Assembly: GCF_963576545.1 (NCBI RefSeq)
Contig: NC_083647.1
Location: 4,879,507 to 4,943,506 of the forward strand
Direction: 5' to 3'
DNA: 64,000 bases
Origin: Limanda limanda
Taxonomy: Eukaryota > Chordata > Actinopteri > Pleuronectiformes > Pleuronectidae
In this document: in pieces, positions 1 through 64,000 of the stretch
Layout of the letters: the number at the start of each line of letters is the position of its first letter
Position numbering within the stretch: the stretch's first letter is position 1
Translations under genes and position numbers: made by a program
The notes under the pieces: model-generated
What the model saw: only the letters and a program-made list of their open reading frames with translations
Database searches by the model: none
Told to the model about the DNA's origin: nothing

Positions 1-929
1 TTTCAGATTCTGAATCTGTTACGTTTGAAGGGGTGAACCAAATGCAAAAAACAGGTACAAGTGGTAAAGTGAAGTTTTATCGGGGAGATGCTGGAACTGG
101 CAGGTGAAGTCTGCGAGGGCAAAGAGTAAATGGAGCTTTGTAGGGCGCAGCCAAAGAAGGCTGAGCTGTAAGTGGAGCTTGAGCAGACTGACGAGGCAGG
201 GGGCTGAGTGTAGTCCTGTGTAGATAATCTGTGTATGGAGAGGTGTGTTGTGTGCTGAGCGAGTGGAGCAGACAAACGTGAGGATATGCTGAAAATGGTT
301 ACTATGAGAAAATTACACAATTGCTTGTAGAAGCAGCTATTTCCTTGGATCTATTTATTGCGTTCCTGATACACACAATTTCCTGAAACACAAAATCTCA
401 TAAACTTTAATCTCTCTTTTTTTTGATCAACAATGACCCAAATATAGCATCATAAAATGGACTCTGCAAGTTGAACGCCATACTGGATAAGAAGAAACTT
501 ATTCACATCTTTCATATATTATATACATATATATACTGTATATATTCAATAATAACGACCCAGGAGTTCCAGGAGATGATTCACATAATGTTGCCCTCTG
601 CAACCTGACCGATTCAATCAGCTACATGTGTGTCAGTTGCATTCAGCTTCCTGCCTGCTTCAGTTTACAGGCTGCCGCTCGTCTCTGCTCCACTGTCTTG
701 TTCATTCACTGCGGCTCGATCAGAAAAGCATTTCACTTTGACATCTGGTTCTCTGCCCTGCTTGGTTCCGGGCTTGTTGCCAGGTTCTCAAAATGTATTT
801 ATACCATCATTTACACTGTACTCCTTGTATGTGTCAGTTAGAACTGGAGGGCTGCCGATTCAAAAGGAAATGAAGGAACATATGTGTTATTTTGATTTGA
901 CAATAATTTAACAAAATTTATCCAATTTG

Positions 930-930
930 G

Positions 931-974
<44 letters not shown>

Positions 975-1003
975 TTATTTATTCTTTTTTTGGGGGGGGG
1001 GGT
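930..1003. repeat. (AT)n microsatellite followed by poly-T/poly-G
   Basis: An uninterrupted AT dinucleotide run (about 934-970) is followed by TTTA units, a T run and an 11-12 base G run ending near 1002. It is seen directly and is probably length-polymorphic. Confidence 0.9.
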
Positions 1004-1004
1004 G

Positions 1005-1095
1005 ACACACTTGTGACCTGGGATCGGATTCAGCTCTCCATGAACCCACATCTCCCAAAGGATAAGCTGTATTGATAATGGATGGATAATTGTTT
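1005..1095 (+). repeat. 3' tail of a dispersed teleost repeat ending in GGATGGATAA
   Basis: The end of this segment (GGATAAGCTGTATTGAT then AATGGATGGAT) resembles the tail of a very common teleost dispersed repeat. Related tails occur at about 24,120-24,185 (+) and, reverse-complemented, at about 47,745-47,805. The similarity among these copies is visible in the window. The wider family identity is from memory. Confidence 0.5.
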
Positions 1096-2253
1096 TGGTC
1101 AATAGATCGCCAGAAAAAGCATATATGGTCACAGCAGTTTTCCCATAACTTTGAGATACAACTGTTTTTTTTCACAAGTGAGAATCCAACATGATAACAT
1201 CCAAGCAATTTGCTCATGGCCAAACCACAGGGAATCAGTTTTCTGTTAGGGGGGAATTATGGGCATCCATGTATCCAAAAGCCATCTTAGGAGTGACGAC
1301 TAACAACAATGTTGGCTCCTACAGAGTTTAGCATAGATGCTGCTATAGCATCAGTTTTATCAGACCTGGAGAGTATATCCTCGAGAAAAGCTCTGAAGGG
1401 GTTTCTCTGTTATAGACAGTATTATATGGATGATTCATGGTGCCTGCCCTTTTCCAATGACAGTTTCCCAAAAGAGTTCAATTTCCCCGAAACCTAAGAC
1501 ACCATCTTAAAATCTCTTGTATTCTGTGCATACCAAAATCAAGAGATATTCCTTTTACATTAACATTTGAGTCACTAGACATTTTTGTAACCAGAAAAGG
1601 CCTCTTTACAAGACTGTAAAGAGGCATTGAATAATTGACACATTAGTACAAGTTTTCCTGTGTGGTCTAGGGTGCAGAACCGCTGCTCTAGTACTGCAGT
1701 GTGTAGAGATTTAGGAAATTGAATTATTAATCACTCTCCCTCACACACACAGACACACACACACAGACAAATGTCTCAGTAACCACCTGTGATGGAGCTT
1801 TAGAAAACACTACCAGAGAGACAATGTAGCAAATTAGTTATATTGGCCTGGTCCTGATGATAAATAAACTACTGACAAATCCACTAATGAGTTTGTTGTT
1901 ATCAATTGGTCTCCAAACTTTTCACTGCCTTCTTTCTTTCCCCCACAGCTACTCTTCCACCACAGTGCAACTCAATAAGTAACTATGCACCGAGTCAAAT
2001 ACTATCATTAAAGTCTACATGGAACTTCACTCAGCATAAGTATTCTAGATGAGGCCCACGCAGACAGTAACAGACTCTGTTTTCAGGCTCTTAAAATCCT
2101 CATATGTATCACTCACACGACAGATGTGTCAGTTTCACGACATGCCATGCCAGGGCCCCCCCCGCTACAAATTTGTGGGCCATATGAAAGAATATATAAA
2201 CTGGAACCCCTTGGATTTGTCCTAACTTTGCTCCACCTTATGGCCACTGTGCC

Positions 2254-2870
2254 ATGTTGAAATCTACTGATGTTATCAACAGCACACCTTCACCCCCCGA
2301 CGATAGCCCCGCAGGACCCTCCTCCCCATTCAGACTACCACCATACACTCCCACATCAGGTAATTACCATCCCACGTCTCACATCGCACGACACACAAGG
2401 AAACTCCAGGACTGGTCTTTCAAAAGCCGTAGACCAGTCCTGGTGTTGGGGGATTCAAACATCAACCGAATCCCCCCCCACAACAACCCAGACATACAAC
2501 TAGACAGCTACCCGGGCGCCAATATGTACCATTTTCTTAAAATCTGCGAAAAAACTGTTCCCAACCCAGCAATAAAAATAGTGGTCCTCTCCATCGGGAT
2601 CAATAATAAGGACCAGGACCCCAGGCAGACCTCCTGCAAACAATTAAAATCCCTCTATAAACAAGCCCAACTTGCCTTCCCTAATGCCGACATTTACTTC
2701 CCGATAATAAACTTCTGACAACCTCAGCATTAAGCAACAATACATTCTGAAATACATAAACACAATAGCCACCTACTTCCCGTTCTTATCGGAGATCCCA
2801 CATGATACCTTTTCAACAAAAAAGGACAATATCCATTGGAAGCCGGCCACTGCTCAACTCATTTTCAATT
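2254..2870 (+). pseudogene. SGNH (GDSL-like) hydrolase region of the Penelope-like element, broken
   Basis: The first open stretch (2,254-2,718) encodes about 154 residues. A Pro/Ser-rich start is followed by VLVLGDSNINRIP (block I, catalytic Ser in GDS), an SYPGAN segment and VVLSIGINN (block III, catalytic Asn in GxN). The frame stops at 2,718. In another frame at about 2,825 follows DNIHWKPATA, which fits the Asp-x-x-His block V of SGNH hydrolases. All four catalytic positions can therefore be read, but not from one intact frame. SGNH/esterase domains are known in ORF1 of CR1/L2 LINEs. Here the neighbour downstream on the same strand is a Penelope-type RT. It may be a native domain of this retroelement or a chance junction of two old insertions. 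Confidence 0.6.
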
Positions 2871-2894
2871 ACTGGCTAAAACAACTAAATTTAT

Positions 2895-4560
2895 AATAAA
2901 ACCCAAACTCAAACCGGGCATAACCGCAATTACAAACACTGTACCCCACAATGACCCCGCAGTTGACTTGGGTTGGAGATCTACATCAAACATATTTAAC
3001 TTATCGGTATTATTTACTCCAACTACAGATCAGATCAATTTATTGGAAAGGGGTCTTTCATTCATCCCACACCCGGCAAAGTTTGACTGGGAGGAACTCC
3101 ATAGGGACCTACATCAATATAACAGAAGGTTAAAAATTATCAGTCATTTTTATGGAAAACCGGACCACATCCAGACACCCTTCATCCACAGGTCTAATTG
3201 GGAACCCACCACGGCTCAATCACACACAGCCACAATAAACCTAGCGTTACTACCGGCCCCCAGGGGACGTTGCAGACAACCTCTCGGGGCCGGAACACAG
3301 GGCCTTAGAAGAACTTACCCAAAATCCCAATCATCATTAAACCCGCGGACAAAGGCTCCAAAATAGTCATCATGGATAGACAGCAGTATTTACTGGAGGC
3401 AAACAGACAACTCTCAAACACTACACATTATAAACCCATTCCGTCAGATTTACAAACTCAAACTCAACCACTTCTCCGTAGCATTATACAAACTTTATGT
3501 GACAATAAAACCATTGACCATAAGTAAAAACTCTACTTATTCAGCCCCGACCAACCACGCCCTCGACAATTTTACCTACTACCAAAAATCCATAAAGAAC
3601 CCCCATCATGGACCATTCCCTATGAAGTTCCCACCGGCAGACCTATAGTCTCAGATTGTAATAGCACTTCATACCATATCTCAGAATACATAGAACATTT
3701 CCTTGGACCCCTTTCCAATAAACATCCCAGCTACATCAAGGACACATACCACTTCATAGACACTATCCGGCCCATGGTTGTTCCAAACCAGTCATACTTA
3801 TTTACAATAGACAGACAGTTTCATACACAAATATCAATACACAAATCGGTATCAAGGCTATCAAATCCATCTTCAATAACAACCCTGACAACAATAGACC
3901 GAACAAAGAAATCATTCAACTTCTTACCATCTGTCTTAACAATAACGATTTTTCTTTCAATAACAAACAATTCCTGCAAATCCACGGAACGGCCATGGGT
4001 CAGCGATATGCACCGTCATATGCAAACATTTACATGAGCGAGTGGGAGCGAGAGGCACTAGCCAAGTGCACCCACAAACCTCTTACCTACCTCCGATTTT
4101 TAGATGACATATTTGGTATCTGGCAACATGACATCTCCTTATTTTCTGACTTCATAGACACATTGAATTGCCACCACCCGTCCATTAAAGTTAAGTTCAT
4201 CATAGATCCACTGCAAATACATTTTCTAGATACAACAGTTTTTTTTGACCGGTCAAATAATTCGTCACTCACAATTACTCACCAAGGTTTACTTTAAAAC
4301 AACAGACACACACGCCCTTCTCCATAAAACAAGTTATCATCCGAAACACACATTCAAAAGGTATCATTAAATCCCAAATCATTCGTTTTTACAGAATATC
4401 ATCCCTAGCAATAGACCTTCATTCATCCATCTCCATCCTTTTTTGTAGTCTCAGACAAAGGGGCTACTCTAAACGCTTTCTCCGCCAAATCAAAAATAGC
4501 ACTTTGGCGTCTCTCGCTCCTACTCGCTTCATTCCCCGTATTGCTCCACCCCAGGTCCCG
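2895..4560 (+). pseudogene. Penelope-like reverse transcriptase, frameshifted
   Basis: Penelope-family RT copies element RNA at a nicked target. Recognisable blocks in order: NLS...LLERGLSFIPHP (2,998-3,078), the RRLKI and HRSNWEP linker, IKPADKGS (about 3,340), LPKIHK with TGRPIVSD (3,575-3,660), LFTID (about 3,799), GQRYAPSYANIYM (3,998-4,036), FLDDIFGIW (4,097-4,123, with the two catalytic aspartates), LDTTVF (about 4,225) and THALLHKTSYHPKH (from about 4,307). At least four frame changes and several stops make it non-functional. It ends in a Pro-rich stretch that runs into the CCCTAA-like tract. The Penelope assignment is firm on motifs; the clade is not assigned. Confidence 0.72.
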
Positions 4561-4611
4561 GTCTCGGAGGGCATCCCGCCCACAGGTCCCCTACCGGTAT
4601 ACCCTATCAAT

Positions 4612-4785
4612 TACCCTAAGCCGAATCCCAACCTCAACCCAAATCCTAACCCTAACCAAGATCCCCCCAGGCCTAATCCCAACCCCAACGCCCCCAAGCC
4701 TAACCCTAACACCCCCAAACCTAACCCTGATCCAAACCCATATCCTAACCCTAACCAACCCTTCCCCAAGCCTAACCCTATCATT
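4612..4785 (+). repeat. Degenerate telomere-like CCCTAA tract
   Basis: About 170 bp built mostly from CCTAACCCTAACC-type units with C-rich variants. In one frame they read as Pro-Asn repeats. The vertebrate telomere repeat is TTAGGG, so this is its complement, imperfect and interstitial. It lies directly after the RT of the Penelope-like element. It could be captured telomeric DNA, a fossil of insertion near a chromosome end, or a low-complexity C-terminus of the element. Confidence 0.75.
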
Positions 4786-4900
4786 ATTTTCAGAGGCCAC
4801 CATTAACACCACAATGCTCTTGGCTTTATTAGCAGGTTACAATCCAAATATTATCAATCTTGCGTTAATGAATGTTTACAATCAATAGACACAGGTCAAA

Positions 4901-6984
4901 GGTCGGGGTCACGATGGCCTCACGATCATATCTCATGTCTGCCTGTGTCCAGTTGCAGCTTCTCTAGTTATGTGATCTTTATTCACATTTCACTTGGTTG
5001 AATATCGATTTTGGATATCGCCACAACCCACGTTACAGGCTGATAACAGCGTTTCCTCTGATATCATATTAAGAACTTTATTCATGGTTCTAATGCTTAT
5101 ACGTCACTTATAATAACTGACATCAAAAGCTCATAGCCGGATATGAAAACCCCAGGTTAACTGAGCCACCTAGTTAGGTTAAGTGAAGCCAGATGTTGTG
5201 AATATTTCGAACCTGCTTCATATTACAGACCTCAGGGGGTAAAATTTGATATCAGTCCATAATTCTAACATTCATGGGTCCTTATGTTTTACCTACTTTT
5301 AGATATCTTGAATTGGCTTAAATGACAAACATTTAAAGCCCTGTGACCTAAGTCCTAATTCAATTTAGTGCAAATAAGCTCAGGTTGTGTGTAGGTGTGT
5401 GAGCAGCTTAAAATGTGCTGTGCTGCTCTACCACAACCAGGAGTTTATCCCCTGTGCGCTATGTGTCCTTGTAAACCACTGTATGCCAATGACACAGAAA
5501 GGTGATTGTGTTGAGGAAGGCAGTGTGTGGGGAGATTATTCCACATCATCCACACTCCTGTAAACGTGTGAATGTTCAGTGTAGGTGTGTCAATGGTTAA
5601 GCGAGTGTAATCTCCTGTCTTTCTGTTAAGCCAATTGGATCCAGAAGTATTTATTTATACTTCAGAGTAAAGTTTGAACTCAGGATCACATCATTATATA
5701 GAATGGTTCTTTGCAGCAGTATAAAGTCCGGCTCCTCAGCCTGACACTGAGCTGATTTTTTAATTAAACTGTCTATCCCTTTCTCTGTGGTCAGTCTGTA
5801 GCATTGAGAGTAAAAATCAGGAGAAAGATACTGAAGTGATTGAATATCATGACATCTTTGTGTAATGACACATCTCAGTCTGATTTGCTTTTGTGCCCGT
5901 TGCTCTCTTTGTGAAGTGAGTGTGTGTTTTAAACTGCTTTCTGATTTTAAATTGTTTTCATTTTGTCTCAGTATTGTTATTTAACACCTTAAATCTGCCT
6001 CTGTATATGAAAGGCCTTGCCCTGCTCATGTTCAAAAATGCATTCCTAATGATAGTAATTGTCTGCGGTAATAAAATATAAAATCTGATGTTTTTGCAAG
6101 AAGATTAATAAACAAATTGTGTTAATAGATGATTTCACTGTGAGCCCTGATAGGAGAGAAAGGAAAAGACGGAAACGACGGTACGTGACAGGATTTCAAA
6201 TGAGAAGTTCAGCAGTGTCAGTTTTCACAGAGCATGTTGAGAAGCATTTACAAGTTTATTCTTGGACTTTCCACAACAAAACTTCCGGTGTCCCAATCAC
6301 ACCATTGTAATGCCGCATTCTGCCCACGTGGGAATATCTGTCAAAACAATCTGACAGTTAAAAGCAATCAAACTCTTTCAAGGCTGCCAAGAGACAAGGA
6401 TGGATGTTTTGTGTCGACTACCAATGAGGCTATTCCCACGTCGCTCACATACAATTAATGAGATGCATTTAAAAGGTGTTTTACAGCCAAGCAAACACTG
6501 TCGTTCATCATGTTGCTGACAAAAACTGACCAGAGAGATTTTCCTGTAAAAGTCGCACTGTAAAAAAACATGAGCATCCATCCCCAAAGGCCGAGCTCCA
6601 GGATTAATTCACCCCTTACAAGCTGACTTGCACATTATCTCTAAGTGGAAAACCTGCTGCTACCGGATTTCCACACGGATTTCATGCAGAGCATTTTCAA
6701 AGCTCGTCTGAAATGGAGTCCATCTGAGAGAGGATGATTATCATCACATGGCCGATATGTGGTCCCACTAGAGATGAGTTCATTGTGGGGATCCAGAGAT
6801 TGCACGAGCACAGTTTCATGTTTCTGTTGCCAGTGTTTAGTTGCCATTTCTCTCTTGTAGTATAACTCTTTTTTCCCAATGTGCTTGTTCTAAATTTGCC
6901 TTTTGGTTTAGTACAAAAGATTGACATCCTCCTGGTCCTGGTGGATTTGACCATATTCATGCACCAACTGAGAAAGCTGCGTCA
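4901..6984. other. Non-coding stretch
   Basis: No supported gene. The open frames are short, have no recognisable motifs and occur on both strands. I see nothing else I can name. A CACTGTAAAAAA string near 6,557 resembles CACTA-type ends but has no partner. Confidence 0.55.
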
Positions 6985-6989
6985 GTGTG

Positions 6990-7450
6990 TGTCACGTCCC
7001 CCAAGCTGTCTAGGGTACGGGACAAATAATTAGAAAATAAAACCGGGCACTAAACAAGGAAGCTATACACTTAGGTTTAACAAGCACACAGTTATTTATT
7101 AAACACCGGTCAGTTAACCAACAACACCCTTCCCACACCGGAAGGGGAAAAAAGAACAACACCAACCACCACCAAATACTACAATGCAGCAAACAGCTAA
7201 CAAGAGTTATATTGGGGGTGAATCAAACTTCTAGTTCAAATTCCAACAACGTCCATACAGCCCGTCCGAACACCACGTCTGCTCCCAACCTGTTGCTTGG
7301 CTCACTGGCACAGCTGCTTTCTGCTCAGGGTCTTTATGGCCACACCCTGATGACAGAGTGGCCTCAGCTGTGCCAGTGGAGGTGCCTCTGGAGCACACAC
7401 CTGGAGGAGACGAGAGAGAGAGAGAGAGAAAGAAAACACGGCACGTAACA
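6990..7450 (-). mobile_element. Solo LTR, 461 bp, TSD GTGTG
   Basis: The segment begins TGTCACGTCC and ends GGCACGTAACA, so it has TG...CA termini. It is flanked by GTGTG on both sides (6,985-6,989 and 7,451-7,455), the 5-bp duplication expected for an LTR integrase. There is no internal coding region, so it is a solo LTR left by LTR-LTR recombination. A TTTATTAAAC string (AATAAA in reverse) suggests the element is on the minus strand. A diverged relative is present at about 46,069-46,270. The type is probably Ty3/gypsy. Confidence 0.82.
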
Positions 7451-7455
7451 GTGTG

Positions 7456-9504
7456 TCTGTAATAGATGTAAAATAGCTTGGTAAACCACCTTTAGGTCCG
7501 TAAAATAAACTATATATAACCTTTTTTCTGCCCATTGGATTCCACTGATATGGTTTGAAGCACAACCTCTGGTGTGTGTAAGTTTGTAGCAATTCTTAGT
7601 AATCAAACGCTTATAGATTGGCCTGGGACAAATGTGATCAGTTTTAGATTCCAATGTACTAGAATTTTTACGAGAGGCGGGGGCGGCACGAAATTTGACG
7701 GATCGCAATTCTCTGTGCAGTAAAATCCCTGGACAGACCTGTCAATGATCTGAATATATTTAATATATTATCATCTCGGGCTGCAGGGCTCCATCTAATT
7801 GGCCAAATATATTAACATACAGAGCGTGAATGCATGGCACATAGTATGTATATTGCATGTTGCTACCGGAATGACGGTACATTTTAGATATATTGCACAG
7901 TTATATTGTGTATGTATACCAGTATTTTCTTAAAACAGTAAAGCTGCAGACTCGGAAAAAAATCCAATCGGCTGAGGGAAACCAAACCAAAGAGCTGAGA
8001 ACTGCTGAGTTAGGTGATATTTTGTAGCTTTGATGATGAGTAAATTACTAGTGCAGTTTTATAGATGTCATCATTAATATTACATCCCAGGTTGATTTGC
8101 CACCACTCATTGTCGCCATAGTACCAGCAACTGCCCTTTTCATTACACTGAAAATGCTCCTCTATAGCTGCTTTATCAACGATACAAAAACATGTGTTTA
8201 CTATGTAGCTACTCATTTCAATTGAATAAATTAATCTGTAAAAATAACAACCAAGATCTCATGTCTTGTTGCACAACACAAAAAATGGTTTTCCAGACAT
8301 ACCTGAAACTACATTATAATATTTCATGAACATGGGAATAACTGTTTGTGTGCTGCTTATTCAAGCTACTTAGGGGGGACTCACAGGTTGTTACCCTCCT
8401 TTGAATGTTCAAAGCTAATCCATTGTCAAAATGCTTACAATGATCAGCTATTACACATAATACCACCCAGAGAGAGTAACAAAAAGTTTGGTTTCCTGAA
8501 ATTCTGGGGGAATCTGCTGGCTCCACATTGACCATAGAAACGATAGCTCCTGTCTTATAAATTGTCCCCCATCAGACAATAGGTACAGATAATCATTAGC
8601 TTACTTTAAGTGGTACTGTGAAGTAATAAGTGACAACATGCTAGAAGGCCATAATGGAGAAAAGTCAGAATTTTGTCCTGGCAAGATCTAGGCACATTGG
8701 AAAACAATGGTTCCAATGGGGTAAAATTAAAACCATTGATAAAGCTGCTGCTGCTGCTCTGTGAGTTCATACCTACACAGTGCACAGTTTGGTGATGTTT
8801 TCCCCAAATGATAAGACAAAAGAGGAGAGCGATATGTGACACTATGTGATCCACTGCATGGTACAGGTCTGCTAGGAATAGTGGGGGTGAGGGTTATGGG
8901 TTTGCATGGTGAGTGTTTTCGGGGGAATGTGACGATCCTGTAGTGTAGTACACTCTGTCCCTTTTAATCTCTCAATCATCCATTACATTCATTAGTGATC
9001 CCAGGCCCCGTCTGTGTAGGCGCGAGACAGTGTGGGTGGATGTGACAGAATATTCTATCAGAGCTTTGGCTTTACAGTCGGAGCCACTGAAGCCCAAATC
9101 AGCCGTGGTTGAAAAAATAAAGTGGGAGGAAAAACAAATTTGCAGTGACTTGTGCAGAAACATCAATAAACAAAACCCAGTGAAGTGCCAGCGCCTCATA
9201 ATGTGCTTCCATGTTCAATATCTGTGGCAATAAAATGAAGTCATGACTGATGACTGTCAGAGTCATTGTTAAATATGCTATAGCTGAATTATTAGACTTC
9301 GGTCACCCGACTGAAGGATGCCAGAGGCTTGGTAATGTTCAGAAAATATCACTTTGGTCTTCGTTATTAAGATTAAAATGTGTATTAAATTAAAACAGTG
9401 AGTGGAACTGTACAATGGTACATCACCAGCATGCAATACCCATGTTCTTCTTTTTACTCGATCTTGACAGTTTTGTTTTCCCAGTTAAGTCATATCGATA
9501 TGCC
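7456..9504. other. Non-coding stretch
   Basis: No supported gene. The short open frames have no motif. The segment at about 9,000-9,235 is of higher complexity and ends in an AATAAA-like string, but I cannot support an exon there. Confidence 0.55.
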
Positions 9505-9508
9505 TTAA

Positions 9509-10022
9509 AGGGACTCTTACCTTTGTTGCATTTTTACACTTTTTGTGGATAAGGTTAAATTGGTATTAATAAGGTAATGACACTCTAAAATGCAAGACAG
9601 ACCCACCAGGAGTTAAAGCAAACAATTATTTCACTCTCGTAATTTTTAGTGAAAACTTCAACCAATAGAATTCTTCGGACCGAAGGACCTTATTGGCCGA
9701 CAGACCTGTCTGTTTGCTGCATGGAAACAGACAGGAAGCCCGTTTGCTTCTTGTGGCGCATTCGGGCTCGCGTCATCAAGGCGCGTCCTCAACTATAGGG
9801 TTTGTTTTGATTCCACGGCAGACAGTAGCGAGTAGCGACCGTATCGACTGTAGCGACTGACGATGGCAGACCAAAGTGGTCCACGGCGTACTGAAACAGC
9901 CGCTCCCAGGGGGAAAAACAAAAGATACACCACGGATGGGAACGAGGGGGTGGGGCATTGGAGGAAGGCGGGATGATTCGAATGTGCTGTAATTCTCAAA
10001 TGCAACAAAGGTAAGAGTCCCT
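9509..10022. mobile_element. TTAA-flanked MITE with 25-bp terminal inverted repeats
   Basis: The left arm (9,505-9,533) and right arm (9,998-10,026) are perfect 29-base reverse complements including a TTAA on each outer side. Taking TTAA as the target duplication leaves a 514-bp element that starts AGGGACTCTTACC. It has no coding capacity, and its interior has a CpG-rich stretch. TTAA target sites are used by piggyBac and Kolobok elements; I cannot choose between them. Confidence 0.85.
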
Positions 10023-10374
10023 TTAACACAAATATATATATATAAATATAAAAAATATAAAAATATAAAAAAATATTAGCAAATCCCCTTTATTTAGGGG
10101 ATTTGCACAGAGCAGGCTAACATCAAAAAAAAAAATCTTATGTAAGGATGAACTCTACACATTAGTCAGCAATACATTCCCAGCAGCTAACATCTCTGAT
10201 TAGTTCAGTTAAAAGTTAAATTTATAAGCAATACAAAATATTTAAACTCAGTCAAATACAGTCAGGGCTTGTTCAGGCTGAATTAAGGAATGCTACTGAT
10301 CTGGTATACAAGGATGAACCACATGTCCCCACTTCCTCCCTTGGTCCACAAACGGAGTAAAATATCCTGTATAC

Positions 10375-10740
10375 AGGCGCTGCCATCTTGTGCCGATGAC
10401 GTCATGCGGAGTCTGCGCAGTTGCTATCAGGGGGTCGAGCCGTGGTATTGAGGTCCCGCTGACAGCCTATAAATGCTTTACCAATCACGAGTCAATCTCA
10501 GCGGTGAGTCAAGAGGTTTCGCCCCACTTTTATATCATCAATTATCCTATTAAAACCCAACTTAAGAGACACGAACAAACCTCAGTGTGACAGAAACCAT
10601 ATTTAAGAAGATTTTATATGATATGTACTTTGTCTCATCTGCTTCCATCTTCAACATGGAGGAGGTGTATGACCGATACTGCAGCAGTCCACCAGGGGGT
10701 CATTGAGATGTTTTGGCATAACTTTTTGGGATATGTAACG
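10375..10740 (+). repeat. Dispersed teleost repeat (MITE/SINE-like)
   Basis: This segment contains the strings GCTGCCATCTTGTG, GATGACGTCATGCGG and, further on, ACTGCAGCAGTCCACC with CAGGGGGTCATTGAG. From memory these belong to one very abundant non-coding teleost repeat. No second copy lies in this window, so the call rests on recall only. Confidence 0.45.
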
Positions 10741-13700
10741 TGTCCATATATATTCTATGATCTGGTCTGGTCGCTATGTCAGTGCCAGTTCAGGCCACAA
10801 TTATCGGTCCAAATCAAACTGAGCCTGAACCAAGCCCGACCTGACCCATCCAGCTTTCCGTTTAGTTTTTTTGTCCAAACTGTGAAATAAAAAGTAAAGC
10901 CCAGCCCACGTGACTGAACCCAACTCAAGCATTCAAACTCTACTTTGCGAAAGACATCAATATCATTGTACTTCCTGTGTAATTCGTCTACTCTTGTGGG
11001 ACTGGAACACCCCAAATTAAATAAAAAAATCTCTTCAGTATAGGAAAATTCTCTCTCCCAATATCTACAAAAATACCAGCAAATTCTAGCTTTAAAGCTC
11101 TACATCACTGATAAATGGATGGCAAACCATCCCAACCTCCTCAAGAGCGTTTCTGAGAAGTAGTGTTCTGATGCCAAATAGTTTGTTTAAAGTCTTTGGT
11201 ATACAGCAGGCCCTCCAAATGGTTTTCTTTGCTTTTTACAGACCAGATTGGCACACATCGTTTGGCCTATAGCAGACAACAGTCTGAAGGCACCTCTTTT
11301 GTTGAGAAATTGTAACTGTTCCACTATTTGTCTCTTCAGAAACAGTCTCAAAACTGAAATTGCTAACTTAACTATCTCCATTAACAAATCAGAATATTTT
11401 TACATTCTTATTTTAATTTTTTTTCGGGAAAAGTTATGTTTCCTCAACCGTATAAACCTGTGTTCCCTCCTTGCTTTGTTTTGTTTGGTTAAATTGCAGT
11501 AATACCACTGTGATGGCATGACTAGATATGTTCCATCTCACTCTGTTTCGGATTGGTCTGATATTTGTCGTGCAGGTTAAAAATGGAAAGGAAAATGAAG
11601 CACAGATAAGGTTGACAGGAACCGGGCAGAGGGGGACTTTTTTTTTTTTTAAGGTAAACTCACTGAAACAATTTGTCTGATCTAATTTTACACAGATGAG
11701 TGGAGAGAACACATCGACTCAGCCTTGTTTCATGCTGCTTCCCTCGCATGTGAGTTTCTGTCATGCTAATTTGTCCCTTTCATCCTTCCGTCTGTGACGA
11801 CGTCCAGCTGCAAGTCATTTACATCAGCACTGGCATGCTGGGATGTATGTGCTAATAAGTATTCCACAGGGTGCGAATTTTCAAGTAAAAGTATAATAAT
11901 CAGGAGAAAAAAAATGTCACATTTATGAAAACCAGGGAGAGAGAACTACTTCGAGAAAATTGAAAAATATACTCTGAGGGGGCGATTTATGAAACAGTGT
12001 AAGAGCTGCAGGATACCCACTTCCCCACCCTGCAGCTGAAATACATTGAGGGACCAGAATAAGTAAACCATGCTGTTTCAACAAAAGCTAGAACTCTACA
12101 TTCAAACCAGTCTCAATGTAACTGTCAATCCAAAGTAACACAGCCACAGCAAGAAGGAATTTAAAAAAAGAAAAATGTAAGTGCAATCAATCAATGATTT
12201 AAAAAGATGTTCCGTAGTTAGAAGTTAGAAGAGTTTAACAGTTTTTGGGGAAAGATATCTATTTCCTTTTTTTTTTTTTTAGGTAAGAAGCCCAAGATAA
12301 GTATTTAGGGGGTTAACGATAAAAGATCATCGGGCTGAAATTTATAAAACACAGCAAATGCAATGATTGCCATTTGGTTTCGTTTTATTAGGGGTGGGGT
12401 ATTTGTCCGAACCAATTAGCAGCAAGTGACAGCTAACGTAATCACGTCACCATTACCAGGGAAGCTACAGGAGAGGTAGCTAATAGATCGCTAGCATTTT
12501 CTATATTGATCAAAGAAAAATGTCAATCAAAGAAGAGTTTTTACAGCTGCATCAATCTCAATTAGTTTGGACCATCACAGCCCTGAAAGTAGGAGTTTCA
12601 TTTCCCTTTGTTTTTTCAGAATCTGTGAAAACTATTTACACTATAATACGAATTCAAGCTCAACCATTTAAAAATAAAAATACTGTAGTTTGCCTTGTGG
12701 CTGACCAGACGATTAAATAATTAAAAGTAGACTAGTAATGCGACTACACATAGTAAACGCTTGTAAAATAGCCTAGTGCATGGTGATAAGGTGTTAAAAG
12801 AGGTATAAACAGTGATAACAACAAAATAGTTGTAGACCTCAGTAACAGAAAGGTCAGGCTGCAGCGTCAAAAATTGCACAAAAGGGACTGAAGTCAACCT
12901 ACCATATAGGTAGGGAAAATATATAGGACACAGCTTGTGACCCAAAGTGTCTATATATCTGTCTTCTGTCCATTAGTTTAACAAACAGAACTAACATGTT
13001 CCTTTTTCCACAGCCGGTTGGCTGCTTCTGCTCGGTCACATCTCTGTGATATGTTCATAACATCAAATGAAAACATGCTGCTGACAGATTGTTTTAGATA
13101 GGGTTTCTCAGTGGGGAAACAAGAAGAAAAAAGAAAACAGCACAATTCTTTATGTGCTTCTTTAAGGAAATGTGATTAGAAAGAGTTATGTAAAGCTGAA
13201 TCAATAGGTGAGTCAAGTCATTGTGAAACAACTATGTAATCAGGTTTTCTTTGTATAGGTCTCATGGGTGTCATGTCAATTATGTATTACCTGTCAAGAA
13301 ACATGTGACACAAAGATGTTCATGACCATGTTTATGATTAAAATAGCTGCTTTTATGTTGTTTACAGAGCTTTTGTGCTTGTTTTTATTTTGGTGTGTAT
13401 TGAGTCATAAAAGGCACAGAGAGGACAGAAGACCCAGAGGAACAAATTACCCAGAGCTTCTGTCAGTCCAACTAAAACCTAATAATACTCAGAAATAGAA
13501 ACCGGTAGCTCTGCTTTGGTAAGTGGGTATACGTGCGTGCGCATAGGCACACACACTTTAGTATTAACGATTAAATCTACATTTTTCCCCCAACTTTTCT
13601 CAATGTTTGATTGCAAAGAGGTTCGCCTTCTCACTTTTAATGAATGAATGAATGAATACATTTGTTACTTTGTGTTTCATTATTCGTCATAATAGTTCTA

Positions 13701-15223
13701 AACAGTGGAATATATCAAGACCTTACAGTGTTTACATCAGCTCATGTGGTCCCGCTAAACCTCATCCGGCCTCTATTGTCCTGCTGGTGATTTTAGAGTC
13801 AGGCCATGAGTCTCTGTTCATGCAGGCACTCTGAACAAGGCAGAGCTTTATGCCACTGAAGCAGAATTGTCTTGATGAGTTGGGGCAGGTTTAAAATGCT
13901 GAACAGCTTGGCTGTGCATGGTGGGTGGCTGATGTGACCTGGACCAAGCTATTGAATGTTAAAAGACTTCTCCACTCATTTAGCATCACACTCCTGTAAC
14001 AGTGTTGAGACTCATGTTTAAAAGCAAACAAAATCTGAGATATCATGCTTTTGGGTAGCTTCAGTTGATTAAAAACTGATTACATTTTTTACATTTTCAC
14101 CATAAACTGTTTGGTTGAGTACTTCCATTTAAAAATATTTTCTTCAGACCTTTTCACCTTCCTTTGTATTGCCATTACAACTTTGAAAAACAGTTAGTCA
14201 CCAAAGCGCAATGAATCATGGGATATGCTGGGCTGGGGGAGGAGCCTTAAAATTGGGACAGTCTAGTCCTGCTGTGATGTAATTGGTTTATAAATGCAGC
14301 TTCCAAAGCGTAAGGACCCCAAATTGAGACACAGCTTCTGATGTGTACATTAGGTGGAGTATCTCTCTAACTACAATGTATTGGTGGTGCTCAAGTGGCT
14401 ACTTTGTGGCTTGGTTGTGTGTCAAAAAAACAAAATACAACACCTAATTATGTTCAAGTTGCCCAAGACACTGGTCCATAGTGGAAAGGGACAAAAAGCT
14501 GTACAATACACATAGCAAGAGAGTCAGCATTACAAAAAACATTCAGCTGTTTGAAAAATTGATGGATCAATTTAATGATGGGAGGTAACAGGTTGTTTGT
14601 TACACTTCCTTATTTATGAAGGGTTGGAGTAAAACCCCACAACCTCATGGTTAAAGTGCATTGAAAGCATGTCCAAATCCCCTTATGCTAATTTAGCCGC
14701 GTAAAATAATGTTGATCACTGTTTTAGGTGTAACACTAACGTACGCAATAAACCAGACTCCCATTCCCTTTAAAGGCCAGGTGTGCTTGCAGCTTGATGC
14801 ATAGCTATTTAGCCTACAAGTAGGTTCCTAGGTAGTAAGACCGAACACTTCTCTGCAGATGAAGTGGATCTTCTTGTTTGCGGAGTGAGCACATGAACAG
14901 AACATCTGTCTTTGTAACAAACAAACCAACTCCTTGTGCACCTGCCTGTGTAGGTGCATATTACTAACTTGATAATGTGTCCTTAAAATATCGGTAATAT
15001 TATAGCCAGTGAAATACCTGGGCCCCCAATACTTAATATCACTGACTTCAGAACAGGTTTTTGTTGGTCAAAAGTACAATACTTTTCTGCTGCAATAACA
15101 TCCATCCATGGTAGTGCCAGACCACACCTCATTTTAGTCTCACACACCCACGACCGCTCAGACCGGCACAAGTAAATTTGCCTTTTAAAGAAAGTAAGTG
15201 CTCGAATGGAAAATGACAAATGC
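10741..15223. other. Non-coding stretch
   Basis: About 4.5 kb without a supported gene. I looked for splice-bounded coding blocks, long frames and repeats, and found only short motif-free frames, poly-T runs (11,638-11,650, 12,268-12,280) and a GAAT repeat near 13,640. Confidence 0.55.
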
Positions 15224-15228
15224 GTTGG

Positions 15229-15511
15229 TGTTACGACCCGGCTCAAGGGAAGCAACATAGAGGAGTCAAACAACAACTAATTCATGCAAAAACGACTTTA
15301 TTGTAATTTAAAGTTAACAACAAGCACATATCAGTGGTGGCTGATATGAATGCTGCTGATCCTGGCTGCACAGAGAGAGAGGGGGAGCTGGAAGCTTCTC
15401 AGGCTTTTTAAAGGCCAGTCAGCAGGTACCAGGTAAGGAGGGCAGACGAGGGAAGGTGGAGCTCCAGGTTGGCTGGAAAACATGGCACAGAACAAGTTTA
15501 CGGACAGAACA
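15229..15511 (-). mobile_element. Solo LTR, 283 bp, TSD GTTGG
   Basis: The segment begins TGTTACGACCC and ends GGACAGAACA, with GTTGG immediately outside both ends (15,224-15,228 and 15,512-15,516). TG...CA ends plus a 5-bp duplication mark an LTR. A reverse-strand AATAAAGTCG string and a reverse-strand end GGGTCGTAACA fit a gypsy-type LTR on the minus strand. There is no internal region, so it is a solo LTR. It is not the same family as the LTR at 6,990. Confidence 0.82.
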
Positions 15512-15516
15512 GTTGG

Positions 15517-18500
15517 ACTGAAACTAGCTGCTTGGCGCCATGTGTAAAATGGGAACTAAAGGCTAATTCTTTGCGTAAGTAGGTAAAAAGGTTAATATCT
15601 GTAGCATCGTTTACAGATGTAATTAAATATACTGGGAAGACTTAACAGTAAAGGAGTAAAAATACGATTTTGCAGTGGTCAGTAACTATCCACTTGCATT
15701 GTCCATATTAAATGACTCCCACATTAACTGAGGTTGTCTTGTCAGCTTTTCAGTGGATTTCTGCATCTAAAGATAACAATGTCAGTGGTTCCTTAGTGAA
15801 AGACATGATGACAGAGGCAGAATTATGAAGTGTAATGACCTGTGGTAGAACCCACATCTTAGGTAATGTTCATTATCTATCTACAACTAATTATCTATAA
15901 TGTCTATAATAAACCAATGGAATGTGTGTATTTCAGGGATGGGTGGAGATAGGGCTGTACGCAGTGTAACAGAATACAGCTGATGTTGATAGATTCTAGT
16001 GACAGAAATGATTTGTACTGCAACTAGTGAAACATGCAACAAACTCAGATACACAACAAACTAAACTCACAACAATGCTCACACACACACACATACACGC
16101 TCATCACTGTCTTGTGATGAATACAAAATGACATTTCAATTTAGCTTTTCCTTGTTGTGATGCTGTGGCACTCGCATACCAAATCAGCTCTTTCCTTCAT
16201 TTGCAACCTCGTGTCTCGCTCTTCATCTCCCACAAAATGAAGAAATGCAAATAGAGGCAAGTAATCTACCCTCCCTGTTAAAGGTAGATGATTGTAGTGT
16301 TTCTGCCACTCATCTGTCTAGTTGTGTGTGTACTGTGTGTGTGTGTTTGATGTAATATTTGAAATATCTGTGTGTATGTAGATGTTTCAAATGCTTCAAT
16401 TTGTTCAAACAAGAAACTGAAAGGTCAAAATGTATTTGCATTAAAATGTGTAGGTTGACGGTACATGTCCGAACGTCTGTCTGTCCTTTTTCTTCTGTGT
16501 GTGCGTGTGTATGTGTGTGTGTGACATGTGAGTATCCATGGCCTGCTGGAAATCAGTCCATGCCCGATATTGGCTCCCTTACCAATCAGTGCCTGTTGTT
16601 CGGAGTGAAATGTCAAACCAGTCGGAGCCAACCCTTTAAAGTGAAATGACAGCCAGTCAAAGGCGTTTTGTGTAAAATGGCAGCCAGACGGCTCAGTTGG
16701 ACCAGAAGCCTTTGAATGAGAAATCATATGTCTTCACAGAGGCATGATTCAATCAGTGGATCAGTCATATCAGTCATAACCAGTCCAATCTGACTCTACA
16801 CCCTCATTTAAGTTTCCAAATGATCCATTTCCACACTTCATTATCTATTAACTAAGCAATTTCGAATGGCTGAATGAGTGTGAGTCAATGTGAGACATGT
16901 ACAGTTCATTAGTAAATGACAGAGATAAAAATAACTCATTTCTGACCACTGTAACCAATTCAAACTTTACATGTGTTAACATCGTTTCTCGACTCCAGAT
17001 GGAGAATCTTTCACAAAACTTGAGCAGTGTCTAAACCGTTCTAAGCCTTTGAAATGGAATATGTTGATGCCCTGGAGCTTATTCAGAATTATTCCTCATC
17101 AATAGTGAGTCCTCCTCAAACAGTTCTTCAATATAGTGTCACTTATTGTTGTTTGCTGCTGAGCTTTTTAGAAATAGTCAATGGTGCACGTGAGGTTAGA
17201 AATCTTTGCATTCATCCTTCTTGGTTTATGAATAGATAAACCTAATCATTTTCTTTTTTGGATGTAAATGTTTATATGACTTGATGACTTGGAAGACTGT
17301 TGGCAACACAATACAGGTATCCAATATAATACAGATGAGGCAGAAGATGCTGCCACCGGTGGCTCCCCACAACAGCCAGAGACGAACCTTACTGATTTAA
17401 ACTTCTTTTTTTTCATTAAACGGGCACCAACATTTAATGAAATGGAAATAAACTGAAGGTGTCCAGCAGTTTCTTGCTGGTCGTGGCAGCTCAGCTCTGG
17501 CGTGTTTCCTCCTGTGTCTCTGTGTCTCTCTTCATGTCTTCTCTTGTGTATCTCCCATGTGATTAGATTTAAGATCACAACTAAATGTAGTGTTTTGAAC
17601 ATGAATCTTGATATTAACAAACAAATATCACTTGGCTAGCCTGGCAAGGACACGGCACTCATGATGATCCTTTTATACCTGTCCAACCGGCTTCTTTACT
17701 GTGGCAAAGGATAATCTGTTTTGTACTTTGCACCTTCTCTTCCCTTGGTGGTCCTGACGATGCCTGCGTGGCAACACCAACAGTGTTCCAGAGCATTTCA
17801 GCCAGTGCACAGGAAGATTCTGTTCTGTTAGTATCGGGGGCCCAGGAGATCGCTTTCTTTAATCTGCTACACACATAAATGTCTCTTGTTTTTTGTTGTC
17901 GGACAAGAACAGGAACATTTCAAATCGTGGATCCAGTACTAAAGCTCAGTTTAGTGTGGCCTTTGCCAGCTGCATGCATCTTTATTCAGTCTCAGCTTCT
18001 TTGAGTTATCAGAAGATCCCCAGGGGTTTCCTTGCTGACTGGTGGGAGCTGTGTATGTAGTGGGGCTATGACAGAGAGTGTTGGTTTACTCACATCTAAC
18101 ATAACCCATGTAACCACATTCACTGGCTGCAGGGCCTGGATGAACTATTTTTCTTTTTCACGTTGAGGGAAAGCCGTGCAGCTGTGAAAAGTTACTTGAG
18201 TAAACATCTTACATCTCGCTGATGCTTTTGTTAACAGTATGTGCTTGGGTAGTTTCAACAACTTTAGTTTTTGTGGCAAAGAATGTATTCTTGCGGAACT
18301 TCTAAAGAAAAACCCCAAACAGTAAATACTCCAGAATCAGAATGTGGGTTAATGCCAAGTAGGTGTACACATACAAGGAATTTGCTTTGGTGTGTTAATG
18401 CAAGTATAAAAATAAAAAATGGGAAAATAGGAAACAATATTTAATATAAAAATATAAGTACCAGTGAAATAAGTTGTAAATAAACACTAGAGAATGGATT

Positions 18501-19415
18501 GTGCAAATTCTGTTCTTGGCCACGGGAAGTTGATCACATTTCTGACCCAAGACAGATGCAAAACTGAAAGAATACAAAGATGAGAGGGTTTTGGTGATAA
18601 GAGCCCCTGCTGATGTCTGGTCACAGGTCAATAAAGTTGGCTACGTGGGAAGTTACAGCCATTTTAGATGCATTGTCTGTGACTTTAGCAGGGTCTGGTA
18701 AGGTTCAGTTCCATCACTATGTTATGAAGCAGCTCTTTGACATTTGTCACTGCGTGTCCCTCATGCAAGGCTATAGTCAGGAGGATGTGAGAAGATAAAG
18801 ACCAGTCATCTGCAGGGTGATGGACTCTGTAGCTTGTGAGGTCCATGCTTCACTGGTAAGACCGGGACACTTCAGAGAATCGTTAACCTCTGACTTAACC
18901 TCATTGCACTTTTTAGGCACAGATATTTGAAAGAAAAAAGTCCCTGCTGTTATCGAGTATTGCGGCTTCAAGGTGTGAACCATGTTGTAACAAACCTGTA
19001 ATTTCAACCAGGCCATGTGGACGAAGGTCTTAACAAACAAAATTAGCTATCTATTTTGTGATGTAGTTTGCCTTCTGTGAACGGCTGAGCAGTTTATTCA
19101 ATATCCTATTCAGGGTCTCCTGGTTTTTCTATTGCTTATCTTTTCAACTGTACATTTAACCCTAGATGGTGTTGAGCAAGATTGGCACTTGTATTGGTTA
19201 TTCAAATGCATGACACAGTTCTCATACCGATTTAGTCATGTGTGGGTCCACATTTCCTGGTAATTAAAAAAAATCCAATGCATTTGCATACTTAGGTTTC
19301 AAACGAATTTGACATTTCACAAGTAACTCATAGATCACAACAGAACAGCCCTCAGCTGAATAAAGATTAAGCAACTGAATTATAAAATAATTTTCAAATT
19401 GTGAAAAAAATGTGT
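15517..19415. other. Non-coding stretch
   Basis: No supported gene. The longest open frame (about 17,246-17,620, minus strand, 124 codons) has no recognisable domain and compositionally biased sequence. I regard it as chance. Confidence 0.5.
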
Positions 19416-19419
19416 GTTT

Positions 19420-19620
19420 TCCTGCTGCTGTTGAACCCCCAGCTCCTCCAGTCTACATCCCGAACTGTCCTTGAGCAAGACACAGAACCCTCGGTTGCCC
19501 CTGACGGCTGGGCTGAAATGGTATGAATGCTGTGTGATAGAATGGAAGACTTTTTGTGTGAATGGTTGTGTGAGAGAGTGAATGAAAATCCCCCATACAC
19601 CCAAATCTATTTATATAGAA
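19420..19620 (+). repeat. Dispersed teleost repeat (GAGCAAGACAC type)
   Basis: The strings CTTGAGCAAGACACAGAACCC, TGTGTGAATGG and TTTATATAGAACATTTC in this order match, from memory, a very common teleost interspersed repeat. No second copy is visible here, so confidence is modest. Confidence 0.45.
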
Positions 19621-19779
19621 CATTTCAAATCAACAAAGTGAAAGGAAAGTGGGGGCTAGTCTTATCTGGGGGGGCAGCTCTTTCAAGGGGCCACAAAAGC
19701 AAAGGATCTGTCTCCCCCTCGGTTTCAACCTTGCTTTAGGGACAACAAGAAGTGATTGCACACAAACACACGTCACAGA

Positions 19780-19820
19780 TGGAAACATAACCTCCTTGGT
19801 GAAGGTAATGATGCAAATGA
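19780..19820 (+). repeat. RTE-type LINE 3' tail fragment
   Basis: GAAACATAACCTCCTTGGTG followed by AAGGTAATGAT resembles the conserved extreme 3' end of teleost RTE-like LINE copies, recalled from memory. Only the tail is present, with no coding part. Confidence 0.4.
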
Positions 19821-20239
19821 TTGTGGAAAGCATTTTATAATGATATAGAAAGTCTATTCTGAGCAAATAATTCCCTTAAAAAGGTCTAAATGCTACAAAC
19901 TGGTGTTTGTAATGACTTGATTTGATCTCTGCATCCCTGGTAACACACTATAGACGTACATTGTTTTATTTCTCATTACATTTGTGCTAATAGTGCGGTA
20001 CTTAAACACATTATACCTATAACACACACACACAAATGTGTTGAATATGTGATACCAACAATGACAAGACAGGATCTTAAGACTCTGAATTTAGGAGGTT
20101 GGTCTATGAACCATAAAACGGACAGTCAGCTGTTGGCATGTGTTACTGAAATAAATAAGGCTGATAAGTACAGTAAATTAGATTCTCTCCTTTTCGTCTT
20201 ACAAAACGTTCAAAATCTCACCGCCATCTAGTTGTGTCG

Positions 20240-20375
20240 AAATCGTTTAGCCAGCCGGTCTCTCCCACACTGAGCTACTCAATTAGACGACCAGTCAGCT
20301 GTTAAGCCAGTCACTCAGCCAAAAAGGCTCGCTTCAGATAGTCAGCCAACCACACAGCCAGTCAATTACACACTG
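20240..20375. repeat. Degenerate CAGCCAGTCA-type short repeat
   Basis: Imperfect copies of AGCCAGTCA, CAGTCAGC and related strings recur roughly every 15-30 bases. It is a decayed simple or minisatellite repeat with no coding frame. Confidence 0.5.
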
Positions 20376-20800
20376 AAGCACAGGGCCATCGTGTGTGAGC
20401 AGGTGTGTGTGGTCATAGTGATGCTTTAGATGCCCTGTTTAATTCAGCATGCACAATAAACTCCATGCTTGAGCGACTGCAAAGCCTTGCTCGTCAGATG
20501 AACACATGTGCACAATTTAAAGGCCGTTCATCATGGGCCATTCACGTTTTTTTATGTAAGAGGAAAGGGTCCAAGGTTACGTCGCAGATCTGCTTTGTCT
20601 TGTTGGAGTGACTCTGCTGGCAGCCCTGTGTTTTACATGGGGTGTGATGGAGAGCATCGGAAAAAAGGATACTGTCCATTACCTGATATTTTTCATGATA
20701 GCATTCAATATAACTACAGCCTTCATGTGGTGTCTGGTGTGACTATGGTATTTCCTCCCATAAAAATGGGGCTATGTACTCAACTAAATCACAGCACTCT

Positions 20801-21268
20801 AAGGCCCAATCCCATTTCATCCCTTGGCCATACCCTTTAGCCCTTCCCCTTCATTTTGCGCATTCATATGTAGGGGTAGGCTGTCCCAATAACTGTTGGG
20901 ACACAGGGATAGGGCTCTATACTCCTTTTTTTTCAGACTCTCACTTCATACGGAGGGGGACCCAGAATGCCTTGCGAATCACCAGCAAGCTGGGAGAGGG
21001 ACCCACAAATATAGTTTTTTCTCCATTAATAAGGTAATGATTGTTATACCTTAGTTTTTTCATTGCATTACAATATATTATGGTCACTTTTTTCACAACA
21101 ACCTTAAAAAAAATTGCATGGGCACTAGCGTTAGCATGCTAGCGATTTTTTTTTTGCATGATAATCCTGCATTTTTGCATCAACCACTATGACTTGTGAC
21201 TCCGTTTCAAGAGCAAGATAACCCTTGAAAAAACAAGCGGTTGGGGTACGACCAAGGGATTGGGCCTT
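20801..21268. mobile_element. 468-bp inverted-repeat DNA element, TSD ACTCT
   Basis: The termini AAGGCCCAATCCC (20,801-20,813) and GGGATTGGGCCTT (21,256-21,268) are perfect 13-bp inverted repeats. ACTCT directly abuts both ends (20,796-20,800 and 21,269-21,273). It has no transposase, so it is a non-autonomous element. A 5-bp duplication with these termini does not let me name a superfamily. Confidence 0.82.
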
Positions 21269-22520
21269 ACTCTCTTTTTTACCTCATTAAAGCAAATGAA
21301 TGGTCAACAGAAATGCTAGACTGCTTTTACTTTGGAACAGGTACAGGAAGTGTTGAAAATACTTTTTAAATATTCAACTGATAAAGATTTTTTAAACTGT
21401 TGAAATAAAATGTTACTGTCTATTTTGCAGTAGTGTGGACACTCTAACCTGATAACATCGGCGCACGAAATGAAAAGCAAGAAATTCCGTGATCTAATGT
21501 GGCGCAGGCATAACAAGAAAGAACTTGTGAACTGACCAGCTGATGCTTTTAAACCACCATGCAGTCTCTTCTCTCTTATACACACAGAAACACAGTACAG
21601 GGTGTAACAAGTTGGAATAAGAAGTTGCAGCTATAAAGCTATTCAGCATGTAGAGAACGACGCATGAATTTCACTCAGGCTTAAATGCATTCACCTGACG
21701 TGCCAGGTGTTAATTTGCTGATTTTATTGCTAGAATGAAAAGCAGCAGGGCTCTGTGTCCTGGGGTACAGAATGAAACACCAGTGAGTTCTCATTAGTGC
21801 AGGCAAGGTCCAAATTGGTATTTTATTAAAAACAAGTTACGGGCCATTCAGCATCATTCCCCTGTGTTGTAATGGGGATGGTACATTTTGTGTCACTGTA
21901 GTTATTATTACACTGGCTGTCTGTGGGAAGTCTGAGATGAATTTAAAACAACAGATGCTGTTTCAGCTGCTTTTCCAATCTGAGAACATCATTGAGAGAA
22001 CCACAAATACCACTGATAGCGCAGTTGAATTAAAACAAAGTGATTATCCTGGTAAAACTTTTGTTTAGATTAAAATGTCTTTCAAGAGAGCCTGGCTAAT
22101 GAAAAACACAGGTACAACAATGGATAGAAACCACAGAAAAAGACTCAGAGCTGTTAGACAGGCCTTTCCTGAATAAAGACTGCCATTATAATTACAACGA
22201 CAATGAATTTAACGAAAATGCTAACTTTATGTATTTCAATTACAAAGTTTAGGTAACTCTAATACATAGTTCAATGTAAAGGGTCACATTTAGAGTTCTC
22301 TATTATGCTGAGTTGATGTGTTTAAATCAAATAACTTGAATGTGATTTGATCAAATAAAGTTAAACTTATACATTTTACACAATATTGATATCAACATAT
22401 GTAATAGTGCTAAGAGTTAATTACACTCTAACCCAACAACAGTGTTTTCTACTCGTGATAAAGAACTATAGCTATCAGTACCACCTGCAAAAAATGCTAT
22501 AATACCTTTGAGATGTTATT

Positions 22521-22640
22521 TCAAACATATTTAGTACATATCCAAAATAGTAATGGCCCCATTATAGAACCCTGGGGGACAACCTTGACTATATGGAGAA
22601 AGGAAGAAGAGTTCTTACAAGAGTTTGGGCTGAATGAGCA
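22521..22640 (-). pseudogene. LINE reverse transcriptase scrap
   Basis: On the minus strand this short stretch reads VPQGSIMGPLLF followed by about eight more residues. That closely matches the (G)VPQGS-LGPLLF block of CR1/L2/Rex-type LINE reverse transcriptases. No YADD or endonuclease domain can be followed on either side. It is a small dead fragment. Confidence 0.6.
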
Positions 22641-23934
22641 AACTCTAGGACAAATCAAGACCTGAACAGTATGTTTTGCTGCCCACTGCTTCAGCAATGC
22701 CAATTCACTTTAGAAGCAGCAGTTACAAAGGCTTTTTGTGGAGATAAGATAACAGGTGTTTCGATCATTTTAAAATATAGGACTAGATGGTGACTATACC
22801 TTGTACATTTGAAGGTTGTTTACACAATTTAAGTTGCCAACTACCATTAGATGTGAGTTGTTAGCGGCCTCCAGCAGATGTTCGGCACATAACTTCAGTT
22901 GCACACGTTAGCATCATCAAGTGTTTTGGCCTTGTAATCAATGATACAGGCCGAACCTAAGGGTACTCTGAGTTTAAAAGTAAATCTGACCTTTAGCCTC
23001 AGCGCGTACCATTGTTTCAAAAGGCTTGTTAGGTTGTTCAATTAAAATATTTTTTGAGGAATTCAATGCAACACTAAGTTGACCATTTGCTATTGGTCTC
23101 TGATGGAGATTAAGGGTTAGGGTTGGGGTATCTTCTTTTTAGTCAGATTCCAAGCAAACATTATATCCTGAGGTCATGATTATTTTTTCTTTCACCTGAC
23201 ATCGTAACCTTTTTCTTCGTAGTCCCTGCCACTCTCCCCTCTGTGCCCTCCACTCAAGCAGAAACAGCATGAAGATAACAGAAAAATGAATGTTGCCCTT
23301 TATTTCAGATATCTGGACTGAGGAGGTGACCTGTGCTGCGACAGGTGTTTGAGACACAGAGAGGTGTGGTACAAAGTGGAAAAGAGCCACTTTAAAATGC
23401 GTTTGCACCAGCAATCTGTGACCTACAGGCTGACATTCAAACAGTCTGTACACAAGTGCGGCTCACAGAAAAGAGCAATGTGAAACAGAAAGGTGGGCCA
23501 GTAATTGTTTGACCTTTATGTTGGCAGTCAGGTGGAAACAGTGGACAAAGACAAGCTTACCCTGACTGGGGAAAAGTTAAGTCTGACACTATATGGTGGG
23601 GTAGTGGCTGAAACCCAAAATCCCTTGTGTGTAGCTCTGATTTTGCCTGGCTCAAAGTGTCAGAGCTTTTTTTAGAGGCTTAACTGTTTAACTGCTTACT
23701 ATTTATTTCATATATAGTTCAATATGCCTATATCTAGTACAAGCAGAGTTGAGTTTCTCCACATTTTTAAGACTGGTATGAATATTAAATATCATATTAT
23801 TCAAAAGTGTCAGGGATTCTCACTGTAAATGTAGCTACGATGTTTCATAGGATTTGTATTTTGATTTTCAAAATGCAGTGAATAAGACGGACAGACAAAA
23901 TGAGCGAAATACATTATATGTTTCTGGTTGAAAT

Positions 23935-24185
23935 TTGGGTTTTCTCTGGGTTTTCCAGCGTCCTCCCTCAATCCAAATACATGTTGATTGGGTTTAGGTG
24001 AGTTGGAGACCCTAAATTGACCCTAGAAGTTAATGTGACGGTGAATGGACAGTCTCTGTATGTTGGCCCTGAAATACGTTTAGCGGCCTGTCCATTGGGC
24101 AAAGGTCAGAGCACATCCCGCCCCTCGCTGCAACCCTCAAAATATAGTCTGTAATGATAATGAGCTGATATGAATGGATGGATGG
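23935..24185 (+). repeat. Dispersed teleost repeat, 3' half
   Basis: Strings such as CCTAAATTGACCCTAGAAG, GTGAATGGACAGTCTCTGTA, GTTGGCCCTGAAATACG and the GGATGGATGGAT end follow the order of a well-known abundant teleost repeat, recalled from memory. The tail is shared with 1,005-1,095 and 47,745-47,805 in this window. Confidence 0.55.
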
Positions 24186-25664
24186 ATATTTTATGTTTAC
24201 AAAAAATATCCCACCCAAATGTGACAACCAGAGAATGGGCTCCAAATTGATATTTGTGTGTTGGTCTACGCTTCAAACAAGCTCTTATCTTAAAATACAG
24301 TCGGCTGTTGACACTTGTTTTGGCACCTTTGTCCTCCAACCCATTTGCCATAGATTTATTTTAAATTGAATCCAATTTAATCACCTCAGTAATCATGTCA
24401 CAGTGTGAATCATATCAGGACCCTGCAAATGATGCAGCTCTTGTGCTCCTGTGTCCAAATGTCCTTCATGAATATCATCAAGTGCAACAGGAGCTGAGAG
24501 AGGCTGGGCATTATGCTTGATGATTACTGTTGTCGAATACTGTCTAGTATCGGGATGTGGGTTGGTTACAAATGAAGTAGAATGGGTTCAGACTGTTGAA
24601 CTTGAGTTAATTTCTCAACTCTATTAACCATGTTTATCACCATCAGCGTCATCATCAACACTGTTAAAGCCTGTTACGGTCAGAGTCCATCACTGTCACC
24701 ATCACCAGAGACTAAATTCCTCTGTTAGCGAGGCAGCTTAACAGTCCACTGACAACGTGGAGGAGTGCGTGGGAGTGAACGGTGCTGATATTGATTTGTG
24801 GTCATGCAGTGCTCAGTGTCACTCAGTTCATTTAGATGGAAATGTACGCATGACAATCAGGAATGGAAGACACTGCAGCTATAAAAGTGTTGGTCACATA
24901 AAACCCAGATATATCTTTTGAGTAGCCAGCCTGTCAAACAACACTGCTGAAATGTGTGAACAGTCCGAGCTTGTCGGAAAAAAGAAATTAAACAGGCAAC
25001 ACAGGCAATGACGACAAACACTAAATAGTTCCCTTGACTCCAACAGAATTCACTCTTCTGGTGCTTGGTTTTAAAAAAAAAGAGCTTGGTTTTTAAGTGT
25101 TTAAATTCTAAAGGAGTTTATATTGTGGCCAAGGGACTGATGTGTTCAAAACCTTGTGGTGTCATTTAAAAAATAAAAAAAAATATCCTCAACCAGATTT
25201 AGTTGCTGCTTTCTTTGAAAGAAAGTTGTCGAATATGGAACTTTTTCTTCCATTTTCCTGTTCCACAACACATGGCAATAGATAATTTGATCAGGACTGT
25301 GTCTAACAAACAGGATATTTGACTGCAGTCAGTGCTTTGGTGTTTGACTTGAGGAAGACGGAGGGGAACATCAAACAGGGTGTGTCTGTATTTACATATT
25401 CAGCATGTTCCCCTTTTCTCACTGTCTTTCATCTGTGAAGCCGGTGCCCTCTCTCTGTTTTTCCCGTCACACCTCCTCCCCCTGTTAGTAAGAATGTAAT
25501 CAAATTGTTAGCAGTGCTATTAGTGATGCTCAGTACACCAGTCACAGGCAGCCAGGCACATTAGGTATCAAACAAGGGAAAACATGACAGAGGAGAGAAT
25601 AAAAACCCTCAAATATATTTCTACATTGGCACCCCATAATCATCTATATTATTAAGAAAATGCG

Positions 25665-25860
25665 TGCCATAACATTTGAAGTTGGTAAGATAGTGGTTTG
25701 TTGTGCTTATCACTGTCACCTCACTGCGAGAATGTTCCCGGTTCGAATTCCAGTTTGGCCTGGAGTTTTTACTGATTTATCCGTGTCTGTGTGGGTTTTC
25801 TGTGGGTCTGTAGCTTCCTCCTGTTGGGATTTTAAATTTTAGCTTGTCTGTGTGCCTGGG
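25665..25860 (+). repeat. Dispersed teleost repeat, 5' half with tRNA-like B box
   Basis: CACTGTCACCTCACTGCGAG, GGTTCGAATTCC (a good B-box match) and GTGTCTGTGTGGGTTTTC resemble the front half of the repeat whose back half is at 23,935-24,185. The B box suggests a tRNA-derived (SINE-like) origin. Confidence 0.5.
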
Positions 25861-26483
25861 TCTGTGAAGATGGCATTATAACTGAAACTCTAAACAATAA
25901 AGATAGGAGGTTGGGGCAGGAGCAGTTTGGGTCAGATATTATACCTTCATACAAATGATTTATAAAAAAAACGTTGCTGCTTGGTGTTAATCATAAATCT
26001 TTTACTTGTTCTCATTTCTAACTTTTGATATTAAAGCATAAATCACACAGAGTTCAAGCAGCTGATAAGTTCTTGAGGTCAGACAGAGTGACATTGTTTT
26101 GACAAAGCAGGAACACAATAGTCTTTACTCCAATGACAACAACATCGGCCTACATGGCATCAGCTGTGTCAAGGCTGGTCAAGAAATGAACAGTTTGCTT
26201 AGCAACTATCAGAGGAGGAGTGAGATTGGGAGCTACTGCTCGTCATATCCTTACTCCAATGCCAAGAGGGGGGACTACGCCTGGGCACTATCGAGGAAGA
26301 ACCAAGGAAGACTTCCCCTCGTTATTGACCAATCCTGTTCTATCTACTGTTATAAAATATTACAGAAGCCGGATGTTTGATGCGTTTTGATGCGACTCAA
26401 GACTTCCCCGGGGCTGCTAGAGTGCCGGGGTAGTGTGTTGGATGCCCATTGTTTTGCTGTAACTTTCAAACCTCATCATTGCT

Positions 26484-26777
26484 TGTAACTAACCAACTGT
26501 GTGTTATTGTTTATATATCACAGAAGCGTCTTTTATTTTATTTTGTAAACATGTTAGATGATTTTATTTTGAAAGGGTTCCGGCAGAGTCGCCCGGTGAT
26601 GACGTCAGCGTTGCGACGGAAGACGCTATGTTTTTAGCAACCTCCAAAAAAAAGGACAATTTTCTTACGGTGTGTCTGAGTTGTTTTATTTTATTAACGT
26701 GTACATGGATAAGGACGATTTAATAAACGACCAAGAACATCAGTAAAGTCTTGACCATCCTTTGGGGGATTGCTACA
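26484..26777 (+). repeat. 5' LTR of the BEL/Pao element
   Basis: 294 bp, TG...CA ends, and identical to 32,904-33,197 at a constant offset of 6,420. It contains GATGACGTCAGCG (CRE-like) and TTTAATAAACG (poly(A) signal AATAAA). Confidence 0.93.
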
Positions 26778-26889
26778 GTAAGAAAATTCACCTTCACCTG
26801 CTGCAACACACTGCCTGTGGAGAGAAAAGACGGGAAAAAGACGGCACGGAGCGGCGTGACGCAGCAACGCTGGTGAAGCTTTAACAACG

Positions 26890-28830
26890 ATGGCTGAGAT
26901 GGATGACATTAAGGAACAGATGCAGAAACTACGGATCAAAATAGAGGAAAGTCGTGGCTTATTACTTCAAGCTGAGACTGAAGGTTGGTCACTCAAGGAA
27001 ATAAAGGAGGACATTGAAAGTAAAGAAGAAGAGCTAGCTGAGCTTCAAGTTGAAATGGATGATGCTAATGGATTACCCCGCCGATCAGAGCGTCCTAGTG
27101 CACCCACAGAAAAAATGCTCATCTATCAGAAGGAGGAATCAAGTAAAAAGGAAAAAAGACTGCTTAGCCTCTATGAGCAATGGAAAATGCTCATGAGAAA
27201 GTCCAAACAAAGCTTGAAGAGCAACATATCGGACGCAGAGTTGGCTACACTGGCAGAAAACATTGAAAAGGGAATGAAGGACATCATCAAAGTGTACAGT
27301 GAACTGAGGGTGCATGACACACCAGCCAATGAACTGAGATGTAAGATGGACTCATGTGAAGCCGTGACTAATGACATGTTGAAAGTCATTTATGAACGTT
27401 TATCAGAACTAGACGGTGAATTTGATGCAGACTTCCAAAGGCAGCGTCTTCATCAGCTACACGCAAATAACTATGCTTACTCTGTATATGGAAGCGCTTC
27501 ACTGTCAGGTGCCAGTCTCCGCTCTGAAACTGCTAGCATTGCAGCAAAGAGAGTTGATGCAGCTGCAGAACTAGCTGCAAAGGAAGCTCAATACCAAGTG
27601 ATGCAAGTTGAATTAAAACAGAAGGATAAAATAAGAACAATGGAAGAGCAATTGAGCATGCAGAGGTCTGAATTGGAGCGTCTACAGGCAGAAAAGGAGA
27701 TGGAGGCTGCTCGTGCCAGACTGATGATCTACGACAGAGAAATGAGAAGGGAACCAGATGTTCAGCCCTCCCAGCAAAGCAACAGAGCAAGCAGTTACAT
27801 CCCCTCTGATCACCAGCAGAACCCTCACATTGTTGCACCAGCACCTCAGACTGACGTATCTCAATTGGCCCAAGCAATCCAAGAGAGCACCGCATTAAAC
27901 AGACTCCCAATGCCGATGCCCACAGTGTTTGATGGAGAACCAATTCTCTATATCGAATGGAGGGCTTCATTCATGTCACTCATCGACCGCAAAGGCATCT
28001 CTTCAGCTGATAAACTTCATTTTTTAAAGAAATATGTCACGGGCTCAGCACACAAATGCCTTGAAGGCACCTTTTTCCGCAGTGATGATGAAGCATACGG
28101 AGATGCATGGAAAAAGCTAGACCAACGCTATGGCCAGCCATTTCTAGTCCAAAGAGCTTTCAGGGAGAAGCTGTCAAAATGGCCGAAAATAAATTCCAAG
28201 GACGCTGAAGGGTTAAGGTCATTCTCAGACTTCTTAAACGCCTGCCTGCAAGCCATGCCACATATAAAGGGTCTAGAAATATTAAATGACTGTGAAGAAA
28301 ACCAAAAGTTGATACAGAAAGTCCCTGATTGGTTAGCAGCCCGGTGGAATCGTAAGGTCACAGTCAAGCTAATGGAAGGAAAAGATTTTCCTCCCTTTGA
28401 AGACTTTGCTAACTTTGTGAACATGGAAGCAGAGATAGCATGCAACCCAGTCACTTCTCTACATGCTCTTCACTCATCTAACACACTCCATGACAGAGAA
28501 TTCAACAAGGAAATAAGAGGAAAAAAAGCCAAGGTCCTCACTATGCAAACCATCACAAGCAGCAATGAAGCAGGAGCAAACAGCGTAAGATCCAAACCCC
28601 CCTGCATGTGTTGCAAAGATGACAAGCATCAGTTGCCAAGCTGCCCAAACTTCACGAAGAAGTCTCTGAAGGAGCGACGATCATATGTGATGGAGTATAA
28701 GCTGTGCTTTGGATGTATGAAACCAGGTCACAACGCAAGGGAATGTCGTCACCGGCACACATGTGACGTATGTAAGAGAAAACACCCTACAGGGCACACA
28801 CAGGTGGAGAGGGGACTGAATGCAGTTTGA
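26890..28830 (+). CDS. gag: BEL/Pao Gag polyprotein
   Basis: Open frame of 646 codons starting ATGGCTGAGATGG, 112 bp after the 5' LTR. Gag packages the element RNA into cytoplasmic particles. Residues 1-60 and about 225-290 are rich in Glu, Lys and Leu and probably form coiled coils. From about residue 335 runs a DUF1759-like region (PMPTVFDGEP, then YIEWRASF and LDQRYGQP). The C-terminus carries Cys/His clusters, CMCC at about 570 and CFGCMKPGHNAREC at about 605, which are zinc-knuckle-like nucleic-acid-binding motifs. The frame is intact and stops with TGA at 28,828-28,830. The protease region continues at once in the -1 frame, so expression of pol would need -1 frameshifting or this is one of several indels. 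Confidence 0.9.
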   Translation: MAEMDDIKEQMQKLRIKIEESRGLLLQAETEGWSLKEIKEDIESKEEELAELQVEMDDANGLPRRSERPSAPTEKMLIYQKEESSKKEKRLLSLYEQWKMLMRKSKQSLKSNISDAELATLAENIEKGMKDIIKVYSELRVHDTPANELRCKMDSCEAVTNDMLKVIYERLSELDGEFDADFQRQRLHQLHANNYAYSVYGSASLSGASLRSETASIAAKRVDAAAELAAKEAQYQVMQVELKQKDKIRTMEEQLSMQRSELERLQAEKEMEAARARLMIYDREMRREPDVQPSQQSNRASSYIPSDHQQNPHIVAPAPQTDVSQLAQAIQESTALNRLPMPMPTVFDGEPILYIEWRASFMSLIDRKGISSADKLHFLKKYVTGSAHKCLEGTFFRSDDEAYGDAWKKLDQRYGQPFLVQRAFREKLSKWPKINSKDAEGLRSFSDFLNACLQAMPHIKGLEILNDCEENQKLIQKVPDWLAARWNRKVTVKLMEGKDFPPFEDFANFVNMEAEIACNPVTSLHALHSSNTLHDREFNKEIRGKKAKVLTMQTITSSNEAGANSVRSKPPCMCCKDDKHQLPSCPNFTKKSLKERRSYVMEYKLCFGCMKPGHNARECRHRHTCDVCKRKHPTGHTQVERGLNAV

Positions 28831-31800
28831 ACACAGCTCCAAACACGGCTAATGATACCAGAGTGGTAACAGCACTTAATGTCACTAGAGGGAGCCAGTC
28901 AGACATCACCTCCATGATCGTCCCAGTGTGGGTGTCCACAGCCAAAAACCCATCTAAGGAGCAGCTTGTGTATGCATTGTTAGACACTCAAAGTGACAGC
29001 ACCTTCATCGATGAAGAATTAAGCAATGAGTTACAAGCAGATGCCTACCCTGTGAAACTGAAACTGACCACTATGCTTGGAGAAAACACCATTGTGAACA
29101 GTCAAAGAGTAATTGGACTGCGTGTAAGAGGCTACAATTCAAGCTCTCACATTGATCTTCCTCCTTCATACAGTAAAAACCACATTCCAGTGAACCGTAA
29201 TCATATACCAACGCATAACAGCAAAGCAATGGTCTCATCTAGAGGGAATCGTCGATGAAATGCCACCTCTCCTTGATTGTGATATAGGACTTCTGATCGG
29301 ATACAACTGTCCAAGAACATTAGCGCCCAGACAGGTGTTATCTGGAAATGATAACGAGCCCTATGCCATTCTTACAGATTTAGGTTGGAGCATTGTTGGA
29401 GGTTCAACCCCATGCCTGGATGAAACAGAATCCAGCCTGTGTCACAGAGCCAGTGTAAAGGAACTTCCTCCAGTAACACCAATGGATATTGTAAGCATCC
29501 TGGAGTCAGACTTTAAGGACACAAAAGGAGAAGACAAGACTGTGTCACAAGAGGATCTCATATTCCTTGAGAAACTGAAAGGAACCATAAGGAAAAATGA
29601 CAAGGGACATTATGAGATGCCTCTGCCATTCAAGCAACGGCCACACTTACCTTATAACAAAAAGCTTGCTGAAATCCGACTGAGTCATCTAAAACGAAAA
29701 TTCGACAAGGATGAGAAATACAAGAAAGACTACACAACATACATGAACGAAATCGAGAGGTGATATCGAGGAGATAAACAACGACGGAACTCAAGGTGAG
29801 CGATGGTATATTCCCCATCATGGCATTTACCAGCCAAAAAAGCCAACTAAACTGCGTGTTGTGTTTGACTGCTCAGCGAAGTACAATGGCACAAGCCTAA
29901 ACGAACATCTTCTTCCGGGACCAGATTTGATCAATAATCTAACTGGCATCCTCATAAGATTCAGACAGCACCCCATCGCTCTAATGTGTGACATAGAAAA
30001 AATGTTTCATCAGTTTCATGTCCAGGAGGATGACCGCAACTACCTGCGTTTCCTGTGGTGGAGAGATGGAGATGTGAACACAAAACCCCAGGAATACAGG
30101 ATGAAAGTACATCTGTTTGGTGCAGTTTCATCCCCTGGCTGTGCAAATTACGGGCTTAAATACCTGGCCAAAGAAAACAGCCACTCTCATCCAGTAGGAT
30201 CCCTGTTTATCACAAAGGATTTTTATGTGGATGATGGGGTCACAAGCACAGACACTATTGAGAAAGCAATCCAGTTGGCAGATGAGGCAAGGGAGATATG
30301 CTCCAAAGGTGGTCTCCGCCTTCACAAATTTATGTCAAACAGCCATGTTGTCCTACAAAGCCTCCCTGCATCAGAATGTGCAATAGATACAAAGACCAAA
30401 GACCTGAGGTTCACTGACATGCCACAAGAACGAGCGTTAGGGATTCTCTGGAGCATAGAGAAGGATAGCTTCAGATTTAGCAACACCATGAAAGATCAAC
30501 CAGCAACACGAAGAGGTGTTTTGTCTACTGTGGCCTCCATATATGATCCTCTGGGCTTTCTAGCACCATATGTCCTCACTGGAAAGAAAATCCTCCAGGA
30601 AATGTGTCGTCAAGGTACCGGCTGGGATGACCCCCTGCCTGAAGTCCTGAAGCCAAGGTGGGAGAACTGGCAACGTGACTTTGCCAACTTGGTGAACATA
30701 AACATAGCTCGATGTTACCTACCTGCTGATTTTGGAGAAGTTATTGAAACGGAGTTACACCACTTCTCAGATGCGAGCACCAGTGGATATGGTCAGTGCA
30801 CTTATCTTAGGGCCAAGAACCCGAAAGGAGTGATTCACTGTTCTCTAGTTATAGCAAAAGTTCGTGTTTCTCCAACAAAGTTGACCTCCATACCAAGACT
30901 TGAGTTAACTGCAGCAGTGGTTTCAGTCACAGTCAGCAATATGCTAAAGGAAGAGTTGTGTTATGCTAATTGCAAGGAGTATTTCTGGACAGACTCAAAG
31001 GTGGTTTTGGGGTACATAACGAATGATGCACGTCGCTTTTTACACCTTTGTAGCCAACCGAATCCAGAAAATTCGCAGCACAACGAGCCCAGAGCAATGG
31101 GCTTACGTCCCCTCAGAGGAGAATCCAGCAGACATTGCATCCCGAGGAAGCACTGTAAATGAGCTGATCTCATCTAATTGGTTCACTGGCCCCATGTTCC
31201 TCTGGGAACCAGAATTACCAACACCAAAGGATATGATGCTGGATCTGTCCATAGGAGATCCAGAAGTCAGAAAGGCACAAACACTGCTGACAAAAACCAC
31301 AGAAACAAAGAGTCTTGGAGATCATCTTTCCAAGTGTTCTTCATGGTCCAAATGCACCAAGGCTGTGGCCCGCCTTCAACGGCGAGCAAAGAAGGTCAGA
31401 TCACATGCTCCAGCCTCAGTGAGTGAACAGGAATGTGCTGAACATTTTATACTTCAGAATGTGCAAAGCGAGGCCTATGAGAAGGAAATAAAGCTGTTGA
31501 GAAAAGGAAGTGAACTGCCACATCACAACAAGCTGCACCGGCTTGATCTATTTCTTGACACAGATGGGCTTCTCAAGGTGGGAGGAAGACTCTGCCATTC
31601 AACTTTCTCTGACTCTTTCAAGCACCCGATCGTCATTCCCAAAGAGCATCATGTGACATCACTAATAATAGCTCACTGCCACGAAAGAGTAAAGCATCAG
31701 GGAAAAGGTTTCACCATGAACGACATCAGATCCAGTGGCTATTGGATTCCTGGTATGAGTAGAGCAGTTTCATCATTCCTCCGTCAATGTGTGACTTGTC

Positions 31801-32813
31801 GCAGACTCAGGAGACCACCAGAGACCCAAAGAATGAGTGACCTACCTGTGGAACGTGTAGAGCCTTCAACGCCCTTCACGTATTGTGGAATGGACTGCTT
31901 TGGACCTTTTGTGACCACAGAGGGAAGGAAACATCACAAAAGATATGGTCTGCTTTTTACCTGTTTTTGTTCACGAGCCATTCACATTGAAATGTTAGAG
32001 GATCTGTCTACTGATGGCTTTATCAACGGCTTGAGATGCTTCATTGCCGTTCGAGGTGCAGTTCGTCAAATTCGCTGTGACCAAGGCACGAACTTTGTTG
32101 GGGCACAGAATGAGTTCAAAGCAGCTTTGAAGGAACTTGATACTCAGCGACTCAGAATGTTTTTGTCAGAAAAGCAGTGTGACTTTGTCATGAATGCCCC
32201 CCACTCCAGTCATGCAGGTGGCGTATGGGAACGCCAAATAAGGACAGTCAGGAGTGTTCTGAATGCCACTCTTTTAATCGCCAAAGACAGACTCAACGAC
32301 GCTTCTCTACGGACCCTATTCTACGAAGCCATAGTCAACAGTCGACCCCTCACTGTGGATAATTTGAACAGTCCTAACAGCCTGGAACCATTGACCCCAA
32401 ATCATCTTCTTCAAATGAAATCCAGCACAGCACTGCCTCCACCTGGCACATTCCCCAGACAGGACCTGTATGGAGCAAAAATATGGCGTCGTGTGCAGTT
32501 CCTGGCAGAGCAGTTCTGGAGTCGCTGGAGACAGGAATATCTTCACAACATCATCACTAGGCAGCGTTGGCACACTCCAAGAAGAAATCTTCAAGTTGGA
32601 GATATTGTGATGGACGTTGATGTATTGTTGCCTAGAGGTGAATGGAGACTTGCCAGGGTTTTAGAGACTGTCAGTGGAAAAGATGGGCTTGTGAGGAAGG
32701 TGAAAATCTCAGTGGGAGATAAGAATTTGAGCGTTAAGGGTGAACGCTCTGGTGGACTTTCTGTGTTGGAGCGTCCAGTGCAGAAGTTGGTTCTACTGTT
32801 GGAATCTACTTGA
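28827..32813 (+). pseudogene. pol: BEL/Pao Pol, frameshifted (protease-RT-RNase H-integrase)
   Basis: Four consecutive open segments in shifting frames make up pol. 28,827-29,258 has the aspartic protease motif LLDTQSDSTF. 29,260-29,763 carries LLIGYNCPRTLAPRQV and the linker to RT. 29,861-31,162 has VVFDCSAKYNG, the RT active site FYVDDGVTS and the RNase H block HFSDAS. 31,023-32,813 has the integrase zinc region (HH...CVTCRR), the catalytic core starting GMDCFGPF and a DUF5641-like C-terminus (NLQVGDIVMDVD). Frame changes fall near 29,225, 29,755 and 31,036 (a T run). Each break looks like a small indel, with protein similarity continuing on both sides. In an element with identical LTRs these may be sequencing errors or fresh mutations. 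Confidence 0.88.
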
Positions 32814-32903
32814 GCTGTGCTTGCAAGGTGCACTGATGTTGTATGTGTGAAATTGTTCGTTGTTGTTGTTATTTGATACAAAACACTCATAATTTGGTGG
32901 GAG

Positions 32904-33197
32904 TGTAACTAACCAACTGTGTGTTATTGTTTATATATCACAGAAGCGTCTTTTATTTTATTTTGTAAACATGTTAGATGATTTTATTTTGAAAGGGTTC
33001 CGGCAGAGTCGCCCGGTGATGACGTCAGCGTTGCGACGGAAGACGCTATGTTTTTAGCAACCTCCAAAAAAAAGGACAATTTTCTTACGGTGTGTCTGAG
33101 TTGTTTTATTTTATTAACGTGTACATGGATAAGGACGATTTAATAAACGACCAAGAACATCAGTAAAGTCTTGACCATCCTTTGGGGGATTGCTACA
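32904..33197 (+). repeat. 3' LTR of the BEL/Pao element
   Basis: Identical to the 5' LTR at 26,484-26,777 and followed directly by the TTGCT duplication. Confidence 0.93.
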
Positions 33198-33202
33198 TTG
33201 CT

Positions 33203-33905
33203 TCTTAATAAATACTTGAATTAGACCAGACCGGCTCTTCTCATATTTAGGATAAATGAACACGCAACGACACTCCCGGTCCAGAGACATGCAGATTGAG
33301 TTAGGTAAACTAGAGATTCTTAATTGACCAAAGGCATGAGTCAGGGAAAAATCAGGAGAATTGGTTACGGAGGTTATCCACAGTCTGCCTGTCAAACAAG
33401 CACAACACAGGCGGAGGTTCTCTGCACAGACGCTTTCACAACAGCAACAAATACTCAACATTATTCAGCAGAGGTGAAGCAGCCGGGTGCAGCAGACAGA
33501 GGCGCATTAACTCCGCTGCGTAGATCACGTGATTTTGTTTACAGTAGCCCGACACCGTCGTCAGCTCTTATCACCACAAACTCTAAACATTTGTTTTTTG
33601 ACAGAAGACAGTACTTGACTGTTTTATAGATTTTTTCGACAGACTGTCACAAAATGGAGCCTCATTGGCAAGAGAAAAGGATATGACTATTTAGTGGTCA
33701 ATTCTTGAAACCACTTGAGCACTTTAGTGTATACAGATACATGCTGAATTTTTATGAACTAGTGAAGTGAAGCTGCTATCTCCACATCCAATTGAACAGC
33801 AAGTTGCCAAGAAATGTGTGACAGATTTCTGTGACAGCGTTATCTGTTTTATCTGTTGCTGTCTTGCAAACGCAAAGCGGAAAACCACGGAAGATTTAGA
33901 AGAAC
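33203..33905. other. Non-coding stretch between two retroelements
   Basis: No supported gene. A 101-codon open frame (33,324-33,629) has no motif. The sequence just after the BEL element (CTTCTTAATAAATAC) is the continuation of the pre-insertion site. Confidence 0.5.
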
Positions 33906-33909
33906 GAAT

Positions 33910-33980
33910 ATGGACCAGATAGAAGAGCACTTGGCAGAAGAGATCCGAAACTATGTCCTCTAGTATAACCTGTCACTAAC
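33910..33980 (+). pseudogene. Possible MADF-domain first exon fragment (Harbinger-associated)
   Basis: ATG at 33,910 starts MDQIEEHLAEEIRNYVL, then a stop, then YNLSL. This resembles the N-terminus of MADF/Myb-like proteins encoded by fish Harbinger elements, where a KYP-LYDPSL-type motif follows. The stop and the lack of any continuation make it a fragment at best. A HARBI1-like transposase scrap lies at 46.3-46.6 kb but is not linked to it. Confidence 0.35.
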
Positions 33981-34040
33981 CGGCGGATTTTTCCGCCAGA
34001 AAAAGGCTCTGAGGAGCCGCCGTGGCGATGTAAATAAATC

Positions 34041-34071
34041 GCTCTTCTTCGTGCAACACACGAAGAAGAGC
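34041..34071. repeat. Perfect 13-bp hairpin
   Basis: GCTCTTCTTCGTG (34,041-34,053), a 5-base spacer CAACA, and its exact reverse complement (34,059-34,071). Purpose unknown. Confidence 0.75.
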
Positions 34072-34269
34072 CGACTTCGACAAAAAACATTACTGCGCCT
34101 AGTGTTCTGGCGGGGAATTGCATGGCAACACGCGCAACGGTTGGAGAACCATGAATGACAACGAGTCCTGCGTTACAGCTGCGTGCCTGCGGGCCCCTGA
34201 CGACGCAGAAGCATGAGCCGGCCTTAAGGCTTACCCTGGTTAAAACTGCATATTCCCCACAGACTGGGC

Positions 34270-36960
34270 CTCTGTTTCCATCCTTAATTGGAGTTTATTT
34301 TGCCACTCCCACTGTTTACGTTCCGCCGTTCCCTAAACTCTATCTCCTCCACAGTCTCCTCCCAAGCCAGTGGATGTTAGCTCCGTACCCTAAGTTATCA
34401 CCAATTCCGGGAGGTGTTCAGTAAGGACCATGCTCCATCCCTTCCCCCTCACAGACCTTATGACTGCGGGATTGAGCTTCTCCAGAATGTTCCGTATGCT
34501 TCCAGCAAACTTTATAATTTATCCAAACCAGAACGAATCGCCATGGAGACGTACATTACTGATTCCGTGGCCTTTGGTCTCATTCGGCCATCGTCATCTC
34601 CATTGGGGGCGGGGTTTTTCTTTGTGGAGAAGAAGGACAAGTCACTGCGTCCCTGTATTGAATTTCGGGGGCTCAATGACATTACTGTTAAGAACAAGTA
34701 CCCCCTCCCTCTCATTGACTCTGCTTTTGGTCCCCTTCATGAGGCCACTATTTTTACTAAGTTGGATCTCCGGAACGCTTACCACTTAGTGAGGATTAGG
34801 GAGGGGGACGAGTGGAAGACGGGGTTCAACACTCCCCTGCGTCATTTCGAATACCTGGTGATGCCCTTTGGCCTCAACAATGCCCCTGCTGTTTTTCAAA
34901 ACCTGATTAATGACGTGTTAAGGGACATGCTTAACTGATTTGTGTTTGTTTATTTAGATGATATTTAGATTTTCTCCCGTAACCACCAGGAGCACGTGCA
35001 ACATGTTAAGTCAGTGCTCAAGAGACTCCTGGAGAACAGGTTATATGTTGAGGCGGAGAAGTGTGATTTTCATGTATTGTCTGTTAGTTTTTTGGGTTTC
35101 CGTGTGGAGAAGGGCCAAATCAAGACCGACCCTGCTAAGGTTAAGGCAGTGGCCGAATGGCCCACTCCTACATCAAGGAAGCAACTTCAGAGGTTTCTCG
35201 GGTTTGCCAATTTCTACCGCAGGTTTATCCTGGACTATAGTAGAGTTGCCACACCTCTGACGAAGCTGACTTCGGTTAAGATTCCTTTTGTGTGGTCATC
35301 TGCAGCCGAGGGTGCTTTTGCTAGACTTAAGTTGTTGTTTTTATCTGCACCTGTTCCCCTGACCCTGCTTTACAGTTCATTGTGGAGGTGGATTCCTCTG
35401 ACTCTGGGTAGGGGGCCGTGCTTTCGCAGCGCACCACCACCGACCTTTAGCAGCACCCGTGTGCCTTTTTCTCCCGCCAGCTCTCACCGGCGGAGAGAAA
35501 TTATGACTTTGGGAACCGAGAGCTGCCGGCCGGTTGTCCTGGCTCTGCAGGAGTGGAGCCACTGGCTTGAGGGATCCACTCATCCGTTCATTGTATGGTC
35601 TGATCATAAGAACCTGTCTTATTTCCGTTCTGCTCGTAGGCTCAACTCTTGCCAGGCCCGGTGGGCACTTTTCCTGGGGCGTTTCCAATTCACGCTCACC
35701 TACCGGCCGGGATCCTAGAACATCAAAACGGACGCGCTGTCACGTCAGTTTGCTCTCCCTATGGAGGACACGTCTGGAAGCACCATCCTGCCATCCGCCT
35801 GCGTGGTTGGAGCAGCTGGGTGGGAGATCGAGGGTGTGGTCCAGGGGGCACAGAGGGACCAGCCGGTTGCACAAGGCTGTCCACCGGACAGGTTGTTTGT
35901 TCCCGAGGTGGTTAGATCCCCAGTCCTTCAATGGGGACACGCCTCTCGGATCGCCTGCCATCCTGGTTTTCGTCGGACTCTGGCTCTTCTTCAACAACGG
36001 TTCTGGTGGCCTTCCATGGCGGTCGATACCAGGGGATTCATCGCGGCCTGTTCTGTCTGCGCCCGAAGTAAAGCATCACATCAAGCTCCTGCCAGTTTAC
36101 TGCATCCTCTACCCATCCCTCATCGCCCGTGGTCACATGTGGCGGTGGACTTCATCACTGGCTTACCTCCCTCTGAAGGCAACACGGTGATTCTTACCGC
36201 GTGGACAGATTCTCCAAGGCAGCTCACTTCATCCCATTACCCAAGTTACCTTCCGCCTTGGAGACCGCCAACCTTCTGGTCACACACACCTTCCGTTTAC
36301 ATGGCATCCCGGTGGACATCGTCTCGGACAGGGGTTTGCAGTTCTCCGCGACATGGAAGGCGTCGGCCAGCCTTTCATCTGGTTACCATCCTCAGTCCAA
36401 CGGCCAGACAGAACGGGCAAACCAGGATCTGGGGGCGGCTCTGCGTTGTGTTACAGCCCCACATCCGGCTTCCTGGGCCACACACCTCTCCTGGATTGAA
36501 TACGCTCACAACTCCCTGGTCAGCTCCGCCACAGGTATGTCTCCTTTCATGGCTACTAATGGGTTCCAACCTCCTCTCTTCCCATCCCAGGAAGCTGACG
36601 TGGCAGTGCCATCCGTGGAGGAGCATCTTCAGCGTGCTCGTCGGGTCTGGCGCGAGGCCCTGGCAGCCCTCGTCCGCACAGCGGCTCGCAGTCAGCGAGT
36701 GGCTGACCGTCACCGCACCCCTGCTCCTGACTACCAGCCTGGACAGATGGTCTGGTTATCATCCCGGGATCTGCCTCTCCAGACCGAATCCCGGAAATTG
36801 ACACCAAGGTACATTGGTCCATTCGAGATCGACCGGATCATAAATCCTTGTGCAGTGAGACTGAAACTCCCCCTGTCGTTGAAGATTCATCCCACATTCC
36901 AGAGGAGAGACAATGGGTTTCACGTTGCCTTATTTTGGACGCATCTATCCTCGATGATTT
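34270..36960 (+). pseudogene. pol: Ty3/gypsy Pol remnant (RT, RNase H, integrase)
   Basis: The RT region (34,414-34,978) has [38 protein letters not shown] and YLDDI; two in-frame stops (34,936 and just after YLDDI) flank the active site. The RT tail follows ([25 protein letters not shown], 35,090-35,235). RNase H is scattered over frames from about 35,380 to 35,740 ([17 protein letters not shown] then a stop). Integrase shows the HPG zinc region (about 35,960), CSVCARSK (about 36,053), [17 protein letters not shown] (from about 36,203) and [16 protein letters not shown] (from about 36,378), ending in a chromodomain-type linker region. Several residues appear to be missing before SGYHPQ compared with typical fish gypsy integrases. 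Confidence 0.85.
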
Positions 36961-37014
36961 TTATGCTCGTTGACAGGCCGGGCCCTGCAGGTGGCGTCCC
37001 CTGAGGGGGGGTAC

Positions 37015-37465
37015 TGTGAGGATTGTGTTTTGGGTGTTGTGTCTCCTCCTTCCCTTCTGTTTTCTCCCTGTGGTTGTGTGTGGCAGGGGGCGTGGCTGGC
37101 TGCTGGCTCCAGCGGACAAGGCACACCGGATCCCAATTCATCTCATCACCTCTTCCATAAATGCCTGGCCTGTTCACCACTTCAGCGCCAGATTATTCCG
37201 TCTACTCTGGTAGCTGTTGCTCTGCTAGACTCTCTACTTTCTTTGCTATTTGGATGTATACTAATCCTTGTGCTCTCCTTCAACCCAGACCTTAGTGTGC
37301 CTTACCGCTGGACTCCACATCCTTGTCTCGTCCAGGATCTTCTAGCCAGCCAGCTCTCTGCCATTCCAGCCTGCATCTACCTCTCCTGGAAATAAACTCT
37401 GTTAATTACCTACCACATTTCGTTCGTGTCTGCTTTGGGGTCCAAACCTAACTAAAACCTTAACA
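37015..37465 (+). repeat. 3' LTR of the gypsy element
   Basis: Begins TGTGAGGATTGTG just after a G-rich polypurine tract and ends CCTTAACA at about 37,465. GGAAATAAACTCTG (37,389-37,402) supplies AATAAA. No second copy is in the window, so the end is inferred from the CA terminus and the usual gypsy form. Confidence 0.7.
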
Positions 37466-38043
37466 CAAAACAGGCAGCAGCTCTTAGCAGACCTTTTATT
37501 AAGACAGGTGTGAGACTAACCAACAATGATTAAACACTAGGAAGGAAAAGGTTATTATTAATCATTTGTGTGAAGGCATAATATCTGGCTCAAACTGCTC
37601 ATGCTTTCCCCCCCTCCTTTATTGCAAATAGTTCAGTCAGACCCACACATCAGCTCAAATTTTCAATTTTAACAACTGTTGTTAGTATTCTGCCAACTTT
37701 CTGTACCTGAACAGACTTCATTGGAACCAAATAGCATCATAATTCCTCTGTATTCAAACATTAATCATCTGTTTTCTCAGTAAGTGTGAGCAGATTTGGG
37801 GGGTTTTCAATAACAACACCATATTACATGCATGTAATCACCATGTGTTATCACAATACCTCAGGGTCAATATATAATGAGTTTATCATGACAACCTAAA
37901 ATGAAAGCGGATTAGTGTAATTCAGTTCAAGCTAATGACAGATAAACGGAGGTTGTGAAAAGAGACTGGATATGATTGCAAGGAGACCATGGGCTGGAGC
38001 CCTGTGGGGAGGTGCAGACAGGTTACTCACACTATTGTTCTCG

Positions 38044-38210
<167 letters not shown>

Positions 38211-38399
38211 TTTAAGCTACCAACTGTAATCAGTCCATGTCTGAAGTGACTGCACCACTCACCTGATTTTCATCTGAAGTTTCTCAACTGAAATCACTGC
38301 TTTTCTTTATTGCACTTTTAGTTTTTACGCCTCTGCTGCTGACAGCCAGTGGCCTGAAGTAACTGTGTTTTCCAGTTGTCCTTATGTTTTCGAATGCAA

Positions 38400-38620
38400 A
38401 TACATTGGTGTCTGTCCTTCCGTCCATCCCATTCTTGTGAACATTATATTTCAAGAATGCGGAAAGGGAGTTTCTTCTAAATTTTCTGCAAGCATTCAGT
38501 ATGACTCAAGAACGAACTGATTAGAATGTAGTGGGTCAGATCGAGCTCACTGTGGCCTTACAAAATACATTGTTGGTCTTGTGAACGCAGCATCTCAGGA
38601 ACACCTTGTGGGAAGACACG
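38400..38620 (+). repeat. Dispersed repeat (GACTCAAGAACGAACTGATTAGAA type)
   Basis: Strings such as CTCAAGAACGAACTGATTAG, CACTGTGGCCTTACAAAA and CATCTCAGGAACACCTTG match, from memory, an abundant animal interspersed repeat. A related GTGGCCTTACAAAATG string occurs at about 57,473 inside an intron of gene B. Confidence 0.45.
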
Positions 38621-40324
38621 TATGTCATACAGTTTTTTCCTGTACATAAATAAACTCTGTGAAACGTGCAGGTGCAGAGAGCAGTGGAGTTACATCTCGT
38701 GAAATCATCTTTGGATAAAAAGATAAAAGTTCATGGTGGGATACATTTTCTTAATGAAATGGCATATTACAATGATTCCTCTTAGCAATAAACATAAATG
38801 TTTTTTCTGTAATTACCATTATAGTTTTAATACTTAGTGGCGGAAGGAGTACTTAGACCTTTTACGTTATTGAAATTAGTAAAATACGACCATGTATTAC
38901 AACGACATGGTGGAAGGGTGTAGTATGAGTCAGGGAAGAACCCATAACATTTTTTTGTGGTTTCAGATCGAAGGGCAGATCAAGGCTTTCTTTTATTCAC
39001 TTAAACATTATGGGATAGGGCGGGTTTTTTTAACCTTTTTTTTATCGGTACTGGTATTTACTGTTTGTTATTTGGGTGAAATTTGGTGCAGATCCAAATA
39101 AATATCTGGATCTAGATCTGGAATTTAAATGCGTAAGCGGTTTCTGAAAGGGACTCATGGAAGATGTATGCACTCCACTGACCATTCTAGTTCAGGCAAT
39201 GTGGATTCAGCCCTTATAAAATCTATGACCACTAATTAAGTGAACAAACAATTCAAGGCTATGCACCCTACTATTCCTCCCACAGTCTGAATATGCACGG
39301 ATGACAACTTTAGCCTTTGAGCACTTTCAGATAATTCCGACACTTGGTCCAAAACATGTCAATATTGAATTGACTGACACTACATGAAAAGAAGCGTTTG
39401 TGTCAATCTGTGTCGCAGAGAAGTGTTGGCACATCCTTCGGTTAACGACTTTCACACGTATCTGCAGGCAGCAAAGGAAACGCTCAGGGTTCCTGCAGTT
39501 GTCAAGAGCTGTTGAGATTTGACCCCCCCTGCTCCAACTCCTAGAGGACGCTTTAACATGCAAATGACAATGCTCTGAGCTTCACAAATGCAAATCAGTT
39601 TCCCTGAGAGCAGATAACACCAATGTGTAAGAGGCACCAACAAACTATCTGGCTGAGTAAACCAGGCTTAAAATAAATATTAAACCTGAAATTTTAAATT
39701 GTTCTTAAGTAAGTAAGTGTGCTATAATGAATTATATTGTATACCACGAACAAAGGTCAATGCAGTCAAAAGAAATGAAACAATGCACTTTATTTCAAAT
39801 TTTTATTGTCATCCAAAACAATCCTAAATCTCAACAACTGTACAGAGTGGCATGATTAGTCACTTTTTCAATTGTGCTGGTTAAATGCACAGAGGAAGTG
39901 TAAACCACACCTCTACCAGCAAATAAATGATGCTGGGTATGATCATCTGTGTCCTGTAAGCTCCAAACTTCTACTGGCTTTCCATAAAAATATCTGTCCT
40001 CCCAAAATACTGGCATCAAATTCACATGTCAATGGCAAACTAAGCTGTTCCATGAATTATAAATGGTACCTTTTCACCACTACTTTCAAAATTGCTATGA
40101 AACATTCATTGATTGAATGATTTATTTTTTCAGTGTAATATTTAATCCCCCATGGACTGCACAGTGACAAAACACAGCAGCTGGCTGTTTGGCTACAACA
40201 TACATCTCCACTCAGTTTGATTATTATTTTAAATATAAAGGAGACACAATATAGAGCTTAAATTCCTTCATAATTTTAACTTCAATTGTCTAATTGTTGT
40301 TATTAAACTTTCTCAGTATTCCAT

Positions 40325-40410
40325 TAAAACAGTCAACACTTTTATCCAAAGCGACTTACAATAAGTGCATTCAACTATAAGGTTACGAACACAGAACAGC
40401 GTGAATCATG
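40325..40410 (+). repeat. Dispersed repeat, copy 1 (CCAAAGCGACTTACAATAAG)
   Basis: A block of about 75 bp starting TTTATCCAAAGCGACTTACA is nearly repeated at about 45,750-45,835, including the following AAGTGCATTCAAC and ACA-AGAACA segments. It is an interspersed repeat seen twice in this window. Confidence 0.75.
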
Positions 40411-40479
40411 TGTGTAAATGTACAAACACCACAAAAAATAAACCTGGCCTCAGTCAAATACTTATCCCATATGAAGTAA

Positions 40480-40670
40480 CCGCTGCTCACGTCACCCGCT
40501 CGCGTCATCAGCTGATGGACTCGTCCAATCAGAGCCTCGTAAACGCCGTGTAGCAGCGTCGAGTGTCCCGCAGACAGGAAGCGGGTCGTGTTTAGCTTGT
40601 CCCGTACGAGTGACTCTGTTTTCGGGGTAAATAACTTGCTGAAGTCGACACGACGCTGTTCCCTGGAGGA
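40480..40670 (+). promoter_or_regulatory. CpG-rich promoter of a small host gene
   Basis: The sequence from about 40,490 to 40,760 is clearly richer in CpG than its AT-rich surroundings. It has CACGTCACCCGCTCGCG (CRE-like half sites), GTCCAATCAGAG (CCAAT box at about 40,525) and no TATA box. It is followed by a good splice donor (ACG/GTGAGC at 40,758). This is the usual form of a housekeeping vertebrate promoter, inferred from sequence alone. Confidence 0.5.
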
Positions 40671-41245
40671 GAAGATGAGTGCGTGTGGAAGCAGAGCCGC
40701 GGGCCCGGTGTGGACGAGTCGAGGCGGAGAAGACGGATGCACAGTCCCTGAGTTACGGTGAGCTAGAGACGCCATGCTAACCACTAAGCTAACTGGTACA
40801 TCTGAAAGCATGTCCGCCACTCTTTGGGATAGCGAGAAAGTTGCTAAAATACGAATACAGCATCAAGTGCTGGAGCAGATCTAGTGCATGTGTAAATATG
40901 TATGAATTACTTAGATGTAACAGTTTGTTCTCGTTAAGTTTTTTCATCAACGTGACTTTTTTCTGTATGTTTTCACAGCCTCAGCCCCCCCCCCCCCCCC
41001 CCCCCACACACACACAAACACACACACAAACAAAGAGGCGTTAGGCGGAGACGCTGAAAGTCCGGATTTAAAGTGCAGAAAATTAAGCCATTGAATGTAA
41101 GTAACTGTTTATGAATTGTTTTGGTGTTTTTTTGCTGTGGATCTTCCAACGGTGATGCAGCGCGGCTATTTCCGTTCATTAATAATAAAGTCATGTTACA
41201 TGTGTTGTTTTCCAGCTGCCTGTCCATGACGTACAAAGACACACT

Positions 41246-41609
41246 ATGAGCCAGTATGATCCGACCAGACCTTACATCAATATTGAGGAGTTGTCGGAGA
41301 AGAAAGAGGGTAAGGTTATATTCATTAAATAATTTTCCAGTTACATGTAAAGGTGTATGTTGTCATTGAACTGTGCTAATTTTACTGAATGTGTTTACAG
41401 CTGATTGAAGCGGGACAGATGACATGGATCCATCCTTCCACAGCCAGGAGCGCACCGACCTGTGTGCCACACTTCATATAAGACTGGAAGCTACACTGAT
41501 CTCACAGCTACACACCACAGACGTCTACACACTGGAGAAGATTCAGACAGAGTCCCACAAAGAAGTCATGTCCCAGAGGCTGCAGAGAAACATTTCAAGC
41601 CTCATCTGA
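41246..41609 (+). CDS. Small protein of unknown function, split by a 91-bp intron
   Basis: ATG at 41,246 starts MSQYDPTRPYINIEELSEKK; exon 2 ends in phase 1 at 41,309. Joined to the strong acceptor at 41,401, the frame gains Ala-Asp and meets TGA at 41,406-41,408. The same frame then stays open for 67 more codons (through MDPSFHSQERTDL, from 41,424) to TGA at 41,607-41,609. A weaker AG exactly 18 bases downstream (41,417-41,418) would remove the TGA and give an 84-residue protein. The C-terminal part is rich in Gln, Glu and Leu and probably helical. Either the downstream acceptor is used, or the TGA truncates or is recoded. I do not recognise the family. Confidence 0.4.
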
Positions 41610-41638
41610 GTTTTTGTACAATATTTTTGCTGTATGTA

Positions 41639-41644
41639 AATAAA
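41639..41644 (+). terminator. Poly(A) signal AATAAA of the small gene
   Basis: AATAAA 30 bases after the last stop codon, followed within 30 bases by a GT-rich stretch (TTGTTCACATTTGTTCCC). Confidence 0.65.
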
Positions 41645-41809
41645 GCTTTCACTCCACATATACCTTGTTCACATTTGTTCCCTGTACAATATGTTCACCT
41701 ATAACATCAAGCATCACATGAATGTTTAGTTTTAATTAACTGCAGTGCTTTTGGTAAAGGCTTACTTATAAATAATAATAAATATTAATATATACATTTT
41801 TATTATAAA

Positions 41810-42190
41810 TATTGTGTGGGAGGGGCTTACCCCACGTGCGGAATGCTGTGACCCCACGTGTGCACTGCAATGACCCATAAGGTGACCAATAGCAACACTT
41901 CTACCAGCCAATCACGAGTGACATTAGTTTCGAGGGTCTGTGGTTTCCTCCAATGGTGAGTAGAGAGAGGTTCTAGCCAGCGGCTGGACTCCGATTCATA
42001 TGCTAATTAGATCACACGTCGCGATCGGTCCGCGAGGCTCAGCGAGCCCCCCCGCGGCTCTCTCCTTTGTTCTCCAAATCCCCCTTAAGGTTCGCAAACG
42101 CCGATAGACCCACCTTGTCTTCACTGGCGAACGCCGAGGTAACATCATGGAAACAGTTGGTTACAGCAGGGGATTAGGCCTGTCCGTAGA
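41810..42190. other. GC-rich block with CCAAT boxes, unassigned
   Basis: CpGs are frequent (ACACGTCGCGATCGGTCCGCG near 42,015), and the block has E-box-like CCCCACGTG strings and GACCAAT and GCCAATCACG. It could be a promoter of an unseen transcript or an old LTR. The start TGTGGGAGGGGC fits an LTR, but I found no matching end or target duplication. Confidence 0.3.
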
Positions 42191-42420
42191 GGTTCACTGT
42201 GACAATAATACTGCTTTTCGTCTAGTGTGATAACCAATTTCAACCTTTAACATCTCTTCCCCAGTGGTATCAATTGCATCTTTAATGAGGCTGATAATTT
42301 CCCCAGTGATGAAGCTGCATCAATACTGGAGACAGCATGTCAACATGCTCCTTCATGTGGAAGTCGTCAAGTCCTGGTGACTTCCTCATCTTCCTGGAAG
42401 ACCTTTAGGATCTTTTTTTT

Positions 42421-42468
42421 TCATTTACCAAACCTCGCACTGAGATAGGTGCGAGGTTTGGTAAATGA
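42421..42468. repeat. Perfect 20-bp-arm hairpin
   Basis: CATTTACCAAACCTCGCAC (42,422-42,440), an 8-base loop TGAGATAG, and the exact reverse complement (42,449-42,467). Flanking T and A runs extend the pairing. It is the most perfect inverted repeat of its size outside the transposons. Confidence 0.85.
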
Positions 42469-43818
42469 AAACAAGCTCTATTCCCAAGAGCTGAAGCTTT
42501 AAAAAAAGGAGATTAGAGTAGAATGTGTCAGATGTAGCCATTCCCTGGTTTACAGGCGGCATCAAGAACAAGGTTGCTGTACATCAGTTTCAAGAAACTG
42601 GTATTTGATATCTGCAGATATGCACCTCGGTAAAAGAACATTCCTTTTCAGTTGCTTATCGATGTGACTGTGCTATGTAGAGCCTGCTCATAACCTTGAC
42701 AATCAGCAACTGAAACAATACAGCTACGGTTGCTATGGACACGGTAACTGCATTGTTATTCATGTGCTGTTCTGAGAGCTTGTTGGTGAGAAATGAGTAT
42801 GATTTCTGTATTTTGCCTCTGATAATCTTTTGGATGTCTACTGTGTCTTACTCACACAAACACTCCATAAACACACAGAGCAGCAGGATCCTTCTGGAAT
42901 GAACAATGTTCATAACCACATATCTAACCTGGTTGGAAAATATCATTAGGTCAAAGGACAAATGTATCATTAAGGTTTCACAGACAGCAGTTCATGAGAG
43001 CAAGGTAAAACAGCAGAAACTGAGGACAACAAAGCTACAGACCAAGAGATGTCAAAGATGAGTCTCCAGTGTCTGGGACAAGAGCCAACTTATCAAAATA
43101 TCCCTCAAGTTTCTTCAATGGACCTTCAAAAAAGAATGAGAGAGCAACTGGGGTCACTGTGAACAAGTGGTTGTTTGGATGACGTGTACAACACACAACA
43201 AATACAAAAACGAGAAGAAAAAAAGAATACAAATATCTCAGGCTGAACAGAAATATGAAGGGACTGATAAAACACTGCAATTGCAAGGTTTATATCCCTT
43301 TATTTTCCTTCTTAACTCTTCCTAAGTTAAAATGTTAAAATTATGTCTTTTAAAGGTGAATGAGCACTTGTTTTCTTTGCATTCATTGTTTTGACTATTG
43401 TCTACAACAAATGTTTTAAATTAAAATATTTTATTATATATTTTATTTTGGATAAATGTTGCCAGCAATTTATACAATTAAAATAAATTTCAATTTTAAT
43501 CAAAAACAATAAAAACCTGTATAATGCAAAACCTGACAAACTGTCGCAGTGCTTTCTTAATTTTTTCCAGAGCCCTTTGTTATCTTTCTGATTAATGTCT
43601 CCACCTGAGTTCTTGGAGAACTTTTCTAGGATTCATGACTGCTCTTGGAATCTGTGTATTTTTGTAGAAGTGCTTGACTTGTAGTCAATGTGAGTGTGTG
43701 TTTAAATCTTCCAGCAGCCAGAGATGGGCTTATCTCAAAAACCCAGACTTCCCCTGTTACTGGCTGTCGGGCATAGTGATGTTTTTTCCCCACTTAAAGT
43801 TTTTGTGAATTGGTAGAG

Positions 43819-43855
<37 letters not shown>

Positions 43856-45714
43856 CTTTTAGTTGTGAGAACACTCATTGATTCTAACCCTCACCCTAAA
43901 ACCAGGTCTTAGCTCTCAAACAACCCATTGAATTTGTGAGGACCAGACAAAATGTCCTCACAATGATATTGAATCAAAATTGACCCTCATAAAGAGCAAC
44001 CTTAAATTCACCCCCTGTACAGCCCATGTTGTAACCTATTGGAGAGGGGCCTATCATTCATACCACACTGTTGAGGTACAAAGATGAACTTTGCCTAAAA
44101 AACTTCAAGTCCCATGATGCACCAACAGCAGGCCAGTGCAGGCTGCTCATTACGACTTAAGTTGGAACACCTGCGAGTGGAAGGGAACTCTCAGCAAACA
44201 TCTCAGCAGAGGGAGAGAGGCAGGAGAGAGGATTAAGCTTATGGTACAACCAAAGAAACCACTAGTACTGTAACAAGACTTTTATTTTGATGATTATTCA
44301 ATATTGGAAGTGGTGCTATCCTCATTAAAGTTAGGATGTCTTGTTTGACGATTGGTAAATAATAATCAGGCAGCATGCATTTAAGTTTGGCTTTTTGTTT
44401 AAATGTACTTAGTTGTTTGTTCAATTTATATAGAGGTTTGAATACGGTTTACATTCATTCATTTATGTACACTGTAAAAAACATGTACTTTATTTGTTTG
44501 ATTGAAGTTGTATACATTTTTTTTGCATATTTGTAATATTTTGTAAATTAAGATTGAGTTGTCCCGTGCTTCCTTTGGGTTCATGTACCAGGCCATTGCA
44601 GATTGGGCAAGAGTTGAAGAAAAAACCTAGGAACAAACCGAAAAGGAAATACAGGATCAGGCCCCAAGTAGTAAAAATCTAGGAGTCTACTAAACTGTTA
44701 AAGCATAAATGTGTGAACTTTAAAACCAGAAATAGAAGTGTGGTTCAGCACTTCAGACAGGCTGCTGATGAAGAGAATCACTGTTGGCCTATTATTTCTC
44801 GAAGAATGTAATGTCTGTGGAGCATCTGTTTTTTTGTTTCTCTTTATATGCATTTTAAAAACACATCAGATTTGGACAGGTTTATAGTATTTATTTTGAT
44901 ATAGTCATAGATATACTTTGTGTGAAATGACCCCACGTAATGAAGCATACTTCAAATTGGCCATGAGAAATGCAAGATATCTTAATATCCGAGAAGACAT
45001 GATGTTATTACTTATTAAGAAGTATTTCTTCAACTTTTTTCATTTATATGTATAAAGTGTATCATGGCTAATTCATACAGATACCTGTCTGGCTGCATCA
45101 GATGCTGAGAGGATGACACTGTTATTATCTGATAAATAATGCATTCCCTCTGTAGCTACTTTTAGTCCTTGAATATGGCACCAGCTGTGGCTGCTCTAAA
45201 TAAATTCTCAATTCAAACAAACAGTCAAGAAGAAATATGCACCTATACACTGTGAAGACGGTACATATCAAAAGTTTTTCTGTTTGTGCGAATGAATGAA
45301 TGAATAGTTGTTTTTTATTATCTCTGTCGTTCTCTCTGGGACTGTTCTCCGGAGGTAAAGAGGACGAGATTAAACAGGTAACTCCGCCGCACAGGAAAGG
45401 ATCCAAAGACTTAAGTGGAAATCCCTGTGACATCCAAAACATTGCATGAAGTGAAACGGTGCGGCTTTGGACCTCTTCTTTGAAACTGATATTTTTATTG
45501 CAATAATTTCAATAGTCTAGGTCAAGTCTTTTGGCTGGAACACAGATAAGTCTTTGCCAGTGTTAGGACACACTTTAATTTTTTATTTTGGCTCTGTTCT
45601 GTTTAGCTGGGATAAAAAATGATGAGATGCCTATGAGTGAAATCCACAAAACACCACTTGACACTGAGGTGTCCCGCTTACTTATAAGGTATAACCTTAC
45701 ACCTTACCTTACAT

Positions 45715-45890
45715 CTTTATGCCTTAAAATTACATTAAATATCATTTAGTGGACACCTTCATCCAAAGCCACTTACAATAAGTGCATTCAACCATGAGGG
45801 TACAAACCCAGAACAACAAGAATCAAGAAAGTATGATGTTCTTCAAGAAAGCCAAACTACAAAGTGCCATAGGTAAGTGCTACTAAAATC
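45715..45890 (+). repeat. Dispersed repeat, copy 2
   Basis: Shares CCAAAGC(G/C)ACTTACA and the following 60-70 bases with 40,340-40,410, and extends further (AAGCCAAACTACAAAGTGCC). The upstream part (ATTACATTAAATATC, ATTTAGTGGACACC) belongs to the same family by recall. Confidence 0.7.
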
Positions 45891-46064
45891 ACTACTTTTT
45901 TTGTTATCATTACTTTGTTTAGACTATGCACCTACTGAAACCAGTGCAGACAATGCTGATGATCATATAAAGTCACATGCTGCAATGATAATTTTCAAAT
46001 ATGACTGTTTACATGTACAGTAGTATCCCGGTTATTATCAGGGCTTTGGACTTTTCCATTTTTG

Positions 46065-46300
46065 TGTCTAGGGTATCAGGGACAAACAATTAGAAAATAA
46101 ACCTGGCTAAAAACAAAACCATAGGATGCGTTTTAAATGAAAGAAGTATTTATTAAACAACCATTGGGTTAACAAAACGCCCTTCCCAAAACAGAAGAAA
46201 CACATAAAACACCGAACAAGGAACAATGTCCACGACTTCAAAAAGGAACTTCGTTAACAACTCCACACCGGAACACTAACACTACCCTTGTCTCGGTTTG
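46065..46300 (-). repeat. Diverged partial copy of the solo-LTR family at 6,990
   Basis: GTCTAGGGTATCAGGGACAA, then ATTAGAAAATAAACC, TTTATTAAACA and CCCTTCCC follow the same order and spacing as in 7,007-7,140. The first 15-20 bases of the LTR and a clear right end are missing, so it is an old fragment. No target duplication is seen. Confidence 0.6.
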
Positions 46301-46309
46301 AGAAACTCA

Positions 46310-46563
46310 GTTTTACTAGCTGTTGCATGTAAACATCCACTTTCTGAGTTTCATCCGTTCTCATAAATGGTTCAATTGTGACACAGCCGGTAGAAGGATA
46401 CTCTACTCATACGGAAATATTGTCTCCATTCAGTGTCACTGAACTCCATCATGACAACCTGATCCCACCAGTCACAGCTGCGTATCTTCATCCAGTGCGC
46501 CCTGGTTGAGCACTGTGGAAGTGATAGCACGACACCGGCAAAACTGGAGGACGTGTTCAACAT
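46310..46563 (-). pseudogene. Harbinger (HARBI1-like) transposase fragment
   Basis: On the minus strand 46,372-46,563 reads WWDQVVMMEFSDTEWRQYFR then MSRVSFYRLC. This closely matches the start of PIF/Harbinger nucleases (W-VV--EF-D-EW---FRMS---F--LC). After a frame change it continues with IEPFMRTDETQKV. The catalytic DDE domain is absent. It was a nuclease of a Harbinger DNA transposon and is now a dead fragment. Confidence 0.6.
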
Positions 46564-49150
46564 TTGCTGTCACTCTCGACTCCCACTGCTGCCAATAAGG
46601 TGGAAAATCAAACTCCACAATGCAGTGTTGGCTTTTAATAGAGTGGCCTCATTTTCAATAGCCACCAAACAGGAATCAAATTTGCTGGTAGGTGGTGTAA
46701 CCATGGTAATTTTAAACGTCACAGGCGCCTGCGTAAACGGCACACAGTTATACATAACTGGGATACTTGTACATATCTAAAGAGGGATGTGAATTACCAG
46801 ATTATTCAATGTTCTATATATTATATCCACTAATCAATGGTTGTCCATGAGACTTCATGTGGTTAAACCAATTATCTTTACTTTTAAATAAAGACCAAAA
46901 AATACCTATTTTTGCCAACTTGTTTTCTTAGAAAAGTCTATTTTAATTAAATAGAGTGTTGACTAGTAGTGCCACTAATCCCCGTGTAACACTCACAATG
47001 ACAGAAAAACACCAGAGACAGTTAACTGCAGCCAAGTCTAACTGGAGAAACCTAATTTGGTTTTGTGTTATCAGGATTATTATTCTTTTGCTGCCACATG
47101 TTTGCTTTATCACAGCTGTAACTGCTTAACAGCCCAGGAGGAGATGAATACACATAGTATGCTGTTTTTCGGGGTCCTCATATCGATTAGAATGTTATAT
47201 CTCTGGGACCAATGATGATTTCTGGCAATTAGAAGTTTGGAATTGTTCATCCTCCCAAATGTATATACCCTGATGTCTTGATCAGTATCTGTGTCAGTAG
47301 ACCGTAATGCAATCTTGTCAAGTGTGTTACATTATTTCCTCAAGATAACATCTATATTGTGCCTGTTGCCGACATAAGGGTGAAGGCTGTGAGCTCAGTC
47401 TCAGGGCTGCAGTGAATGTAATCAGAGTGAGTTTATTATCGCATTGATTGTTTTGAACACTCAGTGGTGAAGCGAATCCATAGGAAGAGGTAGAGACACA
47501 ATTATGTTTAAGATGTGGGTAATGCACATTTCCATTCTTTCCTGAAAATCAATAAACAACTGGGTGTTACACTTAGACAGTATGACGTAGACTTACCTAT
47601 TAAGGTCTGTGTGTGTGTGCGCTTGTGACATGACCATCATGTGTGACAAATCCACCGGGAAATATAACCCGACTTTGTAGATGCCCTTAGTTCTAAGTAC
47701 TGCTTTTTAGAGACTTTTTACTTGATGTTTAGATTTTAATGATAAGATCCATCCATCCATCCTATAGATGTACCACTCATCCATTGAGGGTCACAGTGGA
47801 AGATGTGGGTAAAGATTACGATCTCAACTGTTAAATAGATAGATGGATCACTTTTCTCATTAACCTATTCAATGATTATTATTTTTCACAGTTGTATTCA
47901 ATTAAAATCTCTTGCATACAGCACAGGTGCACAGAGACACACACACACACCACTCAGACTGCACTCTTTGTGTGCTAAGTGCCTCGCTGATACTAAAACA
48001 GAGTGTGGGAGATCAGAGTCAGAACAGATCAGTGTCTGCTTCATTTTCATTTTTTGTGTTTGTTACTGAAACCTTTGGCCCAAACTGCAATGTGTGTGTG
48101 TGTGTGTATGAGAGACGGAGAGAGATCCAACATCGAGTATTATCAGGAGTTTCTGCAATGCGCCTCCACTGCTGAGAGAGAAGAGAGAGAGAGACAAATA
48201 TAATAGGTCTTTAATTCTTAATTTACACCATTATATTTTTAGTCATTTGCATTCTTGCAAATTAGGTCACAGGCTGGTCCCCACATCAGACACAAACACC
48301 TATTGTACCACCTACATTGGACTCAAGTCAAACAGAACAGAGAGAGCTTAGGAATAAGAGCCAGGAAAGTTCAGTCGCTCGCTCAAAACAAACCCCAGAC
48401 TCAAACACTGCAAGAGCCATTAACCCGCGACGCAACATATGGCAGCTCCATCACTTATTATATAAGCTAGAATGTTTGAGGATTTAAATATCCAGCGTTG
48501 TAAACAAGGGGATTCATATGCCGTCAAGCTGTTGGACTATAACAATGTGCAACAGTTTCACTTATTATTTCTTATTATACAAGACAACAAAAAAAAGTCC
48601 AATATGCATCACATTCCTTCCCATTCAGACATGTTGCTCTTATTGTTATGAGCTCCTGCACCCTGGTGAGAACAGTTGGCCCTAAATAAAATGCCCATAG
48701 TTCAGCTTTGCTCAGAGCTCAGCACGGAGGGTAGGACTTCTATATTGTTTTTATTTTTTCTTCAGAACCCAGTTTCTGAATGCCCTCTAGAAAAGACCAG
48801 ATTCAAAAAATGTTTTAAACATCCTTCTTTGCATTGAAAAAAAAAGTCGGAGCTTATATGCAGATGGACTTAAACAAGAGCGTTTGCAGTTCGAAAGCAA
48901 ATGATCCCTGACAGCTTGAGAGAATTAGTGGCATGTGTGTGTGTGTTGATATTCTCCACAGTGTTGACAGTCAACAGAGGGTTTCCTAAATCAGTCTAAC
49001 GAGATTTTCTCCCATTGGATCGCCCCCCCCCCTGTCTGATTGGAGATGGGGATAATTGTCGCAGCCAAAGAGGAGAGACGACGAGAATACAAATTGCTGC
49101 CCGCAGAGAGAAGGGAGCGGGGAGTGATTGCTATCGCTAAAAGAGAGAAA
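46564..49150. other. Non-coding stretch before the CACTA-like element
   Basis: No supported gene. The frames at 47,872-48,203 overlap each other in three phases over CA- and GA-rich DNA and are not credible. A minus-strand tail of the GGATGGATGG repeat lies at about 47,745-47,805. Confidence 0.5.
47745..47805 (-). repeat. Tail of the GGATGGATGG dispersed repeat
   Basis: The reverse complement reads GACCCTCAATGGATGAGTGG and ends GGATGGATGGAT, matching the tails at 1,060-1,090 and 24,130-24,185. Confidence 0.5.
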
Positions 49151-49154
49151 ATTA

Positions 49155-49340
49155 CACTGTAAAAAGCCCAACTTCAAAAGCATTGGTCTAACTTATTTTT
49201 AAAAGTTGAGTGAGCAAATTTTTTTTTTAAATGTTGGGCAAACCCAAAGTTTCAAGTTTACAAATAAGTAGTGCAGTCAACTGAACATTTTAAGTTGAGG
49301 AAACTTCAAATATTGCTTAGCCAGCTCCGGGATGCAACTA
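49155..49340 (+). repeat. Left terminal and subterminal repeat zone
   Basis: The terminal CACTGTAAAAA is followed by CCAACTTC, AAAGTTGAGTGAG (about 49,200), GTCAACTGAAC (about 49,277) and TAAGTTGAGG (about 49,292). The spacing is irregular and both orientations occur. AGCCAGCTCC with ATGCAAC near 49,320-49,338 has a loose counterpart in the right end (GTTGCAGCTGGTT). Confidence 0.7.
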
Positions 49341-49504
49341 TAAGTTCAGATTGAATGATATGAATGCATTTATATATGGAATATATCTACTTAGATATGT
49401 ATATATAAACACACACACACAAACAAACATATATACATATATACATATGTGAACATATATATTTATGTCTTGTATTATTATTATACACATTTACACACAC
49501 ATAT

Positions 49505-49506
<2 letters not shown>

Positions 49507-49546
<40 letters not shown>
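49507..49546. repeat. (AT)n microsatellite
   Basis: About 40 bp of pure TA repeats inside the left part of the transposon. Confidence 0.9.
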
Positions 49547-49547
<1 letters not shown>

Positions 49548-49689
49548 CATGTTCAGATTTCTTTATTTAGATGTTCAGCCCCGTAACGCCGGGATCACAC
49601 CGACGCAGAAGCCACATTACTAAATGTCCCCCTTTGCCCATCCACTGCAGCCACAAGCAGTGATAAAGATAAAAAGAGAGAGTGGGGGC

Positions 49690-49727
49690 TACGTATTCTC
49701 CACATAGGCTTGAGTGGAGAATACGTA
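49690..49727. repeat. Perfect 14-bp hairpin upstream of the transposon promoter
   Basis: TACGTATTCTCCAC (49,690-49,703), a 10-base loop, and its exact reverse complement (49,714-49,727). Confidence 0.8.
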
Positions 49728-49859
49728 ATTTACCCTCGACAGCCGACATTTAACGGAGCAAACAGCGGAGAAGTTCTTAAACATGGATGACATTAAATTA
49801 ATAATTGAAGTGGAGAAGTGCAGTGAAAAAAAAGACTAATGTTGGGACAATGTTGGTTA

Positions 49860-50000
49860 ATGTTGGAGCAAGCGCTGCACGGCGCTTCAGCGTGGCTTCC
49901 GCGTCCGGAGGGCGACGTCATGACGTAGTCAGTGTCACTGCGCACTCGTGTTTAGAGAAGCCAGCGCTCTCAGGTAGAGTGGGCTTGTCCGGACAAGTTG
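49860..50000 (+). promoter_or_regulatory. CpG-rich putative promoter of the transposon
   Basis: A CpG-dense block (CTGCACGGCGCTTC, TCCGCGTCCGGAGG) with the palindrome-like GACGTCATGACGT at 49,914-49,926, which holds two CRE/ATF half sites. There is no TATA box. It lies just upstream of the repeat-bearing leader with the splice donor at 50,233. Assigned by position and composition only. Confidence 0.5.
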
Positions 50001-50232
50001 GGTGTAGTTGATCAGATGCACGTCCTTCTATCGCAAGTTTCGCCGCCTGTTATCCTCCGACCGGAAGTTTCGCCGCTTGATATCCTCCAACCGCAAGTTT
50101 TCTCGCCTGGTGTCCTCCGACCGCAAGTTTTGCCGCTTGATATCCTCCGACAGCAAGTTTTGTCGCCTGGTGTCCTCCGACCGCATGTCCTACGGCTGCG
50201 TGTCCTCCTCACTTTCTTCCAGCACTAACTAG
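50000..50232 (+). other. Putative shared leader exon ending at donor AG/GTAAGA
   Basis: The segment ends AACTAG/GTAAGACT, a strong donor (GT at 50,233-50,234). The first downstream acceptors with a start codon close behind them are 52,421-52,422 (gene A) and 55,406-55,407 (gene B). The exon start is not visible. A 74-codon frame (50,008-50,232) runs through the repeats and stops right at the donor; it could be translated, but the repeats alone would keep frames open. Maize Spm is known to have a GC-rich, repeat-containing untranslated first exon; the resemblance is an inference. Confidence 0.5.
50032..50211 (+). repeat. 30-bp tandem repeat in the leader (about six units)
   Basis: Units of the form CGCAAGTTT-CGCCGCCTG-TATCCTCCGAC recur exactly every 30 bases from 50,032; five are clear and a sixth (50,182-50,211) is degenerate. 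Units alternate between a TTGATATCC and a CTGGTGTCC version. A 30-base period keeps a 10-residue frame (SSDRKF-RL-). Confidence 0.85.
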
Positions 50233-50321
50233 GTAAGACTCCCGCCGCTGTTTTACTGGTTATTCTGCGACCCGTTGTCTTTCTAATGCAAAGATTCACA
50301 ACGTTTGCAAAACTACATGTG

Positions 50322-50510
50322 TAAGCTATCCATATAATCTACCTGTTAGCTACCCGTGAAAACCACGTGCTGGCTAGCTTTAAGCTACCCGTGAAAGCCA
50401 CATGTTTGCTAACTTTCAGCTACATGTGCAAACCACGTGCTGCCTAACTTTAAGCTACCCGTGAAAGCCACATGTTTGCTAACTTTAAGCTATCTGTAGA
50501 CCAACCCCAC
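50322..50510 (+). repeat. Roughly 38-bp tandem repeat in the leader intron
   Basis: AGCTACCCGTGAAA, CCACATGTTTGCTAACTTT and variants alternate about four to five times. Confidence 0.75.
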
Positions 50511-51040
50511 CCAAACCACCGTGCTACGTTTATAAACTAACAACGTGTTAAGTTGAGTTATCAATAAAATAATGGTAAATTTTGATGATCTTCTCCTTGT
50601 GTATACTGGGGTATGTGTCGTCCGTTGGTGTCTTTTCTGTTTGAATCTTAGCATAACAGTGAATTTAACAATTAAGCTTTCATACAGAGCTCGTTCACGT
50701 GTTATTTATTTCAAAATAACTACTTATTTCATACATTTCCCACAAATATGGGGAAATGTAACTCAAATAGCCCTACATAGTTCTGTGTTTAATTTATTTC
50801 AAAGTACACCTACACTTGCCTCTGTATTTTTCTTCTCTTCATACGAGTTTGGTGTTTTCCTTTGTAACAGGTAAAAATAGCTATAAAAGTCAACAGTTCT
50901 TTATTGTTCTATAACTCATAAATGCAACAAAACAGTTTAGTATCAGTGTTAATTTTGGCAGCTATTTTTGATTTAGTCTTAGTCTTTTGACGAAAATGCA
51001 TATTAGTTTTAGTCTAGTTTTAGTCATTTTTATCCTTCTT

Positions 51041-51155
51041 AGTTTTAGTCGACGAAAACAAATTACATTTTAGTCTAGTTTTAGTCGACGAAAACAAATT
51101 ACATTTTAGTCTAGTTTTAGTCGACGAAAACAAATTACATTTTAGTCTAGTTTTA
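51041..51155 (+). repeat. 36-bp tandem repeat, three units, inside hAT A
   Basis: AGTTTTAGTCGACGAAAACA recurs at 51,041, 51,077 and 51,113, with a partial fourth unit at 51,149. Confidence 0.9.
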
Positions 51156-51296
51156 GTCACATTTAATAGCCACATTAAACTCCTTATCTTCCCTTCTCAG
51201 GTCCAGGGACCCCCTGTGTTGTGTCTACAACTGCGTACTAGTCTAGCTTGCAGTACTTAGGTTGTCCATTAGATGTCCCTCTTATAGGTCTATAGC

Positions 51297-51690
51297 AGGG
51301 GTCGGCAACCTTTACTATCAAAAGAGCCATTTGGCCCCCTCTTCCCCCAAATAAAATTTGTCTGGAGCCGCAAAACATATTTGATAACAAAGCTGATAAA
51401 ATTTTATATAAAGTTATACTATACTAATCTGTAGATTATTGCATTTATGAACAACAATAAAGAAAACTGTTGACATTTTATTTATTTTTACCTGTTACAA
51501 CAAAGGGAAACACCAAATGCTTATGAAGAGGAGAAGAAAATACACAGGCAAGTGTAGACCTACTTTGAAATAAATTAAACGCAGAACTATGTAGGGTTAT
51601 TTGAGTCATCCCCATATTTGTGGGAAATGTATGAAATAAGAAGTACCCTATTTTGAAATAAATAAAAACATATAGCTGCAGCCTATATAT
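51297..51690 (+). mobile_element. Second copy of hAT element B, nested inside hAT A
   Basis: Begins CAGGGGTCGGCAACCTTTAC and follows, in the opposite orientation, the same sequence as 52,348-52,237 plus 50,935-50,698. The similar region ends near 51,690 and no right terminus is found. With the outer copy it forms a long imperfect inverted repeat (about 50,698-50,935 against 51,440-51,690). Confidence 0.7.
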
Positions 51691-52420
51691 TTTAGTTGGC
51701 GAAATGTGAAAACAAAAAGTGCAAGCAGATCAGAGCGGAGGAGGAAACTGAAGCTCGGTAGAAACCAACTGCAGCCTCTGCTCTGATCCAGAAGCTGCAG
51801 CGCTGATCTCAGAGCAGCTGAGACCAGAGAAACTCTGTGTTTTCACTGTTTCCATAGTTAAGAAGCAGCCGGGGAGTCAGTGACCGGCCTGCTTCACATG
51901 AACAAGCTCTGATCTCACTGTCTCTCTGAGCGAGTGCGCGGGGGCGGAGCCTCGGGACCGGTGCGCTGTCTGGCAGCACACGCACACACACACAGACACA
52001 CACACTCGCCGCTCCGGGTACTTCATGACGGCCTGATACGATTATGTTTTTAAAAATTGTTGTGACTTAGTCAACCGCCAACATTTTCGTCTCGTTAACG
52101 AAAATAAAATAGATTTCGTCATAGTTTTTATTTTCAAAGATCCATTTCGTTACGTCTTCGTCTCGTCTTAGTCATGGGAAAAGGGGCGTTAACGAATTTT
52201 TTCGTTATCGTCAACGAAATTAACACTGTTTAGTATAGTATAACTTTATTAGCTTTCTTATCAAATATGTTTCTCAGCTCCAGACAAATTTTATTTGGGC
52301 GAAGAGGGGGCAAAATGGTTCTTTTGATGTAAAGGTTGCCTACCTCTGCCTCAGCCAAATTGAGTTTGTTCATTTGGGTGGTGTTAAACTCATAAACTAA
52401 ATGTGTTTTCTTTGTTTCAC

Positions 52421-52422
52421 AG
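52421..52422 (+). promoter_or_regulatory. Splice acceptor just before the gene A start codon
   Basis: CTTTGTTTCACAG/GATTTGGATG: the AG lies seven bases before the ATG at 52,430. The frame is open a little further upstream but without an ATG, which supports this start. Confidence 0.65.
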
Positions 52423-52429
52423 GATTTGG

Positions 52430-55090
52430 ATGCAGTGTAAGGAGTGCAAGTTCTCGCACCCTAATCAGGATATTCTCCTCAAGCATTACCGACTTTGCCA
52501 CTACCGGGGACGCTTCTGGCCACTGCCGTGCCTGTACACTGACTGCTGCTGCACTTTCAAAACAAGCGGTGGGTTAAAATGCCACCTTTCAAGAGTACAC
52601 ACAAAGTCCAGAAAAACTGAAGTAGAAGTCACCTTTTTTTGTCAATTGTGTGACTTTAAAGACATCTGTGCCCCAAAGAAATACATAGCCCATCTAAAGA
52701 CTCATTTGAGGCAGCATGTGACTGTTTATTGTCCTTTCAAAGACTGTGAATTCACAAGTACTGTGCTTTCAACCTTCAGTAGTCATATAAGCAGGAGGCA
52801 TAAATCCTACAACCTTACTGATTTCCGAGCATCTGTAACATCCTCAACACCTCAACCATCTAATCCATCAGAACAAGAGGAAGAATTTCCACCTGAGATC
52901 AATGTTCAACAGCATCCTTCGGAGGCAGAGAGCCGCTCATACGTAGAACCTGCAGAAAGTTCTACAGTTGAACACAAACTTGCATCCTTATTTCTCTACA
53001 TGCAAACTGTTTTACATATTTCTAAAAGTGCAACTCAGCAAATTATAAGTGGTTTTACTGATGTTGTGTCACTCTCCAAATTTACAGCCAAGCAATCAAT
53101 CAGAGACGTTCTTAAAACCTTTCCAAGTTGTACTGATGAGTCTGTTGCAGAAGAACTAACAGAGCGCATTTCAGACTTAATATACAACACTAACCCTTAT
53201 CTTCTGGCAACATCAGAAAAGGGCGTTCTCTCAACAGAATATCGAAGGATTAAATATTATAAAGAACATTTTAAAGTTATTGATCCTGTTGAGTATCTTT
53301 ACGATAGACAACATCAGAACACTTTTGTGTATGTTTCATTGTTTGAAGTCCTTGAAGTTTTGCTCAACAGACCAGATGTCTTAGAAAAAGTGGTTTTTGA
53401 CGACGACTGCCTACCCGGACAATATAGATCTTTTCGGAATGGGCACTATTACAAACTGAACAAACTTTTAGGTGGCCAGAGAAACTGCATTTCGCTAGGT
53501 CTTTACATAGATGACTTGGAAGTCTGTAATCCACTAGGTACTTCAAGGAAAATACACAAGATAACAGCAGTATACTGGGTGCTCCAAAACTTACCTGCTA
53601 AATTCCGTTCAACTCTTCCATCAATACAACTTGCGCTGCTTGGGAAAAGTGTTGACGTGAAAGAATTTGGGTTTGAAAAATTTTTCACTCCACTTCTCAA
53701 GGATATAGGCCGTATAGAGCAAGAAGGTGTATTTGTCAAATCCCTTAATTCACATGTAAGGGGAACAGTTCTCTGTGTATGTGCTGACAACCTTGGAGCT
53801 CATGGTTTAGCGGGTTTCCAAGAAAGCTTTATAGTGGACAATCTTTGCAGGTTTTGCCTTGTCAACAAAAAGGATATACAGACTAAATCTAGCAGCCACT
53901 TTGAGTTGAGAACTGTTGAGCAACACAACTCTACTGTAGCTGAGTTAATGGAGACTGGCGTTAAAAGTGTTCTTGGTGTCAAAGCTGAATGTGTCCTAAG
54001 TAAACACCTGTCTTACTTTCATCCTATTACTGGATTCCCACCAGATATTCTCCATGACTTATTTGAAGGAATTGTCCCTTTTGAGTTATCTATTTGTCTG
54101 AAAGAACTGATCTCAAGAAGTTACTTTAGTCTTGATATTCTCAACAGCCGCATTAGTAATTTCCCATATAAGGACTCTGACAAAGTAAACAGGCCCCAAA
54201 GAATATCCAAGGCCAGCTTTTCAAAGGCAATAATAGGTGGGAATGGGCATGAGAATTGGACTTTGCTGCGGCTACTGCCCTTAATGATTGGTAATCTTGT
54301 ACCAGAGAATGAAGCCTCTTGGGAGATCTTGATGGACCTGAAAGAGATAGTTGAGTTGATTGCATCAGCATACTTTTCAGATGCCATCTTGGCTTTCCTT
54401 GAAAGGAAGATTACTGACCACAGGGAGTTGTTCAGAGAAACCTTTCCGGACCTGAGATTAAGACCAAAACACCACTTTGTGGAGCACTATCCCCACTTGA
54501 TTCGATGCTTTGGTCCATTAATAGACTTATGGACCATGAGATTTGAGGCCAAGCACAGTTCTTTCAAAAAGATTGTGCATGATGTCCACAACTTCAAAAA
54601 TATTCTCCTCACACTTGCAAACAAGCACCAGCTAACAATGGCCCATTACCTAGATGGTCCAAGCCTCTTTTCACCTCCCTTGTCAGTGCAAAATATTAAA
54701 ACAGTTAGCTCATTTAGCTTGGACATCCCACAGAGGAGTGCAGTAAAAAACAAATACCCGCACCTCTCAGTGTTGTCCCTTGCTTCAGATGTACATTTGC
54801 ATGGAACCCGCTACAGTGAAGGCATGGTTTTGTGTGCAGGGGAATGCAGTGGCTTACCAGAGTTCTTGAAACTTGTTAATATTATTGTTCATTCCCAAAG
54901 TAACACGGTTTCCTTCTTGTGCAGGAAGCTTTCTTCGTGGTATATTCAACATCTAAGGTGTTACGAGGTGTCTGAAAATGCTGACCTAGAAATAGTTGAG
55001 CCAGAAGACCTGAATGATAACACTCCCCTAACGTCTTATGCTGTCGGGGGAAAGATAATCATCTCCCTGAAGAGGTTCCTCCTTCACTGA
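52430..55090 (+). CDS. Transposase with C2H2 zinc fingers (CACTA/EnSpm-like), 886 aa
   Basis: Predicted to recognise the element ends and to cut and paste them in the nucleus. Four C2H2-type zinc fingers occupy residues 1-130: MQCKECKF..., CLYTDCCCTF...CHLSRVH, FCQLCDF...HLKTH and YCPFKDCEF...HISRRH. An acidic, Pro/Ser-rich linker follows. The catalytic core shows YIDDLEVCNPLG (first Asp about 361), CVCADNLGAHG (second Asp about 453), CRFC (473-476, the C(2)C motif between the second Asp and the Glu) and PPDILHDLFEG (His 542, Glu 546). Further on is MRFEAKHSSFKK. This pattern fits CMC-group DDE transposases; assigning each residue to catalysis is an inference. The frame is intact and one exon long. 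The start is the first ATG after an acceptor. Many teleost genomes hold uncharacterised paralogues. Confidence 0.78.
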   Translation: MQCKECKFSHPNQDILLKHYRLCHYRGRFWPLPCLYTDCCCTFKTSGGLKCHLSRVHTKSRKTEVEVTFFCQLCDFKDICAPKKYIAHLKTHLRQHVTVYCPFKDCEFTSTVLSTFSSHISRRHKSYNLTDFRASVTSSTPQPSNPSEQEEEFPPEINVQQHPSEAESRSYVEPAESSTVEHKLASLFLYMQTVLHISKSATQQIISGFTDVVSLSKFTAKQSIRDVLKTFPSCTDESVAEELTERISDLIYNTNPYLLATSEKGVLSTEYRRIKYYKEHFKVIDPVEYLYDRQHQNTFVYVSLFEVLEVLLNRPDVLEKVVFDDDCLPGQYRSFRNGHYYKLNKLLGGQRNCISLGLYIDDLEVCNPLGTSRKIHKITAVYWVLQNLPAKFRSTLPSIQLALLGKSVDVKEFGFEKFFTPLLKDIGRIEQEGVFVKSLNSHVRGTVLCVCADNLGAHGLAGFQESFIVDNLCRFCLVNKKDIQTKSSSHFELRTVEQHNSTVAELMETGVKSVLGVKAECVLSKHLSYFHPITGFPPDILHDLFEGIVPFELSICLKELISRSYFSLDILNSRISNFPYKDSDKVNRPQRISKASFSKAIIGGNGHENWTLLRLLPLMIGNLVPENEASWEILMDLKEIVELIASAYFSDAILAFLERKITDHRELFRETFPDLRLRPKHHFVEHYPHLIRCFGPLIDLWTMRFEAKHSSFKKIVHDVHNFKNILLTLANKHQLTMAHYLDGPSLFSPPLSVQNIKTVSSFSLDIPQRSAVKNKYPHLSVLSLASDVHLHGTRYSEGMVLCAGECSGLPEFLKLVNIIVHSQSNTVSFLCRKLSSWYIQHLRCYEVSENADLEIVEPEDLNDNTPLTSYAVGGKIIISLKRFLLH

Positions 55091-55407
55091 AAGCTAGATT
55101 TTGGGACCAATTGTAGTTGTGTTTGAAATGCTGGTTCAGATGTACAAAGGAAACACTGTGTTCTAAACAGTTATGTGCAAAAACTACCTTATTTGATATT
55201 CTTTATGTGTATTTTGAAATATAAATTGATAAATTATGATATTGGGTTGCCCCAAATGTCAGTTGTTCAAAACAAAAGCAAAGATGTGTATGTATATGGT
55301 CCCGGTGAAGTCACTGGAGACACATTCTAAGGTGTTAAAGACATGCTCAGAACTGTCCTGTGTATTTTGTGACCTTGCTATGGCGTTCTTATACGTTTTT
55401 TTTTCAG
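55091..55407 (+). other. Spacer between genes A and B, ending in a splice acceptor
   Basis: 317 bp without AATAAA or ATTAAA; one TATAAA variant lies at about 55,221. It ends CGTTTTTTTTTCAG (AG at 55,406-55,407), and the ATG of gene B follows four bases later. I see no clear promoter. Lack of a normal poly(A) signal for gene A and a ready acceptor for gene B argue that both are spliced from one pre-mRNA. Confidence 0.55.
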
Positions 55408-55410
55408 ATC

Positions 55411-57995
55411 ATGCTGCTACGTGTTGTCATTTCCCCTGATAACATCAGAAGATTGGATATTTCAGAAGACCTCGAGTCTCTCGAACAATTGAAGGGGATT
55501 CTTACAGAAAGACTTCAACTCGAAGGCGACTTTTTAATTCAGTTCGAGGACCCTGACTTTGGAAATGAACTGTGTAATTTGACAGACATTAGAGAGCTTC
55601 CTCCAGAAAGAGCTGTATTGAAGATCCTGAAATCCTTCATCCCAACAGAATCACCGGCTTCTACCTCTACCTTTTCTGGACTGGATTCTGATAGCATGTC
55701 ATCTCCATCCACCAGTGCAGCCCAGGGTTCGTCCGTACAGCTTAGGCGGCGTGAGAGTGCAGAGAACTGGCCATCTCCATTCCCAATTCCAGTCTTTTCA
55801 TTTGATGTTGCACTGAGGCTTTCTAACGGGGATGCTTTGTTCAAGGAAAGTGGAGTACTTCTCACTGTACCAAGGGAAATGAAAATGGACATCCTGGACA
55901 ACCTAGCTCAGGCAATGTTTTCCTACAAGGCCTACCCAAAGACTCAAGAAATTGAATCAGTTGCTGCTGCACTTATTGAGAAACACCCATCTCTTGCTGA
56001 CCCAGGAGTTGGAACTGGATTTCACAGCTGGGCCATGAGCATTAGATATAAGCTTGGCAACTACCGCCAAAAGCTACGGATGGCAGGCTGTAATGAAGTC
56101 CGGGTTAACCAAAGAAAAAATGCAGAGGTGACCAGGTGTCTAAAGAAAGCCAGAAGGTGTGAAGTGAACTTTCTTCCAGACAATCCTGAAGGGCAGACTG
56201 ACGAATCACAAGAGAGGGAAAGGAAATTAATACAGGAGGAAGTTCTGAAAAGACTTCCAAACAAGACCCTGATCGAATCGAAAATGGAAGCTACTTTTTC
56301 CCTACGCAGGAAGGGTATTGTGGAGGAAGAACCGCCTATTGCTGATGTGTTGGAGAAGTGGCCAGCATTGTTTTTGGAAGAACAGGTAAGATTTATTTTT
56401 TTTATAATGTGTAATGTCCTGAATGCTCTACAAATTCCACCATTCTGCTCAGCTTCCGGATGTAGCAAACCCTTTTAGTTTATAACTACAATGTGGGCAC
56501 CTTCTGTAATTGGAGTCTGTATTAACACTAATACTGTTATTTCTCCTCTCTTAGATATATGCTGAGTTTTTTAGAATCACTCAAGTGGATCTAAAGAAGA
56601 CCTTCTTGACATCTTTGGATGCACACGCCTCAAACCTGATAAAGCTTTATAGAACACGTAGCGGGACACAAGGAAAGGACTTAAAGGCCCTCCTTGACAA
56701 CCTTGATGAACAGGTAATGCAAGTAGGAGATAAATTAAGGTTTTCTGAGAGTGCATTTTCACATTGCAAACAGACATTAACATAAATTGTGAATAGGTGT
56801 GGTGTGATTTTATTTTCAGGCCATGGTATATTTTTTTTAACTTTATTTGTGTCTTTCAGACAACCGATGTGCTTGCACAAAGGAAGGCCACAGCTCTACG
56901 AGGTCTACCTCTCTATTTGAGGGAGAATCCAGGCAACGTCCTGAAGACATGTCTGGTAAGAATACTTCGGTTTATACCATTGAAGTTTTTTTCTTCCATT
57001 TTTTTTAATAGCTGGGCCAATATAAATATACAAGGGGCCAGTACATCTCTGATTAGGGAGCAAAAACATTCATTTGATAGTAATATGCAATAAAACAACT
57101 TATTTATATTCCCTTTAATGTAATATAAGTAATTATCCCTAATTAAGGCTGAAATCTTTAACAATAAAAGTAAAAACCCATTATCAAGAGGTAATCTATG
57201 AGGGTTGACCTAAAAAAAAACTTAAATCAGTAAATTTTGCTGCAAGTCTTTGTGTTTGGATTGTGGCCGATTTTATATGCACTGTCAGGGTGAGATATTG
57301 TCCATCCTTTTTGGATTGTTAACACTTATGGAATCAAAGGATTATCCCACACCTTTTAAACTGCACACCAGCAGAATTTTATGAGCACCTTTAGAAAAAA
57401 ATGCCAGATTTCGCACAAATTATCCCTTCACATGGATTAACTGATGACATCTGGGTGGTCAAAATTAATCTGGTGGCCTTACAAAATGTATTTTTTAATG
57501 TATCTTAAATTTGTCGTTAGGAAATTTCTTCATATTTTGAACAGTGGTCACTTGCACTCAAAGTTTAACTCATAAAGGCGCATGTCACTTTACTCATGGG
57601 CAGGGGCATATAATTTATTTATAAATGTGGTGATGAAAACATTAAAAATTTAAGTAATGTCTGTTTGTTTTCTCTAGGATACAGACTCGGAGGAAACGTC
57701 CGTTGCAGGTGTTCAACTTGGCATAGTCACCATTGTTGAAGATGATGTTGGGAGAGCTCACTCAATGCCCAGAACAGTCAACATTGCCCTTGTCATCGAG
57801 GAAAAGGTCGTTGTGGATAACATCTCTGACATCAGTACAGCCATTGTACTTCTCTTTGGATGCATCTACAACCTCAACCTGGACTACCCCAAAGGATTGA
57901 AGTACACTTTTGAGGCCCTTCAAAAGATTTTTATGAACCTTGGCACAGAGTGTTCTGCCCGTGTTCAGGCTCTGAAAAACAACTTGTTAAAGTAG
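55411..57995 (+). CDS. SAMD3-like accessory protein of the transposon, 515 aa in four coding exons
   Basis: Exons 55,411-56,385, 56,555-56,713, 56,860-56,955 and 57,678-57,995 join in phase 0 at every junction, with GTAAG/GTAATG donors and CTCTTAG, CTTTCAG and CTCTAG acceptors. Residues 1-75 (LLRVVISPDNIRRLDI... FEDPDFGNELCNLTDI) look like a small beta-grasp (PB1 or ubiquitin-like) domain. A Ser-rich linker follows, then the segment WPSPFPIPVFSFDVALRL and a Lys/Arg-rich region of about 120 residues that may bind DNA (GNYRQKLRMAGCNEV). The C-terminus contains VVLL-type IVLLFGCIYNLNLDYPKGLK. Teleost proteins with this architecture are often named sterile alpha motif domain-containing protein 3-like, though I see no SAM domain here. 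Its molecular function is unknown. Its place inside the element suggests an accessory (end-binding or regulatory) role. Confidence 0.7.
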
Positions 57996-58154
57996 CCCAA
58001 TACCATGACACAAGTTCTTAAGTTCAGTGATAACTACACAAGTTTGTGTAGTTTGTGTATTTTTTTATAAACCTCTGCACAGATTGCTCTGCCTGTGTTC
58101 AGGCGCTGAAAAAAAACTTGTTAAAGAAGCCTGCCACCATGAACACTTGCGCAC

Positions 58155-58510
58155 ATAGACATGTCACTTTATTCCTCAAAATATGTTTTTAAGTTCAGTA
58201 GTAGCCACACAAATCACATGTTCCCATTTGAAGTTAGTGTTTACTAACTGCTGGATTTGTTTATCTCTGCAACTAAACACGTTTGTGTCTTGTTACACGT
58301 TTTTATGGATGCGCTTTCTATAGACATGTCACTTTATTCCTCAAAATGTTTTTAAGTTCAGTAGTAGCTACACAAGTTTGTGTAGTGTTGCTACGAATCC
58401 CATGTTCCCATTGGAAGTTAGTGTTTACTAAGTGCTGGATTTGGTTATCTACATCTCCTAACATGTTTGTGTCTTGTTACATATTTTTTTTATGGATGCA
58501 CTTTCTTCAC
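58155..58510 (+). repeat. Tandem duplication (about 165-190 bp) in the gene B 3' UTR
   Basis: ATAGACATGTCACTTTATTC starts at 58,155 and again at 58,320. The following TTCAGTAGTAGC, GTTCCCATT, TTTACTAA-TGCTGGATTTG and TTTTATGGATGC strings recur in the same order. Just upstream, the end of the coding exon (about 57,950-58,000) is also duplicated at 58,085-58,130 without an open frame. Confidence 0.85.
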
Positions 58511-58766
58511 TGCTGGGTTTGGCCAGTGGTTTCCTCAAGTATCTGACTAACACATGTTTTGTGATTCATAGTGTCATCATACTGTTTTCTATATTATAGC
58601 TAAAGTATTGAGAGCTGGTTCTGCACTTTGTTATGTGTTTACATATCTATCTTTGAAAATAATTGTATAATGATACCAAGTTCACTTAAGTATCGCTGCT
58701 GCTGCAATTTCAATGTTGCCTTTTTTGTAGTTATTGGATGTATATAATGTTAACCCCTGTGTTCTT

Positions 58767-58772
58767 AATAAA
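58767..58772 (+). terminator. Poly(A) signal AATAAA of the transposon transcript(s)
   Basis: TTCTTAATAAACAG lies about 770 bp after the gene B stop and is the first AATAAA I see on this strand after gene A. It may serve both mRNAs. Confidence 0.55.
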
Positions 58773-58824
58773 CAGATTATTTATAGAATTTTGCTGTTAT
58801 TATTGAATTTCCACAACAGTATGA

Positions 58825-59186
58825 ATAGAGTAAACTTGAGTTAGCTCAACTCATGGGCAGCAAAGTTGAGTTAACTAAGCATTTCAAGTTTAAGCTTAAG
58901 TTCTCTCGACTGAAACTATCCAGTTCTGTTGATGTATGTTTTCAAATCATTAGCATGCATATAATCTAGTATTCCTAACTTGTAGATTTGAGTAGCTCTG
59001 AATGGAGATGTTAAGTTAGTCTAACAGAACATCACCATTCAAAGCTACTCTATATAACATTTTGAGTGAACTTAATTATTTAATTTGACACAACTCACAA
59101 GCCCTTAAGTTAGGTCAACTCAAAAAAGCGTTGCAGCTGGTTGCTTTACTTTTTTAAGTTGAGTCAACTTTTCTTTTTTTACAGTG
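58825..59186 (+). repeat. Right terminal and subterminal repeat zone
   Basis: Many AAGTTGA, ACTTGAGTTAG, GTTGAGTTAAC, TCAACTC and AAGTTGAGTCAACTT copies (a 15-bp palindrome-like unit at about 59,156-59,170) lead to the terminal ACAGTG. This zone is denser in motifs than the left end. Confidence 0.75.
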
Positions 59187-59188
59187 TA

Positions 59189-62100
59189 CCATCTTAAGCA
59201 GAACTGATTGGGGCCTTGCTGAACGGAAGGTTTCACTTCAATAATAAAATCACATCAGCACTTAGACTTTTGTGCCTCTGAAATCACATCATCAGAGTCT
59301 ATACAGTCTATTTATGGAAATCACTCGCCACAAACAAACCCAGGGAAATGAGTCTTAAAGGCGTTGTAATTGTACAGTTTTACTTTTCCTACGACTGAAG
59401 GCTCAAGAAGCTTTTCTCAGAAAACACTGCCTCTGAGGCAGTTTTGATGTGCACTTTGCCTGTGATTCCCAGTCGTCGGAGTAAGGTTCCTCTGAGATAT
59501 TCATTCATATTCACACATGCAATGCAAGGGTACTTACTGGTGCTTCAAGCAGAATGTTGAAATCAGTCAAATGCAGTCCCTGCCCCCAAGGATACCTCTT
59601 CTTGTGTTTTTCCAGGAAAAGGGTTTTCTGTGCAACAATGAAATACGACAACTCTTAGGAGTTTTACTAATGAATTTCTTTTTTAATTTTCACTGGACTC
59701 TGTCTTAGTTACTTTCAAAAATGAGTATGCTGTATTGTTGGACAAAGTATATCTTTAGAAGTCGAAACCCATCGGATCACATGAGCATCTTATCAAATTC
59801 AAGTCTCAAGTCTGGTCTACAGTTCAAACTATTCATTATCTTATCTGTAGATATTTTAATAGTCACTCATTTTTATTCATTTCAAACCACAATGGCACCC
59901 AGTAGAGCGCAGACGACCACATCAGCCAAATAGTCCCCTTGAATTCAATCAATCTACACCAAACTCCTAGATCCAACCCCCTGATCGGGATCAGTTCCAA
60001 AAGTGAATGGGTTCCTTCCCGACCCATACCACACCTTCCACCAAGTTGTACAAATGACACTTGTTTGGTGACTTTGGTCGATGCTGAAATATCTCATCAC
60101 CCATTGGATTGATTGCTGGAAAGTTTGTCCAGACATTTAATGTCCCTGGAAATTGTTTCCAACTGACACTGCTGATCCTGTGACCTTGTAACGTGGCCCC
60201 ATCAGTAACATTCAAAGGTCAAAGTTTTTAATTATCCAGTGAAATATCCCAACATCTACAAGATGGGCTGCCACAATGTTTTGTTCAGACTTCAATGGTT
60301 TCTAGAAAATAAACAAGACAAGACAGCAGAGCCTACATAACTGAGGAAACCTCTTCTGAAACGTCTGCTTGTTACTCTTCTGCATCACAAACACTCAGTT
60401 TCTGAAGCTTATTTAAAAGCTCTGGCCATGACAGTAGAATTTGGTATGGACATCGATGGGGATTAAATCACAAATTTCATCATGATGTAATATTATACTG
60501 ATTCTTTGGACTATGATGTGATAAAAGCTGAAATAACAAAGTCCGTCTCAATAGGATTTCCATTTGATTAGATTCATGGGGCCGCAAATATGTGACATCA
60601 TATACCTTTAAAACACAGTAGATTACGTTTATTTTAACTCAAAGCAGTTGGAATATGATTTATGTATTTAATTTATTTATTTAGTTTAATTTATAAACTG
60701 ATTAACTGAAAATGTTTGTTATCCGGCCAATGATTCTACAATTATTTATAATTGAAATAAACGTAAAAACACATTTAGCTTTCACATCACATTCTATGTA
60801 ACAAATCCTTATACATTAAAGGGGGACAATTGTATTTTGATCACAGTCCCTATATTTATAAATAAGGGTGTGTAAATGGATGGTTCATAGAAAAACAAAT
60901 AGAAACAGTCCAGTAGGTCGTCTCTGCTGTTAGTCAAAACTCAGCAGCAGTGCCTACAATTTAATCTGTCTCATATTGTTGAGAGAAAGAAAATACTTTG
61001 AACTGTCGCAGTTTCCCCATAATGTGTAAAATTTCACTCATATTTAGAGACTCAATTATTTGAACTTTAAGTAGTAAGTTTGAACTTATTAAAAAGCAAC
61101 CACAAGTTGAAGCTCCACATGCTGTCCGTGCACATGTCAAATACTTTTGACGACTATTCATTGCGTGTGATTATCAATAGCTTGATGGCAGCTCATTGTC
61201 TTGTGTCGTAGCTTCCTGGGGATCAGTCAAATACGTCCATCAGTGTCTCAAAAAGACGGCGATATTGATCAATGTTTAGACTTTGAATCAATGATTTTGG
61301 ATCACTGATCTCTGATGTCAATGTATCAATCTATAACGATGGATCGTCGTGCCCCTAGTGCTCATTACCATTAATGACATACCAAACTAAGATGAACATG
61401 AAAAACATTGCATCAACATTGTCAATGTGAACACATTGCTGATCACATATGTACTGACAGTGACATTCAGATACAACTTCGCAGAGCTGCTAGCATGACT
61501 GGACAACGTCAACCATCGGTGGTACACTCAGCCAGCTGAGCAGCAAGAGGATGAACAGACACCAGTGACCTACGACTCGATGTCATGACAGGCTTTTGTT
61601 CTTTTTGAGCTTGTACCTACAGCCCCTTTTCCACTGGTCAAACAACCAGCTAACATTGTGGCTTTTGCAGCGGGAATGGATCCAATCAGCATTCACTCCT
61701 GGATAAAATGATTTTGCAGTAGACTTGTTCTTACTGGCTCCAGCTCTGATGGAGAGTGATGGAAACACAACACCCAGCGGAACGCGATTATTTATATTTC
61801 CCCTTTATTTCCGCTGTCAAGTCGCTGACGCTGCACGTTCTCTGCACAATGTTATGAAGCATGAGGAACTCTAGGCATTGGCTCGTAAATAGCCATGAAG
61901 GGTTGTGTACATATTGTTTTTTGAAAACATGCGTTGTTTCATGCAAAATACTAAACTGTCAAGTCAATAAGATGAGACAGTTTCTTAAATGTTAGTGACG
62001 TCGAACATGACTCACCTGGAAAAAACATAATCATACAGAAGGCAAACTTTCTTTCTCTACTGGAAATGGGAAAAACTGTCAATCGCCTTATTCAACCGGG

Positions 62101-64000
62101 CTTACAAGAATTTTTCAAATCTGCATTTACCTGTAAATTTTGACATAAAGATATAAGTTAGCAGTGACAGAGCCAAAAGGCAGAATGTTGTCATGTTACA
62201 GAGGAACAGACAGAAACAATGTTGACTCAATGCAGTTTTATGAAAGCCAACAGCTTTACTGGGGTTTTTATGTGCGTATCAAGTGGTGCTGCAGCATTGA
62301 AGCACACAGCCCACAGGAGTGTGTATGGCTGTGGTCATGGTCTCTGCTTTTTTGAAATTCAAACATGTTCCAAAGCCAGTGGGAAAAATGTCATCATGCC
62401 TCCCTGTGAAGTAACGCTACGTGTCTGTCTACGATGTCGATGACTGCCCCATTATCTTCATAACCCCCACCTCCCCCCTGGACACAACATGCCCAAAAGC
62501 TTTATGGATGATGGTGAATCAAAAAGAACGAGCCTCCCGGGGACGGAGATGTAGCTATGAATTTGTGTTCCAACATACGCCATCACCATGCAGGGCCTGT
62601 CAGAGCCCAGGACCCGTCTGAATATTTATGCCCCAGCACAGAGCCTCCCTGAGGGGCTAACCGGCGTGGAGGAGAGCACCCGTACCGGAGGTCACCTGTG
62701 TGTCATCTGCTTGTGCGTAGGCGTGTGTGAGGGGGAGAGATAGCTCTATAAGTCATGCCACACGGTCCCTGTTAATATTGATAAGGGAATGTGAAAGAGA
62801 GGTGATGTGGGCTGAATGCTGAGATACAGTCATGTACAGCTTGCTCACAGTCTTAGCTACATTTTTAAAAAGGAAATTTGATTTATGTGTGTTTATTTCC
62901 TCATCCTAACATTATTCCAACACACAGGTCTCAGCGTGGGAGCGGAGAATTAGCCGAAGGATACCCATGTATCACCGACTCCACCACTCATTGTGACAGA
63001 ACAGGACAATATCACATAAATACCCATATACACACACACACGCACACAGCAGTCCTTTACTTTACTGTAATGCAAAAGTGCATAGACAGACATTCGTTAG
63101 GTACACAATAATTTGGCTTTGTTAATATGGAGCTAAAAGGAGATGCGCTTTGAGACAGGAAGCAGGGACCTGGCTATTGGACATTGAGGGTTATTAGCTA
63201 AACGTTGTCAGTTGAGAACCCAAATTTGAGGATTTGTGAGTATATTTTGTAGCAAGTCCTCTACAGCACTCACCTGCCATTTGGCCTGAGGCAGAAAGAT
63301 TGGAAACTTTTAACCATCATCCATGATTCCTCAAAGATTTCACTCCAATTCGTGTTCCCCCTTTAGGGCAAACACTGTTCCAGCAGATCAAAATGTTTCC
63401 CATGAATCATAAACTGAAAAACATCAGACCACAGATTTGTGCAGTGTGTGCGTGTTCAGTTATTCTATCCCTTGCTTCCTATTGTCCTGGTTTCTGCCTC
63501 ATTGCCTTCACAACTGCTATTGATTTATGGCAACAAATTGTTTCCTTCAGCCTGAATGGATACTTAAACAGCATCCCCGTGTGTGTGTTTATAACGCTCT
63601 TTTTTTCCTGACTTGTTCTGTAGTCCTATCTTAGTAATTGTTTTTTCTTCATAGAAGAAGCCTTTGATATCGGAAGACAGAAATAAAGAGAAAAACATTG
63701 GAACCTTTGATAAGATGGAGAAATGAAAGATGGAAGACTAGACAGAGGGTCGGAGATGAATTGAAAGATGAACACGAGAAGAAAGATGCAATCATAACCT
63801 TGTCCCGCTCTACTGTGCATGAAGTAACTTACTCCATGGTTTTTGATCATTGTGCTGGTGAAGAGCTGCCATGCTGGGTTAGCAGTTTGTCTTTGCTCCC
63901 AATGTTTTTTGGGTAGGTAAGCTTAGAGGCTGAAATAACACATATGGAAAAGTATGGAAAAGCCAAGGCGTCAGTCCCCTTGAGCTGATTATTCATCAGT
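59189..64000. other. Non-coding stretch to the window end
   Basis: No supported gene. The open frames are short and motif-free. 62,400-62,720 is more GC-rich and complex than its surroundings and might be a conserved non-coding element, which cannot be judged from one sequence. A dispersed repeat lies at about 59,960-60,290. Confidence 0.5.
59960..60290 (+). repeat. Dispersed teleost repeat fragments (LINE 3' UTR-like)
   Basis: ATGGGTTCCTTCCCGACCCA, CCTTCCACCAAGTTGT and then GAAATATCTCATCACCCATT, AAAGTTTGTCCAGACATT and CAAAGGTCAAAGTTTTTAAT resemble two abundant teleost repeats joined end to end, recalled from memory. There is no coding part. Confidence 0.45.

What the first reader, a model, noticed from the sequence alone, without database searches (positions are those of the whole stretch)
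49155..59186. A 10-kb two-gene CACTA/EnSpm-like transposon that looks intact
Seen: CACTGTAAAAA...TTTTTACAGTG ends, TA on both sides, subterminal AAGTTGA/TCAACTT clusters, and two uninterrupted genes on one strand. Known: CACTA elements have CACTA/CACTG ends, short duplications and subterminal protein-binding repeats, and plant members encode a transposase plus an end-binding protein. Inference: this is a vertebrate two-component CACTA element, a zinc-finger transposase with a SAMD3-like partner. I do not know of a description of this pairing.
Basis: partly seen in the sequence, partly recalled or inferred. Interest (0 to 1): 0.88.

Follow-up and report, generated by a model that had tools for sequence, protein, structure and literature searches.

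The report
RAG1-like fish transposon with SAMD3-related partner
A 10-kb stretch of a fish genome (very likely common dab) has the ends of a CACTA-type jumping gene and carries two open genes, a zinc-finger transposase predicted to fold like RAG1 and a partner related to the vertebrate gene SAMD3; the two genes are also found linked in other fishes and likely work together to move the element.

The parts
49153..49154 (.). left flanking TA (presumed 2-bp target duplication)
   Evidence: no empty site tested
49155..49165 (+). left terminal inverted repeat CACTGTAAAAA
49155..49404 (.). left subterminal region, 8 AAGTT/AACTT
50032..50185 (.). 30-bp tandem repeats (unit holds CAAGTTT) in a CpG-rich stretch upstream of the inferred exon-1 donor
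50233..50238 (+). inferred 5' splice site of an untranslated first exon (AG/GTAAGA)
   Evidence: sequence; no transcript seen
50348..50492 (.). 35-bp tandem repeats (unit holds AACTTTA), in the inferred intron 1
50944..52228 (.). nested insertion, ends CAGTGTTAATTT, 8-bp direct duplication TTTAGTAT on both sides (hAT-like by duplication length)
52417..52422 (+). inferred 3' splice site of gene A (TCACAG), 7 bases before the ATG
52430..55090 (+). gene A: 886-aa transposase; four C2H2 fingers (aa 3-124), predicted RAG1/Transib-fold core (about aa 175-745), BAH-like C-terminus (about aa 749-882)
55402..55407 (+). inferred 3' splice site of gene B (TTTCAG), 3 bases before the ATG
55411..56385 (+). 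gene B coding exon 1
56555..56713 (+). gene B coding exon 2
56860..56955 (+). gene B coding exon 3
57678..57995 (+). gene B coding exon 4 with stop
58767..58772 (+). AATAAA, the only AATAAA/ATTAAA between gene B's stop and the right end; none lies between the A stop and the B start
58837..59186 (.). right subterminal region, 9 AAGTT/AACTT
59176..59186 (-). right terminal inverted repeat
59187..59188 (.). right flanking TA

Best explanation
This is a CACTA-type DNA transposon with two open genes, a zinc-finger transposase (A) predicted to have the RAG1/Transib fold and a SAMD3-related partner (B) predicted to carry a PB1 domain, which are likely made from one promoter by alternative splicing and would act together in cut-and-paste transposition. 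Shown: terminal repeats, TA flanks, subterminal clusters, reading frames, catalytic and zinc residues, linkage and correlated divergence of A and B in other loci, homology of B to SAMD3. Predicted: the folds. Inferred: transcription starts in the CpG-rich left part; an untranslated first exon (donor 50233) is spliced either to 52423 (A message) or to 55408 (B message), and both use the poly(A) signal at 58767. Inferred: A binds the AAGTT-rich subterminal repeats through its fingers, cuts next to CACTG with its DDE site and inserts at TA. Inferred: B enters the nucleus by its conserved KKxRR-type motif and polymerises head to tail through PB1, so that it clusters A on the two ends or tunes how much A is active.
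Against: No empty site, second DNA copy, transcript or mobility assay was available. The window's own A protein misses Pfam's Plavaka cut-off (15.9 against 26.3 bits) and does not match Transposase_21; a profile of A found only zinc-finger chains in the PDB by sequence, no RAG1 or Transib. The window's B has no Pfam PB1 match, so its PB1 rests on the model. The Danio isoforms are database models, and A isoform X1 there stops before the BAH-like part. The lgn contig could instead be an intronless gene. The fingers' DNA-contact positions are only slightly more variable than their neighbours in three of four fingers and less so in the fourth, so finger binding to the repeats is a guess.
Confidence: 0.8

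Rival explanations
1. A alone is the transposon's gene; B is a host SAMD3-like gene that lies next to the insertion or was picked up once.
For: B proteins are named after the host gene SAMD3 and are homologous to it.
Against: B lies inside the two ends here. A and B are linked in seven other loci and diverge in step, and gene models that span both always have A first (7 of 7). The precomputed Pfam column shows no SAM domain in any of the 120 B rows listed, against 115 of 120 SAMD3 rows.
Confidence: 0.05
2. The element is a member of another CMCT lineage (Plavaka, ESTA, Mirage, Transib) rather than EnSpm/CACTA proper.
For: Plavaka scores in 4 of 28 members; TA flanks as in ESTA (PMC12730594, passages and section 16); RAG1 and Transib are the best fold matches, though no CACTA transposase structure appears in the rows listed.
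Against: CACTG ends with subterminal clusters fit CACTA; the Plavaka ends given in PMC12730594 are TGT..ACA or CATCA..TGATG; Transposase_21 scores in 5 of 28 members.
Confidence: 0.25
3. Two promoters, or translation of B from a two-gene message, rather than alternative splicing from one first exon, yield A and B.
For: The 4,863-base contig with both frames would fit a two-gene message; SmTRC1 clone B4 and Spm TnpD messages hold two ORFs in tandem (PMC1636069 passages).
Against: An acceptor-like TTTCAG lies 3 bases before the B ATG and one Danio gene has A and B as separate isoforms.
Confidence: 0.25
4. An old, immobile copy, kept open by chance or by host use.
For: A nested 1.3-kb insertion in intron 1; no second copy in the window by blastn with the ends.
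Against: 886 and 515 open codons, all catalytic and zinc residues present, exact 11-bp ends with TA on both sides.
Confidence: 0.3

Closest known systems
Maize En/Spm (plant CACTA)
   Same: CACT-type ends; transposase plus second protein; one transcription unit with alternative splicing (PMC1636069 passages); subterminal repeats (recalled)
   Different: ends CACTG, TA flanks; B is SAMD3-related with a predicted PB1 domain and matched no transposon family in Pfam (TNPA itself was not compared); A carries its own four C2H2 fingers
SmTRC1 of Schistosoma and other animal CACTA elements (PMC1636069, passages)
   Same: animal CACTA with alternative splicing; the authors report a Danio relative of the transposase
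   Different: its accessory proteins were reported as not detectable in other animals; here the partner is conserved across fishes
RAG1/Transib
   Same: predicted core fold over about 455 residues, D-D-E with C(2)C and H(3)H
   Different: four N-terminal C2H2 fingers, BAH-like C-terminus, CACTG ends, partner B instead of RAG2
Plavaka and ESTA (PMC12730594, passages and section 16)
   Same: CMCT motifs, weak Pfam Plavaka match, TA flanks as in ESTA
   Different: Plavaka ends differ; no TET/JBP gene was noticed here (not searched for as such)
SAMD3 (amniotes)
   Same: 354 aligned profile columns with B
   Different: SAM domain at the N-terminus where B has a predicted PB1; a host gene, not inside a transposon as far as known

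Membership tests
EnSpm/CACTA | inverted ends beginning CACTA or CACTG | tested here: met
EnSpm/CACTA | 2-3 bp target-site duplication | tested here: inconclusive
   TA on both sides; one copy only, no empty site
EnSpm/CACTA | clustered subterminal repeats | tested here: met
   17 against 4.3, 0 of 1000 shuffles
EnSpm/CACTA | DDE with C(2)C and H(3-4)H between second D and E (shared by all CMCT) | tested here: met
   motif definition from PMC12730594 passages
EnSpm/CACTA | Transposase_21 (tnp2) similarity | tested here: inconclusive
   5 of 28 family members at E<=0.01, the window's protein not among them
EnSpm/CACTA (En/Spm type) | second protein made from the same unit by alternative splicing | tested here: inconclusive
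   splice sites and Danio isoform names support it; no RNA seen
EnSpm/CACTA | place in a transposase tree | not tested
   no named EnSpm, Mirage, Chapaev or ESTA sequences were fetched
Plavaka | ends TGT..ACA or CATCA..TGATG | tested here: not met
   ends are CACTG..CAGTG; Plavaka ends from PMC12730594 passages
Transib/RAG1 | RAG1/Transib core fold | tested here: met
   predicted model only; no match by sequence profile
Transib/RAG1 | CACWATG ends and 5-bp duplication (recalled) | tested here: not met
   ends CACTGTA, no 5-bp flank match
SAMD3 | homologous C-terminal region | tested here: met
SAMD3 | N-terminal SAM domain | tested here: not met
   no SAM hit among the families listed for 41 B members; predicted PB1 fold at that place
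BAH domain | BAH fold at the C-terminus of A | tested here: inconclusive

The most novel reading that the evidence does not exclude
The amniote gene SAMD3 is a domesticated partner protein of a CACTA transposon: vertebrates have tamed both halves of RAG1-fold transposon biology, RAG1 from Transib and SAMD3 from the second gene of a RAG1-fold CACTA element, with the PB1 polymerisation module swapped for a SAM module.
Probability: 0.4. Interest if true: 0.85.

Novelty: new variant of a known kind. Interest (0 to 1): 0.68.

Why it matters
CACTA elements are common in fishes (recalled), yet how animal ones work is barely known. A conserved two-protein unit with a predicted RAG1-like catalytic core gives a testable vertebrate system next to RAG1/RAG2. 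It also suggests that many fish proteins filed as SAMD3 or SAMD3-like are transposon proteins: a carp study, for instance, lists SNPs in a gene called Samd3 (PMC8945855, passages); whether that one is a transposon copy was not checked. And it raises a concrete origin for SAMD3.

Tried and rejected
Other copies: at E 0.01, with low-complexity masking, blastn of the two ends against the window found only themselves and one short inverted piece within the right end; an exact TACACTGTAAAAA at 44468 has no right-hand partner nearby. Scans of viral contigs with A and with B and of genome contigs with A found pattern matches (22, 140, 10) but no relative. The own-genome search for further copies and empty sites failed as unreachable in all 13 attempts.

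B as a TNPA-like DNA-binder: set aside, not excluded. The Pfam scan of 41 members (E<=0.1) gave PB1 in 5, DUF4936 in 2 and ten other families in 1 member each, among them a BfiI DNA-binding domain (0.0026) and the regulator SplA (0.019). The PDB sequence search with the B profile gave two rows, E 0.48 and 0.97. Foldseek gave no PDB match below E 0.001, with PB1 and ubiquitin-like folds leading the list, and no viral match below 0.001. The part of B beyond residue 77 was not folded or searched alone, so no claim of a new fold is made.

A by sequence: the PDB profile search matched zinc-finger chains only (55 rows at E<=1).

SAMD3 direction: a quick tree of 40 of the 80 B proteins of one alignment and 15 of the 120 listed SAMD3-search proteins puts SAMD3 on one very long branch; the program warns of long branches meeting, and there is no outgroup, so it does not say whether host or transposon came first.

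Papers: ten searches showed no description of this pairing or of SAMD3 as transposon-related, as far as listings and passages go. Three listings were capped (20 of 131, 15 of 184, 15 of 321). Passages were read in six papers (PMC12730594, PMC1636069, PMC4158355, PMC9341512, PMC5753468, PMC8945855) and one section of PMC12730594; none was read whole. The library holds open-licence PMC papers only, not Repbase entries or Repbase Reports, where fish EnSpm consensus sequences with two genes may well be filed.
Full report
WHAT IS THERE. Searches confirm the ends CACTGTAAAAA (49155-49165) and TTTTTACAGTG (59176-59186), each flanked by TA. The exact 11-mer occurs 4 times in the window against a mean of 0.11 in 100 shuffles; with the TA in front, 3 times against 0 in 100 shuffles. 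AAGTT/AACTT is dense at both ends: 8 in the left 250 bp and 9 in the right 350 bp, 17 in all against 4.3 (sd 1.9) in shuffled ends, 0 of 1000 reaching it; 0 of 215 outside windows of 250 bp reach 8. The seven-letter AAGTTGA is not enriched over the whole window, only at the ends.

SPECIES. The spliced gene B protein is 100% identical over 515 aa to a Limanda limanda entry (P0121), so the window is very likely common dab, a flatfish. That cluster stands for 4 sequences on 2 contigs, which may hint at a second copy; this was not followed.

A AND B TRAVEL TOGETHER. A sixth coincidence (Sarotherodon, 46.9-Mb contig) was not counted, as the distance is unknown. Two Coilia gene models run from A into B. 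That makes seven loci besides the window. In one search, 7 of 240 listed proteins match both genes (two Coilia, Notolabrus, Serrasalmus, Pelmatolapia, Metynnis, Hoplias), A first in all 7; five of them hold only a piece of A. The order in the other linked loci was not seen. Across 8 loci (window included) the A and B distances correlate with r 0.93, and with the Hoplias fragment 0.90; 0 of 20,000 permutations reach either. Host descent alone could give such a correlation, but the two Coilia loci are as far apart (46% in A, 42-43% in B) as loci of different fishes, so these distances are not the species tree. Loci without a partner in the lists say nothing, because only the best 120 rows are shown.

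ONE TRANSCRIPTION UNIT. The left part holds a CpG-rich stretch (CpG o/e 1.0-1.2 at 49700-50299) with 30-bp tandem repeats (50032-50185) and a consensus-like donor at 50233. A and B each begin directly after a 3' splice site (ATG 7 and 3 bases behind it). Between the A stop and the B start there is no AATAAA or ATTAAA; the one after B's stop lies at 58767. Others exist upstream and in introns (among them 50563, 57089, 57163), and two ATTAAA lie in A's frame (53249, 54695). In Danio aesculapii one gene has A as one isoform and B as another. The 4,863-base contig holds A (872 aa) and B uninterrupted (529 aa), together about 4.2 kb, which fits a spliced two-gene message or an intronless gene. Nine of the B entries stop matching near the window's exon-1 boundary, as expected of unspliced genomic reading. 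In maize Spm one unit gives tnpA and tnpD by alternative splicing, and the TnpD message holds two ORFs in tandem (PMC1636069, passages). The arrangement here looks the same, but no RNA was seen.

SAMD3. Amniote SAMD3 (named entries, fetched with a recalled human sequence as bait) has a SAM domain (precomputed Pfam in 115 of the 120 listed) followed by a region homologous to B: BLASTP E 2e-17 with platypus, profile-profile probability 99.2%, E 1e-19 over 354 columns. SAMD3 sits on one long branch in a quick tree, without outgroup. So common descent is shown; direction is open. That a SAM polymerisation module stands where B has a predicted PB1 module makes domestication of the transposon partner an attractive reading.

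HOW IT LIKELY WORKS. A cuts and joins (residues shown, fold predicted, activity untested). A's own fingers are the better candidates for reading the AAGTT-rich ends; B would be a nuclear, self-assembling helper or regulator.

STATE OF THE COPY. Both frames are open. A 1,285-bp insert with 8-bp duplication TTTAGTAT lies in the inferred intron 1, so the element was about 8.7 kb before. Whether it can still move is unknown.

KNOWN OR NEW. PMC1636069 (passages) already reports animal CACTA elements, a Danio relative and alternative splicing, with accessory proteins that its authors could not detect in other animals. What I did not find in ten paper searches (listed in Tried and rejected, three of them capped) is a conserved second gene in vertebrate CACTA elements or its kinship with SAMD3. 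Repbase was not available. Hence: new variant of a known kind.

Noticed in passing
26860-32813 +: BEL/Pao-type LTR retrotransposon reading frames (Pfam Peptidase_A17 3e-47, DUF1759, DUF5641, Integrase_H2C2).
   Followed up: partly
34969-37004 +: Ty3-type retrotransposon fragments in several overlapping frames (RT_RNaseH, SH3_Tf2-1).
   Followed up: partly
44468-44480 +: An exact TACACTGTAAAAA outside the element (0 in 100 shuffles), with a GAAGTTG about 35 bases further in, but no right-hand end nearby: perhaps the stub of a related element.
   Followed up: partly
6556-6566 +: Another exact CACTGTAAAAA, here not preceded by TA; the list of near-matches shows no partner end close by.
   Followed up: partly
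50702-52349: Interlocked inverted copies inside and around the nested insertion: arms 50702-50943/51421-51665 and 51295-51410/52234-52349, as if the insert carries an inverted copy of its own landing sequence.
   Followed up: no
57928-58506 +: Duplicated 3' stretch: 81 bp repeated at distance 134 starting within the last B exon, and repeats of about 165-190 bp behind it.
   Followed up: no
P0177, P0207 (proteins): Gene models in Merluccius (P0177) and Labeo (P0207, with a tetraspanin domain in the precomputed Pfam column) in which B carries a long extra stretch; artefact or real fusion not checked.
   Followed up: no
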